This document shows, one piece after another, positions 1 to 64,000 of a stretch of DNA of 64,000 nucleotides. The notes below the pieces were generated by a model. That model ran no database searches, was not told the origin of the DNA, and saw nothing but the letters and a program-made list of their open reading frames with translations. The stretch comes from Asparagopsis taxiformis. Its lineage: Eukaryota > Rhodophyta > Florideophyceae > Bonnemaisoniales > Bonnemaisoniaceae. The stretch spans positions 1-64,000 of the forward strand of contig JALQPE010002295.1 of NCBI GenBank assembly GCA_030407315.1, written 5' to 3'. Numbering within the stretch: the stretch's first letter is position 1; every line of letters begins with the position of its first letter. The translations under genes and the position numbers were made by a program.

Positions 1-118
1 AAAAAAAAGGGAAGAACCCAAAAAAAAGGTAAAACCAAAAAAAAAAGAAAAAAGTAAGTAAAAAAAACAAAAAATACCCCCAAAAGAAGGTAAAAACTGG
101 AAGCTAACGTAAATTACA
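1..118. other. A-rich leader of copia-1
   Basis: The first ~80 bases are almost all A with short G and C interruptions. They precede the first open frame of the copia element. This could be part of its untranslated leader or the edge of the 5' LTR. No primer-binding site or LTR end could be recognised, so the 5' boundary of the element is probably outside the window. Confidence 0.3.
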
Positions 119-134
119 GTGGCGAGAACTAAGC

Positions 135-728
135 GTGCGTCAAACGACCCACAGGTCCTACAGGAGCAGGAGAGACGGGTCCAGCGGGCCTACCAAGTCA
201 ATAACGGACCAGGAAGTGCCCAGTCCGACTGTGCCGAAGCACCCATCAGGCCCAGTACCCCTGTCATCAATACAGGTTGGGAACATCTCGCTGATCCCGA
301 CCAGACCCCTCCCACTGCGCGCACGAACCATCTCATCCTCTTCCGACCGCCCCAAAGTCGGTGAGAGTGCAACAGGTCGCACTTTACAGCTTGTGCCCCA
401 CGCAGCCTCTGTCAACACTCATCGGGTCGCTCAATCACGAGTCAACAAAAGTATTAAGCCCCCATCTGACAAGCGAGTGTACAAGTGTAAAGTCTGTGAT
501 ATCACTCTGTCTTCGGCGTATCAGAAGCGCATACACGAAGGAGGCTCCAAGCACAAACGTGTGCTTGAAGCAATAGAAGCTCGCAAGAACAACTTCTACC
601 CTTGCGAGCTGTGCGACTTACACTTCCGCACACGCCTGGAAGCGGAAGCGCACGAGCATACACGTGGCCACCTGCGCAAAAAACGCCAAGCAAGGGACAA
701 AGAGTTTCTAGATAGGTTGAATAACTAA
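135..728 (+). CDS. Zinc-finger ORF with two U1/matrin-like C2H2 fingers
   Basis: A roughly 190-residue open frame with no internal ATG, so its true start is unresolved (upstream start, exon or non-ATG). The N-terminal half is Ser/Pro/Thr-rich and probably disordered. The C-terminal half has two fingers of the widely spaced C2H2 type used in U1C/matrin-like RNA or DNA binding: the first begins YKCKVCD and ends with two His near SKHKR, the second begins YPCELCD and ends with H near RGHLRKKR. It lies upstream of gag on the same strand, so it may be an extra ORF of copia-1. It could instead be a host gene fragment. Function beyond nucleic-acid binding is inference. Confidence 0.5.
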   Translation: MRQTTHRSYRSRRDGSSGPTKSITDQEVPSPTVPKHPSGPVPLSSIQVGNISLIPTRPLPLRARTISSSSDRPKVGESATGRTLQLVPHAASVNTHRVAQSRVNKSIKPPSDKRVYKCKVCDITLSSAYQKRIHEGGSKHKRVLEAIEARKNNFYPCELCDLHFRTRLEAEAHEHTRGHLRKKRQARDKEFLDRLNN

Positions 729-819
729 GTTGTAATAGCTTACAAAACTTCTACTTTTAGCTAAAGTGTTCAAACCTTTGAGATTTTCCTTCTGTCCATC
801 ACCCCTCCATACTGCGACA

Positions 820-2371
820 ATGGCACCCTCACTGGAAAAGATCAGGTCCAATCTGAAGGACTACGCACCGATCTCATCCGCCCACGGTGGCATCAAAGCA
901 GCTATGAGTGTCATCATCATGGCTGACCCTCAACCCTCCGACGAAGCAGCCATCCGAGACCTGCGACAGGACCTACCCCCATCCGTTCTCTACAGCGAGG
1001 AAGCTCTAAGTGGTCCGCATACCCTCTATCGGATTCTTCGCGACTACCTTGTCGTGAAGGGATGTCAATACAAACAGCATCCTAAGAGCAATCGCATTAC
1101 GTACGGTCTTCCATCAATCCTCTACAACCAAACGGTTGACCAGGACCTTACCATGAGTTTAATCGAGCGTTCAGAGAACAAGCTCCTGTACACCCCGCAC
1201 ACGCGTCTGACACCCAAAGTAACGCTGGAGGAGAAGAACCCTCTCGGAAACTGGCCCACAGCATTGCCACCCGATTCAAGAGTTCCGAAAAATTCAGCGG
1301 CAAATTGGGTGAGGATCTCACTGAGCACATCAACAACTATCTCGATGCAGCTAGTGAATACTCAATGGGTCAGGGAGAAAAGCTTCTTTTCTTCCATCAC
1401 ATCTTGATGGCGAAGCGAAACGGTTCTACCGGACCAAGGTGCTCTCCGCCGTCAATGACTTCGCCAGCGCCTGCCAAATGATCAGAAAGAGTTCAATAGC
1501 ATCACGAGGCAGAACAGAGTTCGCAAACACCTCCAGAAGCTGCGTCTCAATGCGATAGTGAAGACTAAGAATTGCTCGGTTCCGAAGCTTTGGAGGAACT
1601 TAGAGAAACCATCACTAAGTTTGCACCCCAGGGACCGATGACTCACCGGTCCGGTCCGAGGAAGACAAAGTAGATTATCTCTACAAAGCTGTCGTTGGAG
1701 CAAATTGGGCAAGAGGACCATTGGCCGCCTCTCAGTCTTCTACCCCAACTTGGGATTTTCAGCAATTATACACCGCCCTCGACGCTGCCTGGCTCCAAGA
1801 ACAGGAAGAAGCAGAAGCGCGCCAACGGGATAATCGTGAATATCATACTCACAACTTCGGTGAGATGACATCGTCTAGAATCCATTACCAAGGACAAGGT
1901 ACTTATGGGAGACCTAGGAAGTTCAAATCAAAATCTTCCGCACCTTACCGTCCTCCGGTACATCAAAACGGTACCCCCAACCCCTCTGCTGGACGTAATG
2001 GAACCGACAGATTTGGCCATGCCCGCACCTGTCACAACTGCGGCAGCAAGGATCACTTCATTAGAGACTGCAACCAAAGGCCGAACGTCGTACAGAATGT
2101 CGCAAAAATGATCTCCAAGCATCCCAACCGCACGAAGCAGATTCTCTTCGAACTCTCCGTTCAAACTGAAGACGCTCTGGTCAACTATCAGGACGACGAC
2201 AGGTTCAACGCGTTCTTCGCCGAAGAAGAAGAAGGTTCTGAATCTTCGAGCGAAAATGAACAATCAAACGAAGACCGAAGAACTTCTACAGCTTCCACGA
2301 TCTTGAAACAGATGCAGTGGACCCCGAAGATTTTTAGCTGGAGGCAGTACCCACCGTCGTTCGTGCTCTGA
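820..2371 (+). pseudogene. copia-1 gag (capsid and zinc knuckle), frameshifted
   Basis: The ATG at 820 opens a frame beginning MAPSLEKIRSN. It runs to about 1,290, after which capsid-like sequence continues in another frame (HINNYLDAASEYSMGQGEK, then VLSAVNDFASACQMIRK) to about 1,650. The frame from 1,721 to 2,371 carries a perfect retroviral-type zinc knuckle CHNCGSKDHFIRDC (CX2CX4HX4C) near 2,029-2,070 and an acidic Ser-rich tail. Gag forms the particle that packages element RNA. At least two frame changes are needed to read it through, so it is called broken. Confidence 0.7.
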
Positions 2372-2429
2372 ATCCCCCATCAACACGTCCGAATCTGTCC
2401 TCCATCAATCCCGGTGTTCCTCCACTAAG

Positions 2430-2924
2430 AGAAGAAGCCAGGAGATCTTCGTCATAAAAGGGGAACGCAAAACCAGTGCCCTTGACTCAAAGTCATCCCG
2501 TCGAATCCGCAAGGATCTATGGCACGGAGCATGCTTGGACACTGGAGCCCAGAAAACCGTCATAGGCAAACCGCAAGCACTTGCGTATTGCCGATTTATG
2601 GGCGTTAAATTCAAGCCCCGAAAAAACCGAAACTCCTACCGCTTTGGAGAAGACCTCCAACGATCTCTCGGCTACATAGAGATTAGGATCGCCTCCCCCC
2701 GAGATAGCTTCGTCTCTCTCAATGTCGACGTAGTAAACGTCGACGTGCCTTTCCTCATTGGACTAGACGTACTAGACCAACTTGAGATGACTGTAGACAC
2801 GGTAGAAAATGCTTTAAAGTGTCCATCCTTAAATGGAAAATACCTTTGTGTCGAAAGTTTGGACATGTTTACCTCGAATGGGAGCACTCCCATCGCATCC
2901 TATTCACCAAAAACGAGCTGCTAA
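2430..2924 (+). pseudogene. copia-1 aspartic protease
   Basis: The segment holds a retropepsin active site LDTGAQKTVIG (D-T-G) near 2,533-2,570. The matching C-terminal part is PFLIGLDVLDQLEM near 2,748-2,790. This protease would cleave the Gag-Pol polyprotein. It sits between the gag zinc knuckle and the integrase zinc region, as expected for copia. The frame is separated from gag by a shift near 2,370-2,530. A stop at 2,922 separates it from the integrase frame, which overlaps it. Confidence 0.7.
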
Positions 2925-4009
2925 AGCTGCATAGAGGATTTCAACATCCAGCGGACGAAAGACTCTTAAAACTTATCAAACGCGCTCGTCCAAATGAATA
3001 CAACGAAGAAACTACCAAACTACTTCGCGAAATCTCTGACAAATGCGAAGTTTGAGAAAACTGCACACCCCCCGATTAGGTTCAAAACTTCAATGCCCCC
3101 TGAAAAAGACCTCGTTTTTGGAGAAGAACTTTCCATGGACTTAATGTTCATCGACTCCAACGCCATACTTCATGTCGTTGACACAGCTACCCGTTTTTCT
3201 TCGGCTACGTTCTTGGACTCTAACGTATCCACATACGGACAGACTGCCTATGGTGTCTGGTTGGCATTCCTAGAATGCTGGTGTACTCTGTACTCTGGTT
3301 ACCCCAACCGTCTGAGGACCGACTACGGTTCTATTTTTACGTCCCGAAATGGAAAGAGCTTACTACCGAGAACGGAATTCAACTCAGAATTTCCGGGATC
3401 GAAGCTCATAACTCCCTTGGGATTTGTGAACGACTTCACGACCCTCTCCGTAGAATTTACCGTAAAGTTCGGAAAGAAGTCAGCAACCTTAGTGAACACA
3501 TTACACTTCGACTCGCGTTGAAGGCAATGAACGATACTATGGGAGAAAATGGACTGGTTCCCTCCCTACTAGTGTTCGGGATCATCCCCAGATTCCCAAT
3601 CATCAACAGCAATCTTCCGGTTCAAGCTGAACGTATGGAAGCGCTGTCGCTAGCTCAGCGTGAGATGAACACTATAATCGCCCAGAGAAGGATTCTCACT
3701 GCACTCACTAAGAATGTACCTTCTGCAACCGATGAAACGTACTCTATCGATGACGAAGTTCTGGTCTATCGAGAAAAAGAGAAGGAATGGATTGGGCCGT
3801 ACAAAGTTGTTTTCGTTGACGGAAAAATGATTACCGTACAAAATTCTGAAAGGACTTATGAAGGAGTTTTCAACTCGCAACAGGTAAAACGCTACCAAAA
3901 AGACGGTGAAGAAAATGGCCCTCACGCTCAGTCACCAAGTGTTCTTTACCAGATGTTGCAACCCTTCCGTTCCAAACAGAATTCACCTCCCCGGAGTTCT
4001 CTACAATGA
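2900..4009 (+). pseudogene. copia-1 integrase, frameshifted
   Basis: The pre-integrase zinc region starts with KLHRGFQHPADERLL (near 2,922) and its cysteine pair is at KCEV/C (near 3,040), where one base is missing from the frame. The catalytic core has the first acid in ELSMDLMFID (~3,130), the second in RLRTDYGSIF (~3,310) and the Glu in GICERLHDPLRRIY (~3,420, other frame). The last part (to 4,009) resembles the SH3-like C-terminal domain (EWIGPYKVVFVDGKMITVQ). Integrase would insert the element cDNA into chromosomes. At least two frame changes interrupt it. Confidence 0.7.
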
Positions 4010-5525
4010 TCACTGAAGTCATTCACCCCGGAGATCCTAGAGAAGCCCACTTCAATGAGGCTAAAAGGAAAGAAATCCAGGGATTAATTGATCGAAAAAC
4101 GTGGAGGGAAATTCCCAAATCCCTTGTACCGAAAGGTGCAAATATCCTTGGAGGTAGATTTGTACTTGCCATCAAGGATCCCGGGACTGACAAAGAAAAA
4201 CTGAAAGCCCGATACGTAGTCCAAGGTCACCGTGACAAAATGAAGCTCTCACTAGTTCACGACACGGCGACTGCGAAACAGCATTCGACCAAAATCCTCG
4301 TTGCTATTTCGGCTACTTTTGGTTTTCGAATATTTTCGACAGACGTCACTCAAGCTTACCTACAAAGCGCAGAGAAACTGAATCGAGATGTCTTTGTCAA
4401 ACCATCCAAAGACTTTGGCCTACCAGATGATATTGTACTAAAATTGGAAAAACCCTTATACGGACTTCCCGATAGTGGAGACTATTGGGGAAAAACAATC
4501 TCCGATCACCTTGTCAAACAACTTGGGCATGACAAAAACGATCGGCGATGAGGCCTTATTGTACAAGTCAGTACAAAATAAGCTGGTTGGACTGTGCGTC
4601 ACTTACGTGGATGACATTCTCCACGCAGGAAACGAAGAATTCTCTTCTACTTCCAAAGCGACTGAAAAGCGTTTCCAGTGTCGAAAACGCGAATGGGACA
4701 ACACCCAATTCGCCGGCGTTGAGATTGAGTCAGGAAACGGCGAGAAACTAATCCATCAAAGGAAGTATATCAACAAGCTTAAAATGCTTGAAAAGACTTC
4801 TTCTTTCAGTGACTACCGCTCTCTACGAGCACAACTCGCGTGGGTATGTCAAACTCGACCGGACATAGCCTGCTCCGTCGCTCAATCCACCCAGGTGACA
4901 AATGAAAGATTTGAGAACAGTACGCTAGAACATATCAAAGCTCTCAATTCCGTTATCACTCACTTGTCCAAAATGGAATATCTCCCGTTGCGATATCCAA
5001 AACTGGACGTTAAATCCCTTAGACTTCAGGTTTACTCCGACGCATCCTATGGAAACAACTATGATGGATCTTCTCAGATCGGATACATCATCTTTTTAGC
5101 TGATGGCATAAACCGTTGTCAACCACTTTATTGGTCTTCTCGGAAGTCCAAACGAGTATGCAGATCTGTGCTCGGAAGCGAAGCTATGGCTTTTGCTGAT
5201 GGCTTTGATATGGCATATATCCTCCAAGCTGACTTGCAATCAATTCTCCAAATTGATATTCCAATTGTCATGCTTACAGATAGCCTTTCTCTTTTCGACG
5301 TTATATCGAAAGCAACTAATACTGCTGAGAAACGGCTCATGATTGACTTACAGGTCGTCAAAAGTGCCTATTCATCTCGAGAGATGGAGAAAATTTGCTT
5401 CATACGAAGTAAAACATAATCCCGCCGACGCGCTCACTAAAGTTTCTCGGAAAGCTATCTTGGAATCTATTCTGACCGAGGCGAAACTTGATCATCCAAT
5501 CGAGCAATGGGTCGATAGAAAGTAG
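4006..5525 (+). pseudogene. copia-1 reverse transcriptase and RNase H, frameshifted
   Basis: The RVT_2-type (copia) reverse transcriptase starts near KARYVVQGHRDKMKLSLVHD and includes the metal-binding Asp in FSTDVTQAYLQS (~4,338) and the YVDDIL catalytic box (~4,603). RNase H follows, with its first Asp in VYSDASYGNNYDGSSQIGY (~5,032). The final segment EVKHNPADALTK matches the usual copia C-terminus. The sequence switches frame near 4,540 and again near 5,390. These enzymes copy element RNA into DNA. Catalytic residues are kept, so decay is by frameshift rather than active-site loss. Confidence 0.8.
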
Positions 5526-5560
5526 AAATACGAATCAAAATTCTTTGTCGAGCGAAAGAA

Positions 5561-5760
5561 AAGTAGGGAGTGTCATTCTTTACAGACCAGCCCACTGTAA
5601 TTCTTCGCTACGACAAATATTTGATCAAATAATTAGATAGTAGAAATTAGATTTCTTTATTGGATCTACCACCGCCGCCGCTGCGCAATTTAGCTCAACA
5701 CCTGGCGGAGGAATTTCCTCGCCAGTTGATCGGTATATAAGCAGTAATACCAAACCGGCT
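5561..5760 (+). promoter_or_regulatory. Polypurine tract and start of the copia-1 3' LTR with TATA box
   Basis: An A/G-rich tract ends at 5,570 and is followed by TGTCATTC, the expected TG start of an LTR just behind a plus-strand primer. A TATATAA box lies at 5,734-5,740, about 165 bases into the LTR. A near-perfect inverted repeat (CTGGCGGAGGAA / TTTCCTCGCCAG) sits just upstream at about 5,702-5,725. The LTR end was not located because the 5' partner is not in the window. Confidence 0.5.
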
Positions 5761-6419
5761 CTTGGAGAATTCCATCATCATCCAACAAATCAACCCCCCT
5801 CAGCGACGAATAAAAAATCCCTTCTGGCAATCCCCCGCCCTGTGCGTGCCCCGATCGTCATTCACAGCCACCCCTTCGAGCCCGCGATCGGTAATCAATT
5901 CCTGCCCTCCTCGGGCAACAGCATCCGCCTCTTCAGAAGGCAACCTATCCCTACACGTGTCGAAAATTCGAAAACTTTCTGGAAATCACAAATATTCTGG
6001 AAATTTATTGGAAACTACTGAGTTTTTCTGACATTCAATCTGCAATTATTCAAGTGTTATGTTTTAGATCAATTTCTAGGATTTTTTGAAATGAACATAT
6101 TATATAGTCGCTTTCTAAATATTTACTTTAAAATCCATTATTTGATCAAGAGGTCTACTGGAGCTTCCTGCATACTTCACGTTCCCGCATGCTCCTGTAC
6201 GAATGAATATTATTGGGCAATTTAGTGGTCTGAGGACTGATGATTGGATGAAATTCCTACACGGCCTGCACACGTAGATTGTCCTCGAGCCACGTGTGCT
6301 TAACATTTGGAAGCTTATTCGGGGCTGTTGAAACAATTTTCATTTGAACTAGACTGTTTTCTGCGATTGCATTGCACTATGGCTACAGAAACTACATGTT
6401 CAGCTAGTAGAGAATTTTG
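5761..6419. other. Non-coding stretch after copia-1
   Basis: The beginning is probably the rest of the LTR (R/U5), with AATAAA-like sequence near 5,810. The remainder is AT-rich with no convincing gene. Confidence 0.4.
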
Positions 6420-7205
6420 TTAGTGGATCCAAAGTACTCCCCTCGCATCGGTCCATTGTAAGGGGTATAGAAAACTCTCCTCTTCGCAGGAACAAAGCGA
6501 CAGAGTCCCTTCTTGAACTTTGCATTTCGCCGTGTTTTCCTCCATGCCTCCCAAGTCCACGGCACTACAGCGTATTTCGAAATTCTTCGGATACATATTG
6601 AGAGGTTTTTGTCTTTTCCGAACTTGCTTTGATACTTTCTGGATACACAGACATATGATGGGGTGCATGCTCTGCTCTTACATTTTTCGCTCCTGTATTT
6701 GATGAATTCGTAGCAGATACTGGGGGCCCTGTGATCCTTCTGCATGGGCATGATCTGGGGAATTTGATATTAAAAAGATCTTTCTTCCCATTTCCATTGG
6801 CACTACGACGCCTTCGGTCGTTGGATCTTCGCCTTCTTCGATTGTTCCTTCTTCTTCTTCGTCTGCGATTGGGATTGCCTCTTCTCCTTCTATTATTGGG
6901 AAGGTGGGTGTCCAAGATGACCGCCTCTAGCAATTTCGTTCAGATCCAGGTCATGAACTATTTCAATGTTTTTCATCTCTGTCTGGATGAAACACCATGG
7001 GTCCATGATGGGGCAAATTGAGTATATGTTTAATCTGAACTGAGGAACTACTTGATGTAGCAGGGCTCGTTTCAGTGGTCGATCCTTCAACAGCGGAAGT
7101 CAGCGCCTGGTGGGTAGCGATACGTGCTTCGCAGTCTGGGTAGATGTCAGAAGTAAGTAAAACAGCGAAGAGAAGGAGAAGGTAACGCTTCATAGCAGAT
7201 TTCAC
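6420..7205 (-). CDS. Possible secreted protein: signal peptide, Arg-rich block, Cys-rich end
   Basis: Family not recognised. The minus strand opens with MKSAMKRYLLLLFAVLLTSD, a good signal peptide, followed by a Ser/Thr-rich linker. In another frame comes a run of Arg and Asn blocks (RRRRRRRNNRRRRRSNDRRR, near 6,800-6,890). A third frame gives a Cys-containing tail (FEIRCSAVDLGG and LSLCSCEEES) to 6,420. All three stretches look coding and lie in order, but joining them needs two or three frame changes. I found no clear GT-AG introns at the switches; short homopolymers (A5, C3) are there instead. It may be one secreted basic protein with draft indels, or unrelated ORFs. Confidence 0.35.
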
Positions 7206-8594
7206 AGGGTCGTATCGAACTAGAGAATGGTACGCATGGATTTTTCTCTAGGATGATCAGGGAAAGAGAGCAGCCATATAGTGTTTTTCATGCATGAAGG
7301 ATCCTCAGATTTTCTCAGAACTGTTCTAGTTGCAATGAAAAGAGTACTTCATGCAGTTCGAGAGTAGCTGGAGAGTGGCTTCAATATGGAAATAATATAC
7401 AATGAGTACGCGAGAGCGATCCATCCTGAGCAAGATTTGCTTTTTGGATGGCATTTTCGGGGCTGTGGTACGGGAGAGGGGTATATCACTGTGATGACAT
7501 GTAGTGCGCAACTCATTCGAAAACGTAACACGAAGTCTGTGATGAGACACTTCCGATCTCACAAATTCATGTCGTCGAATGAGCAAAAGCCAACCCATCC
7601 TACTCGGGGCACAAAGATCGATATGCCGTGTTCTGTCCGTGTCACGGTGGACAATCTGAGACACCGAGATGTGTCCCTGTTGAACAGACCAATTTCAACA
7701 CTAATTTCGTTTTTCTTCTTGTATGATGTTCCGCGCCGTGCCACGTCGCACCTGGAATATTTCATGGCTGGATAGTACTCCTTGTTGGATGACATACATT
7801 GCATCGATTTCGTGCATGTCGCGTCGGAACTTTAATGTTTTTGTCCTTGAATGAATATTCAGCCCCCACCCGTTCCCGAGAAGTTTTGTTCACTTTCCAC
7901 CAAGGGAGAGTGATAGATTTTTCGTGCTCGACTTATTTTTACCGGATGATGATACGTTTTAAGAGGTGAGAAGATTCGATTTGTAGCCTGGTGCCTGATG
8001 AATGTCAAAGACAATCGCATGGGTTGTTCTTGCTGTACCATCTGTTTGAATGAAAATTTCGGTTTACTGAGTATGAGACGTCGAAATTCCATTTCTTCGA
8101 AGAAATCGTTTCATGTGTAGCCGCACTATTGCTCATATACCTCCTCCATTATCCCCGATGACGAAAACAATATGAACTCAACCGGCATGGCTTGCATGAC
8201 ACTTCTTCATGATTGCACTTCTAGCATTAGCACATGTCATCTATGATACCGCTTCCATCACTACGACATAATGCCCTCTCATCATGCTCAAAGGCGTCAC
8301 TAACGGCCCTACCTAATTCTTGCTCGTCTAGTCCGCGAAACGCTACAAATCGAGACAATAATAGTCCATTCTTTAAGCTTGGTATCCTCAGCAGCTGTTC
8401 CATTGCTTTTCAGCATCCAATCTACTTACAAATCTACATGTCTGCCTCGTCACTGAGGACGCTTTCGCAAACTTCTGTCCAATCTCTGTATCACCGCCAC
8501 ACCACGTTCGATACCTCCCACAATAACAATTTCACCATGCCAAAACTAAGCAGTCGCTACCACCTTGGCCATACGAAAACTTTCCACCAATTGT
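7206..8594. other. Intergenic region, no gene supported
   Basis: Frames of 110-155 codons exist on both strands (for example 7,386-7,775 and 8,234-8,701 on plus). None shows recognisable domains or a coding-like composition. The last part overlaps the 3' side of the MAP kinase. Nothing else is seen. Confidence 0.4.
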
Positions 8595-9985
8595 TTATCC
8601 ATTCATCGCAGCATCTTCACTGTCCATCTCCACCACTGGCACCTCCTTTGGTTTCTGGCCATTCTCACCATCATTTGGGTCGCGTTGGTACCGTCTCATA
8701 ACTTCATTCGGTAGTGTCGGCGCCTTTGCTACATTGGCTGTTCGACGATGTGTTTGACTAGTAACCACGTTTTGCATAGCGTTCTTTGGCATTGACCTTG
8801 CATTTATCGCATGCCTGTGCCCTCGTCCATGCATGTCTAGAGCCTTTCCAAAGTCAGCCGCTTGGCTTTCCATTTCATATCCAGCAGGTCTTCTACCTCC
8901 ATAAATCTCTTCCCGTTTCTCTGGATGGTACTGCAAGATCTCTTCCAACAGTTCGCGTCGAATGTACGCGAGGCCGTCACGGTCAGACATGCCCATTCGG
9001 TTCTCAAAGTCAAACTCCTTCTCTACCAGTGCGTGTGGACGCGGACCAAACCCGTGGTAGTAGCGTCTTTCCTTAAAGTAGTCAGACATGAGTGCGTCAT
9101 GTGCGCTGATACGTTTGTTAGGGTCAAAGTCAAGCATGGCACGGATGAGTTGCAATGCTTGTGGGTCTGCATGTTTGGGGAACAATTGGTGAATGTCCGC
9201 GGGGGGCATTGGTTGAACGGAGCGCAAGTACTGCTGTGCGTGCGGGTTGCGCAAACGCGCAATGACATCTGGAGACGGTGTACCAGTGAACTGGGTGATG
9301 CGCCAAAGCTGATTGCGCTCGTCTGAACCGGGGAGCAACGGGCGTCGCAGAATCATTTCAGCAAAGATGCAGCCTGCAGACCAGATATCGATGGCTGGAC
9401 CGTAGTTGTTTGCTTGCGGCATAATAAGCTCTGGGGCGCGGTACCAGCGAGTGGCGACATAGTCAGTCCACAACACGGTATCTGTATCATTTGCAGGTCG
9501 GAAGGAGGCTCGCGCAAGGCCAAAGTCGCAGATTTTGAGGCTGCAACTCTTGTCGACGAGAATATTAGAGGGTTGATGTCGCGATGAAGCACGCCTGCAG
9601 TATGAAGATAGTGAATACCGCGCAGGAGCTGGAACATGAAGTACTTGATTTTTGCACCGTCGAGGGGGGTGGAAGTGATGATTTGTGTGAGATCGAATGG
9701 CATAAGTTCGAAAACTACGAAGGTGTCATGGAAGCGATTCGCGATCGGATGGGATGAGAATCTCTTTGATGGTGATGATATTGGCCGCCGGAGCAAGCGG
9801 AGAAACTTGAGTTCGCGGAGGATTCGGGTTGCCATGGGGTAGGTGTCGAGCACGCGTTTGATGCGCTTGACAGCAACGGGACCGCCGGTGATGGTGTCGC
9901 GCGCGCGCACAACGGTACCATAGGCGCCCTCGCCAATGACTTCCTCGACGAGGTATCGATTGGCGAGCATGTTTGTGGGGGGCAT
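8595..9985 (-). CDS. TDY-type MAP kinase
   Basis: A serine/threonine protein kinase that would phosphorylate Ser/Thr-Pro targets after activation by a MAPKK. The ATG at 9,985 gives MPPTNMLANRYLVEEVIGEG, with the glycine loop GEGAYGTV, the lysine in VAVKRIKR, the catalytic loop LHRDINP, and the activation loop TDYVATRWYRAPEL. The CMGC-specific region follows (DIWSAGCIFAEMI, then LDFDPNKRISAHDAL) and the protein ends in a basic/acidic tail of about 120 residues. The HRD loop has Asn where most MAPKs have Lys (HRDLKP). TDY rather than TEY is typical of one class of plant and algal MAPKs. Three single-base shifts cross conserved parts (near 9,800, 9,730 and 9,565); the first two compensate each other. 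They look like sequence errors in a working gene. Confidence 0.85.
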
Positions 9986-11316
9986 GGGGCGGGGAGGTTG
10001 GGGAGGACGGGCGCGCGGCCCGCGCAGGCAGATTGGGCTGGGATAGCATACGAGGCGACGCGCACCGGTGTGTGAAAGCGGGCAGCAACTAGATGGGTGG
10101 CGGGAATGGCCTCCCTTCTGGCTGCTTTAACGCCGGTAGTGGGCTGTGCTGGCGGAATTGCAGCGAGTGGCAGTGGAGATGGGTGGCCTCGTTGAGATGA
10201 CTATCGCGCACTGCTGTCCTGGCTGGAATATATGGAGGAGGAGAGCAGTGTTTTTAGGCGTCGGTAGTTATGGTGTGCAAAGTAAGGCAGTGAGCAGTCA
10301 GTGATGTGTCGCAGAAATAAGCAAAATATTAGATTTTACAATGCAGCTTGACTGCTGGCCATCTAACGTCCTCTTTCTTCAAGGAGGAAACGCGTATGAA
10401 TTCAACACAAACTGATGCGATTTACAGCATTTGCATTCTTTTTCTACCAACAATGATACAGCAATACAAACGCGGAGGAGGCTCACCAATACAACTCATA
10501 CACGGTAAGACTGGACCGCGCGGCGTTTGGCACGCATACCACTCGCTGTCGAGTGTTGAATTAATTTAGTTTCAACGTGAGCCATATGGCAATACAATAC
10601 CATGTGCTCAAGCACTTGTGTACTGTTGGTATCTTTTTTCCCTAAATTGTATATTGAGCTGGCATCTCGTCTTGTTTTTCGCACAACATCATTCGCAGAG
10701 CATTGGTTTGCTTGAGACGACGAGATCATTGGAATTACTCGGTGGTCTTGCGATCGGTCGTGGTCGAAGGCAAGTGCTGTCTTGAGGCTGAATATAGTGA
10801 ATGGCCAGTACTGCAAGCCGACTTGGAAGGGATGATGCCGGCGGATTATCTTCTGCTCACTTATGTCGTCTACGCGCATCCCATCGATATAGGGTTACAG
10901 CGCACAAGCGCAGCGTAGAAAAAGACACAACCTGCGACTGCTGGGAAACAAGTAAACATGAATTATATAAACTTTTAGCAATCCACTCACTCGCCTCGCC
11001 CTCACACCGCTGACCTGTCGTCCGCTCTGTTACCGATTCTTATAGACGACAACCTTTGAATCACACCAGCCATTGCTAAGCGCTCCGATCGTTGTAATAC
11101 TGAACAGCCTTTTCATGACACGCAATCACTTTGCGTGCACAGGCCAAGAGGCCCGTCGCGTATGACAACCTACTCTCTTTCGCAACACCGATACAACCAA
11201 TCAACAAAAGCCAAGTCCTTACTGGCTCCTGTCCTTCACACCGTCGAGTTACCCTCAACTGATGAATCTGCGATGCAATTTCCGCATGATCGTTACCCAT
11301 CTCCTCTACAATCATC
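9986..11316. other. Intergenic region between divergent MAP kinase and P450 genes
   Basis: The region probably holds both promoters. An ATATAT element near 10,224-10,230 lies about 240 bases upstream of the kinase ATG. No coding frame here is convincing. Confidence 0.4.
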
Positions 11317-12952
11317 ATGGTATCCCTCTTGTATCTTGCGCTCTTTGTCCTATTACTGCCCCTCCTCCTTCGCTTCGTTCTCAGAGGCCTTGTCCTCCGC
11401 ATCCAATTGCAAATTGGCGGTTTGGGCCGCGTCCCATCCCCGCCGCTATCCACCCCAGTCATGGACAACTGGCCACAATGTAATAAAACTTCTATTAGGC
11501 ACCGAATGTTCCGAAACTGCTCATCACATCAACACCTTCCGCCATAAACTAGGCAACATATTCGTTCTCAGACTATTATTTGGTGTGCCATCCCTCGTCG
11601 TTACATCGCCCGATGCAATCCGCTACATCACCATTTCCAAACCACTCCAGTTCATCAAGCCTGCCATAATGCGAAACACGCTCGTGGGTCTCACTGGTGC
11701 GTCGGGAATCCTCCTTGCCGAGGGTGCACAACACACCCGTTTGCGACGAGCCGTTGCGCCCGCCTTGCATCATGATGCCCTCATGGACGTGCAGAGGTCC
11801 TTCTTTCGCGAGGGACGTATCCTTTCTGCAGAGTTATTGCTGCTGATTCTATTGTTGATAGTGATAATCTTTTGCGCGTCGTTAGGAATGCCGCGTTTGC
11901 TGTCATTTTTCGTACCTGTTTGGTGATGATGCGATGTCGGATGACGCGATATCGCAATTGCAGCATAGTTATCTGATGGCAACACAGGAACCACCAGCGT
12001 TTTCCGTGAGGAGGGCACTGTTGCAAGGCGTGTTTGATTTTTTGCCAGTCGAATGGTTCGCTATCAACGGCATCTTTGCAAGTGTATCAGAGAAACTGTG
12101 CGCAACTTGTGTCAAGAAAGTGGAAAGCGAAAATCAGAGACCAAATTGCTGGAACTTATGGTTGATCAGGAGACAAACAAGTTGATCCAGAATGAACAGA
12201 TGGTGGATACGTTTCTTAGTTTTCTCACGGCTGGTCAGGTAACGACGAGCATATCGGTGTGTTGGACACTGTACTGTCTAGGTCGTCATCCAGAGTGGCA
12301 GGATAGGCTACAGGCGGAGCTATCAAGCTGGAAAGAGGCGGATGGTCTGGAAGCTCTCGATGGGCTGCCTCTTCTGCAACGCATCGTGAAAGAGAGCCTG
12401 CGATTGCACCCACCTGCGACGTTTACCTCACGGCAGACTGTCTCGGAAGCTGTGATTGAGGGGTATAAAATACCTGCAGGGACACAGGTGCGCATTCCGA
12501 TTATGGCTGTGCAGACGGATGAAGAGGTTTGGGGTTCGGGTGCGAAATGCTTCAATCCCGATCGTTTTCTCGATAGAGAATTAGTGGAACGTACCAAATT
12601 TCTATGGTGCGTCTTCTTGTTCGGACCGAGGAATGTATTGGACAGCGATTTGCGATGTGGAAGTTAAGAGTTTTATCGCTTCAATTGTTCAGAGATGTCG
12701 TGTTGCAGTGCAGTAGTGAGCGATGGCATTCCGAAGTGTTATGGGGCATTTGCGACGCCGATTGGCCTAGAGATGCGGTTCGAACATCGGGAGATTTTTC
12801 GCGAAACTAATAGATGCATGATGATAGCATTTGTTTATATGTTACATCATGGTGGTGATGAAAAGTACACAACACAATTGGGGCGTGTAGGTAACACAAC
12901 TGTTGAACAACCTAGACAGCTCACAGGTGAAGCGGCGCAATCTCCAGCATGA
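11317..12952 (+). CDS. Cytochrome P450 monooxygenase, frameshifted
   Basis: A heme-thiolate monooxygenase; substrate unknown. The start at about 11,317 gives a hydrophobic anchor (MVSLLYLALFVLLLPLLLRF) typical of ER-bound P450s. Diagnostic motifs follow: I-helix FLTAGQVTTS (~12,215), the ExxR motif in KESLRLHPP (~12,390), the PERF-like FNPDRFLD (~12,550) and the heme Cys loop FGPR then CIGQRFAMW (~12,615-12,660). The end reads FATPIGLEMRFEHRE. These pieces lie in order in at least four frames, with switches near 11,480, 11,830, 12,080-12,130, 12,630 and 12,700. The frame switch falls inside the heme loop itself, which fits a missing base. The stop is uncertain (12,810 or 12,952). It is either a pseudogene or a gene with draft indels; I favour the latter. 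Confidence 0.75.
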
Positions 12953-13479
12953 CACCTCTGTGCTAGTGGACAGGCGGTGGCCGAAATGGGAGCAACTTGT
13001 ACCGCAAATGTACCGTTTGGTTGACGTGGCTACTCATATGTTTACACAACAAGGTGGGACCGACCAACGTCATGGCCACCGTGAGAGCCATCGGAGCTCT
13101 GTAATGCTGTTTCGACAAATATTTTTACTGTAAGGCACCGGTCCGGAATGACAGTGCAAGAGTGTGATAAACACGTCAGCAGAATTTGCGTTCGAGGACG
13201 GCCTGATTTTTTTGAATTTCTCCATTCACACAGCCAATCGTCTTTTCGCGTAAATGCCGTTGGCCAATAGTTTTTCCTTTACGTGTTCACGGTGCGTACA
13301 TGTTTGGAAGCTTTCCAACGATTGCTGTGTGTGCCGCCTTCGCACAGCAGTTCGACAAACAATTCCTTCCAAACGCGCCCGTCTAGCTGCCACTATCGAG
13401 TATAAACGCAGCCCTGCGAACAATCCCGCCGTTCCATGCATAGCCGCACGCTGCGAGAAACGAAGAAACTGTGCCGCAC
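12953..13479. other. Intergenic region upstream of the NB-ARC/WD40 gene
   Basis: No gene is supported. The 3' half carries the likely core promoter of the next gene. Confidence 0.4.
13401..13406 (+). promoter_or_regulatory. TATA box candidate for the NB-ARC/WD40 gene
   Basis: TATAAA sits 79 bases upstream of the ATG at 13,480, in a sensible position for a core promoter. The match is to the motif only; no transcript start is visible. Confidence 0.35.
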
Positions 13480-16400
13480 ATGGCGTTTGATGTGTTGACT
13501 CTCACTATCAGCGTATTGACTCCACTCGAACAGGCGATATCCCTTGTCTTGTACTTCAAGCAGCAGAAACGAATCTATGGCACAAATGCAGAACACATCG
13601 ACCGCATCAGTTCGTTGTACGCGGACTTGCAAAAACGCCTCCATGCTATCAGTTCTCAGTTCCAAACTGTGGTTTCCAAACCACAATTGCTGCAATCCTC
13701 CGATCTTTCCGAGTACTTCCCTACATGAACAACATGAGAGAATCCTTCCTCTCTGCCAACCAAGTCCTCAGTGACATCCGAAAATCGCAGATCCAGGACG
13801 GCTGGTTCGTCCAATTCCTACAAGCGCACTCTATCAAAAGCAAATGGCAGCAGCTGGAACAAACTGCCTATCTTGCTCATCAACGAATTGACAGCTGGCA
13901 CGCATTTCTCTCAACTGTATCCGCCGTTGGAACTGACATTTCGCAACGATTACAGCCCATTGAGACCGTCCTGCACGACATAAATCGCGCCGTTAGTCCG
14001 CTTGAAAACCCAGTCACCTTCAAACCCTCATTCTTCAAGGAGACACCTCCGCATTTCGTGAGACACCATTTCGAAACAGCCGCTGATACCCCTGGGCCTG
14101 AAACACACGAAGCAAAGCTGAAACGCATTGTTCTGCGTGAAAATCATCCCAATGGCCGTCCCGTGACTGCTGTCGTCGGCATGAGTGGTGCCGGAAAATC
14201 TTGCGCGCTGCGAGGACTCGCAGAACAGAAAGATGTAATCTCGCGCTTCCGGGTGGTGTGTACTTCATGTCGCTTGGTGCTGAGGCCAAACGAAGACGGG
14301 CAATTGAGAAACTGGGTGATATGGTGGAATACTCTGGTGGTAGACTCAGGGCGAGGGATGTACGTCTTGAGATGAATCTCGATGTAGCTGTCGCGCGAAC
14401 AGCAGATTGGTTTCAAGAAAGAGCATGTCTGTTTATAGTGGATGATGTCGCGGTTGTGAATGATATTGGAGCGGATTTCATCTCTGTTTTAGCTGGACTA
14501 TTGCGATGCAGTGAGCAAAGTGCTTTAGTGTTCTCAACTCGAGACACTGACGTCGGCTCGCTTGCTACAGAAATTTTAGACTTTTCACCCCGCGATCCTC
14601 TCGGAGACGAGTCACGTGGTATTTTACTGCGATCTGCCCGAGTTGAAAAAGATGTTATTTTAGATGGTGATGAAGAGTTCAAAGCATGTGTGGATGAGTT
14701 GTTACGGTTCTGCGCAGGCCTACCTTTGGCACTGGCTGTAGTTGGTAATGCAGTCTTCAAGCGCAGAAAACGGAGCAAGAAAGGAGAGTCTAGTGTTTTG
14801 AAATCTTTTGTTGCTACCCTCGAAGACTTTGCCCAAGGGGCAATTCAAGAAGGGTTCGATAATCATCCGGGATTGTATGCTGCATTTTCTGCCTCACTGC
14901 AGGTTCTTTCCGATGAAGTGACAGCAAATATTCTCGGCTTCCCATTGCCTATGCCGCTTCATCGCATGTACAGAGCGTTGTGTATAGTTCAACGGCAAGG
15001 CTGGTTACCAGATTATATTCTAGCTCGCCTCTGGGGTGTAGGAAAAGCGAATCGCGCGCTCAAAATTGCCGAACTCTTTGCGGATGCCAGTCTGGCTGAA
15101 GTTGAGGAACGCGAAGCAGGCGGCATGATTGTTTCTGGTATTCGTTTACATGACTGGATGCATATTATTGTTGTTCCACAAAGGCATCGCAATGTGAAGG
15201 AGGGGTACAATTCTGGCATAAGCAACTTTTAAATACTTACATCGAACCACTCGAAAACAGCTGGGGTGGTCAGCAAAGCATACGAGAATGGTGGGTGATA
15301 GAAGATGATCTATACATTCTTGGTGAACTCAGTCGTCACCTTGTAGGAGCCGGGTTGCGGAAGGAGCTCGAAAACCTTGTATTGAACCCATTGTGGACAC
15401 GTCGTTTGTTGCAAGACCACAGAACATTTCAGTTACAGAAGGATGTCACAATACTAGTTGATTCTATCCGAAGAGCTGAAGAGCAATTGACATCAGAACA
15501 CAAAAAATTGATCAAGGGAATGGACTTGATCATCAAAGCGATCCATCTTTCCTGGGGATACTATTCTCAGAATCCTGAAGAGCTTTGGTTCCAGCTGACG
15601 GGAAGATTGACAAATATGATGGACAAGTACCCTGTCATTCGCATATATCTTTCGAACATTGAACAACTTGCTCGGGCACCGTGGGCAAAGCCAATTCTTG
15701 GATCTTTACACCCACCCGGAGGGCGCTTGAGATCTACAATCGATATGTTCAGACAGACAGAAAATGGGCCTCATGGCATTTTGAATGGGATCGTCGGGTC
15801 CTTGGCGTACGGAAAGCAACGCAAAGATTTCCAAAATGATGTGTTTATGACTGATGCCGTTCGTCAGATCACGCAAATGCAGAGGGCTGCATGGCAAGAA
15901 CAGAAAAGCGTGTCCGGAATGATTAATGCTAACAGGATTACATTATCAGCAAATGGCAGACGAGCTGTTGTAGACCTCGGGTTTGGAGATGCGCGGGTAA
16001 TGGATTTGCAAACGGGAGAGCTGTTAACGAGCAAGCTCCAAGATGAAGTACCGGAGAAATTCGATGATTGGTGGTCATGTTGTGCAATTTCGGCAGAAGG
16101 CGATGTGGCTGCTATCAACTTTTCGGACAGCTTGGTTAACGTTTGGAATGTCGAAAAACAGCGGCTTATTTGTACTCTGCGTCACGGACATGACATTCGT
16201 GTAGAAGGGTTGGCCATGTCGGGCGATGGAGAACATGTTGTTACTAGATGCAATGATGGGGGCGTCCTTTTGTGGAATGCAATAACTGGAAAACAACACA
16301 AGAGTATATCGCATGGGCATTCCGGAACGGTCACATGCGTGGCTATCTCAAGTGACGGAAGTCTCGTCGCAACTGGATCTAGTGATAGTACTGCCGGCTT

Positions 16401-17588
16401 TTCGACATCTCGCAGGATTCATCGATGGCTACTGTGCTGAGAGGCCACAACTACACCGTGCGAGATATAGCTATGACAACTAATTCGAGTCGCCTCGCGA
16501 CAATTTCCGATGACGGTACAGCAAGAGTTTGGAATGCGTTTGGAGAACTTGTTTGCGACCCTATTTTCTTTGAAGGCGATACATTCTGGAAGACGTTTGT
16601 TGGAATCACAGATGACGGAAGCCAGGTTCTGACAGGAACTGCGCCAGGCCCTGTTCAAGTATGGAGTGTTGATTATGATGCGTCGTCTCTTGATACGTCG
16701 CAGCGTTGGATAAATCAAGTGTCTAGATGCGTCGTTTGTTGCGACGGCAATAGAATTATCTCGGTTTCGGAAAACGGATTGTTACACGCGTGGGATACTT
16801 CTGACGGGTCGCGTATCTGCCAAATTGACAACGCGATAATGCCAAAGATCGTCGAAGCAGCGCCTGATGGAAGTCGAATTGCAACCTCATCCGGAGAGGA
16901 TGTCCATATTTGGGACGGTAACACTGGCGAACTTATCTCTTCTATCTCTCACAAGCACGTGACGTGTGTAACAATTCCATCGATCCAGGGACAGGTCGCC
17001 ATCGGAACTAGAATTGGTACTGCGCAAATATGGAATTATCACAACGGTAAGCCAAGCAGTGAAGTATTTAAACATGGATCATCCATAACATCCATGTCGA
17101 TAACGCCTCGTGCAGACCGGCTTGTAACGCTATGCAGAGAAGAGCATTTGCAGAACGACGGCGGAAACGTTCGTGTATGGGACGTACGCAAGTGCAAGGT
17201 ACAACATCAGGTGCAATCATTGTTGCCAGTCGCAATAAGTGAAGACGGGAAGATACTAGCCAGTAGAGAATACCGTTGGGACCTTACAACAAAGGCGCTG
17301 GAAGCTGAAAAACGTGGCATTCAGCTTTCAGGTTTCGCTACGGAAGAGATTGTGGATATTGAACGCCAGTCGATGAGCGCAGAAGACATGAAAATGGCGC
17401 TGCTTCGATGTACGCAGAGCGGGATCAGTATCGATGGCTCCGGATATAAGCATCTGAAGGGTCAGGAAGATGTCAAGCTGGCGACTTTTGAGGACGTTGA
17501 GGAGGTTTTGTGCAAGTCGTTCAAGTCGAGAGTTGTTGGAGTTGCTCTGCGCGGTGGAGAATTTTCATTGATACTTGTGATGCTCTGA
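13480..17588 (+). CDS. STAND NTPase: helical N-terminus, NB-ARC, WD40 repeats (APAF-1-like)
   Basis: The architecture matches APAF-1-like STAND signalling ATPases, which oligomerise on sensing a trigger. The ATG at 13,480 opens a hydrophobic/helical N-terminal region of ~220 residues (MAFDVLTLTISVLTPLEQA). It is followed by a P-loop VVGMSGAGKS (~14,173), Walker B CLFIVDD (~14,428), sensor SALVFSTRD (~14,518), the GLPLAL-type motif CAGLPLALAVVG (~14,718) and an MHD-like site IRLHDWM (~15,140). From about 15,910 to 17,270 there are roughly eleven WD40-like blades (for example LATISDDGTARVWN). Frame switches occur near 13,720, 14,250, 15,215 and 16,400, each needing one base. The ligand and output are unknown. 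A role in immunity or cell death is inference from the family. Confidence 0.8.
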
Positions 17589-17811
17589 GCCAAGTCGAAA
17601 CAGCTCATGCACATAGATAGAAGCGATAGGAATATAATTAATTTTTGTTTAAATTCTCAGTAATTGAGAAAACTAATTCAACTTAATTCAAACCAAGGAT
17701 GCGACTTCAGATTCACATCCAACTGGGCGCTTGTCAACCTCTAATTAAACTTCTCTGGAAGTTGAGGTCCGCACCAGCAAGTCATCCCAATTTGCTCCAG
17801 AAGGCTTCGCG

Positions 17812-18684
17812 ATGTCCTCTTCTGCGACAACACCAACACCAGAAGAAACCGCAAACGCCAAGCGCATTAAAGAGCAGGCACTCTCAGAAGGCCTTCCACT
17901 TCTGTCAGATTTTGAGTATCTGCAGCATGCAATTGTTGCGAAAGAAAATGTTGAAAAGGGAGTAGCGCGTATCAGGAATCTTTTGGAGTTCAAAGAGAAG
18001 CATCGCATTCGCGAAGCACAGGAAGAAGACCCTATGTCAGTGTTCGTGAAATGGGAAAATGACTTTCCCGGTTTTTTCAATCGTATGGGCATAGACTCGA
18101 AAGGAAGACCTTTCATGATGATTACTTATCGCAAGTTCCAGCCGAAGAAAATTCAGACTGAGGAAGATTGGTGCGCCCTCATGGGATGCTTTTATCACAT
18201 GTTTAATGCCATGAGCTATGACCTTGACGCGGTGCGAAACGGAATTGTAATGATAAGCGATTCGAAAAACGTCAGTTGGGCAAATTTCAGCTTGCGTCTG
18301 GAGAAGCGTGCGGCAGAATTTTACCAAGATTCGTACCCTGTGCGGATAAAAGCAATTGTTTTGCTGGATGCGCCTGTAATAGTAAGTTGAACTTCTTCCA
18401 ATCTGTTTTTGTTTTAGGAATTCACATTGCTGACTGCTTAGATTATTTCGGGCAAATCAAATAGGTCAATGCAATGGTGAGCCTTATGAAAGTATTTCTC
18501 TCAAAGAAGGTGCGAGATGCTATAAAACTTGATTCGTCAGACGAATTCTTGGCATCGGGGAGCTGCCGAAGTCAGCAATGCCTGAGCGGCTTGGAGGCCC
18601 CCTGTTGGTGTCACTGAGTACGAATTTATCGAAGAACATATCAAGTTACGGGCGAGAAACGAAGCTATGATTAAGATGCAGTGA
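17812..18684 (+). CDS. CRAL-TRIO (Sec14-like) domain protein, two exons
   Basis: CRAL-TRIO proteins carry a small lipid such as a phosphoinositide or tocopherol in a closed pocket. The ATG at 17,812 gives MSSSATTPTPEETANAKRIK. The domain core is GRPFMMITYRKF (~18,095), then NAMSYDLDAVRNGIVMISD and PVRIKAIVLLDAPVI, and continues after a spliced intron with VNAMVSLMKVFLSKKVRD. The end is the usual LPKSAMPERLGGPL followed by GVTEYEFIEEHIKL and a stop at 18,684. Exon 2 needs two single-base frame changes (near 18,560 and 18,603, the latter at a C run). At about 260 residues it is close to a single CRAL-TRIO domain plus its N-terminal helix. Confidence 0.75.
18382..18464 (+). other. Spliceosomal intron of the CRAL-TRIO gene
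   Basis: Donor GTAAGT, acceptor AATAG, 83 nt, with a branch-like TGCTGAC at 18,428-18,434. Splicing keeps the frame (PVI joined to VNAMV), matching the domain consensus. Confidence 0.75.
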
Positions 18685-19404
18685 ACAGTTGGCGGCACGC
18701 ATGACTATCGAATTTATACAGAAGTGCAATCAGCGACTAGAGCAATTTGTTTTGCATGCAGTGAGACAATAGAACAATTTCTACATGTAAACTTGTAACA
18801 TCACTTGAAATTGTGACGACTTTGCTATCATGCTTTGGTGGAGTTGAGAGTAATATGACGTTTCGTTAGACAGGGCTTGTATACGAGATGTAGCTTTTGA
18901 ATTTCTCTGTTTGCAAACATCAGCAACGAGTGAACAAGAGATACAAAGGGTTGCCTTGGACTCGGAAGGTAAACGTGTAATCATGGGTCAGGAGAAAAAA
19001 ACGAAGCCGTAAATCGGGATGAAAATAACGATACCTCAAAAGAATTCCTTGGTTTCAGAAAAGTTCAATCTGTACATGTTTCCTGGTTGGAAAACGCTTG
19101 CGTAGATATACTTGTGTCTCTCGAGTTGTGTGCTTCGCAAACTTGAACAAGGTCTCACGTGCACTATCGACTGCGTAATTTATTTGTGTCGGGAATCATG
19201 ATAAATGCTCGAGATGCCTTACTGGATCGTTTTCGATCGCTGCACAATCATACAATGACATCCCATGTGCGCAGAGTAATCTCTATCTCCTACTCTCCAA
19301 ACTATCAAGTCAAAAATGCTCAAAAGTTAATGTTGTGCGGGGCGGCTTTATTAGCAGTTAATGAACACCAGACTCCACCACAAACGCCTTTCGCTCTGGA
19401 TGAA
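18685..19404. other. Intergenic region between convergent genes
   Basis: AT-rich; the 3' ends of the CRAL-TRIO and bestrophin genes face each other. No gene is seen. Confidence 0.4.
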
Positions 19405-22400
19405 TCACAGATTCATTCCATGTCGGAACCAATGCAGATTAGTCTGTATGGCCTTCACCACATCAATTCGAAACTTTCCAAGCGGCAAATCAGACAGATC
19501 TGTTCCAAACGGATCCGTCAATTCCGCAGCCCATCTCTCAACACCAATCACACCGTACGCTATAATCACAACCCACGCAATAGTCCACCAGCCAGAAGTC
19601 TCCACGAGACCTAGTGGTAGAGTCACCATATATATCACCAGAAAAATTCGAATGTGTTGCACGTAGCCAAACGGCATTGGTACGCTCAACATTCTTTCAC
19701 ACGTTGCTGCATAACCCTTCATGAGTCCCAGATAGCACAGCAACAACCAGTGTACAAACGCGCCGGAAGGACTCGGACCATTCCATTCCATCTTCTTTTC
19801 ATCTGCTTTTAGATACGCCCGTACAACATCTATGCAATAATCACCCTTTTGCTCCACTTTCTCCAGACGTGCTATGTCCGCCTCGTTCATTATGCCCTGC
19901 AACATTGCTGAACAGGAGCCTTCACGTCGTAACTGTAGAGTAGTGACAATGGAAAATGCCGCAAGATGCGCAGCAATTCTCTCTGAATCACCCTTATGGA
20001 ACGATCCCGTCGGATACGCCTCAAACATTCTGTTCGCAAATAAGCGTGTTACAGTTAGAATCCCATCTCTCCACACAGTTAATGCGACCACATATCGCCA
20101 GTGACTATCATATAGTCGGAAACCAAGCAGCAAAAAAAGAGCGAATCCAACATATTCTTTCACGAAAGAATCGATCGCCAAAGGGATGCAAAATGCCGGT
20201 GCACAAGAATTTTCCACTGGCCATCTTCGATTAATCAACCATGCTAAAGTGACAGAGCCTGCAGCCCACAGTCCAATCGCAACAATCATCCACAATGGTA
20301 CGGCATGTAAGGCCATTTGAAGCGTCCTCCATTTCAAGGAACTTGGGTCACACCTCTCAGTATCAGAAAGACATGAAGGATCATACTTCTCAGCTGCTTC
20401 CTGCTCCCAGGCTGCACCAGAATGCTCAATCTTGACAATCAAACGATCAAGTCCTCCCCGAAGGTTCTGCTCAACGAAAAGGACAGCTTCAACGATTGTA
20501 TGTGCTAGCTTGTCCAGGTCAAAGTCATTTAGATCACTTCCAAAAGGCTGTTGCAGTTCGTGCGCTATAGCGTACATTCTATAAGACACAATTGAAAGAT
20601 GTGTCAGACTTATTGCTCTGCCTGTGATGGCAAAATTTCTCTCGAGACAGCTTGTGATAACTTACCCGATGAATCCGTAAGCAATGATTGGTACCCATAG
20701 GATAGAAAACCAACCTGCAAAAGAACGAAATATATGTAGCGAGACTAACCGTTAGTTTCAACTCTCTGAAAGACGCCCGCGTTATTTTCCTCTTAATCGT
20801 TCTCGACATACCGGTAGTTTCTGCGAGGACAAATGGTAGACAAATGAACCAAATACCCAAAATAGTTCTGAGAAGAACCATGAAGCTAGGTGCGATTGGA
20901 TACGCTTTCAGGAACTTGCACCGACATAAAGCTATTTCAATATTGCGCAACTCGTACTTGATTGACTTTCGGTAATCTGTGATCAGTTCCGATGGGTCTG
21001 ACAATGCCTCCGGTCGGCATTGAGCTGCGATGTAATATGCCTTAATGACATCCAGGCAATGGGAACTCATGCTCTCTGCTGTGAGAACCCGGCCCAAATC
21101 CTGCTGCGAAAGTAATCCCTTCAATTCTCTTATATCGCGCTTGTCACGAAGTTCCATTTTCAGAGCAATTGGGATTGCCGCGAGATGTGAAAGAACTCTT
21201 TCATGATCGCCCTTATGCCATGTTCCAGGAGCCGCCAATAGATACCATTGAGCTGCCAATGAATGACATGTAGCGCGCAAATCATCACCCCAGACATTCC
21301 CAGCTTCCATATATCGAGCAAAAGATGCTTGAACATAGAAACCTAATAGCATGAATGCTACAAGAACAATTGGAATAGAAGGGGTCAGATGATTGCTTGG
21401 AATTGAGCTGAGCGTGAGAATTGTTGTTTACCTTACCTGGAAAGCCAATATATGTAGCAACCACACCATCGATGCTAACCGCAGACCTCCACAACCGAGA
21501 ATCAGCATCTACAATTTTCGTAACTCGCGAAAGAACCACTACCAACGATGTCCAGCCGGCTATACTTATCAGACCCACCACGGGACACTCCGAATAAGGT
21601 GGCTGAGAAGGGTAGGTTTCGTTGCTGTTTCTCGCGGACCTGAAAAGACCAATGAAGGCGTGTCTGCAAAATCACCATGCTCTTCCTTAGCTAAGCGAGG
21701 CAGGTCGTAATTGTTTCTTATTTGCTTACCAGCCAAGAAGGTTCCCAAACGCGCTGCATTGTCAACCGGAGATGGAATGATATGATATGTGCAGTCCCAT
21801 TCCGATGATCTAACAGCCTCCAGTAAATGTGAGGCCATCTCTTTACAAATTTTTTGACAGGAAGGTCCTGCCTGTCATGCCCAAAAGGATCGACCAAAGT
21901 TGTTGCCAGGGCCTCCAAAGCGAGAACGCCATATGAAATCAACGGAGCCCAAAGGATGGTATAGAATCCAGTTCTCGGTGTCATCCCAAGTGGTAGTAAA
22001 AGTAACCAGAGTATCGTAAACAACCTTTGATGCTTTGTATAACTGCTGACAGTAGGAAACCTTTGATTCCTTCCATCGTACTGATAAGATCCCCGATTCT
22101 GTTTATCCGTCGCATCATAGAGAACAGTAAAGCTGCAGCTGGTTTCTGCCTCTTTTGCGCTGGAACAAAGCTCCACTCTTCGCTCGGCGTATCGAGTGAC
22201 AACATGTATGCCTCAACAACCTGAACACAATACCTCAAAGGATTTGTGCTGCTTCGGCAAACCAGATAATCCTCGATTGAAAGGATGCCCTCTTGATGAG
22301 ACAGATCAACCTCCAGCAGCTTGTCCCTCAGTAACAAAGGGATCTGCACTAAATGGGCGACAATTCTCTCCTTATCGTTTTTGTGCCAAACGCCTCTATC

Positions 22401-25041
22401 ATATGCCTGTGTCATCTCAATGAGCAGCGATCTCAATTCCATTCGCAAATCATGCAGGAGAGACGCTCCGTTTTGATACCTTGTCATCGCATCTGAGGCT
22501 CTGAATGAAAGGATTAGAAACAGAGCAAATCCAGTCTCCAACAAGACGTTTTTGTCCACATCGATAGGGCTGCACCACTCCTGGCAACTCGAGGTGCGGC
22601 GTTCTTCCCCCCAAACGAAAGAGAGTCTATAAGAAATTAGAACTGTTGCAACCGACCATAACGTAACGGAAATTTGAGCAAGCCATGAGACAGACGGAAA
22701 ATATCTCATAGCATTTGCGAGGAGACCACCAAACGTTGGACGAAATTCTTCAGAGATTGCTATTCTTGGCGTCGTTGATGCGGTGGTGTGGATGAACTCG
22801 TCACTGTAACTTGACTTATGCACAATACTTGCAGGTCCAGATCTTGTTTCATTGTATACGTCATATACCAAATCTCTCAATTCCGCACAGAGATCATCCA
22901 GCGGGATGTCATTGGCATCGTAACCAAATGGATCTGCAAGCTCGTCCCCCATAATAAGAAGTTTGATGATGGAGTATGCAACTGGTGGCAAAAATAAGAA
23001 AGCGAGAAAGCCATCATGTTGTACGAATACTAATGGCAATAACGCAAGCCAAAAAGACCGCGAAAACGTGCAAATGAAGCGTGAATGAAGGGGATATCGG
23101 AATATTTCGAAGTGCGTGGCATTCATTGAGAATCTTCTCTGTTTCCCAGCAGGTCATTATCATTGAAAAGATTGAAACATTGACGGGACGCTTCTTCGAG
23201 AGCAATGTATCTTCATCCTGTTTGTCCAGACTGTTAATATAAGCATATATGACGCGAAAACAGTATGCAACATAATTTGGATCTTCCGAGAGCGCATCAA
23301 TGTCCTCTGGAGCTAGAATACCCTCGAAATCTATAACATCTCGACAGTGACGAAGATGTTGCTTGCATGCGTACGGAAGGGCGGCAATGTGAGAGAATAA
23401 ACGCTCTATATCTCTGTCGTGCCATGTACCCGTTTTGCACAAAAAGCCCGTCTGAAACAGCAGCCTATTCAGGCATGATTTGAGCGATATCTGCCAGAGC
23501 TGTAAGCCTGCCCAATATCGATCGTATACGTCATTGATCCAGAAGCCCATAAGCAGGAAAACACCCAGACCTACATACGACGTAGTTGAAGAGCTCGCAG
23601 GCATATACACGCACCACCATCGACAAACACGGTCCGGTGGAGAAGATTGATTTTGTGCGATGTGTCGTGTGACGAATACGACAGTGGATAACCATGCTAG
23701 AAAGATCCCCATGGCTATAAACAATATCCTTTGCAGGCGGTCACAAACGGCTGACAACATAAAACGTATGAGACGACGTACAAAACTTGGTTTCTTTGTA
23801 GTGTTTAGTTCTTTGGGTTGACGTTCGGTTTCCAACCATTGGGGCGTATTATGGTCAGCTCTGATGAGGTCGAAAAGTCTGCGTTCATGAAGACAATATG
23901 CGTCCATAATATTCAACGCGGCTTGGCTAGCCAATGTGTTCAATTTCATATCCTGAATATCGTACCCAAAGGGGTCATTGAGTGCCATTGCAACAATGAA
24001 AAGCATTCCGACCCCATATGTGATAAGTACCGCCCACAACGCAGTAAACCTGCATGTAAGTACAAGACATGCACGGTCAGATGTACGGATGAGTGATGTA
24101 CGGGACATCGAAGATACAATGGGAATCACTTACCATCCGCTAGTTTGAATCAACGCAAGCGGCAGAAAGAAGAGCCATATGTACAAGAATATTCGCAAGT
24201 GATTGACGTACCCAACAGCAGGATGAAACTCGGCAATGCGCATCATGCAATTGGCGGACAAGTCAATTGAATCGATAAGGCGGACAGCAAAAAAACTGCC
24301 AGCTTTTCCAGAGGGACTGGACTGCGCGGCTGGTTGAAAACCAGCATGTGCATCAGTTTCTGAGCATGTAAAGTAGGCTCTGACCACGCGCATACAATGA
24401 ATGTGCATATCATCAGACTGGATAATATCGCGCGCATCATGTGAGTGTAGCCAGCTGTCAATCTGGAGGGATTCTCGCTCGCGGCGCAGCATCATTTTAA
24501 GGGCAACAGGATAAGCCATTAGATGAGCGACAATTCGGTCTGTGTCGCCTGGATGCCAGGTGCCTGCAGGGTAGAGTTGGATTAAATGTCGGACGAGGGT
24601 TTCAATTTGTGATGTAAGTTCATACCAGTGGACGAGCGCCTCTCTGTGTCTTCTGGAAGCTTCACGAATGAAGAAGCCTAGCAGAACGAAGAGAGCCCAA
24701 CCAACGCCGTACACCACCGTAGAAGGGAGGAGAAAGTGAGAGGTCCAATATGGGACAGAGAGGGTGCTGTATGATTTGTCACCGACGAAGTAGGCGACGA
24801 AAGTTATTGCAATTGACCAAATTGTTTGAGAAATGAGCATGCGAACTGGAATTGAACGAATGAGTAGCGGGATAGGATTGGTTGTGTGTGGCGGCTCAGG
24901 CGGGCCGGAGCCAAGAGTTCCGGTGCGCGCAGAGTAGGTTAGCATGGAGGAAATTGCGGCATGTGCAAAGGTTGGATAGGATCGTGAGGGGGAGAACGGA
25001 GCTTCCGAGTCGGGCTTTCGGGAAGCATTTTCAGACGGCAT
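19405..25041 (-). CDS. Five-unit concatenated bestrophin (UPF0187-type) anion channel
   Basis: Bestrophins are membrane anion channels built from five subunits. This gene reads as one protein of about 1,750 residues containing five bestrophin units. Each unit has hydrophobic segments, a cytoplasmic helix motif (GTWHPGDTDRIVAHL ~24,550; GTWHDRDIERLFSHI ~23,420; GVWHKNDKERIVAHL ~22,385; GTWHKGDHERVLSHL ~21,218; GSFHKGDSERIAAHL ~19,990) and a terminal PFG motif (DPFGYD ~23,975; DPFGYD ~22,925; DPFGHD ~21,885; QPFGSD ~20,545; DPFGTD ~19,507). Units 1-2 and 2-3 share uninterrupted frames across their junctions. Four GT-AG introns keep the frame. Single-base shifts occur near 23,065 (T5), 22,065, 21,865 (A6) and 21,570. 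No stop, promoter or new start separates the units. The ATG at 25,041 gives MPSENASRKPDSEAPFSPSR. Confidence 0.8.
20579..20665 (-). other. Bestrophin intron 4
   Basis: Donor GTAAGT, acceptor TTATAG, 87 nt. The 49-nt exon between introns 3 and 4 encodes GWFSILWVPIIAYGFI. The next exon starts with MYAIAHELQQPFGSD and runs into unit 5. Confidence 0.8.
20715..20811 (-). other. Bestrophin intron 3
   Basis: Donor GTATGT, acceptor TTGCAG, 97 nt. It lies at the same place in unit 4 (ETTG/GWFSILW) as intron 1 does in unit 1, which supports unit duplication with the intron or recurrent gain at that site. Confidence 0.8.
21358..21437 (-). other. Bestrophin intron 2
   Basis: Donor GTAAGG, acceptor TTGTAG, 80 nt. 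The join gives IGFPAFMLLGF inside a membrane segment of unit 4, equivalent to ALFVLLGF in unit 1. Confidence 0.8.
24050..24133 (-). other. Bestrophin intron 1
   Basis: Donor GTAAGT, acceptor ATGCAG, 84 nt. It splits the Trp of the QTSGW/FTALW segment, and splicing restores it. Confidence 0.85.
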
Positions 25042-26550
25042 TAGAACGCAACAGAGGTGCAGATGAGGGAAGCGTTTGCAGGTACGAAGTTAGGTGACAT
25101 GTGCGAATTGAAGATGAATGAGGATATGGGGATCAATGAAAAGGAGTGTGCACGACATCGCACAACGATGCATCTGACTCAGGGCTATGCCACTATGTAT
25201 GGCTGGAATGTTGAGGGCGAAGCCGCAGTGAATTAGAGAGGGTGCGGATGACGTTGATCCTCCTTGCACAACATTTAGTCATGACGATGACAGTGGTGGG
25301 AATCTGTGAGGGAAGACGCATTTGAGAGCGGAGAGAATATCGTACTGTAGAGATGCGCTCATGTTGCCATTGACCAAAATGGAAAGTAATGCGCTCTTGT
25401 TGTACCAAGAGGCGCAGCGAATAGGAGGCGCTGGGGCATGTGAAACTTGGCGTGCTGGCATTGGGTACTTTCTCGTTGATCCTTATTCATGCCGCGTGTA
25501 ACATAACCTACTTATCGTCAACACATGGTAAACAATGAGCTTTGTCACGATTACACGCGAACATTGCATCTCTATACGTTCCTTGATATGCGTCTTATAA
25601 CCTGCCACACCGGCCCCGTGAATGACACAAAGCCTAGACTTGGTTCAAATTTGTTTAAAAATCATGTTTGCGCTACCAAGTCGTCTTTAAACAAGATGCA
25701 TGTTTGCACTTCCAAACATTAGCCTCTCTCAAATTCCACTGTTTTGATTGTATCCCTCTCCCGAACACTAGTTGCCATCAAGGTGTATATATTGCAATTC
25801 ATCGTGTTGAATCAATGTTATCGTCCAGCCATAACGTCTGCCAGAAACAATAGTGTCATATTCGAAACAGCACATTTCTACTCAGTTTACAGGCAAAGAT
25901 TCATGGCGCCTATGACGCGTATGGTGTCATTTTTTGTGAACTGATTCATTGCATAGACCTCAGTCCTTCTCTCTCTTTTCAGTCCACGTGTAAGATTCCC
26001 TCTACATTCTATCAATGCTTCCACCAACTTGTATGGCGGCATGTACTGAATTTTATTCCAGAAAGAGCAGATGCACATAAAGCCTATACGTGCAGGAAAT
26101 CAATTACGATTTTGAAGTACACTTGCAATAAGTGCACAGGAATTACCTCTTCAACAACTCGAAGATATATGATTTGTAAGAGATGGAAGCAATAGATTTC
26201 CTCGTGTACATGACTTCTTGTTGAATAGTCTGTTGTCAACAAACAAAATATTATGCTCCTTGAATGTGATATTAGTGTCTTTTGTCCCAATTGGAACAAC
26301 TTCGCCTTGATAACTTTCTAAAATTCCGTTGCGTGTCAGCTTAAAGGGAGGCTTGAAAGAGTCGAATAGTAACCATGAAATAAGTCACAAAAACCATGCT
26401 CAGCATATGTTAATTCTGTTCCAGTGTGAAATAGTGAAAACCTGAAATTCTATCATATCTCTTATTATAATCAGACTTTTTTGAGAGGTAATTTACCAGC
26501 GTGGCTGCTATATCTGTCGAAATGGTAGGCACAAACTTACAGTAGCTGAT
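25042..26550. other. Intergenic region upstream of the bestrophin gene
   Basis: No gene is supported. It is AT-rich, and the first 200 bases or so upstream of 25,041 would hold the bestrophin promoter; no clear TATA box is seen. Confidence 0.4.
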
Positions 26551-26966
26551 ACCCAGATTAAGATTACTGTAATTCGTACTGGCCGCCGCCGGTGGAATAG
26601 CCACCGACGGCAGCACTCGCCCGCTTCTAATAATATACCTCTGCTCACCCCTCCCCTCGGGAAGAGAGGGCAGAGAGGAATAGAACATTGAATCAACTGG
26701 TCTGACACGCAGTCGGGACCGGGTTGGTAGTTCTTACGCTTAAGCGTGACCCCTTCCATTACCCCCAATCATCCTCTACCAACTACTCCCGTACACACGC
26801 AATTCCATTTCGCTCAACTGAAACAGACTAGCCCGCGACTAACATCTGGCGCATTCCTTTTCCTCGTGGTGGCTAGGTTCCGCCATGGGAATTCGTCCAC
26901 GTTGACTTTAAGGGCGGTGCTTAACGACAATCCGGATTTTGTATCGCACTGCCGTAATTTTTGAAG

Positions 26967-27251
26967 ATGTCGGTCGCTTCCGCTCAAAACGATCGCTCAG
27001 CCGAATGGAAGAGACTGCTAATGAAGGCCGAAAGTATTTCGGATCGCTTCGATACGAATGTCGCCTTCAGGGAACCTTCTGTTGATACGTTAAATTGGAA
27101 CAAGCCCGAAGCCGCCACAACACCGGAGTCCATAGGAGATGAAATTCGCGCGACACTTCCGAAGGTTCAAGATGTTTTCTCATTAGAGTTTGTACTAAGA
27201 CAAAGCTTCCCAATCCTCATGCTTAAGAGGGTGGCAGATTTTTACGGATGA
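26967..27251 (+). pseudogene. copia-2 N-terminal gag fragment
   Basis: The ATG at 26,967 starts MSVASAQNDRSAEWKRLLMK. The frame stops at 27,251 and is followed by about 500 bases without a long frame, so it is probably broken. The assignment as gag rests on position only. Confidence 0.35.
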
Positions 27252-27775
27252 ATTTCACTCATAGAAGATATCGTCCCCTTACTGGACATCGAGTCCCTCA
27301 GGAGCCGGGAAGCTATGATATATGCATGGCTTGATCACTTGATGAACCCGTCTCTCGATGGAGTAACAAGGATGATAGATCTTTATTGGACTGTACAATA
27401 TCCCACTGGGGCAAACTAGCAGCAAGGAACCCCGGGATCAAGAACTTCAGCAGCACCGGCTGGAATTCTCGTCCAATCTCCGATAAGGCACAAAAACTAC
27501 ACTAATGTGATAGATGCTACAAAAAGCACGGAAATGATGCCTCATGGGTCTACTCCGACCCACCAGCCAAGGACATCATCAACTCCCACCGAATCCGTTC
27601 CGCATGTACGAAATGAACGAGCACAAAAAGTATCAACCAGGTGCAAGATAGATCAGGAAACACAAGCTTCTCGATAGAAGACGTGAACAATCCCAAAGCG
27701 CAACGCAATAACAATCCAGGTCATGTGTGCGCGCATTTCTAATCTGGTAATGACTCTCACAGGAAGGCTTCGGCG

Positions 27776-28846
27776 GTGTCTGCACATTTTCGAGACAGAA
27801 ACTTTACCGGCAGTAAGAAACAATCAATTCACCTAACAATAAGGGATCTTAACGTCTTTGCGAGACAGTATGAACCCTCTACACATCAGAAAAGGATGTT
27901 TTTCGTTAACGCATTCGCGGGATCTGCTCGCGACTATTTCTTCGACAATTGCCGAGACGATATGTCGTTTGATGAACTCGTCAAGGTTATGGTCAACGAG
28001 TTTGACAGTGATGATACACAACTGGCTGTTAACTTGGAACTAGAATGCATAACCATCGAACGAGTCATGGCGGACAACGACATTACCGAAATGGACACTG
28101 GACTCACGATGTTCGTGGAAAAGATCAATACCCTCGCTCCACAATGCCCTCCGCATTTCCGTTCCGACACAAACAAGACACGATTCTTACGTCTTGCGGT
28201 CATCCGACAAGAATGGTCAAGGCCAGCATTCAGCCAAAAAACGACGTCCCGATATATCTTCAACGGCCTGGTTACCGCCCTGCGCGAACAATTACAACTA
28301 TGTGAAGAGCAGAAAGAGATTTCCAAACCGGTAAGGACCCTATACCAGCGCTATGGTAGAAGTACCCGTTACATCTCGCGTCATGGACGTGGAAAAACCG
28401 ACAATAAACCATTTACAGTGAAGAATACCTTCAACAAGGATGGAAAGCGTATGCGCTGTCGCCTCTGCCATTCAGAAGAACAATTCGCTAATAAATGCCC
28501 GCAGGGATCCTACAAGAAAAACGTTCAAGACAAGTTACGCACTGGCGTCCCTTCGATTCACATACTTTCCGAACTGGTTACACACTTGGATTCGACATCA
28601 ATAAACGGAAAGGACCAGGTCAGCAATGATTGCGCACATGGCGAAAGTGAGCTATACACGTTAAACGCTTTGGTTCATGGTAACAATGAAGAACCAGACC
28701 GTGTTACAGTTTCTGGTGAGTCATACCTTGCGCAAACAGCAGACATGGCCAACGCCACGCACCACATCGCTACCCAAATGGAGAACTGGGAGGAAGGTTC
28801 ACCTGTAGAAGAACGGAATGGCGTCGGTAACACGTATTTTCAGTAG
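27776..28846 (+). CDS. copia-2 gag (capsid and altered zinc knuckle)
   Basis: The frame begins MSAHFRDRNFTGSKK (the printed start codon is GTG, so the true start may be upstream). The capsid-like part includes MFFVNAFAGSARDYFFDNC. Near 28,455-28,500 there is CRLCHSEEQFANKC, which has the three cysteines of a CX2CX4HX4C knuckle but Gln where the metal-binding His should be. The rest is acidic. It is the longest intact frame of this element. Confidence 0.5.
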   Translation: MSAHFRDRNFTGSKKQSIHLTIRDLNVFARQYEPSTHQKRMFFVNAFAGSARDYFFDNCRDDMSFDELVKVMVNEFDSDDTQLAVNLELECITIERVMADNDITEMDTGLTMFVEKINTLAPQCPPHFRSDTNKTRFLRLAVIRQEWSRPAFSQKTTSRYIFNGLVTALREQLQLCEEQKEISKPVRTLYQRYGRSTRYISRHGRGKTDNKPFTVKNTFNKDGKRMRCRLCHSEEQFANKCPQGSYKKNVQDKLRTGVPSIHILSELVTHLDSTSINGKDQVSNDCAHGESELYTLNALVHGNNEEPDRVTVSGESYLAQTADMANATHHIATQMENWEEGSPVEERNGVGNTYFQ

Positions 28847-29094
28847 GGCGTCTGAGTCCCGCGTCTGCTCGCATGCACCCTATTAGCTGATCCGCGCCTC
28901 ATCGTACGATCATCCCAAGATGCAAGCCCATTGCGGAAAATGAGGTGACGATCAAAGTTTCACTAGCAGAAATTGGAAAAAGAGGAAGATCGGCGAGGAG
29001 ACCAGGTTTCTGAATTGACACTGGTGCCCCAGCCTCTGATATCGGATTCCCGGAACTGAGACGCATATCGAGTTTCACTCGACACCGTTCGAAG

Positions 29095-29785
29095 ATGAGG
29101 AACTCGACGAAACGTTTTCGATTCACCGATGCAACGTTCGAATCACTCGGGAAGATATTTTTCCCTCTGGCCACGCCTAGTGGTTGTTTACCAATCCACC
29201 TAGAGCTCGATGTGGTTGCAACAGATATACCAGCATTGCTCGGTCTCGATTCCATGGACAGGTATGGGTTATTTCCACGAACAGTTTGCGATGAATTCGT
29301 CAAGTGTACCATACAGGAAAATTCCACCGGAGGTGACCTCAGAGTCATTGAAGACTAGACTGTACCGGTTATCCGTTATGAAGGACACATATACGTCGAG
29401 ATGGCTCTGCCAATCCCGGTATTTTACGCGCAACAGCAGTTGACGAAGTTACACCGGCAGTTCTGTCATCTATCAGCGGAAAAATTGTATCGCTTATTGC
29501 GTAAAGTTCGCCCTGAAGAAAAAAAAACCAGAAAAGCTGGAACAACTGAAAGAACTACTAGTTAAGGATCAAATCTCCAGGGTAGTACCCTGGAGATGTG
29601 ATACTTGTCAAAGGATCCAGCCTCCTCCGACTAGGTTTCGTGTCGCACTTGGCGCAGAAGACGTACGATTTAATGAGGAGATACTCATGGACATTGTAGT
29701 ATACGTAGCAATTCCGAAATTGCAATTATTTGCGACTTTCCGCGGAATTCGAATTTCAGCGGACTTGAGCGATAACAGCAATGTA
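29095..29785 (+). pseudogene. copia-2 protease end and integrase start, truncated
   Basis: The first frame ends with a retropepsin C-terminus (ATDIPALLGLDSMDRYG). A second frame near 29,430-29,520 gives the pre-integrase LTKLHRQFCHLSAEKLYRLL, and the cysteine pair CDTC with PPTRFRVALGAEDVRFNE follows near 29,600-29,680. Homology ends near 29,785. A 25-base foldback interrupts the zinc region at 29,573-29,597. Confidence 0.55.
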
Positions 29786-30651
29786 CGAGCATTGCTAGCG
29801 CGTGCGCGCGCGCAACCGGCACACGTGTGCAGCGAACGGAGTGGCACGCGGCCAACGGACCAACGGGTCCACACGCGCGACCCAAAAGGTCCTTTCCCAT
29901 TCGGGGACGTCACGAACAGTGTTTACACTGTAATGCGATACCATCGTGGCTAAATAGGTATTGGTGTCGTGCCGGGAGGGAAAGGGGACAAGCATCGAAC
30001 GAGCAACGGCTCTAGTCTACGACTGACTCTCTACGTTTTACGTTTACGTTTCGACCTAGCGAGGTTTTCGTCTCCGTTGAGCTGCGCACTCTCTACCTGC
30101 TGCCACACGCGAGGCTGATCGCATGTAGTGCCATCGGGCTTGATCGAGAGCGCCTCCGGTGACGTGCCACCTCGTTTAGCAAACGTGAACCACGCGTGGA
30201 ACGTTGCGTCTTGACGCCCGTGTCTACTTGCTAACCTACTCTACTCTATCCTTTTCTACTTTGCTACCAATACATTCAAACACCGGCGGGTGGCACTGTT
30301 CGTTTGTTTCGTTCGAAGGACACCGTGTCCATATCTCGTACCAGCTACTTCTTCCCGAACCGAACTACTTCCCACACTGGTCTCTCGACGATGCTACGAG
30401 AAAATTGAAACCATCGAGATTGAGTGCTTTACGTTACGAACAGCTACGATCTAAGAGACGAACAGTCTATGAATTACGCTATGTAGAATTCAAGCAAATC
30501 GCCCAGGCAACCGTTGCCAACGTCAGCGGACGCCGAAGCCGACGTGGCCTTGTCAGCAGAAGCGATCTTCGCGACCGATCGATCTATCCCAACGGATATC
30601 GAGGCGATCGGTCTACTACCACGCACGGTAACTCCGTTCGAGTCCTTGAGT

Positions 30652-31480
30652 ATGGACCCCGCAACGCGCGGTAAGCTCGAGCAAGGGAACGTGGCTTCCA
30701 CGGCACTGCGTGTAGTGTACGAAGACCTTCGGGGTCACATCGAAAGGGCGAGCGACGCGGCCGTCGACGAAGCCGTAAGGCAGAGACTCGGAGTCTCGGA
30801 GCGCGAAGCTTCTGCGTTATGTGAACGCTCGGCTACCCTCGAACGGGAAAACGAATGCTTACGAAACCGCCTCTCCGCCGCGGAGGGAAGACTCGACTCG
30901 TTTGTCGTAGTATTTAACGAAATCGTCACCGGACGTTCCGCTCCGCCGAGCGGAAGCGATCCGAATTACGAAGAAGGCTCGCGTGCCTATAACTCGCAAT
31001 CCTCCCCGGCCGTTCCGGGAGGATACCTCTCAACATCTGGACCTACAACCCCAACGACGGTTGGAAGGGGGCGACAGTGCAACGAGCCATCGCCGACCCC
31101 GACGTGACGCCACGAAGGCAATTACGTTTTCACGATACGCCAGACCACGCGCGGTCGGCGAATGCAGAACGAACTGCACAATTCGATACGAGAGCTCCCA
31201 CGCCACGCGAGGCGTACATTCCGTGGCTGGGTGCGTTCGGTACGACGGACACGCGAGTCCACGAAAACGAACGTGCCGACGCGGTACGTTTACCAGGGAA
31301 CACCCTTGGTCCGGCTTGCCACGCGTTGGCAGACCACACGACAATGCTCGATGCATTCGCGAACGTGGTATCGTACCGCATGTACCGACTTAACGACGTA
31401 CGCGAACATCTCTACGTGAACGAGAGTCAAAGCGTGCACAAGCTCAAGCGTAAGCTTGAGGGACTTTTCCCTACGTTAAA
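30652..31480 (+). pseudogene. gypsy gag, N-terminal part with coiled coil
   Basis: An open frame from about 30,514 (first ATG 30,652) contains a strong coiled coil (ASALCERSATLERENECLRN). Gag-like sequence then continues in a second frame from about 31,077 (VHKLKRKLEGLFPTLKLFSG). A 60-base palindrome at 31,481 ends that frame. The join to the next gag frame is therefore disrupted by a frame change and a foldback. Confidence 0.55.
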
Positions 31481-31540
31481 GCTGTTCTCCGGCCGGAATC
31501 TGATTACGTTAACGTAATCAGATTCCGGTCGGAGAACAGC
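31481..31540. repeat. 60-bp foldback palindrome inside gypsy gag
   Basis: Two 30-base arms without spacer, centred on GTTAAC at 31,508-31,513, with one mismatch. It separates two gag frames that would otherwise be nearly continuous. It could be a replication or template-switch scar, a DNA hairpin or an assembly artefact. Confidence 0.9.
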
Positions 31541-31544
31541 AACG

Positions 31545-32906
31545 TTGCTCGGATTCCTTGCTCAAATACGTGATGGGTTCAGCACACTCGGAGTGTGCGA
31601 AGGAGTGGCAGTACGCGCACTGCACTTCTTTCTCGGAGACGCCCGACGGTTCTACGATTCCCAGTGTACGACTGGCGTGATCACGACTGATCCATCGAAG
31701 AGGTTCTCGTGGCCTCACGTAATCAACGCGTTGATTAAACGATACCTGCAAGACGACGTGCTGCAGGAGGCCTACGAAAAGGTTACGATGATCACGCAGA
31801 ATCCTAACGAGGACGAGAATCAGTACGCTGATAGGCTCGATACTGCCACGCGGGCATGCAACTACGTGTTTACGGATCTACTCCTCGTTCACCACTACGT
31901 GCGTGGTTTACTGCCCTCGACGCGGGCAGCCGTGACGGAACGACTCCGGTCACTCCCCGAACGAGAGAGGAACGACCTCACCGATGTGAGACGACTGGAA
32001 ACGGCCGAAGGAACGACCTTTCGTGCACGTACGGCAGCTGTCGCGTCAACCGCGAAACCGAAAGTGCGGTTTCCGGTGAAGCCTACGTTGGCTATTTCCG
32101 ACCAAGAGTCGAGGAAGTTCGCGGACTACGACGAGTCCGCGTACTTACGAAATGAACGGGCTAACGAGCCCAACTACTACGATGGTAACCCGAACATCCC
32201 CGCGAGGGATGATGACGACGTATCGCTCGCAGCGGTTCACGATGCCGAGAATCTGGAGGCGATACTTTTAACGAATGGGCCGCAGCCCAACGAAAAGAAA
32301 ACGGCAAGCGAAAAGCCGGACGAGCTCGAAGCTCGATTGAACCGTCCATGCGAGGACGTGCCGAAGCTCACGAGCGAGCAGACGCCATTAGCGCATTCCG
32401 TAATCCCGAATGATTACTGGACGCTATCGTGTTGGTCATGCCGCGAAGATGGCCACTCGACGTTTACGTGTCCGCGTTTGACGCCAGATCAACGGATCTT
32501 TTTCGTGTACAAATATTACCTCTTCCACGTGAAGAGCAACCCGCGCCAAGCTGAATATTTCCGCCAACGAATGGCCAAACGGAACCAGGAACGACCTGGT
32601 GAGCGAGGGAACGTGAACCCGCGGAGGTACGGCGCGCCGTCTACGATACTCCGAAATCCCACTCGTGACAGGGGAAGGCCCTTCGACAGGCGCCGCGGCG
32701 ACTTTCGTAATGATCGACGTGATCCTCGCCCGTGGGCGAACGAACGAAATGGCCAGCGTAATGGCCGCAGCGGAGTCTACGTGACGACTTCCGCTGACGA
32801 AACACCACTCGAGGTGGGAACGAGTCACGATGACGAACGAGCTTCGTGGGATCACGATGACGACGAGTCGAACGGCCTCGCGCCGGGAAACGACCAGGCG
32901 ATGTAG
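31545..32906 (+). CDS. gypsy gag, capsid and nucleocapsid part
   Basis: This is the retrotrans-gag region (FLGDARRFYDSQCTTG, then YADRLDTATRACNYVFTDLL), about 450 residues, ending in a nucleocapsid with an intact knuckle CWSCREDGHSTFTC (CX2CX4HX4C, ~32,430-32,472) and an Arg-rich tail. It forms the particle and binds element RNA. It continues from the frame upstream of the 31,481 palindrome. Confidence 0.7.
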   Translation: MLGFLAQIRDGFSTLGVCEGVAVRALHFFLGDARRFYDSQCTTGVITTDPSKRFSWPHVINALIKRYLQDDVLQEAYEKVTMITQNPNEDENQYADRLDTATRACNYVFTDLLLVHHYVRGLLPSTRAAVTERLRSLPERERNDLTDVRRLETAEGTTFRARTAAVASTAKPKVRFPVKPTLAISDQESRKFADYDESAYLRNERANEPNYYDGNPNIPARDDDDVSLAAVHDAENLEAILLTNGPQPNEKKTASEKPDELEARLNRPCEDVPKLTSEQTPLAHSVIPNDYWTLSCWSCREDGHSTFTCPRLTPDQRIFFVYKYYLFHVKSNPRQAEYFRQRMAKRNQERPGERGNVNPRRYGAPSTILRNPTRDRGRPFDRRRGDFRNDRRDPRPWANERNGQRNGRSGVYVTTSADETPLEVGTSHDDERASWDHDDDESNGLAPGNDQAM

Positions 32907-32989
32907 GTCACGAGCCACCCACATCGCCTGAACCCTTACGTGAAAGGGGGACGACTGACATCGATGATTGGTCCTCCGCAGGCTCACTG

Positions 32990-35848
32990 ATGAACGAGAG
33001 TTGCGCAGAACTCGCGGCCGCGAAGGCCAACTCGAGTCACACGATACCCGACGTGGGGGAAGAACCGCAGTCCGACGGGATGAACGAACCTCACACGAAG
33101 AGAAAGTCTTGCAGGCGAGAGAGACGCGCTACCCGGAAGCACGACGCTTCCGAGTGCGAGAAAGCTAAGCACGCGGCTCATACGAAGCGTGTCGACGCAA
33201 AGGAAGCCATACGGGCTCATGCGGTGAAGCGACGAACCGTCAACGAAGACGGAGACCGCGCGCCGGTCAGGACCGAACCATTAGTTCTCGATGGGCACAC
33301 GTGCCTACTTGCTTCGAAGCATTATATCGTGTCCGGAACGATTGGACTAGACCTCAACGTGATGAGGGCGATTACCATCGCGATGGATACGTGCAGCGGC
33401 TACAGCTTGATACGAACAAGTTTGCTACCCTACGACTGGGTTGACCGCTGCCTACGTGACGAAGAGCTACCGAAGCTCGGAGACGCCAACGGGCAACGTT
33501 TGCAAATCGAAGGCGCCATCCTGCTTCCTGTCAGGCTTGGGAACTCGCTGTTCCGCGTCAAGTTCTTCGTAGCCAACACGCTGGCTGTTCCCGTCATAAT
33601 GGGCACGTCGTTCATGACGAAACATGTCGATGCTATACACTGCCGAGCGCAAACAATCGAGCTCCATCGAGGAGACACGATACCTATCATCGCGGAAGGT
33701 GATTCGACGAATCCGTACGAGGAGAGGGAAGAGACAAATCCAAACGTGGAACATCCGAAACTCCGCGTGCGTGACGCGGCCTCGAACCGGCCAAGTTGGA
33801 CGTTCTCCCTTCGCCTGACGAAGTATACGCGTGTACCGGCGATGTCGCAACAGACCGTCAACGTGACGACGGACGCGACCGGACTCGTATTCCTCGAACC
33901 GAAGGCATCGGTACAATTTCGACATGGGCTTCGTATAGCCAACGGAGTGGTCGACGTGGGACCGGGAGAGACGTTCTCCATAATCGTGTCGAACTTCACG
34001 AAGAAGGATCGAGAGTTGTCAAAGGGCGCGACGATTGCGTACGCGGTACACTCCCCGTTGAGAATCGTCCCACTCAAGCGCGAGGGCGGCGAGGCCCTCG
34101 CAAAGATTTTGAACCTACCGCTAGTCGATGCGACGACAAGAACGAACGCTAACGGGTTGGGCGACGAAATGCCCGACCTGCTGGTCAACGAAAAAGGGAA
34201 CGATCCCGCCACGGATTGGCAGTCGACAATCGATTTGTCGCACCTCGCCGACGAGGATTTACAAAAGCGCATCCACGAGATGCTTGCCACACATTCGTCA
34301 ATGTGGACGAGTGGTCGCCTCGGCGAAATCAATGCTACGGAGCATCGAATCGAACTCGAACCAGGCACGCGGCCCATAAGTTCAATGCCCTATCGACAGG
34401 GTCCGGCTCTACGTACGATAGCCGAGGAGCAAATCACGAAGATGCTCAACGAAGGGGTTATCGAACCCGCGTCCAGCGAATGGGCGTCACCAATCGTGTT
34501 GGTGCCGAAGAAGGACGGATCCTTACGTTTCTGTGTCGACTACAGGCGTTTGAACGCGAAAACGATCGCTGATTCGTACCCGCTTCCTCGCATAGAAGAT
34601 TGTCTTGATTCGCTTGGCGAAGCAGCCATATTCACGACACTCGATTGTAACGCCGATTACTGGCAAGTGCCCGTCTCCGCCGAGGACCGTGATAAGACAA
34701 CGTTTACGTCTTTCATGGGAACGTACCGCTACGTGCGAATACCATTCGGGCTACGAAATGCCCCCGCTACGTTTCAGCGGACGTTGGACATAATACTTTC
34801 CGGAGTACGTTGGCAATCGTGCCTTGTCTACTTAGACGACGTAATCGTCTTTTCGAAAGACCTCGAGTCTCACCTGAGTCACGTTGACCAGGTACTTTCC
34901 CTGCTACGCGCAGCAGGGGTAACGTTGAAGCTCGCGAAATGTTCGTTCTTTCAACCGCGAGTTGACTACCTGGGGCACGTGATTACCCCAGGGAAGCTGC
35001 ACGTCGCAGCACGGAACAAGGAAGGCTTTAGTACGGCTACGTTCCCGCGGGATAAGGCGCAATGTAGATCGTTTTTGGGCGCGGCCAACGTTTACCGCCG
35101 TTTCGTAAAGGCGTATGCCGAGATCGCTCGGCCACTCAACACAATGTTGAAGAAGGACGCTTCCCCCGATTGGACGAATCCAACTGACGCAGAAACGAAC
35201 GCGTTAGAAACGTTGAAGACAATATTGGTGTCGCCACCAGTATTGCACCTTCCGAAGGCGGGACGTCCGTTCATGATCGATACCGACGCGTCGGCGTATC
35301 AGCTGGGAGCTACGTTGCTCCAACAGCAGAATGAAGATAAGCCCAACGAATGGGTGCCGATTGGGTACTGGTCGAAGACCCTCAATGAAACCGAACGTGG
35401 TTATTCGGCAACTGAGCGCGAGTGCTACTCCGTAGTTTGGGCGATAACGTCGCTCCGACCCTACGTAGAGGGTCAACGGTTCACCGTACGTACGGACCAC
35501 GAAGCCTTGCGCTGGCTGATGACGTTGACGGACGCGTCCGGTCGACTACTACGATGGAGGCTACGCGTTGCCGAATTCGATTTCGAAGTTACGTACAGGC
35601 CTGGGCGCGTGCACCAGGTACCTAACGCTTTATCACGCGTGATATCTACGTATGACGACGGTCGACCCGTTGACGATGACGTACCCTCGTATGGGGACGC
35701 GGTCCTCGTGACGACTCGCAGTCGGCGACAACCCACACGAAATGGGCAAGGGAGATCTCCCTTGCCCATTTCGTGTGGGTTGTCGTCGTTCGAACGGCGC
35801 CCGCACGAGAGAAGGCAACGAATTCCAGGGGCCCCGATGACCCGTTGA
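32990..35848 (+). CDS. gypsy Pol: protease, reverse transcriptase, RNase H
   Basis: The frame is 952 codons, and the ATG at 32,990 gives MNESCAELAAAKANSS. The protease region has IAMDTCSGYSLIR near 33,375, where the usual D-T/S-G triad reads D-T-C-S-G, so activity is doubtful. RT starts near MLNEGVIEPASSEWASPIVL and has FTTLDCNADYWQVPV and the catalytic YLDDVIVFS (~34,830). RNase H starts at FMIDTDASAYQLGATLL (~35,270). Near 35,726 the frame runs into a perfect 60-bp palindrome, after which it is not RNase-H-like; the real end was probably different. This is the longest intact retroelement frame in the window. Confidence 0.85.
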   Translation: MNESCAELAAAKANSSHTIPDVGEEPQSDGMNEPHTKRKSCRRERRATRKHDASECEKAKHAAHTKRVDAKEAIRAHAVKRRTVNEDGDRAPVRTEPLVLDGHTCLLASKHYIVSGTIGLDLNVMRAITIAMDTCSGYSLIRTSLLPYDWVDRCLRDEELPKLGDANGQRLQIEGAILLPVRLGNSLFRVKFFVANTLAVPVIMGTSFMTKHVDAIHCRAQTIELHRGDTIPIIAEGDSTNPYEEREETNPNVEHPKLRVRDAASNRPSWTFSLRLTKYTRVPAMSQQTVNVTTDATGLVFLEPKASVQFRHGLRIANGVVDVGPGETFSIIVSNFTKKDRELSKGATIAYAVHSPLRIVPLKREGGEALAKILNLPLVDATTRTNANGLGDEMPDLLVNEKGNDPATDWQSTIDLSHLADEDLQKRIHEMLATHSSMWTSGRLGEINATEHRIELEPGTRPISSMPYRQGPALRTIAEEQITKMLNEGVIEPASSEWASPIVLVPKKDGSLRFCVDYRRLNAKTIADSYPLPRIEDCLDSLGEAAIFTTLDCNADYWQVPVSAEDRDKTTFTSFMGTYRYVRIPFGLRNAPATFQRTLDIILSGVRWQSCLVYLDDVIVFSKDLESHLSHVDQVLSLLRAAGVTLKLAKCSFFQPRVDYLGHVITPGKLHVAARNKEGFSTATFPRDKAQCRSFLGAANVYRRFVKAYAEIARPLNTMLKKDASPDWTNPTDAETNALETLKTILVSPPVLHLPKAGRPFMIDTDASAYQLGATLLQQQNEDKPNEWVPIGYWSKTLNETERGYSATERECYSVVWAITSLRPYVEGQRFTVRTDHEALRWLMTLTDASGRLLRWRLRVAEFDFEVTYRPGRVHQVPNALSRVISTYDDGRPVDDDVPSYGDAVLVTTRSRRQPTRNGQGRSPLPISCGLSSFERRPHERRQRIPGAPMTR
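35726..35785. repeat. Perfect 60-bp palindrome at the end of gypsy RNase H
   Basis: Two perfect 30-base arms without spacer, centred on AGATCT at 35,753-35,758. Same length and geometry as the palindrome at 31,481, but unrelated sequence. Confidence 0.9.
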
Positions 35849-35888
35849 ACACGACTCGTCACGAACGAACACCAGCCGCGACGGCCGG

Positions 35889-37190
35889 CAACGATGAACT
35901 CGAGTTCAACCGCGACGGGTCGCTCGACGACGTTCTCGACGAGGAACCGGATTTCCTCGACGAACAGCGCGCTGTTGAAGACGATTCGGCACGCGTGCCA
36001 CCAGCTGACGTCCAGCTTCCCATTACGAGGGACGAGCTTATCGAAGCTCAACGCGAAGACGCTTTCTGTCAAACGATACTGACGCGACAGTCCGAGACGC
36101 AGGACGCTGCATTCTTCGAAGGCCATGATGGCTTACTCCGATGACGGAGCCCTCACGACGAGGAACGAACGCAAATCGCTGTGCCGGCTTCGTTACGGCC
36201 GCGGCTTCTGGAGCTAACGCACCACCACGTCCTCGCTGGACATCCCGGACAAACGAGTAAGTACTACACCCTACGGAGGACGTACTATTGGCCTGCGATG
36301 GCCGCCGACATCCACGCAACGGTACGAAATTGCGTTGGATGTGCGAAGAACCGCGTGAAACTTCGCAAACGGACGAACCCGTTACGATTATTCCCGGCTA
36401 CGGAGCCATTGCGAGACCTATGTATCAACATACTAGGTCCGCTTACGAAGACCACGCGTGAGGAAACCGATTTATTCTCATGATAACGGGCCGCTTTACG
36501 AAGATAACTAGAGTCGTGCCTCTACGAAATATCGATTCCGCCAACGTGGCGAGCGCGTTCGTCAACGCTTGGGTCTTCTCGTACGGACCCCCACGAATGC
36601 TCATCAGCGACAACGGAAAGCAGTTCGCTGCTAAGTTCTTCCATCATGTCTGTAACGAGATTGGCGTAACGAACGTCTTCAGTCGACGTACCACCCCCAA
36701 ACGAACGGGCAGGTGGAGCGCTACAACAGGACAATCCTGGCAATGCTTCGTAATTACGTGAACGAAAACCAGAACGACTGGGATCGATACGCATCGGCGT
36801 TAACGTTTGCGTACAACACGCATGTGCATTCGAGCACGGGCACGACGCCCTTCGATTTGATTCTCACGAATCCACCGCCACCGTTGGCGCTACAAACGTC
36901 GGTAACGAACCGAGAACTACTCGACGGGTGAGGGAGAGCCACTTACGTGCGTGAGCTCGCCACAACGATGGATAACGCGTATCGAACGCTGAAGGCCGCG
37001 CAGGCACGGTACAAACGAAATTTCGACAAACGAGTCCTTGTCTCGAATCGAAACATCCGCGCGGGAGAAGACGTATTCATCGATCCGACGGACGGGACCA
37101 CGAAGGGCACGAAGCTCGGAAACCACGCGTTGGGACCGTTCCGCGTATTACGTAACGACGTGCTAACGTTCGTCATCCAACGAGGAGACG
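35889..37190 (+). pseudogene. gypsy integrase, frameshifted
   Basis: The linker holds an acidic region, then the HHCC zinc domain (HHHVLAGHPGQTSKYYTLRR, with cysteines in NCVGCAKNR, ~36,220-36,350). In the catalytic core the first Asp position reads CINILGPL (~36,424), with Asn instead of Asp. The second acid is kept (MLISDNGKQF, ~36,600) and so is the Glu next to RYNRTILAML (~36,715). Frame switches lie near 36,480, 36,700 and 36,930. Loss of the first catalytic acid, if not a sequence error, would make the enzyme inactive. Confidence 0.7.
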
Positions 37191-37193
37191 TAG

Positions 37194-37475
37194 TTGAACG
37201 CGTCAACTCCGACCGCTTCGCATACGCACCTACGCCCGAGAATGCGCCCCCCGCCGGAACCGTACGATGCCACCGAGGCAGACCTCGAGAAGAACCGCGA
37301 TGGTCCGACGTACGTAGTAGACGACCTGCTCAACCATCGCGTGAACGAAGATGGCACGCTAGACTTCCTCGTGAAGTGGGTCGGGTATTGTAACCCTACG
37401 TGGGAACCCTGCCGGAATGTATCTGAAGAGAGCATCTCTCGATACTTTTTACGCGTGCGACGAGCGACAACGTGA
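37194..37475 (+). CDS. gypsy integrase C-terminus with chromodomain
   Basis: A chromodomain is visible: YVVDDLLNHRVNEDGTLDF, then LVKWVGYCNPTWEPCRNV, ending near SRYFLR. The aromatic positions Y, W and W are present in the order expected of a methyl-lysine cage. Chromoviruses use this domain to steer integration to marked chromatin. It lies in a frame shifted from the upstream integrase part (VNSDRFAYAPTPE overlaps). Confidence 0.75.
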   Translation: MNASTPTASHTHLRPRMRPPPEPYDATEADLEKNRDGPTYVVDDLLNHRVNEDGTLDFLVKWVGYCNPTWEPCRNVSEESISRYFLRVRRATT

Positions 37476-40012
37476 AAGGCAACGACGGCCCTCAAAAACG
37501 CACGCGGGCACTGAAGAGTTAAGCGAACGCGTACGCGACGTTGCACGTTGCAACAATCGAAGGCGACGAGCCGCACGAACGAGAAGCGAAGGCACAACGA
37601 GTGGCCGGGACGTCCACCCTAACGTTGGGGGGGCGTGATGCGTGCTAGAGCCGTCGCTTTGTGTCTTTTTCGACACCATACGTTGGTGGAGGCACGAACG
37701 CCAGATTGGACGACGAGTCCACGCGCAGGCTGTCGTCTCGTAAGTAGTAATGCCGACGCGAATGTAACGTCAGACAAGATGTTGGTAGAGCTAGTGGGTA
37801 GTTAGAATAGACACTAGAACCGGGAAGGTCACCGGCGCAGAGCCGCCGGAGCTAACGCTGCCTCCTCGCTCCGCGCCGGTGTTCCACACCTTTATTCAGT
37901 AAAATTCCGAATTAATTCGGCGCAGCACGAAAAGGCTAAAAGTTTCAAATTATCTCTGAAAGTCCAATTACAGCAATACTAGAGAGCTTACATGGCCAGC
38001 CTGCACTGTAAGGGTGATACAGGCTTACAGTATTCCCTGTTCTGACTTTCACTATACTACACAAGCATTCACACGATGTGAGAGCCACGACTGACTCGAC
38101 AGCGTTGTCTGTCCCACCGTCATCGATGACGACATCACGGGCCACGGATTGACAACAGGTTAGATTTTTTGCGCGAAAATTATGATAAGGCCAGCGGGCC
38201 ATGGACGCACGGTAGGAAAAATCGGGCCGATTACAGTGCGCTAATCTGGCCAAATCTCGGGGCACACGTGCCCCGAAAATTTCGTAATTTTGGCATGACG
38301 TATGAGCCATCGTACGTCCCCGTGGACAACCGTCGACAACGAATCGTAACGACCCGCGAGGTCGAACACAACAGCTCGCGAGCTGACGGCAACGGAACGC
38401 CGGGACACGCGGAAAAAGTACGCACGATGGACTCATCCTATCGAAGACGGCAACGGCCTCATTGCGAAACTTCACGCACGAAGCGGAACGAAGCTATACG
38501 CTAGCTGAACGAACCAGACCAACGGGTCTCTGCGCACGAAACGAGTGGAAAAACGCGTACGAACAACGAATAAGCCTGCGAGGCCACGGCAACAAACATG
38601 CATAAGGCTAACGCAAGCCAATAGTGAAAAACCTTCGCGTCCGAACGTACGAACGCGTCCACACGAAACGCGAAAGAATTACATGTTCGCTGCGGTGATG
38701 CGACGGCGACCACGAAACGACACGACGGTGTCCAGCCATGCGCGGCATGACGAATCCCGCACAAGAACAAACGCCTGCGGGCTCGTCGAGTCGACTTTAA
38801 CGAATCCAAAACGGGATTAACAACGTACGGCCATGAAGACAAACTCGCGCGCGTGCGCGTTGCAAACGAACAAGCTAACGAAGCTTCAAAGGCGCGCGCC
38901 ATCGGCCACGTCGGCCAGGATACGTGCGCGGACGTCGTTAACGAAAACGACACACCCCGACGGGTCTAACCTACAACGCGGACTCGAAAACACAACGGCG
39001 TAAAGGTTGTTAGCCGACGAAAAATGGCGTATTCGAAGGCAACGAGCCAGTGAAAATTGGCTCACGTAGCAGCATCGAACGACCACGGGCACGCGAAACG
39101 ACTTCGTCAATCGTGTCCCCGTCGGGTTTGCAGCGCGGAAAACGAACTACGCAACGGCGTAAAATGCGACATCACGGATGTCCAGGTGCGCGACGCACAA
39201 CGAAACGAACGAGCTGGCGAAACGCTCCACCAACGCTACGGCGAATTGTCGATTTCCGCGCGAAGCGAGTCCGCAGAATTATTGCACTAACGGCTAACGA
39301 GAAGCCGCGCAAACGAGGAACGCAACGGCGCCAATGATGCTATCGGCAGTACGAAAAGCCAAAGGCCGATGGAAACGGTGAAATACAATACACCGTGACG
39401 CACCGCCGCGTACACGCAACGGCGTGCAACCCCAAGTCGGTTCACGTCTGAGCCAACTTGAGGTTCGATTGATTGTCCGCCTCGCTCATCGGAGCAATTT
39501 ACATTTAGCACCGTCGTGCTTCACTCGAAAGAGCTCAGCTCAGCGTGCAAGGCTTGCACGCTTATCGATAATCGATGCCCAACGGGGTTAATCGCTCGCG
39601 ATCCGAATACGAGGACGAACTCCGGGTTGGTTACTAATTCATACACACGCCAACGGGCTCAACGATCGAGGCTAACGTACCATTCGCCGTGAAAAGCCGC
39701 CGTAACGCGCCGCCGCTTCGCCGAATAGTTACAAAATGAACGAACCTGCCAACGGGCACGCGCCGCTGCAAACGCGAAAGACGAGCTGCGCAAGCTGTAC
39801 GAACGCTGTACGAACGCCCAACGGGGTAGACGCCACAACAAAAAAAATTGTTGGGAGGAGCTTAACGCTCACCCCTCCCCCGCTGCAGGCGACCTGCTAA
39901 TACGCTAACGAAGCTCAACTGAGCCATGTGGTTACGCAGAAAAACAAAGCGTTGTTTACGAGAAGCACGATGCTACTAGCCTACGAGGCATACGTACTAA
40001 ATTAGGACCGAC
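37476..40012. other. AACG-rich non-coding DNA
   Basis: There is no supported gene. The plus strand is full of AACG, ACGAA and CAACGGG words, the same bias as the gypsy coding part. Short inverted repeats are common, for example CACCGGCGC / GCGCCGGTG (37,830-37,882) and CGGGGCAC / GTGCCCCG (38,259-38,276). It may be LTR plus remains of related elements. Confidence 0.45.
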
Positions 40013-40672
40013 CTAGTATCGACGCGAACGCTTGCCCGCAGGGTCATACGGACCAGGGCCTTCGCCGCGACTATCGTGACTGCGGCTACGAATGGGCTGA
40101 AAGAAGCCCGGAGCGTACGGGTCGACGGTCTGCGTGACCACCGGCGCCCTCTCGCGACGCGACGCGGGACAGGGCGCGTAAGGATCCACAGCACCGTAGC
40201 TGCGAGAATCTGACAGACGAACCGAAGCCGGATCGCGTGGCGGGTACGCCGCCGTGGGACCATACCCAACGGGGTGTCCATAACCGCCGTCACTCGCGTA
40301 GTCAACGGGCTCTTCACGGTTTCCCACGGTTGGCACGTAGCCACGAGACGCCGCGGCGAGGCGTTCCGAAATCGCGCGTTCCGTCGCCAAGCGGGCAGTC
40401 AGGTCCAACGTTTGCGACCTGAAGTCTTCGGCTGCGCGAGCCACGGACGAAAGCAGGGAACGAATAACCCAACCCTCCGCACGAGGCGGAGCGGTCATCG
40501 ACGTACCAAGAAGCCGACGGGCACCCTCATCGGAGATACGGTCGTCCAGGCTTGCGAAGCGTGGCATACGTTCGGGCAACGAAACCATCACCGGCTGACC
40601 TTCACGGGCAACGACGCCCTCATCCGTAGCCTCGCGAGGCACAACCACTCGAGGGTCTGATGCGCGCGCCAC
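40013..40672 (-). CDS. Unrecognised ORF with coiled coil and DPYAP repeats
   Basis: The open frame of about 219 codons starts with GTG; in-frame ATGs come later (VMVSLPERM). It has a short helical stretch (LTARLATERAISERLAAASR), then Gly/Tyr/Pro-rich sequence with repeated DPYAP (VDPYAPCP, VDPYAPGFF) and a basic end (AGKRSRRY). It lies just downstream of the next gene on the same strand and shares its composition. It may be the distal part of the same unit or a second ORF of one retroelement. No family is recognised. Confidence 0.45.
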   Translation of the reverse strand: MARASDPRVVVPREATDEGVVAREGQPVMVSLPERMPRFASLDDRISDEGARRLLGTSMTAPPRAEGWVIRSLLSSVARAAEDFRSQTLDLTARLATERAISERLAAASRGYVPTVGNREEPVDYASDGGYGHPVGYGPTAAYPPRDPASVRLSDSRSYGAVDPYAPCPASRRERAPVVTQTVDPYAPGFFQPIRSRSHDSRGEGPGPYDPAGKRSRRY

Positions 40673-40835
40673 CTCATCTTGATGGCCACGACGGACAGGG
40701 CGCGACCCGCGAGGTCAGTTGCCACCACCAAGGCCACCGAAGTAGTCAGAACGATTACCGCGACGGCGCTCGGCTCGGGAAGCGTCCCGCGGCACGTACG
40801 CGCCATCACCACAGAGTTGAACGAACTCCTGATTA

Positions 40836-42060
40836 TCACCGGTTGCGTAATCCGGGCGCACGCCGTGCGTCGGCGACGCAATACTCCGGTCCCAACGCGA
40901 GAGCGCCGCGAGCCTCCGCCGACACGCTGGTGATGGATATGAACGTGTCAGAGCCATCCACCGGTATCGCGCATAGCATTTCGTAATCGGCCAGGAAGTC
41001 CACCGTGGACTCGCGCAGCAGGCACGCGCGCCCGGACACACGACGTTCCACGAACAGCGAACACTCGAGCATCGCTGCGTGTTCGATGTCAACGGCCGTC
41101 AGGAAGCGCTCCTTCACTGCCGCCGGTACGTCCTTCACGGCATCCGTGAAATAATGCACCACGCGAGGTAGAAACGTAGAAGACACGCGGGGATACGGAT
41201 AGGCAGTCACCACGCCTGGCAGCCACGGGAAGTGGTTTTCGCACGGAACGCCGAGCGAAGTCGACGCGTGCGAGACGCGATACTCGTCAGCATCAGCGTA
41301 ACGGAGGGCGACATAGTCGTTGTACGACACGACGCGGTTCGAGATGACGCTTAACGATAAAGTAGTCTTCCAGCGGGCTCGTTGCACGTCGGAGAGTGTC
41401 CGCGGACACACGTACACGGAACTCAAAGAGGTGAACGGCGGTTCCTCGGGCGTTCCCTTCCACAGGTACCCGTCCATGTGGTCTACGTAGATCGCATCGT
41501 TGATATCACGTAGCCACGAGCGGTCACAACGAATGGAGGCCGGTATTTGATAACGAAACGAACCCTCCGGCCCGTCAGCGAAGCATCGCGCGGCTCGCCG
41601 CCCCTCCTCGGCGGTACGCATGTACTCGAGCACCGCGCGTGCATCCAGACGGTCTTTAGCCAACGTGGCCACATCCTCGTCCGTCAAGGCAGCCCGAGGC
41701 AACGCCGCCCACGCGTGGGTCAGGGAACCCAAGTCGAGCGCGACTCCGTCACGAATGGGGATCCCAACAGTTCCCGCAGGAACATCAGATGTCGGCGAGC
41801 TCTGACGAGGAGACTGAGGTGAGACCTCACGACGAGGCTCCCCTGCGTGCGACGCTGCTTCAGCACAACGCGAACGTGCGGCCGCGGCCATCGCAACCAC
41901 CCCACGACCAGAGGGTACGACCTCCGGCATTATAGGCGCTTCCGGACTTGAGGCTGTCGCCGCAGCGTTATCATCAAGAGGGGCAACTGACCTTGTAGCC
42001 TCGACAGGCGGAATGGAAGCCATCGGGTGAGACGACGAGGCAGCAGCCTGTGGAGCAACG
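40836..42060 (-). pseudogene. Unknown gene, 3' part, split by the 9.9-kb transposon
   Basis: About 400 codons of open frame, Ala/Pro/Ser-rich at first and then a compact domain (FRYQIPASIRCDRSWLRDIN, VPCENHFPWLPGVVTAYPYP, VERRVSGRACLLRESTVDF). No family is recognised. Its 5' part lies at 51,968-52,138. Removing the transposon and one copy of the 4-bp duplication puts the two parts back in frame. The composition matches the gypsy element, so it may be a gag-like gene of another element. It ends near 40,836 or, in another frame, near 40,720 (RGNRSDYFGGLGGGN). Confidence 0.55.
42057..42060. other. Target-site duplication AACG, left copy
   Basis: AACG flanks the left inverted repeat; the identical AACG follows the right one at 51,968-51,971. 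Using this 4-base duplication restores the reading frame of the interrupted gene. Confidence 0.8.
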
Positions 42061-43027
42061 AACTCGAGTTTCGACTGGATCAGAATTTTGGACAGAGGAA
42101 CAGAATAGAGTCGATCTAATATTTTCTCGGAAAGAGATGAAAAATGATTGACTGACAGCTGTCCCAACATGCTACCGCTAAAGATTGTTAGTCAGCCATG
42201 GCTATAGACAGCTGTCCTTTTCGGCAACCACCACTGTCATGTTTCTGAAATTCCTCAGGAGTACGAAATACATTTCCGGGACAGCTGTCTCTTAGGACAT
42301 CACATGGGCAATCATCACGTTGAGAATTGCTATGATACCAACGTGGCATTCTTCACCACTCTGAACTTAGTAATTCCCAACGAGACTGGTGTAGGATCGG
42401 GTGTGACTAACTACCTGGTTGGATTTCACCACAGCCACAATGTTTACAGCGGAGTTCCAAAGTAATTTGGCTAGAGATGAATATAAATTAATTTATTCGA
42501 ATGACATAGATCGCTCAGAAGCTGACTTCTGGATCCAGATTGGTCAACTCAGCTCCAAATAGAAAAACTGCGACGAAATACAAAAAGTCTCTGAAAACTC
42601 AGAGGACAGCTGTCTTATGAACAGTTTTGGTATTGGTCATTTGCTGTGGAAACTCGATCGGGTGCCACAGGGTTGATCCATCCATCAAATCAGACCCTTT
42701 GCTTCACATTCGATTGAAGCGGCCATTGTAATGTTCATGCTCACATTCCTGTACGGAGACAATGAGATTCACCTCTTTGCAAAGGATTCAAGCTAGATCA
42801 TTAACCACAATGCGAGCGATAATACGCCAGAGAGAAATTCATCGAGTTGACGTTGCATATTAGAACTCATTCGCCCTGCATATCAATATGGGTGTACGTA
42901 TTCGGCAGTTACATTCAGTTCTATACGTAATGTTCTGGTGAAGAAATGTCCAGCAAATTTCTACATATGCGTCTCGTACGAACGGTTGCTACCGTAGCAG
43001 TGTGACACTGCTCAGTGAAACCATGAC
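42061..43027. repeat. Left terminal inverted repeat
   Basis: Near-identical reverse complement of 51,022-51,967. It contains four copies of the palindrome GACAGCTGTC at 42,154, 42,207, 42,280 and 42,605. The inner border is near GTCTCGTACGAACGGTTGCT, after which the arms differ by a small insertion and then diverge. Confidence 0.9.
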
Positions 43028-43219
43028 CTTTTTGGCACTGACCATTTCAATGTGCAATACTAATAGACCAACTAGTTGTGAGCAGTCCTGAGAATATTAT
43101 CAATGGTGAATTTATTCTCCGCGATGTTGTGGATCTTCCAGGCAAACTGAATAATCTTCAACTAGCCATTATCATCGGCTTCAAAATTCAAAGCTCCCTC
43201 ACATCCAACGTCTCCCCTC

Positions 43220-45629
43220 TTACCCGACCTCTTGAACTACATGGTTTCGCAGAATCTTTTGAACCGTTGCAGTCAGTTCATTCTTTCTCGTTAGCCTTTC
43301 AAACTCTACGATTACAGAGTCTGTGGAGATAAGATCTCGCCAGGGCTTTCTGGAGCTGGGAGAGCTTTGCAAATAAGCTGGTGTATATTTGCAGATGTAA
43401 GGGTTCTTTCCCGGTGACGGCTGGTACCAATGAACGTCCACCTTGCATGCAACCCCTTCTCTGTTCTGAACAATCTCGTAGACTTTTCCAATCCAGAAGG
43501 GGCATGCTGCAGAAAAGTTTGCTGGACGAACAGATACAAATCTATTGATTTCGTATCCGTAGCGGTTTAGAACTGATACGGAATCTATACTGATATTTTC
43601 CTCATCATCAGAATCATTTTTGTCAGGATTACATGTTACAGATTTGCGCAGTCTATTGCGATGCATCCCACGAGCTTCCACACAGTTCGACAGATTCCAA
43701 TGAAATTCTTCCTCTCTTGAAGTGTATACATTTGCTGCGAGGTTACGCAGGTCTGCCATTTTTTGGCTGCAATTGATACGTCCCTCCTCTGATCTGAAAC
43801 GTTGTTCAACTTCTTCCTCTCCATCGGGGCAAGTAATGACAGTTTGAGGTGTCTTTTGTAAGTCTGGAGCGAAGAACAGGAAGCAATTGAAAGTACCCTT
43901 TTCATGCACATCAAGTGGAACCCATGGATCATCGGAGAGTATCTTCACATGACAAATTGTCTTGTATTTTCCTCCTGTCTCCAACGTTCCACCTGAAGCC
44001 CGGTTGAATCTGAAATACCGGAAGTGAGTAAACTTCGGAAGTTTCGTGATGTTCTTCTCTTGCTTGCACAGTCCTGAGAAATTCACGACGTTTCGAATAT
44101 GATTTACAATGGGTGGTGGTGTGAAAGACGCTCTCAGCTGTCTGTGGAGATCCGTTAACGTGATGGCATCATATGACCTCAATCTCCGTGACGTACAACT
44201 GAAGCTCTGGTCTATATCTATGTGAGTATGACCAACCGGGAGGAACGAGGCGTGGATCTCCTCGAAGACGTTCCAAGCCACAAGTGACTCGAGAAAAGAG
44301 AGAAAGTATATGTTCTTGTTCTCTCTCGAACAGTTATCAAGCTGAATGTACAACGTAGACGGGAGTCTTCCGTTTAAAGAACGATCATTGATAAAACGGT
44401 GCAGGCATTCAATTATGTGGTTGGCTCCCGTCTCGAATTCTTCAGTCATAGTATAAAGATACAGTCTCTTCTCCGGTCCATGCTCAAGAAGACCAACAAG
44501 TTTAACTTTCAATGCCCTCCCTCGAGTACTTTTTGTATTAACGGCAAAGTGGGGGAGCCCGAAAGCGGACTGATCTGCCCCATCGATACAAATAGAACAG
44601 TAACTCCCTGGTTGCAATATTGCATCTTCTCTCTTCCGCTGATATTCCCTCCTCTCTCGAGCTACCATGTCAACATGTCTTTTCCGTCGCATAAGAAGAT
44701 CTTTTGTAGACATTGATGGTCGCGAATCTCGCAACAATGCAGCTCGGAGCTCTTCGCAGACGTCACACTTGGCAAACCGCGAGACTTTTCGCACCTTTAT
44801 CGAGTAGCACCAAGTCTTCCATACTTTATAGAAGTAAGAAGGAGAAGGTGGGACTGTAAGGTGGAGCAACGCGTGTTCTTCCATAAACAATATACACTTC
44901 CGACTTCTTGAAGAATGGGAGATGCTGTTCCGATTTATCCGGCATCTTGCCCGCAGTCGTCCTTGCAAGCCTCTCGAGGAACGTTATGATTGAGTCACGA
45001 CCACATGATTCGACTTCGTGGGTACCGGAAACTGAAAGTTCTTTTGACAAACTGGCAGGAGTCTGCTTGATAGAACTCTGTAAATCACGGGAGAAGCCGA
45101 ATGCTTTGCTCAAAAAAGAAGCACAGACTCGTTTCCCATCAAAGGAAAAATATTTCCTACTATTGTTCTCTTCGGATCGTAGCATTGCCCGTAGCCCATT
45201 TCGTCTTTCGTTGTTGTCCACCTTCGCAAAATAAGTAATCTTAGCGGATAAAAATGAAACGTTTGCCCTTTTAAAACACTGTTTGGTCTTACAGCACTTC
45301 ACCAATTTCAGATCTTTGCGTATAATGATATGGGCTGCATTGATCCGTCGTTTCCTGAGGGATGCTACAGCATGAGAGCATGGTATACGAGGACTGAATT
45401 CGTATTGTCCCCTGGGAGAATATCCAAAGATATCTTTGTCCTTGTTTACTTCATCCTCAGAAGTGTTCAAGTTTTCAAGCCCGCATCGGTTCTTTGTGTC
45501 ACCTATTGAAGGGAAATGGCCTTCAAAATTACTCAGGTCGAAATGGGCTGGGGATTTCAGTCTATCCACACGATTTTCTGCCATGATTGAGTCCTCATTT
45601 GACGTTCCCGATGATATAGACATCTTCAT
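43220..45629 (-). pseudogene. DUF7869-like transposase/integrase with one frame break
   Basis: The probable RNase-H-fold enzyme that moves the element. The N-terminal half (frame ending near 44,880) has a Cys-containing region (VKCCKTKQCFKRANV) and the helical stretch FDGKRVCASFLSKAFGFSRD. The C-terminal half (582 codons) has RFAKCDVCEELR, then candidate catalytic acids in SICIDGADQSAFGLPHF (~44,580), IQLDNCSRENKN (~44,330) and GHTHIDIDQSFSC (~44,215). It ends in a basic/aromatic domain. This layout matches proteins annotated DUF7869 in many eukaryotes, to my knowledge. The two halves are joined by a one-base shift near 44,880 (VYIVYG to FMEEHALLHL). The exact catalytic residues are inference. 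Confidence 0.65.
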
Positions 45630-47806
45630 CTACGCGAAAGTACCAAAGGAATGGCTACAGCTTTTGAAGAGCTGCATTGAAAAGATCAGAAGTTGATGTC
45701 ACTAGCAGGCTCACTGAAATACTCATTCCAGTTAGGCTGTGGAAAGGACTTCACGATATTATCGACAGGGTGGCGCAGAAAGGACATCCATCAATCGAGA
45801 TTGACTCTTGGCAACTTGTCAACCGTCTTCATGTTTCACTGGAATTTGGATCATAGATGTAATTTCTATCCGTTAATTCTTCCGCTCTCCACGCTTCTCA
45901 CACGTTGTGTGATGAAAAATCATGGCCTTCAGTGACCAACTGGTGACGATAGACAATTGACACGTAACGAAATACTTTCAAAGACATCTGTTCAGTGCAG
46001 AAATATTCCATAAACTGCAAGAACCTTTGGGGCTTGTCGGGACTACTGCACCTATTCTTCAATATTCATATTGCGAATAGCCCGGGCCTGTATCGTATGA
46101 AAGTGAAGGCCAAACATCGAAAAGCTGTATTCTTCATGAGAGGAACTATTTTAGGAAAACATTTGGATATAATAGACTGACGTGTCTATGAGATTCTAAT
46201 TTTGGTGGCCCTGGGCGATCTGTATACTTCTCTGGCGATTACAGAAAAATAATTTATTTTTTGGGGAGATCACCGTGTCAAACCAAGTCCTCGTATTGGT
46301 AGATACTGATATTCGAATATAGATCCTACAAAGAGGAACTTCTCACTTTTCTCTGATACAACCAGCGTAGAAAAAGAGAATAAATTTAATTGAAGTAAAG
46401 CCACGTACGTTGAAAGAGAAATTCCTTCGTCACATGAGCGAATTCATCCACATTTGAACAAACCTGCATAGCCAGATATGCTTTCCACGCGTACCTTGTT
46501 CACCGACGATATTTCCTTATGAGCGGAATACATGCATTCGAGAAATCTGCAACTCACCCTATATACCTGTTTCCTGAAGGAAAGATAATCCGCGAGAAAG
46601 CCATAAATCGAGGACACTTGTCTTGTTTCATAAACATTTATGTAGTCAATGCACTCTGGTCAAGGATCCTTATCCCCATGAAGTGTCAGTTTCTATTCTG
46701 TGCTGCTGAAATGAATTCCTTTCGTCATAGAGTCTCAGATTTGCAGTGGATCCATTGCACTTCAAGGAGGATAGTATGATATATTCACACTTACATCAAA
46801 CGTTTACATATAGAAGCCGGGCGATTGTGGCACGAAAAGATACTCACAGAAGCTTCACATATTAGGGCCAGAAAAGCTGGATTGACATGTTATTGTAGTT
46901 TATTTCTCCTGTCAATCAAACGGAATCATGAATCGCATAAGATGCCAGTTGACATTGTTGTGAGATAGGTCATATCTGGCTCAAGGACAATTTCGCTCGT
47001 TACCGGCGGCGGCTAGGAATTTTTTGTACAGGTGTAATTTTGTGTGATAGTATGATCAGCCAAAAGAGATTCCTCATTGTGTACAGCTATACAAAACTCT
47101 ATAGAGTACTGTTTCAGTCACTCGAAATTATCCGTGGATCATGGCAATCTGCAGCTTTTCATGAGGTGAAACGCAGAGAAAATAGATCGAGAAATGTGGA
47201 AATGACTTTTACACATCCATGACAACACTCCACTTTCCTCTACAGCTAGCAAATTGCGGTCGGCTAGAATACACCTGGGTGCTAAGAGCTGTCTTGTTGG
47301 GAGTTTCAGAGCCCTGATCAAAACAAAGCATTATATGAACGATATGATCACTTACTTTTTTGTCATGATCCATCCAAGTGGCACGTGTACGAGTAAGGCT
47401 TTGCGATACGGCTTCCACTCTGGACGTGTTTCAATGTCCATCTCATATAGATGTCATTCATCACCATATCGAATTTCTGTAGACTGCATCAAATTACGAT
47501 TGACTGAGCCCAGAAGTACCAACCGATCTAGCTATACCGATCGCGATCAATTACCTGGTGAGCTGTTTACGCGTCTCTCGTGCCGTATACGTGGCCTTCA
47601 TGGTCTAAATGTTTCAATATCACATTCCATCATAGTTTCAATCGAAAACGCTTGAAACTTTCGCGCAAGAGTCTAACAGGCTACAGTGTTACAACCAGGG
47701 TTTTCTTGCTACCAACGAGAGGGCGCTTGTTGGTTTCATATGAGACTCTAAATTACTTCTATCCGTCTCTGAGAACATCTTCCTGAGCCCTTGAATCCAT
47801 TATCGT
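45630..47806. other. Spacer between the two divergent transposon genes
   Basis: 2.2 kb, AT-rich, no convincing coding frame. It should contain the divergent promoters; short unrecognised exons cannot be excluded. Confidence 0.4.
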
Positions 47807-48001
47807 ATGGATCGATACGTACGAAGATCAAGCCGCGGTTTACGGAGTTCGAGAACCAATTCGGACGGTTCAAAAGCCGATCACTCAAGAATTAATTCTA
47901 CATCTACTCCCGATGTATCAATGTCGTCATCGTAGACCAGGTTTGCAGAAGTCATCGATGGATCGATCAATACTTCGGTTGATCCATTGTGTTGTGTTCC
48001 G

Positions 48002-50709
48002 ATGACTAACATCCGAAGACTTTCCCGTTCTGGTATCAATCGTCTGAAGCATTTATTTCACACAACTGGGTTCATCTCAGGATCAGACTTGGCAATAGTG
48101 ATGCCTCTGACAGGTGCACATCGCCACTACATCGCATCACATTTTAGAAGTATTGGACTCAGTACTGATGAGGTAAAGGAAAAAGTCGATTCCAAAGACA
48201 GGTGGTATGGTGTAATCGACGGAATGCATCGATACTGTGCAATCACGGAGATGATGAAAGAGGACTCTAGACGCTGGGAAGGATTCCAGTGGCCTGTAAC
48301 AATGCTGCGAGGGGGTTTCTCTTTGCAGACTCTGAAACAACTCGCACGGGTACAGAATGCAAAACATTGCGATTCATTCTACATTGAACCAACTTTCTTT
48401 GACATGTTATCAGGACTGCGAGAAGAATATGATCGCATTAAGTCCCATAGAGGTTCAAAGAAAATAACTAGCGCTGAGGTTTCTGCCGCTTACGACGGTG
48501 CATCTCATGCAAAAGAAAGCACTATCAAACAAACAGCTGCTACAGCTGTACGACTGGATCATTCCGTAATCAAAGCGATAGGCGAAGTAATGAATGAGGA
48601 GCATCCTGAGCTAGCTGCATCCTGCGTGAACCCAACTCTGAATCCATCTAACAAAGAGGATGTGCAGTCAAAAGTGGACTGCCGTGTTTATCGGAAGTTC
48701 ATAAACATAACTTCTTTGAAGCAAGCGACTGTGTTCATGAAAGCAGAAGAAAAGGAAGGAAGAAATGTTCAAGTTAATACTATCTACAGGCTACGGGAAG
48801 TTTGCAAGCTGAACAACTTCAAGCCTGTACAGCATTCTATAGTTGCAGAACAGTATATCAAAGCAACAAAAGCTCTGAAAGAAGCTCGCAAATTTGAGAT
48901 ATTCCTAGAGTCAACAACGTGGCCTACTGACATGGCAGCAATTCAAACGAACATGCTTCGCGGTACAAAGCTCGACAGTGAAGTGGAGGAAAATGAAGGG
49001 AACGAGACCAAAATTCTTCCTTTCCTGAAAGACATCTACTACAAACTATATCCAGCCTCCGCTCCCGTGAAAATGGCAAAGTTTGAAGCACAATTTTCGT
49101 CCAATTCCGTTATGAGATGTGGTGGCCCTGGGAGAGATTCCTCAGACCAGGATGATGCCTCAGCAACAGTTCCAGTTGTTGAACCGTCTGAAGTACGTGA
49201 GATTCCAGATATACAATTCATTGAAGATCCGGCTGATCAGAATGTTGTCCATGCGAGAAACAAGGAAGCAGCAAACAGCACTGCTGACTGCAGTTCACCT
49301 CAGGGAAAAAAAGAGGTTCCAGGAAACGGGGAGAAGCGAAAGAGACACAATATGGAGAACGATACAAGTGACATGCAGCACACAGAGACCTCGGAACGTT
49401 TGGAAACTAGACAAGAAGCAGCCGAAATGAGTCCTCCAGCGAGTCATTCACCACATTACCATCTCAAAGACAAACATATTTTTCCTTACCAGATGTCCTG
49501 GCAAGAGTTTGACAGAAGCGTTCGTAACGCAGATGATGCACTTTACGATATGTTGCTCACGGATCCTCCTTATGGTTTGGATCCAAATGCATCTGGCGCT
49601 GGTTCCAGTTTCACCGACAAATTAGACGACGAGGAGATGGCATCATTTGCGAAGTTTGCCAGCAGAACTATCAAGCATGGAGGATATGTTTTAATTTTCA
49701 CTTCAGTACGATATATGCAAAAGTGGATTGGGGCTCTCCGAAACGAGGGTTTCCGGGCCATGAGCCATGTATACACGATTGTCAAAAGCCCTGAACGTGT
49801 CCAGTATCACCGACTTTCTTCATTTCCCCAAAACCTATGTGAATATGGGGTAGTAGCTCGGAAGCTTGGATCTCATCCACAGCAGTTTCAGCCTGACTTT
49901 AGCAGTCCTTTTCACAGGCTCCGATGCAAGTACCCTCGAAGGTTTTCCTCTGTAATCGAGGTACCAGTTACAAACAACAAGCTGAAGCACCCTGGCAGAA
50001 AAACTCCAGTAAGGGTGGAGGAAAAAATACAGATCTGCTTGTTGAGCTTTTAACGACATTCTGTCCTGAAAACGGCTCCGTACTCGATGCGTATGCAGGA
50101 ACAATGACCACCGCCCTTGCATGTTTGGAAACCGGTCGCTCGTGTGTATGCATAGAAAAGGATCCAGAGTGCTTCAGACTTGCTCATGCAAGGCTCCATA
50201 GCAGAATAATTTCAATTAACACTGCAATAGATGAGGGAAATGGGAAAGATGCCGAAAGAAGGCATTTGATAGGGCGAGAATGTCCCCCTTTAAAGAAACA
50301 GAAGCAAGGAGAAGTCACAAGACAATCTTCTCCAGATGGAGAAAATGTTCTATCTCAGACTCCAGAAGACCCATCAATAGACAGCTGTGCTCATCTCTGT
50401 ATATCTGGGAAAGCAAGACTGTACGTCGACAAAGAAATTGTTGGGTATGCGGAGCTAGCTCTACCTGCACCTGGTGAGAGTGGTAACGTCAGGAGAGTCT
50501 TACACAACCATAACCTGGCAGAATTTTCCCGAGATGGAGAGTGTCTCGTCGTTGTGTGGCGCGTCAACATTGATTCTGATAAGGGTTCGCTACCCTATCC
50601 TTATGATGTACCTGGAGTGGAAACTTCTCCGAAAACTCTAGCAGATATGAGAGAAAGCTTCTATTGCTGGGATGCCAAAAAGATGGCAATGGTAGATGGT
50701 ACTAGTTGA
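48002..50709 (+). CDS. ParB-like domain fused to a beta-class DNA methyltransferase
   Basis: The first ATG in the long frame is 48,002 (MTNIRRLSRSGINRLKHLF). The same frame is open upstream to a TAG at 47,933, and beyond that back to an ATG at 47,807. Domains: a ParB/sulfiredoxin-like fold with VIDGMHRYCAI (~48,215), a helical middle, a charged linker (~49,130-49,430), then a DNA methyltransferase with catalytic LLTDPPYGL (~49,560, motif IV) followed by the SAM-binding VLDAYAGTMTTALACLETG (~50,080, motif I). Motif IV before motif I is the beta-class order of N6-adenine or N4-cytosine enzymes. An unrecognised domain follows (CLVVVWRVNIDSDKG) to 50,709. One base is missing near 49,922, between the catalytic and SAM-binding parts. 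It could mark the element's own DNA or regulate transposition; that is inference. Confidence 0.8.
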
Positions 50710-51021
50710 TGTGAAATACGGAGCACAGATCAAACTAGTATATCACTGATCTATCACATACGTACAACTCAGATCTATCTGGTCATGCATGACGATTACA
50801 TGTAATCAACGGTTTTTGATAGGGGGTATCTCAGGTTCTTCACACAGGATAATCTGAGACACGTAGCAAGAACATGTCGAGGTAGTTCTCCAGTACACTG
50901 GAATTCGGCTTCTCGGCGTTCCCATCCTTAGAAAAGATTACTATACTTAGAATGTTAGCAATTCCATGCAGGACATATTGCATGTATGAAACAACTGTTA
51001 CACAGCTAAATATGGGCATGG

Positions 51022-51967
51022 CCTTACTGAGCAGTGTAGCAACCGTTCGTACGAGACGCATATGTAGAAATTTGCTGGACATTTCTTCACCAGAACATTA
51101 CGTATAGAACTGAATGTAACTGCCGAATACGTACACCCATATTGATATGCAGGGCGAATGAGTTCTAATATGCAACGTCAACTCGATGAATTTCTCTCTG
51201 GCGTATTATCGCTCGCATTGTGGTTAATGATCTAGCTTGAATCCTTTGCAAAGAGGCGAATCTCATTGTCTCCGTACAGGAATGTGAGCATGAACATTAC
51301 AATGGCCGCTTCAATCGAATGTGAAGCAAAGGGTCTGATTTGATGGATGGATCAACCCTGTGGCACCCGATCGAGTTTCCACAGCAAATGACCAATACCA
51401 AAACTGTTCATAAGACAGCTGTCCTCTGAGTTTTCAGAGACTTTTTGTATTTCGTCGCAGTTTTTCTATTTGGAGCTGAGTTGACCAATCTGGATCCAGA
51501 AGTCAGCTTCTGAGCGATCTATGTCATTCGAATAAATTAATTTATATTCATCTCTAGCCAAATTACTTTGGAACTCCGCTGTAAACATTGTGGCTGTGGT
51601 GAAATCCAACCAGGTAGTTAGTCACACCCGATCCTACACCAGTCTCGTTGGGAATTACTAAGTTCAGAGTGGTGAAGAATGCCACGTTGGTATCATAGCA
51701 ATTCTCAACGTGATGATTGCCCATGTGATGTCCTAAGAGACAGCTGTCCCGGAAATGTATTTCGTACTCCTGAGGAATTTCAGAAACATGACAGTGGTGG
51801 TTGCCGAAAAGGACAGCTGTCTATAGCCATGGCTGACTAACAATCTTTAGCGGTAGCATGTTGGGACAGCTGTCAGTCAATCATTTTTCATCTCTTTCCG
51901 AGAAAATATTAGATCGACTCTATTCTGTTCCTCTGTCCAAAATTCTGATCCAGTCGAAACTCGAGTT
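51022..51967. repeat. Right terminal inverted repeat
   Basis: Reverse complement of the left repeat. GACAGCTGTC copies lie at 51,414, 51,739, 51,812 and 51,865, mirroring the left arm. The terminal ten bases AACTCGAGTT are themselves palindromic. Confidence 0.9.
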
Positions 51968-52138
51968 AACGGCTTGGACCGCCCCAACGGACGGGGCGGG
52001 CGCGACGGACGCTTCCGTCGCTGGTGGCGCACCGACCCTGGCGAGGGAGGGAGCGCCCAGCGAAGGGTTCCTCGCTCCACCTCCAGCAGAGCCGGCGGGC
52101 CGCGGAGTGTTGGTATCGGTACTACGCGTAGTAACCAT
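51968..52138 (-). pseudogene. Unknown gene, 5' part, split by the transposon (includes right target duplication)
   Basis: The ATG at 52,136-52,138 (minus) starts MVTTRSTDTNTPRPAG, an Ala/Pro/Ser-rich N-terminus ending at the inverted repeat. It continues in frame at 42,056 when one AACG copy and the transposon are removed. See the 40,836-42,060 part. Confidence 0.6.
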
Positions 52139-52450
52139 CGTGGTTAGTTCGTTCGCGGCGAATACGAAGAGTGCAACGACCACGAAGATGAGGGCCACGC
52201 TGGCAAGACGAAACAAGAGAACGAAGAGAGCGGACGCGACCAGGAGTACCCAGCGGGGGAAAAGGGGGATCCAGAAAGGAAGAGGATGCGATCCAATGCA
52301 ACGGTAAGTGAGCGAAACGGAAAGGCGACGGCCTAGGCGATGACGATGATGGAAGAGGAAGCGACGATCGCTACCACGCTTGAGCCGCGGCTTAAATATC
52401 CCTCTGACGACCGTTGTCGTAATGCCCGCTGGCACAAGATTCACGAGATC
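52139..52450. other. Upstream flank of the interrupted gene
   Basis: GC-rich sequence up to the left edge of element A. It probably holds the 5' leader of the minus-strand gene. No other gene is seen. Confidence 0.4.
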
Positions 52451-52680
52451 GTCTGTGTTCTCGGAAATGGACGCGGAAGTCCGCAACCTCTAGTACACCT
52501 AGTATTACTAGGCGGACGTCCATGTTCTCCAGTATTTTTGGATGTCCGCCTAGAACCGGACGCCCATGCGGTCTAGTACGTCTAGTATTACTAGGGCGAC
52601 ATTCATTGTTTCTAGTACCACGGATGTCCCCCTCGGGATGGACTTCCGCCATGTCTATGTCCACCTAGGACGGGCGCCGG
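52451..52680. repeat. Left-end inverted-repeat cluster of copy A
   Basis: It contains CCTAGTA-T-TACTAGG, and GGCGGACGTCCA paired with TGGATGTCCGCC across a 16-base loop, plus several GGACGTCC-like palindromes. The same cluster opens copy B at 57,556-57,785. Dense palindromes at an element end suggest protein-binding or processing sites. Confidence 0.6.
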
Positions 52681-52739
52681 TTCAGAAATTCAAAAATTTC
52701 GACCCCAGAAATTTCTGCCGCCGTGCTCGACATGGATGT

Positions 52740-53765
52740 CCGCATCCATCACGGCGACCACTCTATTTTTCCTTGTCGGTCGACTCCAATTTTGTCTTTA
52801 ATTTTTTCATCCTCTCGCTCACACCCCCTTCCTGTTGGTGCTCACCTCCCCCGTACTGTACCTCAAACACCCCCAATACCACTCTAGCACGCATTTTCAG
52901 CTACCTATCCCCGCTTCCACGGTGCACACCTCTATTCCATACCTACTTTTCTGCTCTACCGTACAGATTTCGTATAACCAGTCCTCATACTACCTCAGAA
53001 TAGGGAAAAACACCCCCTGTCTCCTCGACCATGCTCTCCCCCAACACCTTTGCAACGTATTGTTCTTCAATACCCTCTCTCCTCTACATTCAACCCCTCT
53101 CCTTCGCCCTCTACGCAAACTTCCCCTGCAGCTTACTCTTCCAAAACCTCTCACTCCCCATCCCGTACCCGACCTGCTCCACCCCTCCCTCCCTCAGCTG
53201 CTCCATGCCCCCACGACATCCGCATCTTCGATACCGTATACACCACCACCACCGGCCCACGCTCCCGCTCCCCCGCCGTCTCCCCAGAAACCTCCCCGCT
53301 CTGAAACACATATCAACCCCCCACTTCGCACCCTTCCTCCCACTCCCCTCCCTCCCCAAATACAATAACCCCCTTCTTCTCCATCACATCCCCACTCACC
53401 ACAGCCAGAACAGACGCCACACCCTTCCCGCCTCTTTCTCCTCAGTTTCCTGAAAACCCCTCCTCTCGGGGCCTTCAACCGCACCCTCCTACGGTCCCAC
53501 CTAAACACCTCCTCCGCCCTCACTACCCCAACACCCCGCAGCGTCTCCCCAATCCCCATAATATGCTTGTCGGCACTCCTCTCCGAATCATACTGCATTC
53601 TAAACCCGCACTCCGTACATTTCCACCTCCCCCTGTACCATCCCAAGATTGCATCCCTCCACAGAACACATCCTCATACCACAGAAGAATTTTCTTCCTC
53701 TCATACCTCATCCTTAAAACCTCAATCTGCTCCATGTAAATTTCGATGTAAATATTTTCTCCACT
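52740..53765. other. Pyrimidine-rich block of copy A with possible minus-strand zinc-motif ORF
   Basis: About 1 kb in which the plus strand is nearly all C, T and A with very little G. The minus strand reads RWKCTECGFRMQYDSERSAD with a CxxC pair near 53,600, in a frame from 53,646 to 53,194, preceded in another frame by RMRYERKKILLWYEDVFCGG. Copy B has nearly the same reading, so a small conserved gene is possible. Long plus-strand frames here are low-complexity and less likely. Confidence 0.35.
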
Positions 53766-54049
53766 ATGCAATCTCAAACATGTATGAGCCTATGACTTTC
53801 CGCTTTGTCAACCCTGAATATTGGTACTCATGTATTCATAAAATAGGGCCACCCACATCCCTATCCCGTTCTGCAAGCTTTACAAACCACTAGACGCATA
53901 CTCCACAACTATACAACAAACACTACTCGCTATTTCAGACGACGCGGTACACAAGTAGCGTAGTCTCAACCTTCCGTGCAGCCTTCCCTGATGCGTAAAA
54001 GTGCGAAACACGTCTAGACTATTACTACTACGATATAGTATATCAGAAG

Positions 54050-54640
54050 TGACTGCGGGAATTTTCGGCACAGGAGATGCTGGGCCACCAAATTGATTTT
54101 TCGGAAGTTTTAGAATTTCTGGGCTGGCCAGCAGTGCAATCGAGCTGGACATCCACCGGACGTCCATTTCAGGTTGATCGTGAGAGAGTGGGGCGGGACC
54201 ATGATGGAACAAGGACCAAGACCTGTCCCTGACGTGTTGAGCCTGAAATCGACCCTTCGTGAGACGCGATTTTGGCTTACAGTTGGTGCTTATAGAAGCC
54301 AGTGATAGCCCCGATCGGGGCGGCGGCCGGTTCCGGCTTACAGTTGGTGCTTACAGACGCCAGTGATAGCCCCCGATCGGGGCCGGCGGTCGGTTCCTGG
54401 GGCCGTTGTGGCCAAATTAGACACCATGATTTGAATTAAAATTTGGGCTATTCTCAAAAACATGCACATGTGAACATGTTTTTGAGATGGGGGTGTGCCG
54501 TACGGCACAATCGACCAGCTGAAATCAAGGTTTTTTACAATTTTCTTCTCACTGAAATTGTAGAATTTCTGGGCTGGCCAGCAGTGCAATCGAGCTGGAC
54601 ATCCACCGGACGTCCATTTCAGGTTGATCGTGTATCGTGC
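54050..54640. repeat. Hairpin repeat module array, copy A (one full hairpin module)
   Basis: Two copies of the GAATTTCTGGGCTGGCCAGC segment, 455 bases apart. Between them are GCCCCGATCGGGGC-type palindromes, a 13-bp stem TCTCAAAAACATG/CATGTTTTTGAGA (54,452-54,487) with a 10-base loop, and the 14-bp palindrome GTGCCGTACGGCAC (54,495-54,508). No coding function is likely. Confidence 0.75.
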
Positions 54641-54900
54641 ACGTCCACCCATTACCGGAAGCAAGTAGGCGATGAAGCACGTACAAACCCAATTGTTCTG
54701 CTATTTCTAGCATAGACCATCGAGTCTAGAGATGTGAGGGAATCGTCCTGGAAATCATGCTCCAACCCACGAGGGAATGGACAATCTAGTTTGAAAGCAT
54801 GGAACGGAAGTACATTATAGTAGGTTCATAGATTGAAAGTGATAAAGGAGATGATTATATTCTCGATAATTGTTTGCTAAAGTAGTAGTTGTTAAGCTAT

Positions 54901-57555
54901 CTAGCCGTCGGAATATTGTTCTTCCTCTTCGTCCCCACTATAATCAGGATCTCCCGGCAGAATAACCATCAACGGGACATCACTAATTGTGTAGGCTATA
55001 GGCTTGCGTTCTGGCTTGCGTTCTGTCGTCTTCATCCGCATGATTCCGAGCTGCCCTGTCTTCGGCCTACGATCTTTCTTGACCGGGATGGGAACAACTG
55101 TCTTGTGGCGAACATTGACAGGTGCCGGTTGACTTTGCCTGGCAGACCGGCGCGGAGCATTGGGGATTACTTCTTCTTCGAATCCCAACCGCCTGATGAA
55201 ACCAAACGAAACATTGTCGGGAATCGGATACGACGCATTCCTGAAATACGTGTGATACCTCGTTGTCGTGTGTGACACAACTCTGTCGACATGACCTGCC
55301 CCGGCGTGTTGTACATGGCCGTGACCGATGAAGACTGAACGTGGTGGAACGATTACCTTCTTCAGCTTCATCGTCTTGGCGTACATATCTAATTCTAGCG
55401 CTTTGGAAAAGACGTACTTGTGGGACCCTGGACACACCTAGATAGGGAATGGGTCATCTCCGTTGGCAATAACAAAGTAACCCGGAAGTTGATCTTTGCG
55501 GTCGCGAGGAGGAACAGGGAAATCATTGTGTGGGACCTGCCGAGGACACCCCTTTCCCGTTATCAAAAACCGTCCCCCAGATGCCGGCATGACAAGTTTT
55601 TCTCCCGGTAAACCGCACTCCTCCAGCCCTATCAGCCGGACAAGGATTCCCAACCACACATCCAGCAGGGCTCGTCGCGTCACAAACTTGAACCGGTCGG
55701 TACGCGACTCGTCGTTCTCGGCATAGTCAACCAGGCAGTGGCGCGTAGACGTGAAGCGAGCCCTCCCCTCATTCCGGTTCTTCTCATCTGTTTCATCGTC
55801 CCCTGTATTGACAATGGGACTCCACAGCTGCCGGTTCCCAGGGTCCTTGTGCACCTGCTCCCCCTCCCATGTTCCCAAGAAGTACCGAAACAATTCCTGG
55901 TTAGGAATTTCTTCCATGAGACCCAAGTCAAATGGGAACTTGTCCGACGCATCGAGGTAGCTTACATCCGCGAAATTGTGCATCACCGTATACCCTCGCT
56001 CGTTGATTTCCGTTCGGCAATTGTGGAAGTACGCCATACCAGTGCCGGCCTCATACGAATCCTTCCAGCTTGTAGACATTCGCGCAACCTGGGCGAAGTC
56101 CAGCCTCGAGGGTAGAAACGTCGATGTAGGCTCACACATCGCCTTGGCAGCCATCTTCCACGCTTCGAAAAACATCGGATAGATGGTGTCGATCTCCAAA
56201 ACAAGATGACGAGCCCGATGTTGTTCCGGAATATGCAGCCCCTCAAACACAGGGTCCATCGCCACTTGCTTCAAATACCTCACCTCTCTGCCCTCCTCAT
56301 CGATTTCCACACTCTCCAATAACAACCTGAGCTCAATCGGGGGCAGACAGCCAACCCTCACCGATGCGATGACGTCCGCGGGACGCTGCGCCAGATGATG
56401 CCCTTCGGCTCGGTCTTTGACTTGGAAATCTTCAGGAAGAGATGGCATACGGTCGTCGAACAGGAGGTCGTGTTCAGAAGGAGAGTCACGAACGATGTAA
56501 CCGTCTTCATCGACTTCCACTCCTTCCGGAACAGTGAATGTAATTGTCACTTCGCGGACCCCCTTGCTTTTGACATGGCCCTCATCTGCACTGTTGTTTT
56601 CTTCCTCGTCCGAAACGTTATGGACAGATTCTTGGTTGGAGGGAGTCGCACCAGCACGTTGGTTATCTTGGGGGACAATCTCAACGGCAGAATCGGGGGA
56701 ACGGGCGGAGTCTTCGTCACCCTCATCACCGGAAACAGTGGCTTGTTGTTGATCGGTGGGTTTATCAACAACGGCCTGCTCTTCTTCCCCGGCGGATTGT
56801 TGTACCACAACCGGCTCTTCTTCGTCGAGGCGTGTGCTCCCCGTCGAGCGAAGTCGCTGTGAACGGCGGCGGATGCCATGCGAAGCAGGCTCATGTTCGA
56901 CATTCCGCTGCTTCTTGTGAGTGAGTCTCACATTGGCAGCAGAAGGGCGGCGTTTGCGTCGAGCCTTAGTCTTCTTCTTCAATGTCGGATTGAAAAACTC
57001 TTTCAAGTTCGTTTCCAAATCCTGTAAACGCGTGGTTCTCCGTCGCATTCGAACCTCACTGCTCCGGTCGTCCCCTCTATACATTGCAATGGCATTGGTG
57101 AGATGCCATTGCAACTCCTTCGGCTGCTTAACCGACCCAATTGCCATCTCTGTGCTCAGAAATGACTTGCGCATAATACTCTTTGGGCGCCCATACGCAG
57201 CGTACAGAGAATTTGCGATTGCAGTCACGCGACGGACGTATGTATAGAAGTCGTTCACGTCAAAGCGTCCATCCGGACGTCCACCATGAGCAGGGTTCAA
57301 GTACTCCGAAAGACCACGCAAAACGAAGACAAAGTTTTCTTCCAGCAACTCGCGCACTATCTTGTGGTCCAGGTGCGTTATCCCAATCTCGTTGCGGCGC
57401 TCGGAATTGTTCAGCTCACGCAACACTTCGTCGAGAACAGGATGCTTTAGCGTTGCTATAGCCAAACGCGTCCACCGCCGGCCGTGTTCGTTGAATTCAT
57501 CATCCCCATGAACTGCGCCTCGAACAATGTTCGGATGACATCAGACTCACGCAAC
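54901..57555 (-). pseudogene. ParB/2OG-oxygenase gene of copy A, truncated with nonsense and frameshift
   Basis: Same protein as in copy B but lacking the N-terminal ParB part, because the copy ends at 57,555. A single-base loss near 57,480 and a TAG at 55,438-55,440 (where copy B has TGG for Trp) break it. The oxygenase HxD site (QVPHNDF, ~55,520) lies before the stop; the distal His (GHVQHAGAGH) and Arg (TTRYHTYF) lie after it. At the position where copy B is frameshifted (~57,177), copy A is intact. The acidic C-terminus ends EEEEQYSDG. Confidence 0.7.
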
Positions 57556-57839
57556 GTCTGTGTTCTCGGAAATGGACGCGGACGTCCACAACCTCTAGTA
57601 CACCTAGTATTACTAGGCGGACGTCCATGTTCTCCAGTATTTTTGGATGTCCGCCTAGAACCGGACGTCCATGCGGTCTAGTACGTCTAGTATTACTAGG
57701 GCGACATTCATTGTTTCTAGTACCACGGATGTCCCCCTCGGGATGGACTTCCGCCATGTCTATGTCCACCTAGGACGGGCGCCGGTTCAGAAATTCAAAA
57801 ATTTCGACCCCAGAAATTTCTGCCGCCGTGCTCGACATG

Positions 57840-58865
57840 GATGTCCGCATCCATCACGGCGACCACTCTATTTTTCCTTGTCGGTCGACTCCAATTTTGT
57901 CTTTAATTTTTTCATCCTCTCGCTCACACCCCCTCCTGTTGGTGCTCACCTCCCCCGTACTGTACCTCAAACACCCCCAATACCACTCTAGCACGCATTT
58001 TCAGATACCTATCCCCGCTTCCACGGTGCACACCTCCATTCCATACCTACTTTTCTGCTCTACCGTACAGATTTCGTATAACCAGTCCTCATACTACCTC
58101 AGAATAGGGCAAAACACCCCCTATCTCCTCGACCATGCTCTCCCCCATCACCTTTGAAACGTATTGTTCTTCAGTACCCTCTCTCCTCTACCCTCAACCC
58201 CTCTCCTTCGCCCTCTACACAAACTTCCCCTGCAGCTTACTCTTCCAAAACCTCTCACTCCCCATCCCGTACCCGACCTGCTCCACCCCTCCCTCCCTCA
58301 GCTGCTCCATGCCCCCACGCCATCCGCATCTTCGATACCGTATACACCACCACCACCGGCCCACGCTCCCGCACTGCGGGGTGGCTCCCCCGCCGTATCC
58401 CCAGAAACCTCCCCGCTCTGAAACACATATCAACCCCCCACTTCGCACCCTTCCTCCCACTCCCCTCCCTCCCCAAATACAATAACCCCCTTCTTCTCCA
58501 TCACATCCCCACTCACCACAGCCAGAACAGACGCCACCCCCTCCCCTTCTTTCTCCTCACTTTCCTAAAAACCCCTCCTCTCGGCGCCTTCAACCGCACC
58601 CTCCTACGGTCCCACCTAAACACCTCCTCCGCCCTCACTACCCCAACACCCCGCAGCGTCTCCCCAATCCCCATAATATGCTTGTCGGCACTCCTCTCCG
58701 AATCACAATCCATTCTAAACCCGCACTCCGTACATTTCCACCTCCCCCTGTACCATCCCAAGATTCCATCCCCCCACAGAACACATCCTCATACCACAGA
58801 AGAATTTTCTTCCTCTCATACCTCATCCTTAAAACCTCCATCAGCTCCATGTAAATTTCGATGAA
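57840..58865. other. Pyrimidine-rich block of copy B
   Basis: Counterpart of 52,740-53,765 with the same strong C/T bias. The minus-strand zinc-motif frame is kept (RWKCTECGFRMDCDSERSAD, 58,761-58,513) but ends earlier. Confidence 0.35.
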
Positions 58866-59149
58866 AATATTTTCTCTACTATGCAATCTCAAACATGTAT
58901 GAGCCTATGCCTTTCCGCTTTGTCAACCCTGAATATTGGTACTCATGTATTCATAAAATAGGGCCACCCACATCCCTATCCCGTTCTGCAAGCTTTACAA
59001 ACCACTAGACGCATACTCCACAACTATACAACAAACACTACTCGCTATTTCAGACGACGCGGTACACAAGTAGCGTAGTGTCAACCTTCCGTGACGCCTT
59101 CCCTGATGCGTACAAGTGGGAAACACGTCTAGACGTATATCAGAACTGA

Positions 59150-60625
59150 GTGCGGGAATTTTCGGCACAGGAGATGCTGGGCCACCAAATTGATTTTTCG
59201 GAAATTTTAGAATTTCTGGGCTGGCCAGCAATGCAATCGAGCTGGACATCCACCGGACGTCCATTTCAGGTTGGTCGCGAGAGGGTGGGGCGGGACCATG
59301 ATGAAACAAGGACCAAGACCTTTCCCTGACGTGTTGAGCCTGAAATCGACCCTTCGTGAGACGCGATTTTGGCTTACAGTTGGTGCTAATAGAAGCCAGT
59401 GATAGCCCCGATCGGGGCGGCAGCCGGCTCCGGCTTACAGTTGGTGCTTACAGACGCCAGTGATAGCCCCCGATCGGGGCCGGCGGTCGGTTCCTGGGGC
59501 CGTTGTGGCCAAATTAGACACCATGATTTGAATTAAAATTTGGGCTATTCTCAAAAACATGCACATGTGAACATGTTTTTGAGATGGGGGTGTGCCGTAC
59601 GGCACAATCGACCGCCCAAATCGATGTTTTTTGCAATATTTTTCTGTGCCCGAAATTTTAGAATTTCTGGGCTGGCCAGCAATGCAATCGAGCTGGACAT
59701 CCACCGGACGTCCATTTCAGGTTGGTCGTGAGAGAGCGGGGCGGGACCATGATGGAACAAGGACCAAGACCTGTCCCTGGCGTATTGAGCCTGAAATTGA
59801 CCCTTCGTCAGACGCCATTTAGCCTTACAGTTAGTGCTTACAGAAGCCAGTGATAGCCCCGATCGGGGCCGGTGGCCGGTGCCTGGGGCCGTTGTGGCCA
59901 AATTAGACACCCTGATTTGAATTAAAATTTGGGCTATTCTCAAAAACATGCACATGTGAACATGTTTTTGAGATGGGGGTGTGCCGTACGGCACAATCGA
60001 CCCGCCCAAATCGTTGATTTTTGCAAGATTTTTTGGGCCCGAAATTGTAGAATTTCTGGGCTGGCCAGCAGTGCATCTGAGATGGACATCCACCGGACGT
60101 CCATTTCAGGTTGGTCGTGTGCTGCCTACATCCACGCATTGCAGCAACTAAGCAGGCGAGTTCACTACTCATACAAAGTGCACGGAATACGAGTAACGTG
60201 ATGGGTGAGTAGTGTTTGTCGTGGAGGAGTAAGGCAGGACCATGATGGAACAGGGGAAACGATGTCACCCTAGCATAACTTAGGCTTGAAGCCTGGAATC
60301 GACCCATCGTTAGGCGCCATTTAGCCTTACAGTTAGTGCTTACAGAAGCCAGTGATGACCCCGCTCGGGGCGGCGGTTCCGGTGCCTGGGGCCGTTGTGG
60401 CCAAATTAGACACCCTGATTTGAATTAAAATTTGGGCTATTCTCAAAAACATGCACATGTGAACATGTTTTTGAGATGGGGGTGTGCCGTACGGCACAAT
60501 CGACCGCCCAAATCGATGTTTTTTGCAATATTTTTTTGTGCCCGAAATTGTAGAATTTCTGGGCCGGCCAGGAATGCATCTGAGTTGGACATCCACCGGA
60601 CGTCCATTTCAGGTGATCGTGTATC
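59150..60625. repeat. Hairpin repeat module array, copy B (three hairpin modules)
   Basis: Four copies of the GGGCTGGCCAGC-type segment at irregular spacing (about 452, 389 and 505 bases). The 36-base hairpin occurs at 59,549, 59,938 and 60,441, and GTGCCGTACGGCAC at 59,592, 59,981 and 60,484. Stem and palindrome sequences are unchanged between modules while flanking bases vary. Confidence 0.8.
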
Positions 60626-60888
60626 GTGCACGTCCAGCCATTACCAGAAGCAAGTTGGCGATGAAGCACGTATAAACCCAATTGTTCTGCTATTTCTAGC
60701 ATAGACCATCGAGTCTAGAGATGTGAGGGAATCGTCCTGGAATCATGCTCCAACCCACTAGGGAATGGACAATCTAGTTTGAAAGCATGGAACGGAAGTG
60801 CATTATAGTAGGTTCATAGATTGAAAGTGATAAAGGAGATGATTATATTCTCGATAATTGTTTGCTAAAGTAGTTGTTGTTAAGATAT

Positions 60889-63800
60889 CTAGCCGTCGGA
60901 AAACTGTTCTTCCTCTTCGTCCTCACTATGATAGTGAACTAGATATCCAGGTTGTCCCGGCAGAAGAGGCACTACCGGGGCCACACTCGGTGTGTGCATT
61001 ACATCCTTGCGAGGTTCTGTCGTCTTCATCCGCATCATTCGGAGCTGCCCTGTCTTCGGCCTACCATCTTTCTTGACCGGGATGGGAACAACTGTCTTGT
61101 GGCGAACATTGACAGGTGCCGGTTGACTTTGCCTTGCAGACCGGCGCGGAGCATTGGCGATGACTTCTTCTTCGAATCCCAACCGCCTGATGAAACCAAA
61201 CGAAACATTGTCGGGAATCGGATACGACGCATTCCTGAAATACGTGTGATACCTCGTTGTCGTGTGTGACACAACTCTGTCGACATGCCCTGCCCCGGCA
61301 TGTTGTACATGGCCGTGACCGATGAAGACTGAACGTGGCGGAACGATTACCTTCTTCAGCTTCATCGTCTTGGCGTACATATCTAATTCCAGCGCTTTGG
61401 AAAAGACGTACTTGTGGGACCCTGGACACACCCAGATAGGGAATGGGTCATCTCCGTTGGCAATAACAAAGTAACCCGGAAGTTGATCTTTGCGGTCGCG
61501 AGGAGGAACAGGGAAATCATTGTGTGGGACCTGCCGAGGACACCCCTTTCCCGTTATCAAAAACCGTCCCCCAGATGCCGGCATGACAAGTTTTTCTCCC
61601 GGTAAACCGCACTCCTCCAGCCCTATCAGCCGGACAAGGATTCCCAACCACACATCCAGTAGGGCTCGCCGCGTCACAAACTTGAACCGGTCGATATGCG
61701 TCTCGTCGTTCTCTGCATAGTCAACCAGGCACTGGCGTGTAGACGTGAAGCGAGCCCTCCCCTCATTCCGGTTCTTCTCATCTGTTTCATCGTCCCCTGT
61801 ATTGACAATGGGACTCCACAGCTGCCGGTTCCCAGGGTCCTTGTGCACCTGCTCCCCCTCCCATGTTCCCAAGAAGTACCGAAACAATTCCTGGTTAGGA
61901 ATTTCTTCCATGAGACCCAAGTCAAAGGGGAACTTGTCCGACGCATCGAGGTAGCTTACATCCGCGAAATTGTGCATCACCGTATACCCTCGCTCGTTGA
62001 TTTCCGTTCGGCAATTGTGGAAGTACGCCATACCAGTGCCGGCCTCATACGAATCCTTCCAGCTTGTAGACATTCGCGCAACCTGAGCGAAGTCCAGCCT
62101 CGAGGGTAGAAACGTCGATGTAGGCTCACACATCGCCTTGGCAGCCATCTTCCACGCTGCGAAGAACATCGGATAGACGTGATCGATTTCGAATAGCACA
62201 CGAGCCCGATGTTCTTCCGGAATATGCAGCCCCTCAAACACAGGGTCCATCGCCACTTGCTTCAAATACCTCACCTCTCTGCCCTCCTCATCGATTTCCA
62301 CACTCTCCAATAACAACCTGAGCTCAATCGGGGGCAGACAGCCAACCCTCACCGATGCGATGACATCCGCGGGACGCTGCGCCAGATGATGCCCTTCGGC
62401 TCGGTCTTCGAAATCGTCAGGAAGAGACGGCATACGGTCGTCGAAGAGGAGGTCGTCTTCAGAAGGAGAGTCACGAACGATGTAACCGTCTTCATCGACT
62501 TCCACTCCTTCCGGAACAGTGAATGTAATTGTCACTTCGCGGACCCCCTTGCTTTCGACTTGGCCCTCGTCTGCACCCTGTTTGTCTTCCTCGTCCGAAG
62601 CGGTATGGACAGATTCTTGGTTGGAGGGAGTCGCACCAGCACGTTGGTTATCTTGGGGGACAATCTCAACGGCAGAATCGGGGGAACGGGCGGAGTCTTC
62701 GTCAACCTCATCACCGGAAGCAGTGGCTTGTTGTTGATCGGTGGGTTTATCAACAACGGCCTGCTCTTCTTCCCCGGCGGATTGTTGTACCACAACCGGC
62801 TCTTCTTCCTCGAGGCGTGTGCTCCCCGTCGAGCGAAGTCGCTGTGAACGGCGGCGGATGCCATGCGAAGCAGGCTCATGTTCGACATTCCGCTGCTTCT
62901 TGTGAGTGAGTCTCACATTGGCAGCAGAAGGGCGGCGTTTGCGTCGAGCCTTAGTCTTCTTCTTCAATGTCGGATTGAAAAACTCTTTCAAGTTCGTTTC
63001 CAAATCCTGTAAACGCGTGGTTCTCCGTCGCATTCGAACCTCACTGCTCCGGTCGTCCCCTCTATACATTGCAATGGCATTGGTGAGATGCCATTGCAAC
63101 TCCTTCGGCTGCTTAACCGACCCAATTGCCATCTCTGTGCTCAGAAATGACTTGCGCATAATACTCTTGGGCGCCCAAACGCAGCGTACAGAGAATTTGC
63201 TATTGCAGTCACGCGACGGACGTATGTATAAAAGTCGTTCACGTCAAAGCGTCCATCCGGACGTCCGCCATGAGCAGGGTTCAAGTACTCCGAAAGACCA
63301 CGCAAGACGAAGACAAAGTTTTCTTCCAGCAACTCGCGCACTATCTTGTGGTCCAGGTGCGTTATCCCAATCTCGTTGCGGCGCTCGGAATTGTTCAGCT
63401 CACGCAACACGTCGTCGAGAACAGGATGCTTCAGCGTTGCTATAGCCAAACGCGTCCACCGCCGAGCCGTGTTCGTCGAATTCATCATCCCCATGAACTG
63501 CGCCTCGAACAATGTTCGGATGACATCAGACTCACGCAAGTCGCCAGCGTTTTCCACGTTGTTTGCAACAGCAATCGTACGGATGAACTGCTGGATGGAC
63601 GACAAGATTCGAACCAGGGAGCGCTCCGTCAGTTGCGTCCCAGTCGTATGGTTCGACTCTGCACTCTTGTGGATGATCTCATGAGGCTGGAGATCACTGT
63701 CGTCCTTGCGGCGAAGGTAGTACACATCCAGAGGCTGAGTAACCCAGCGCAAGCGGTTTGCCTCCTGTGGCAGCTTGGTTCTGTGCATACGGGTGAGGCG

Positions 63801-64000
63801 CGTGAAGTCATCCGCAATGCTATGCATAGCATTGAGACGATGCAGTCCGTCGATCACGGTCACGTTCGCATTGGCATGGAATTTGCCATTCTGGAACAGA
63901 CGCGTGTCGGCGGACAGATGCGTGTTCTGCGACCTCAGCACCGTCACAGTGATACGCGAAGAGCTCACATACCCCACAGCCAACATATTGTTGCGCAGGT
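60889..64000 (-). CDS. ParB-like domain fused to a 2OG-Fe(II) oxygenase-like domain (partial, one frameshift)
   Basis: The gene enters from beyond 64,000. Its N-terminal part (to 63,141) has a ParB-like site VTVIDGLHRLNAM (~63,845) and a helical region. A one-base loss near 63,167 (CTTGGG where copy A has CTTTGGG) shifts the frame. The 756-codon remainder has a basic region (KKKTKARRKRRPSAANVRL), a long acidic linker, then a C-terminal beta-rich domain with QVPHNDFPVPPR (HxD), GYFVIANGDD, VCPGSHKYVF, GHVQHAGAGH (distal His) and TTTRYHTYF (2OG-binding Arg). That pattern is typical of 2-oxoglutarate/Fe(II) dioxygenases. Oxidation of DNA bases would fit the ParB partner but is inference; membership in TET/JBP is not established. 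Confidence 0.7.

What the first reader, a model, noticed from the sequence alone, without database searches (positions are those of the whole stretch)
42061..51967. Eukaryotic DNA transposon carrying its own ParB-methyltransferase fusion
A structurally complete element (TIRs, 4-bp duplication) pairs a DUF7869-like transposase with a ParB/beta-class DNA methyltransferase. ParB-methyltransferase fusions are familiar from bacterial phages and mobile elements, but I know of no described eukaryotic cut-and-paste element built this way. The methylase could mark the element's ends for transposition, protect it, or silence or unsilence it.
Basis: partly seen in the sequence, partly recalled or inferred. 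Interest (0 to 1): 0.88.

Follow-up and report, generated by a model that had tools for sequence, protein, structure and literature searches.

The report
Red-alga transposon carrying its own methylase
This is a DNA transposon, most likely of a red alga, that carries a predicted cut-and-paste transposase and a predicted bacterial-type DNA methylase; the 11 related families looked at in the same genome all carry both genes, so the methylase is likely a working part of the transposon and not a passenger.

Summary
42061-51967 is a 9,907-bp element with 932-bp inverted repeats (one mismatch) and an AACG target duplication; the uninterrupted site occurs 44 times elsewhere in the same genome. It carries two head-to-head genes: a DUF7869 protein (predicted RNase H-like transposase core plus BAH-like domain) and a ParB-like/beta-class DNA methyltransferase. 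Both genes of this copy are broken.

The novelty claim does not hold as written: ParB-methyltransferase genes in algal DNA transposons, including a brown-algal Sola-1 element with the gene on the opposite strand, are in print.

New here: the 141-Mb assembly (phycobilisome genes, so most likely a red alga) holds at least 136 such methyltransferase genes on 134 contigs. Five DUF7869 families chosen because no methyltransferase match had been listed near them all carry it; so do the six families reached the other way (11 of 11, two with a broken or remnant transposase beside it). Both proteins are under similar purifying constraint, their distances mirror each other, and one domain occurs on either partner. 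So the methyltransferase looks like a core gene, not a one-time capture. That it marks the element's own DNA is predicted, not shown.

The parts
42057..42060 (.). target-site duplication AACG, left
   Evidence: sequence; uninterrupted site found 44 times in own genome
42061..42992 (+). left terminal inverted repeat, terminus AACTCGAGTTTCGACTGGATCAGAATT
42154..42614 (.). four copies of the palindrome GACAGCTGTC (starts 42154, 42207, 42280, 42605); candidate protein-binding sites
   Evidence: all 8 copies in the 64-kb window lie in the two inverted repeats; 0 of 200 shuffles reach four copies of one 8-mer palindrome. Function not tested, and not repeated in the other families' repeats looked at
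43220..45629 (-). transposase gene (DUF7869), frame broken near 44885; relative P0011 is intact, 803 aa
43982..44521 (-). DUF7869 domain, the predicted catalytic core; DGADQ 44561-44584 (start of the motif DGADQSAF) lies just outside, LDNCSRENKN 44312-44341, GHTHIDIDQ 44207-44233
   Evidence: predicted RNase H-like fold
43259..43573 (-). predicted BAH-like chromatin-reader domain (residues 687-791 of P0011)
   Evidence: coordinates converted by hand from P0011
47807..50709 (+). ParB-like/methyltransferase gene; TAG at 47933-47935 and frame break near 50022; relative P0001 is intact, 968 aa
48218..48232 (+). ParB-like box DGMHR
49562..49573 (+). methyltransferase motif IV, DPPY
50086..50103 (+). 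methyltransferase motif I, DAYAGT (after motif IV: beta-class order)
50386..50700 (+). C-terminal domain that also occurs at the N-terminus of three DUF7869 transposases
51036..51967 (-). right terminal inverted repeat
51968..51971 (.). target-site duplication AACG, right

Best explanation
The element is a two-gene DNA transposon with 932-bp inverted repeats and a 4-bp target duplication; its DUF7869 protein is predicted to be the DD(D/E) transposase, and its ParB-like/beta-class enzyme likely methylates adenine N6 or cytosine N4 in the element's own ends as a standing part of the transposition cycle. Shown: the inverted repeats, the duplication and the uninterrupted site; the two head-to-head genes; the same pair in 11 of 11 families examined in this genome; similar constraint on both proteins. 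Predicted from models and motifs: the RNase H-like core, a BAH-like chromatin-reader domain on the transposase, the class of the methyltransferase. Inferred, untested: the ParB-like half brings the enzyme to sites in the inverted repeats (in this family perhaps the GACAGCTGTC palindromes), the methyl mark tells transposon ends from host DNA or keeps them open, and the transposase, which may read histone marks through its BAH-like domain, acts on the marked ends. The window copy is broken in both genes and would need enzymes from other copies to move.
Confidence: 0.5

Rival explanations
1. The methyltransferase is a mobile-element counter-silencing or self-expression factor: its mark keeps host silencing off the element but it is not needed for the transposition reaction itself.
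For: Same anatomy and constraint data. Methylase kept intact where the neighbouring transposase is broken: C125. Forty-five near-identical copies of the C384-type gene, most without stops, show a prolific family.
Against: The head-to-head layout, mirrored distances and the domain shared with some transposases point to closer work with the transposase, though none of these excludes this rival.
Confidence: 0.25
2. The methyltransferase limits the element: methylated ends are poor substrates, so transposition is tied to freshly replicated (half-methylated) DNA or is self-repressed, as Dam does for some bacterial insertion sequences (recalled).
For: Explains long-term retention and constraint equally well; palindromic repeated sites in this family's ends.
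Against: High copy numbers of families with an intact gene do not suggest strong self-restraint.
Confidence: 0.15
3. It is a passenger gene caught once and carried along, with no role for the transposon.
For: Bacterial-type enzymes are captured by eukaryotic elements; accessory genes are common in giant algal transposons (PMC12477816, passages).
Against: 11 of 11 families carry it; open frames of about 960-1050 aa in families with saturated synonymous sites.
Confidence: 0.04
4. The frame breaks in the window are assembly errors and this copy is active.
For: One break lies in a run of six A; the two inverted repeats differ at only one of 932 positions, as expected of a recent insertion.
Against: There is also an in-frame TAG, and other copies of the same family carry lesions too.
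Confidence: 0.1

Closest known systems
Sola1-1_Ec32 of Ectocarpus (PMC12477816, passages seen)
   Same: A DNA transposon with a ParB-like + N4/N6 methyltransferase gene (1104 aa there, 968 aa in P0001) on the strand opposite the transposase.
   Different: 21.5 kb there, 9.9 kb here; described there as an accessory gene in one family. Here it is found in 11 of 11 DUF7869 families. Whether DUF7869 is the Sola-1 transposase could not be tested: no Sola-1 sequence was at hand.
Green and red algal transposons with similar proteins (Iyer 2011; Petroll 2025 on Bostrychia), known only through the citing sentence and reference list of PMC12477816; neither paper is held
   Same: ParB-like/methyltransferase proteins in algal transposons; the host here is also most likely a red alga.
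   Different: Their transposase types and layouts could not be compared.
Beta-class bacterial methyltransferases (M1.HpyAVI, CcrM, M.BceJIV) and phage enzymes of phrog_67
   Same: Motif IV before motif I; predicted fold.
   Different: No phage record matched over 80% of P0001; the 20 listed of 232 cover only the methyltransferase part.
KDZ transposons with TET/JBP genes in fungi (recalled; title seen in a reference list)
   Same: Transposons associated with a DNA-modifying enzyme.
   Different: Different transposase superfamily and an oxygenase, not a methyltransferase.
Bdelloid rotifer N4-cytosine methyltransferase (PDB 8s9m-8s9o)
   Different: Host gene, not carried by a transposon (recalled).

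Membership tests
Sola superfamily (Sola-1) | 4-bp target-site duplication | tested here: met
   AACG with 44 uninterrupted sites; TCGT and CCGG in two other families. The 4-bp length is in print for Sola2 (PMC3627910); for Sola-1 it is recalled. Other superfamilies also make 4-bp duplications (recalled).
Sola superfamily (Sola-1) | Sola-1 transposase sequence | not testable with these tools
   No Sola-1 protein was available; papers 10.1093/molbev/msp013 and 10.1073/pnas.1104208108 are not held; no paper in the library holds 'DUF7869'.
EnSpm/CACTA | termini beginning CACTA/CACTG | tested here: not met
   Termini begin AACTC in three families; the CACTA feature is recalled.
DD(D/E) transposases | RNase H-like fold | tested here: met
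DD(D/E) transposases | three acidic catalytic residues | tested here: inconclusive
   D350, G/H-T-H-x-D-x-D at 467-475 invariant and D432 nearly invariant in 59 sequences; which of the later acids is the third was not settled.
Beta-class N6A/N4C DNA methyltransferase | DPPY-type motif IV before motif I, matching fold | tested here: met
   Pfam N6_N4_Mtase E 1.3e-16 for P0001. Exceptions P0009, P0010, P0134.
Beta-class N6A/N4C DNA methyltransferase | methylation activity and base specificity | not testable with these tools
   needs biochemistry or modification calls
ParB family proper | match to Pfam's ParB N-terminal domain | tested here: not met
   Not among the families listed at E<=1 for 13 relatives; DndB and GmrSD_N weakly.
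ParB-like superfamily | DGxHR-type box and ParB/DndB-like fold | tested here: inconclusive
   Box present in most members, DGYHS/DGRHV/DGEHS in P0009, P0010, P0134; the model of this half is of low confidence. That DndB and GmrSD_N belong with ParB is recalled.
BAH domain | BAH fold | tested here: inconclusive

The most novel reading that the evidence does not exclude
DUF7869 transposons are a superfamily whose transposition machinery is itself an epigenetic read-write system: a bacterial-type ParB-like enzyme writes 6mA or 4mC on the element's ends, perhaps spreading from palindromic sites as ParB does, and a BAH-bearing transposase reads chromatin and acts only on self-marked DNA. The methyltransferase would be as obligatory as the transposase, in red algae and in other lineages.
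Probability: 0.3. Interest if true: 0.87.

Novelty: new variant of a known kind. Interest (0 to 1): 0.64.

Why it matters
If the methyltransferase is an obligatory partner of the transposase, then this is a group of eukaryotic transposons that carries its own DNA-marking enzyme as standard equipment. It would give a concrete place to look for 6mA or 4mC in eukaryotic nuclei, a disputed subject, with a clear prediction: marks over these elements' ends. It also changes the reading of the published cases from accessory gene to core gene, and puts a likely chromatin-reading domain on the partner transposase.

Tried and rejected
Rejected: (1) one-time capture or independent insert: methyltransferase sequence is present in 4 of 4 other copies with internal sequence and in 11 of 11 families. 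(2) That many DUF7869 families lack the gene: after only 38 of 150 DUF7869 loci were near a listed methyltransferase, but five families outside the list all carried a more diverged one; the shortfall came at least partly from capped, identity-limited lists. (3) An intron as the cause of the frame breaks in the window: the relative P0001 is one open frame through the place. (4) A viral or prokaryotic carrier: no DUF7869 relative in viral contigs or in GTDB contigs.

Led nowhere: the same search with the methyltransferase alignment (alignment not conserved enough); a wider repeated palindrome in other families' inverted repeats; a ParB fold from the P0001 model (searches list only the methyltransferase part among the rows shown); target duplications for C816 and C125; literature on DUF7869 (none), Sola with BAH (none), ParB with adenine methyltransferase, transposable elements and algae (none); a genome-wide search with the ParB-like/oxygenase-like neighbour protein (not completed).

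Rows dropped or limits: one search listed 120 of 182 proteins; score only the best candidates, so counts are lower bounds and near-identical copies on different contigs may be haplotypes or assembly duplicates. In one search, 144 pieces were merged into 136 genes. In one search two proteins (C2530, C100) were only partial frames. The 11 families were chosen by me, not at random.

Full report
THE ELEMENT. The element is 42061-51967, 9,907 bp, with inverted repeats of 932 bp that differ at one position (42771). It is flanked by AACG on both sides. The flanks joined with one AACG are found 44 times in the same genome with one or two mismatches, control 0: the element sits in one copy of a repeated sequence, and the duplication is real. 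The window is contig C2169 of a 141-Mb, 3,156-contig assembly. Thirteen phycobilisome matches, 11 of them on one contig, and ten light-harvesting-protein matches make the host most likely a red alga; other lineages with phycobiliproteins are not excluded.

THE TWO GENES. On the minus strand lies a DUF7869 gene (Pfam E 6.2e-52), on the plus strand a ParB-like/methyltransferase gene; their starts are about 2.2 kb apart and face away from each other. Close relatives are single open frames of 803 aa (P0011, 95% identity) and 968 aa (P0001, 94%). Against these the window copy is broken: a stop at 47933 and a frame break near 50022 in the methyltransferase, a frame break near 44885 in the transposase. 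Since the inverted repeats are almost identical, the copy may have moved in already broken form, with enzymes supplied by others; this is inference, and sequencing error is not excluded for the homopolymer break.

COPIES OF THE SAME FAMILY. A search with the inverted repeat gave 15 matches on 10 contigs. Of the nine other contigs, eight were read. C578 is a full-length copy, 98.7% identical, with both genes in the same layout; C279, C2142 and C1832 hold parts of both; C1736 and C894 (same flank) and C676 and C2537 (same flank) hold only terminal pieces. C1764 was not fetched. No copy with internal sequence lacks methyltransferase sequence.

OTHER FAMILIES. P0001 gives 49 matches on 47 contigs in the own genome, many in open frames of about 960-1050 aa. 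Five of these families were fetched (C16, C150, C816, C104, C125) and all have a DUF7869 gene beside the methyltransferase: intact and head-to-head in C16; head-to-head in two or more frames in C150 and C816; broken into seven frames in C125; and in C104 a head-to-head deletion remnant plus an intact 939-aa DUF7869 gene downstream. The converse test was stronger. Five DUF7869 families that had no listed methyltransferase nearby (C384, C643, C417, then C2104 and C2034) were fetched, and 5 of 5 carry a more diverged ParB-like/methyltransferase gene. Searches with two of these gave 46 and 49 further matches. Together this makes at least 136 methyltransferase genes on 134 contigs, and 88 of 150 scored DUF7869 loci with a listed methyltransferase within 8 kb. 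All lists are capped, and identical copies may be haplotypes or assembly duplicates.

STRUCTURE OF OTHER FAMILIES. C1689 shows TCGT and C150 shows CCGG as 4-bp duplications next to termini AACTC...GAGTT (read by eye from the printed ends). The three families' termini align as AACTC, then TTT, then CAGAAT. C16, a copy of the C1689 family, is cut short on one side. No duplication was found for C816 and C125, and no inverted repeat for C104.

CONSTRAINT AND CO-EVOLUTION. Between families synonymous sites are saturated while non-synonymous differences are 0.29-0.51 for the methyltransferase; in the ten family pairs that share both proteins the methyltransferase changes slightly faster than the transposase. 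Among copies within one family the few differences show no constraint, as expected of recent copies. Pairwise distances of the two proteins across eight families correlate at 0.949, reached in 4 of 20,000 permutations; four of the eight pairs come from outside contigs matched by equal contig length and source (8751, 8109, 7926 and 7243 nt), which is inference, and the first two also have own-genome counterparts at 93-94%. The window family was represented by P0001 and P0011, which lie on different contigs.

PALINDROMES. GACAGCTGTC occurs four times in each inverted repeat and nowhere else in the 64-kb window; no shuffle of 200 had four copies of one 8-base palindrome. It is a candidate binding or methylation site for this family only; the other families' repeats that were looked at have no such set.

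WHAT IS KNOWN. [quoted passage not shown] The element type is therefore not unheard of. What the present data add is that in this genome the gene is found in every DUF7869 family examined, is constrained about as strongly as the transposase, and shares a domain with some transposases, which argues for a core gene. Whether DUF7869 is the Sola-1 transposase could not be tested.

HOW IT LIKELY WORKS. Most likely the ParB-like enzyme marks the element's ends and the transposase works with marked ends. Counter-silencing and self-limitation are live rivals. None of this has been observed.

Noticed in passing
window 54901-57465 and 60889-63986, minus strand: Two tandem copies (about 95% identical) of a long protein with a ParB-like DGLHR box (63837-63851) and a PHND...H pattern that recalls 2-oxoglutarate dioxygenases; no Pfam match at E<=1. 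A ParB-like/oxygenase-like protein next to a ParB-like/methyltransferase transposon would be worth a fold prediction.
   Followed up: partly
P0009, P0010, P0134 (outside relatives): Methyltransferase relatives with changed motif IV (EPPS, EPPS, NPPD) and a changed ParB-like box; possibly inactive enzymes kept for DNA binding.
   Followed up: no
L026 (C104:2700-12600) and contigs C192, C1579, C1667, C1782, C1910, C2267, C90, C1984, C1985: A family with a second, same-strand DUF7869 gene downstream of the methyltransferase on 10 of 10 contigs; in C104, the one read, a head-to-head DUF7869 remnant with its middle deleted is also there.
   Followed up: partly
L053 and L054 methyltransferase C-termini: A cysteine/histidine-rich tail in place of the usual C-terminal domain; weak Znf_SCAND3 match in L054 (E 0.046).
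   Followed up: no
window 19405-25041, minus strand: A tandem row of related membrane-protein-like open frames; they look bestrophin-like (recalled, no family search run).
   Followed up: no
window 40836-42060 and 51968-52486: The element sits in a repeated host sequence of higher GC, of which 44 uninterrupted copies of the site exist; the host repeat was not identified.
   Followed up: partly
window 31545-35848: Retrotransposon-like frames: Retrotrans_gag at 31545-32906 (E 3.2e-05) followed by a long polyprotein-like frame.
   Followed up: no
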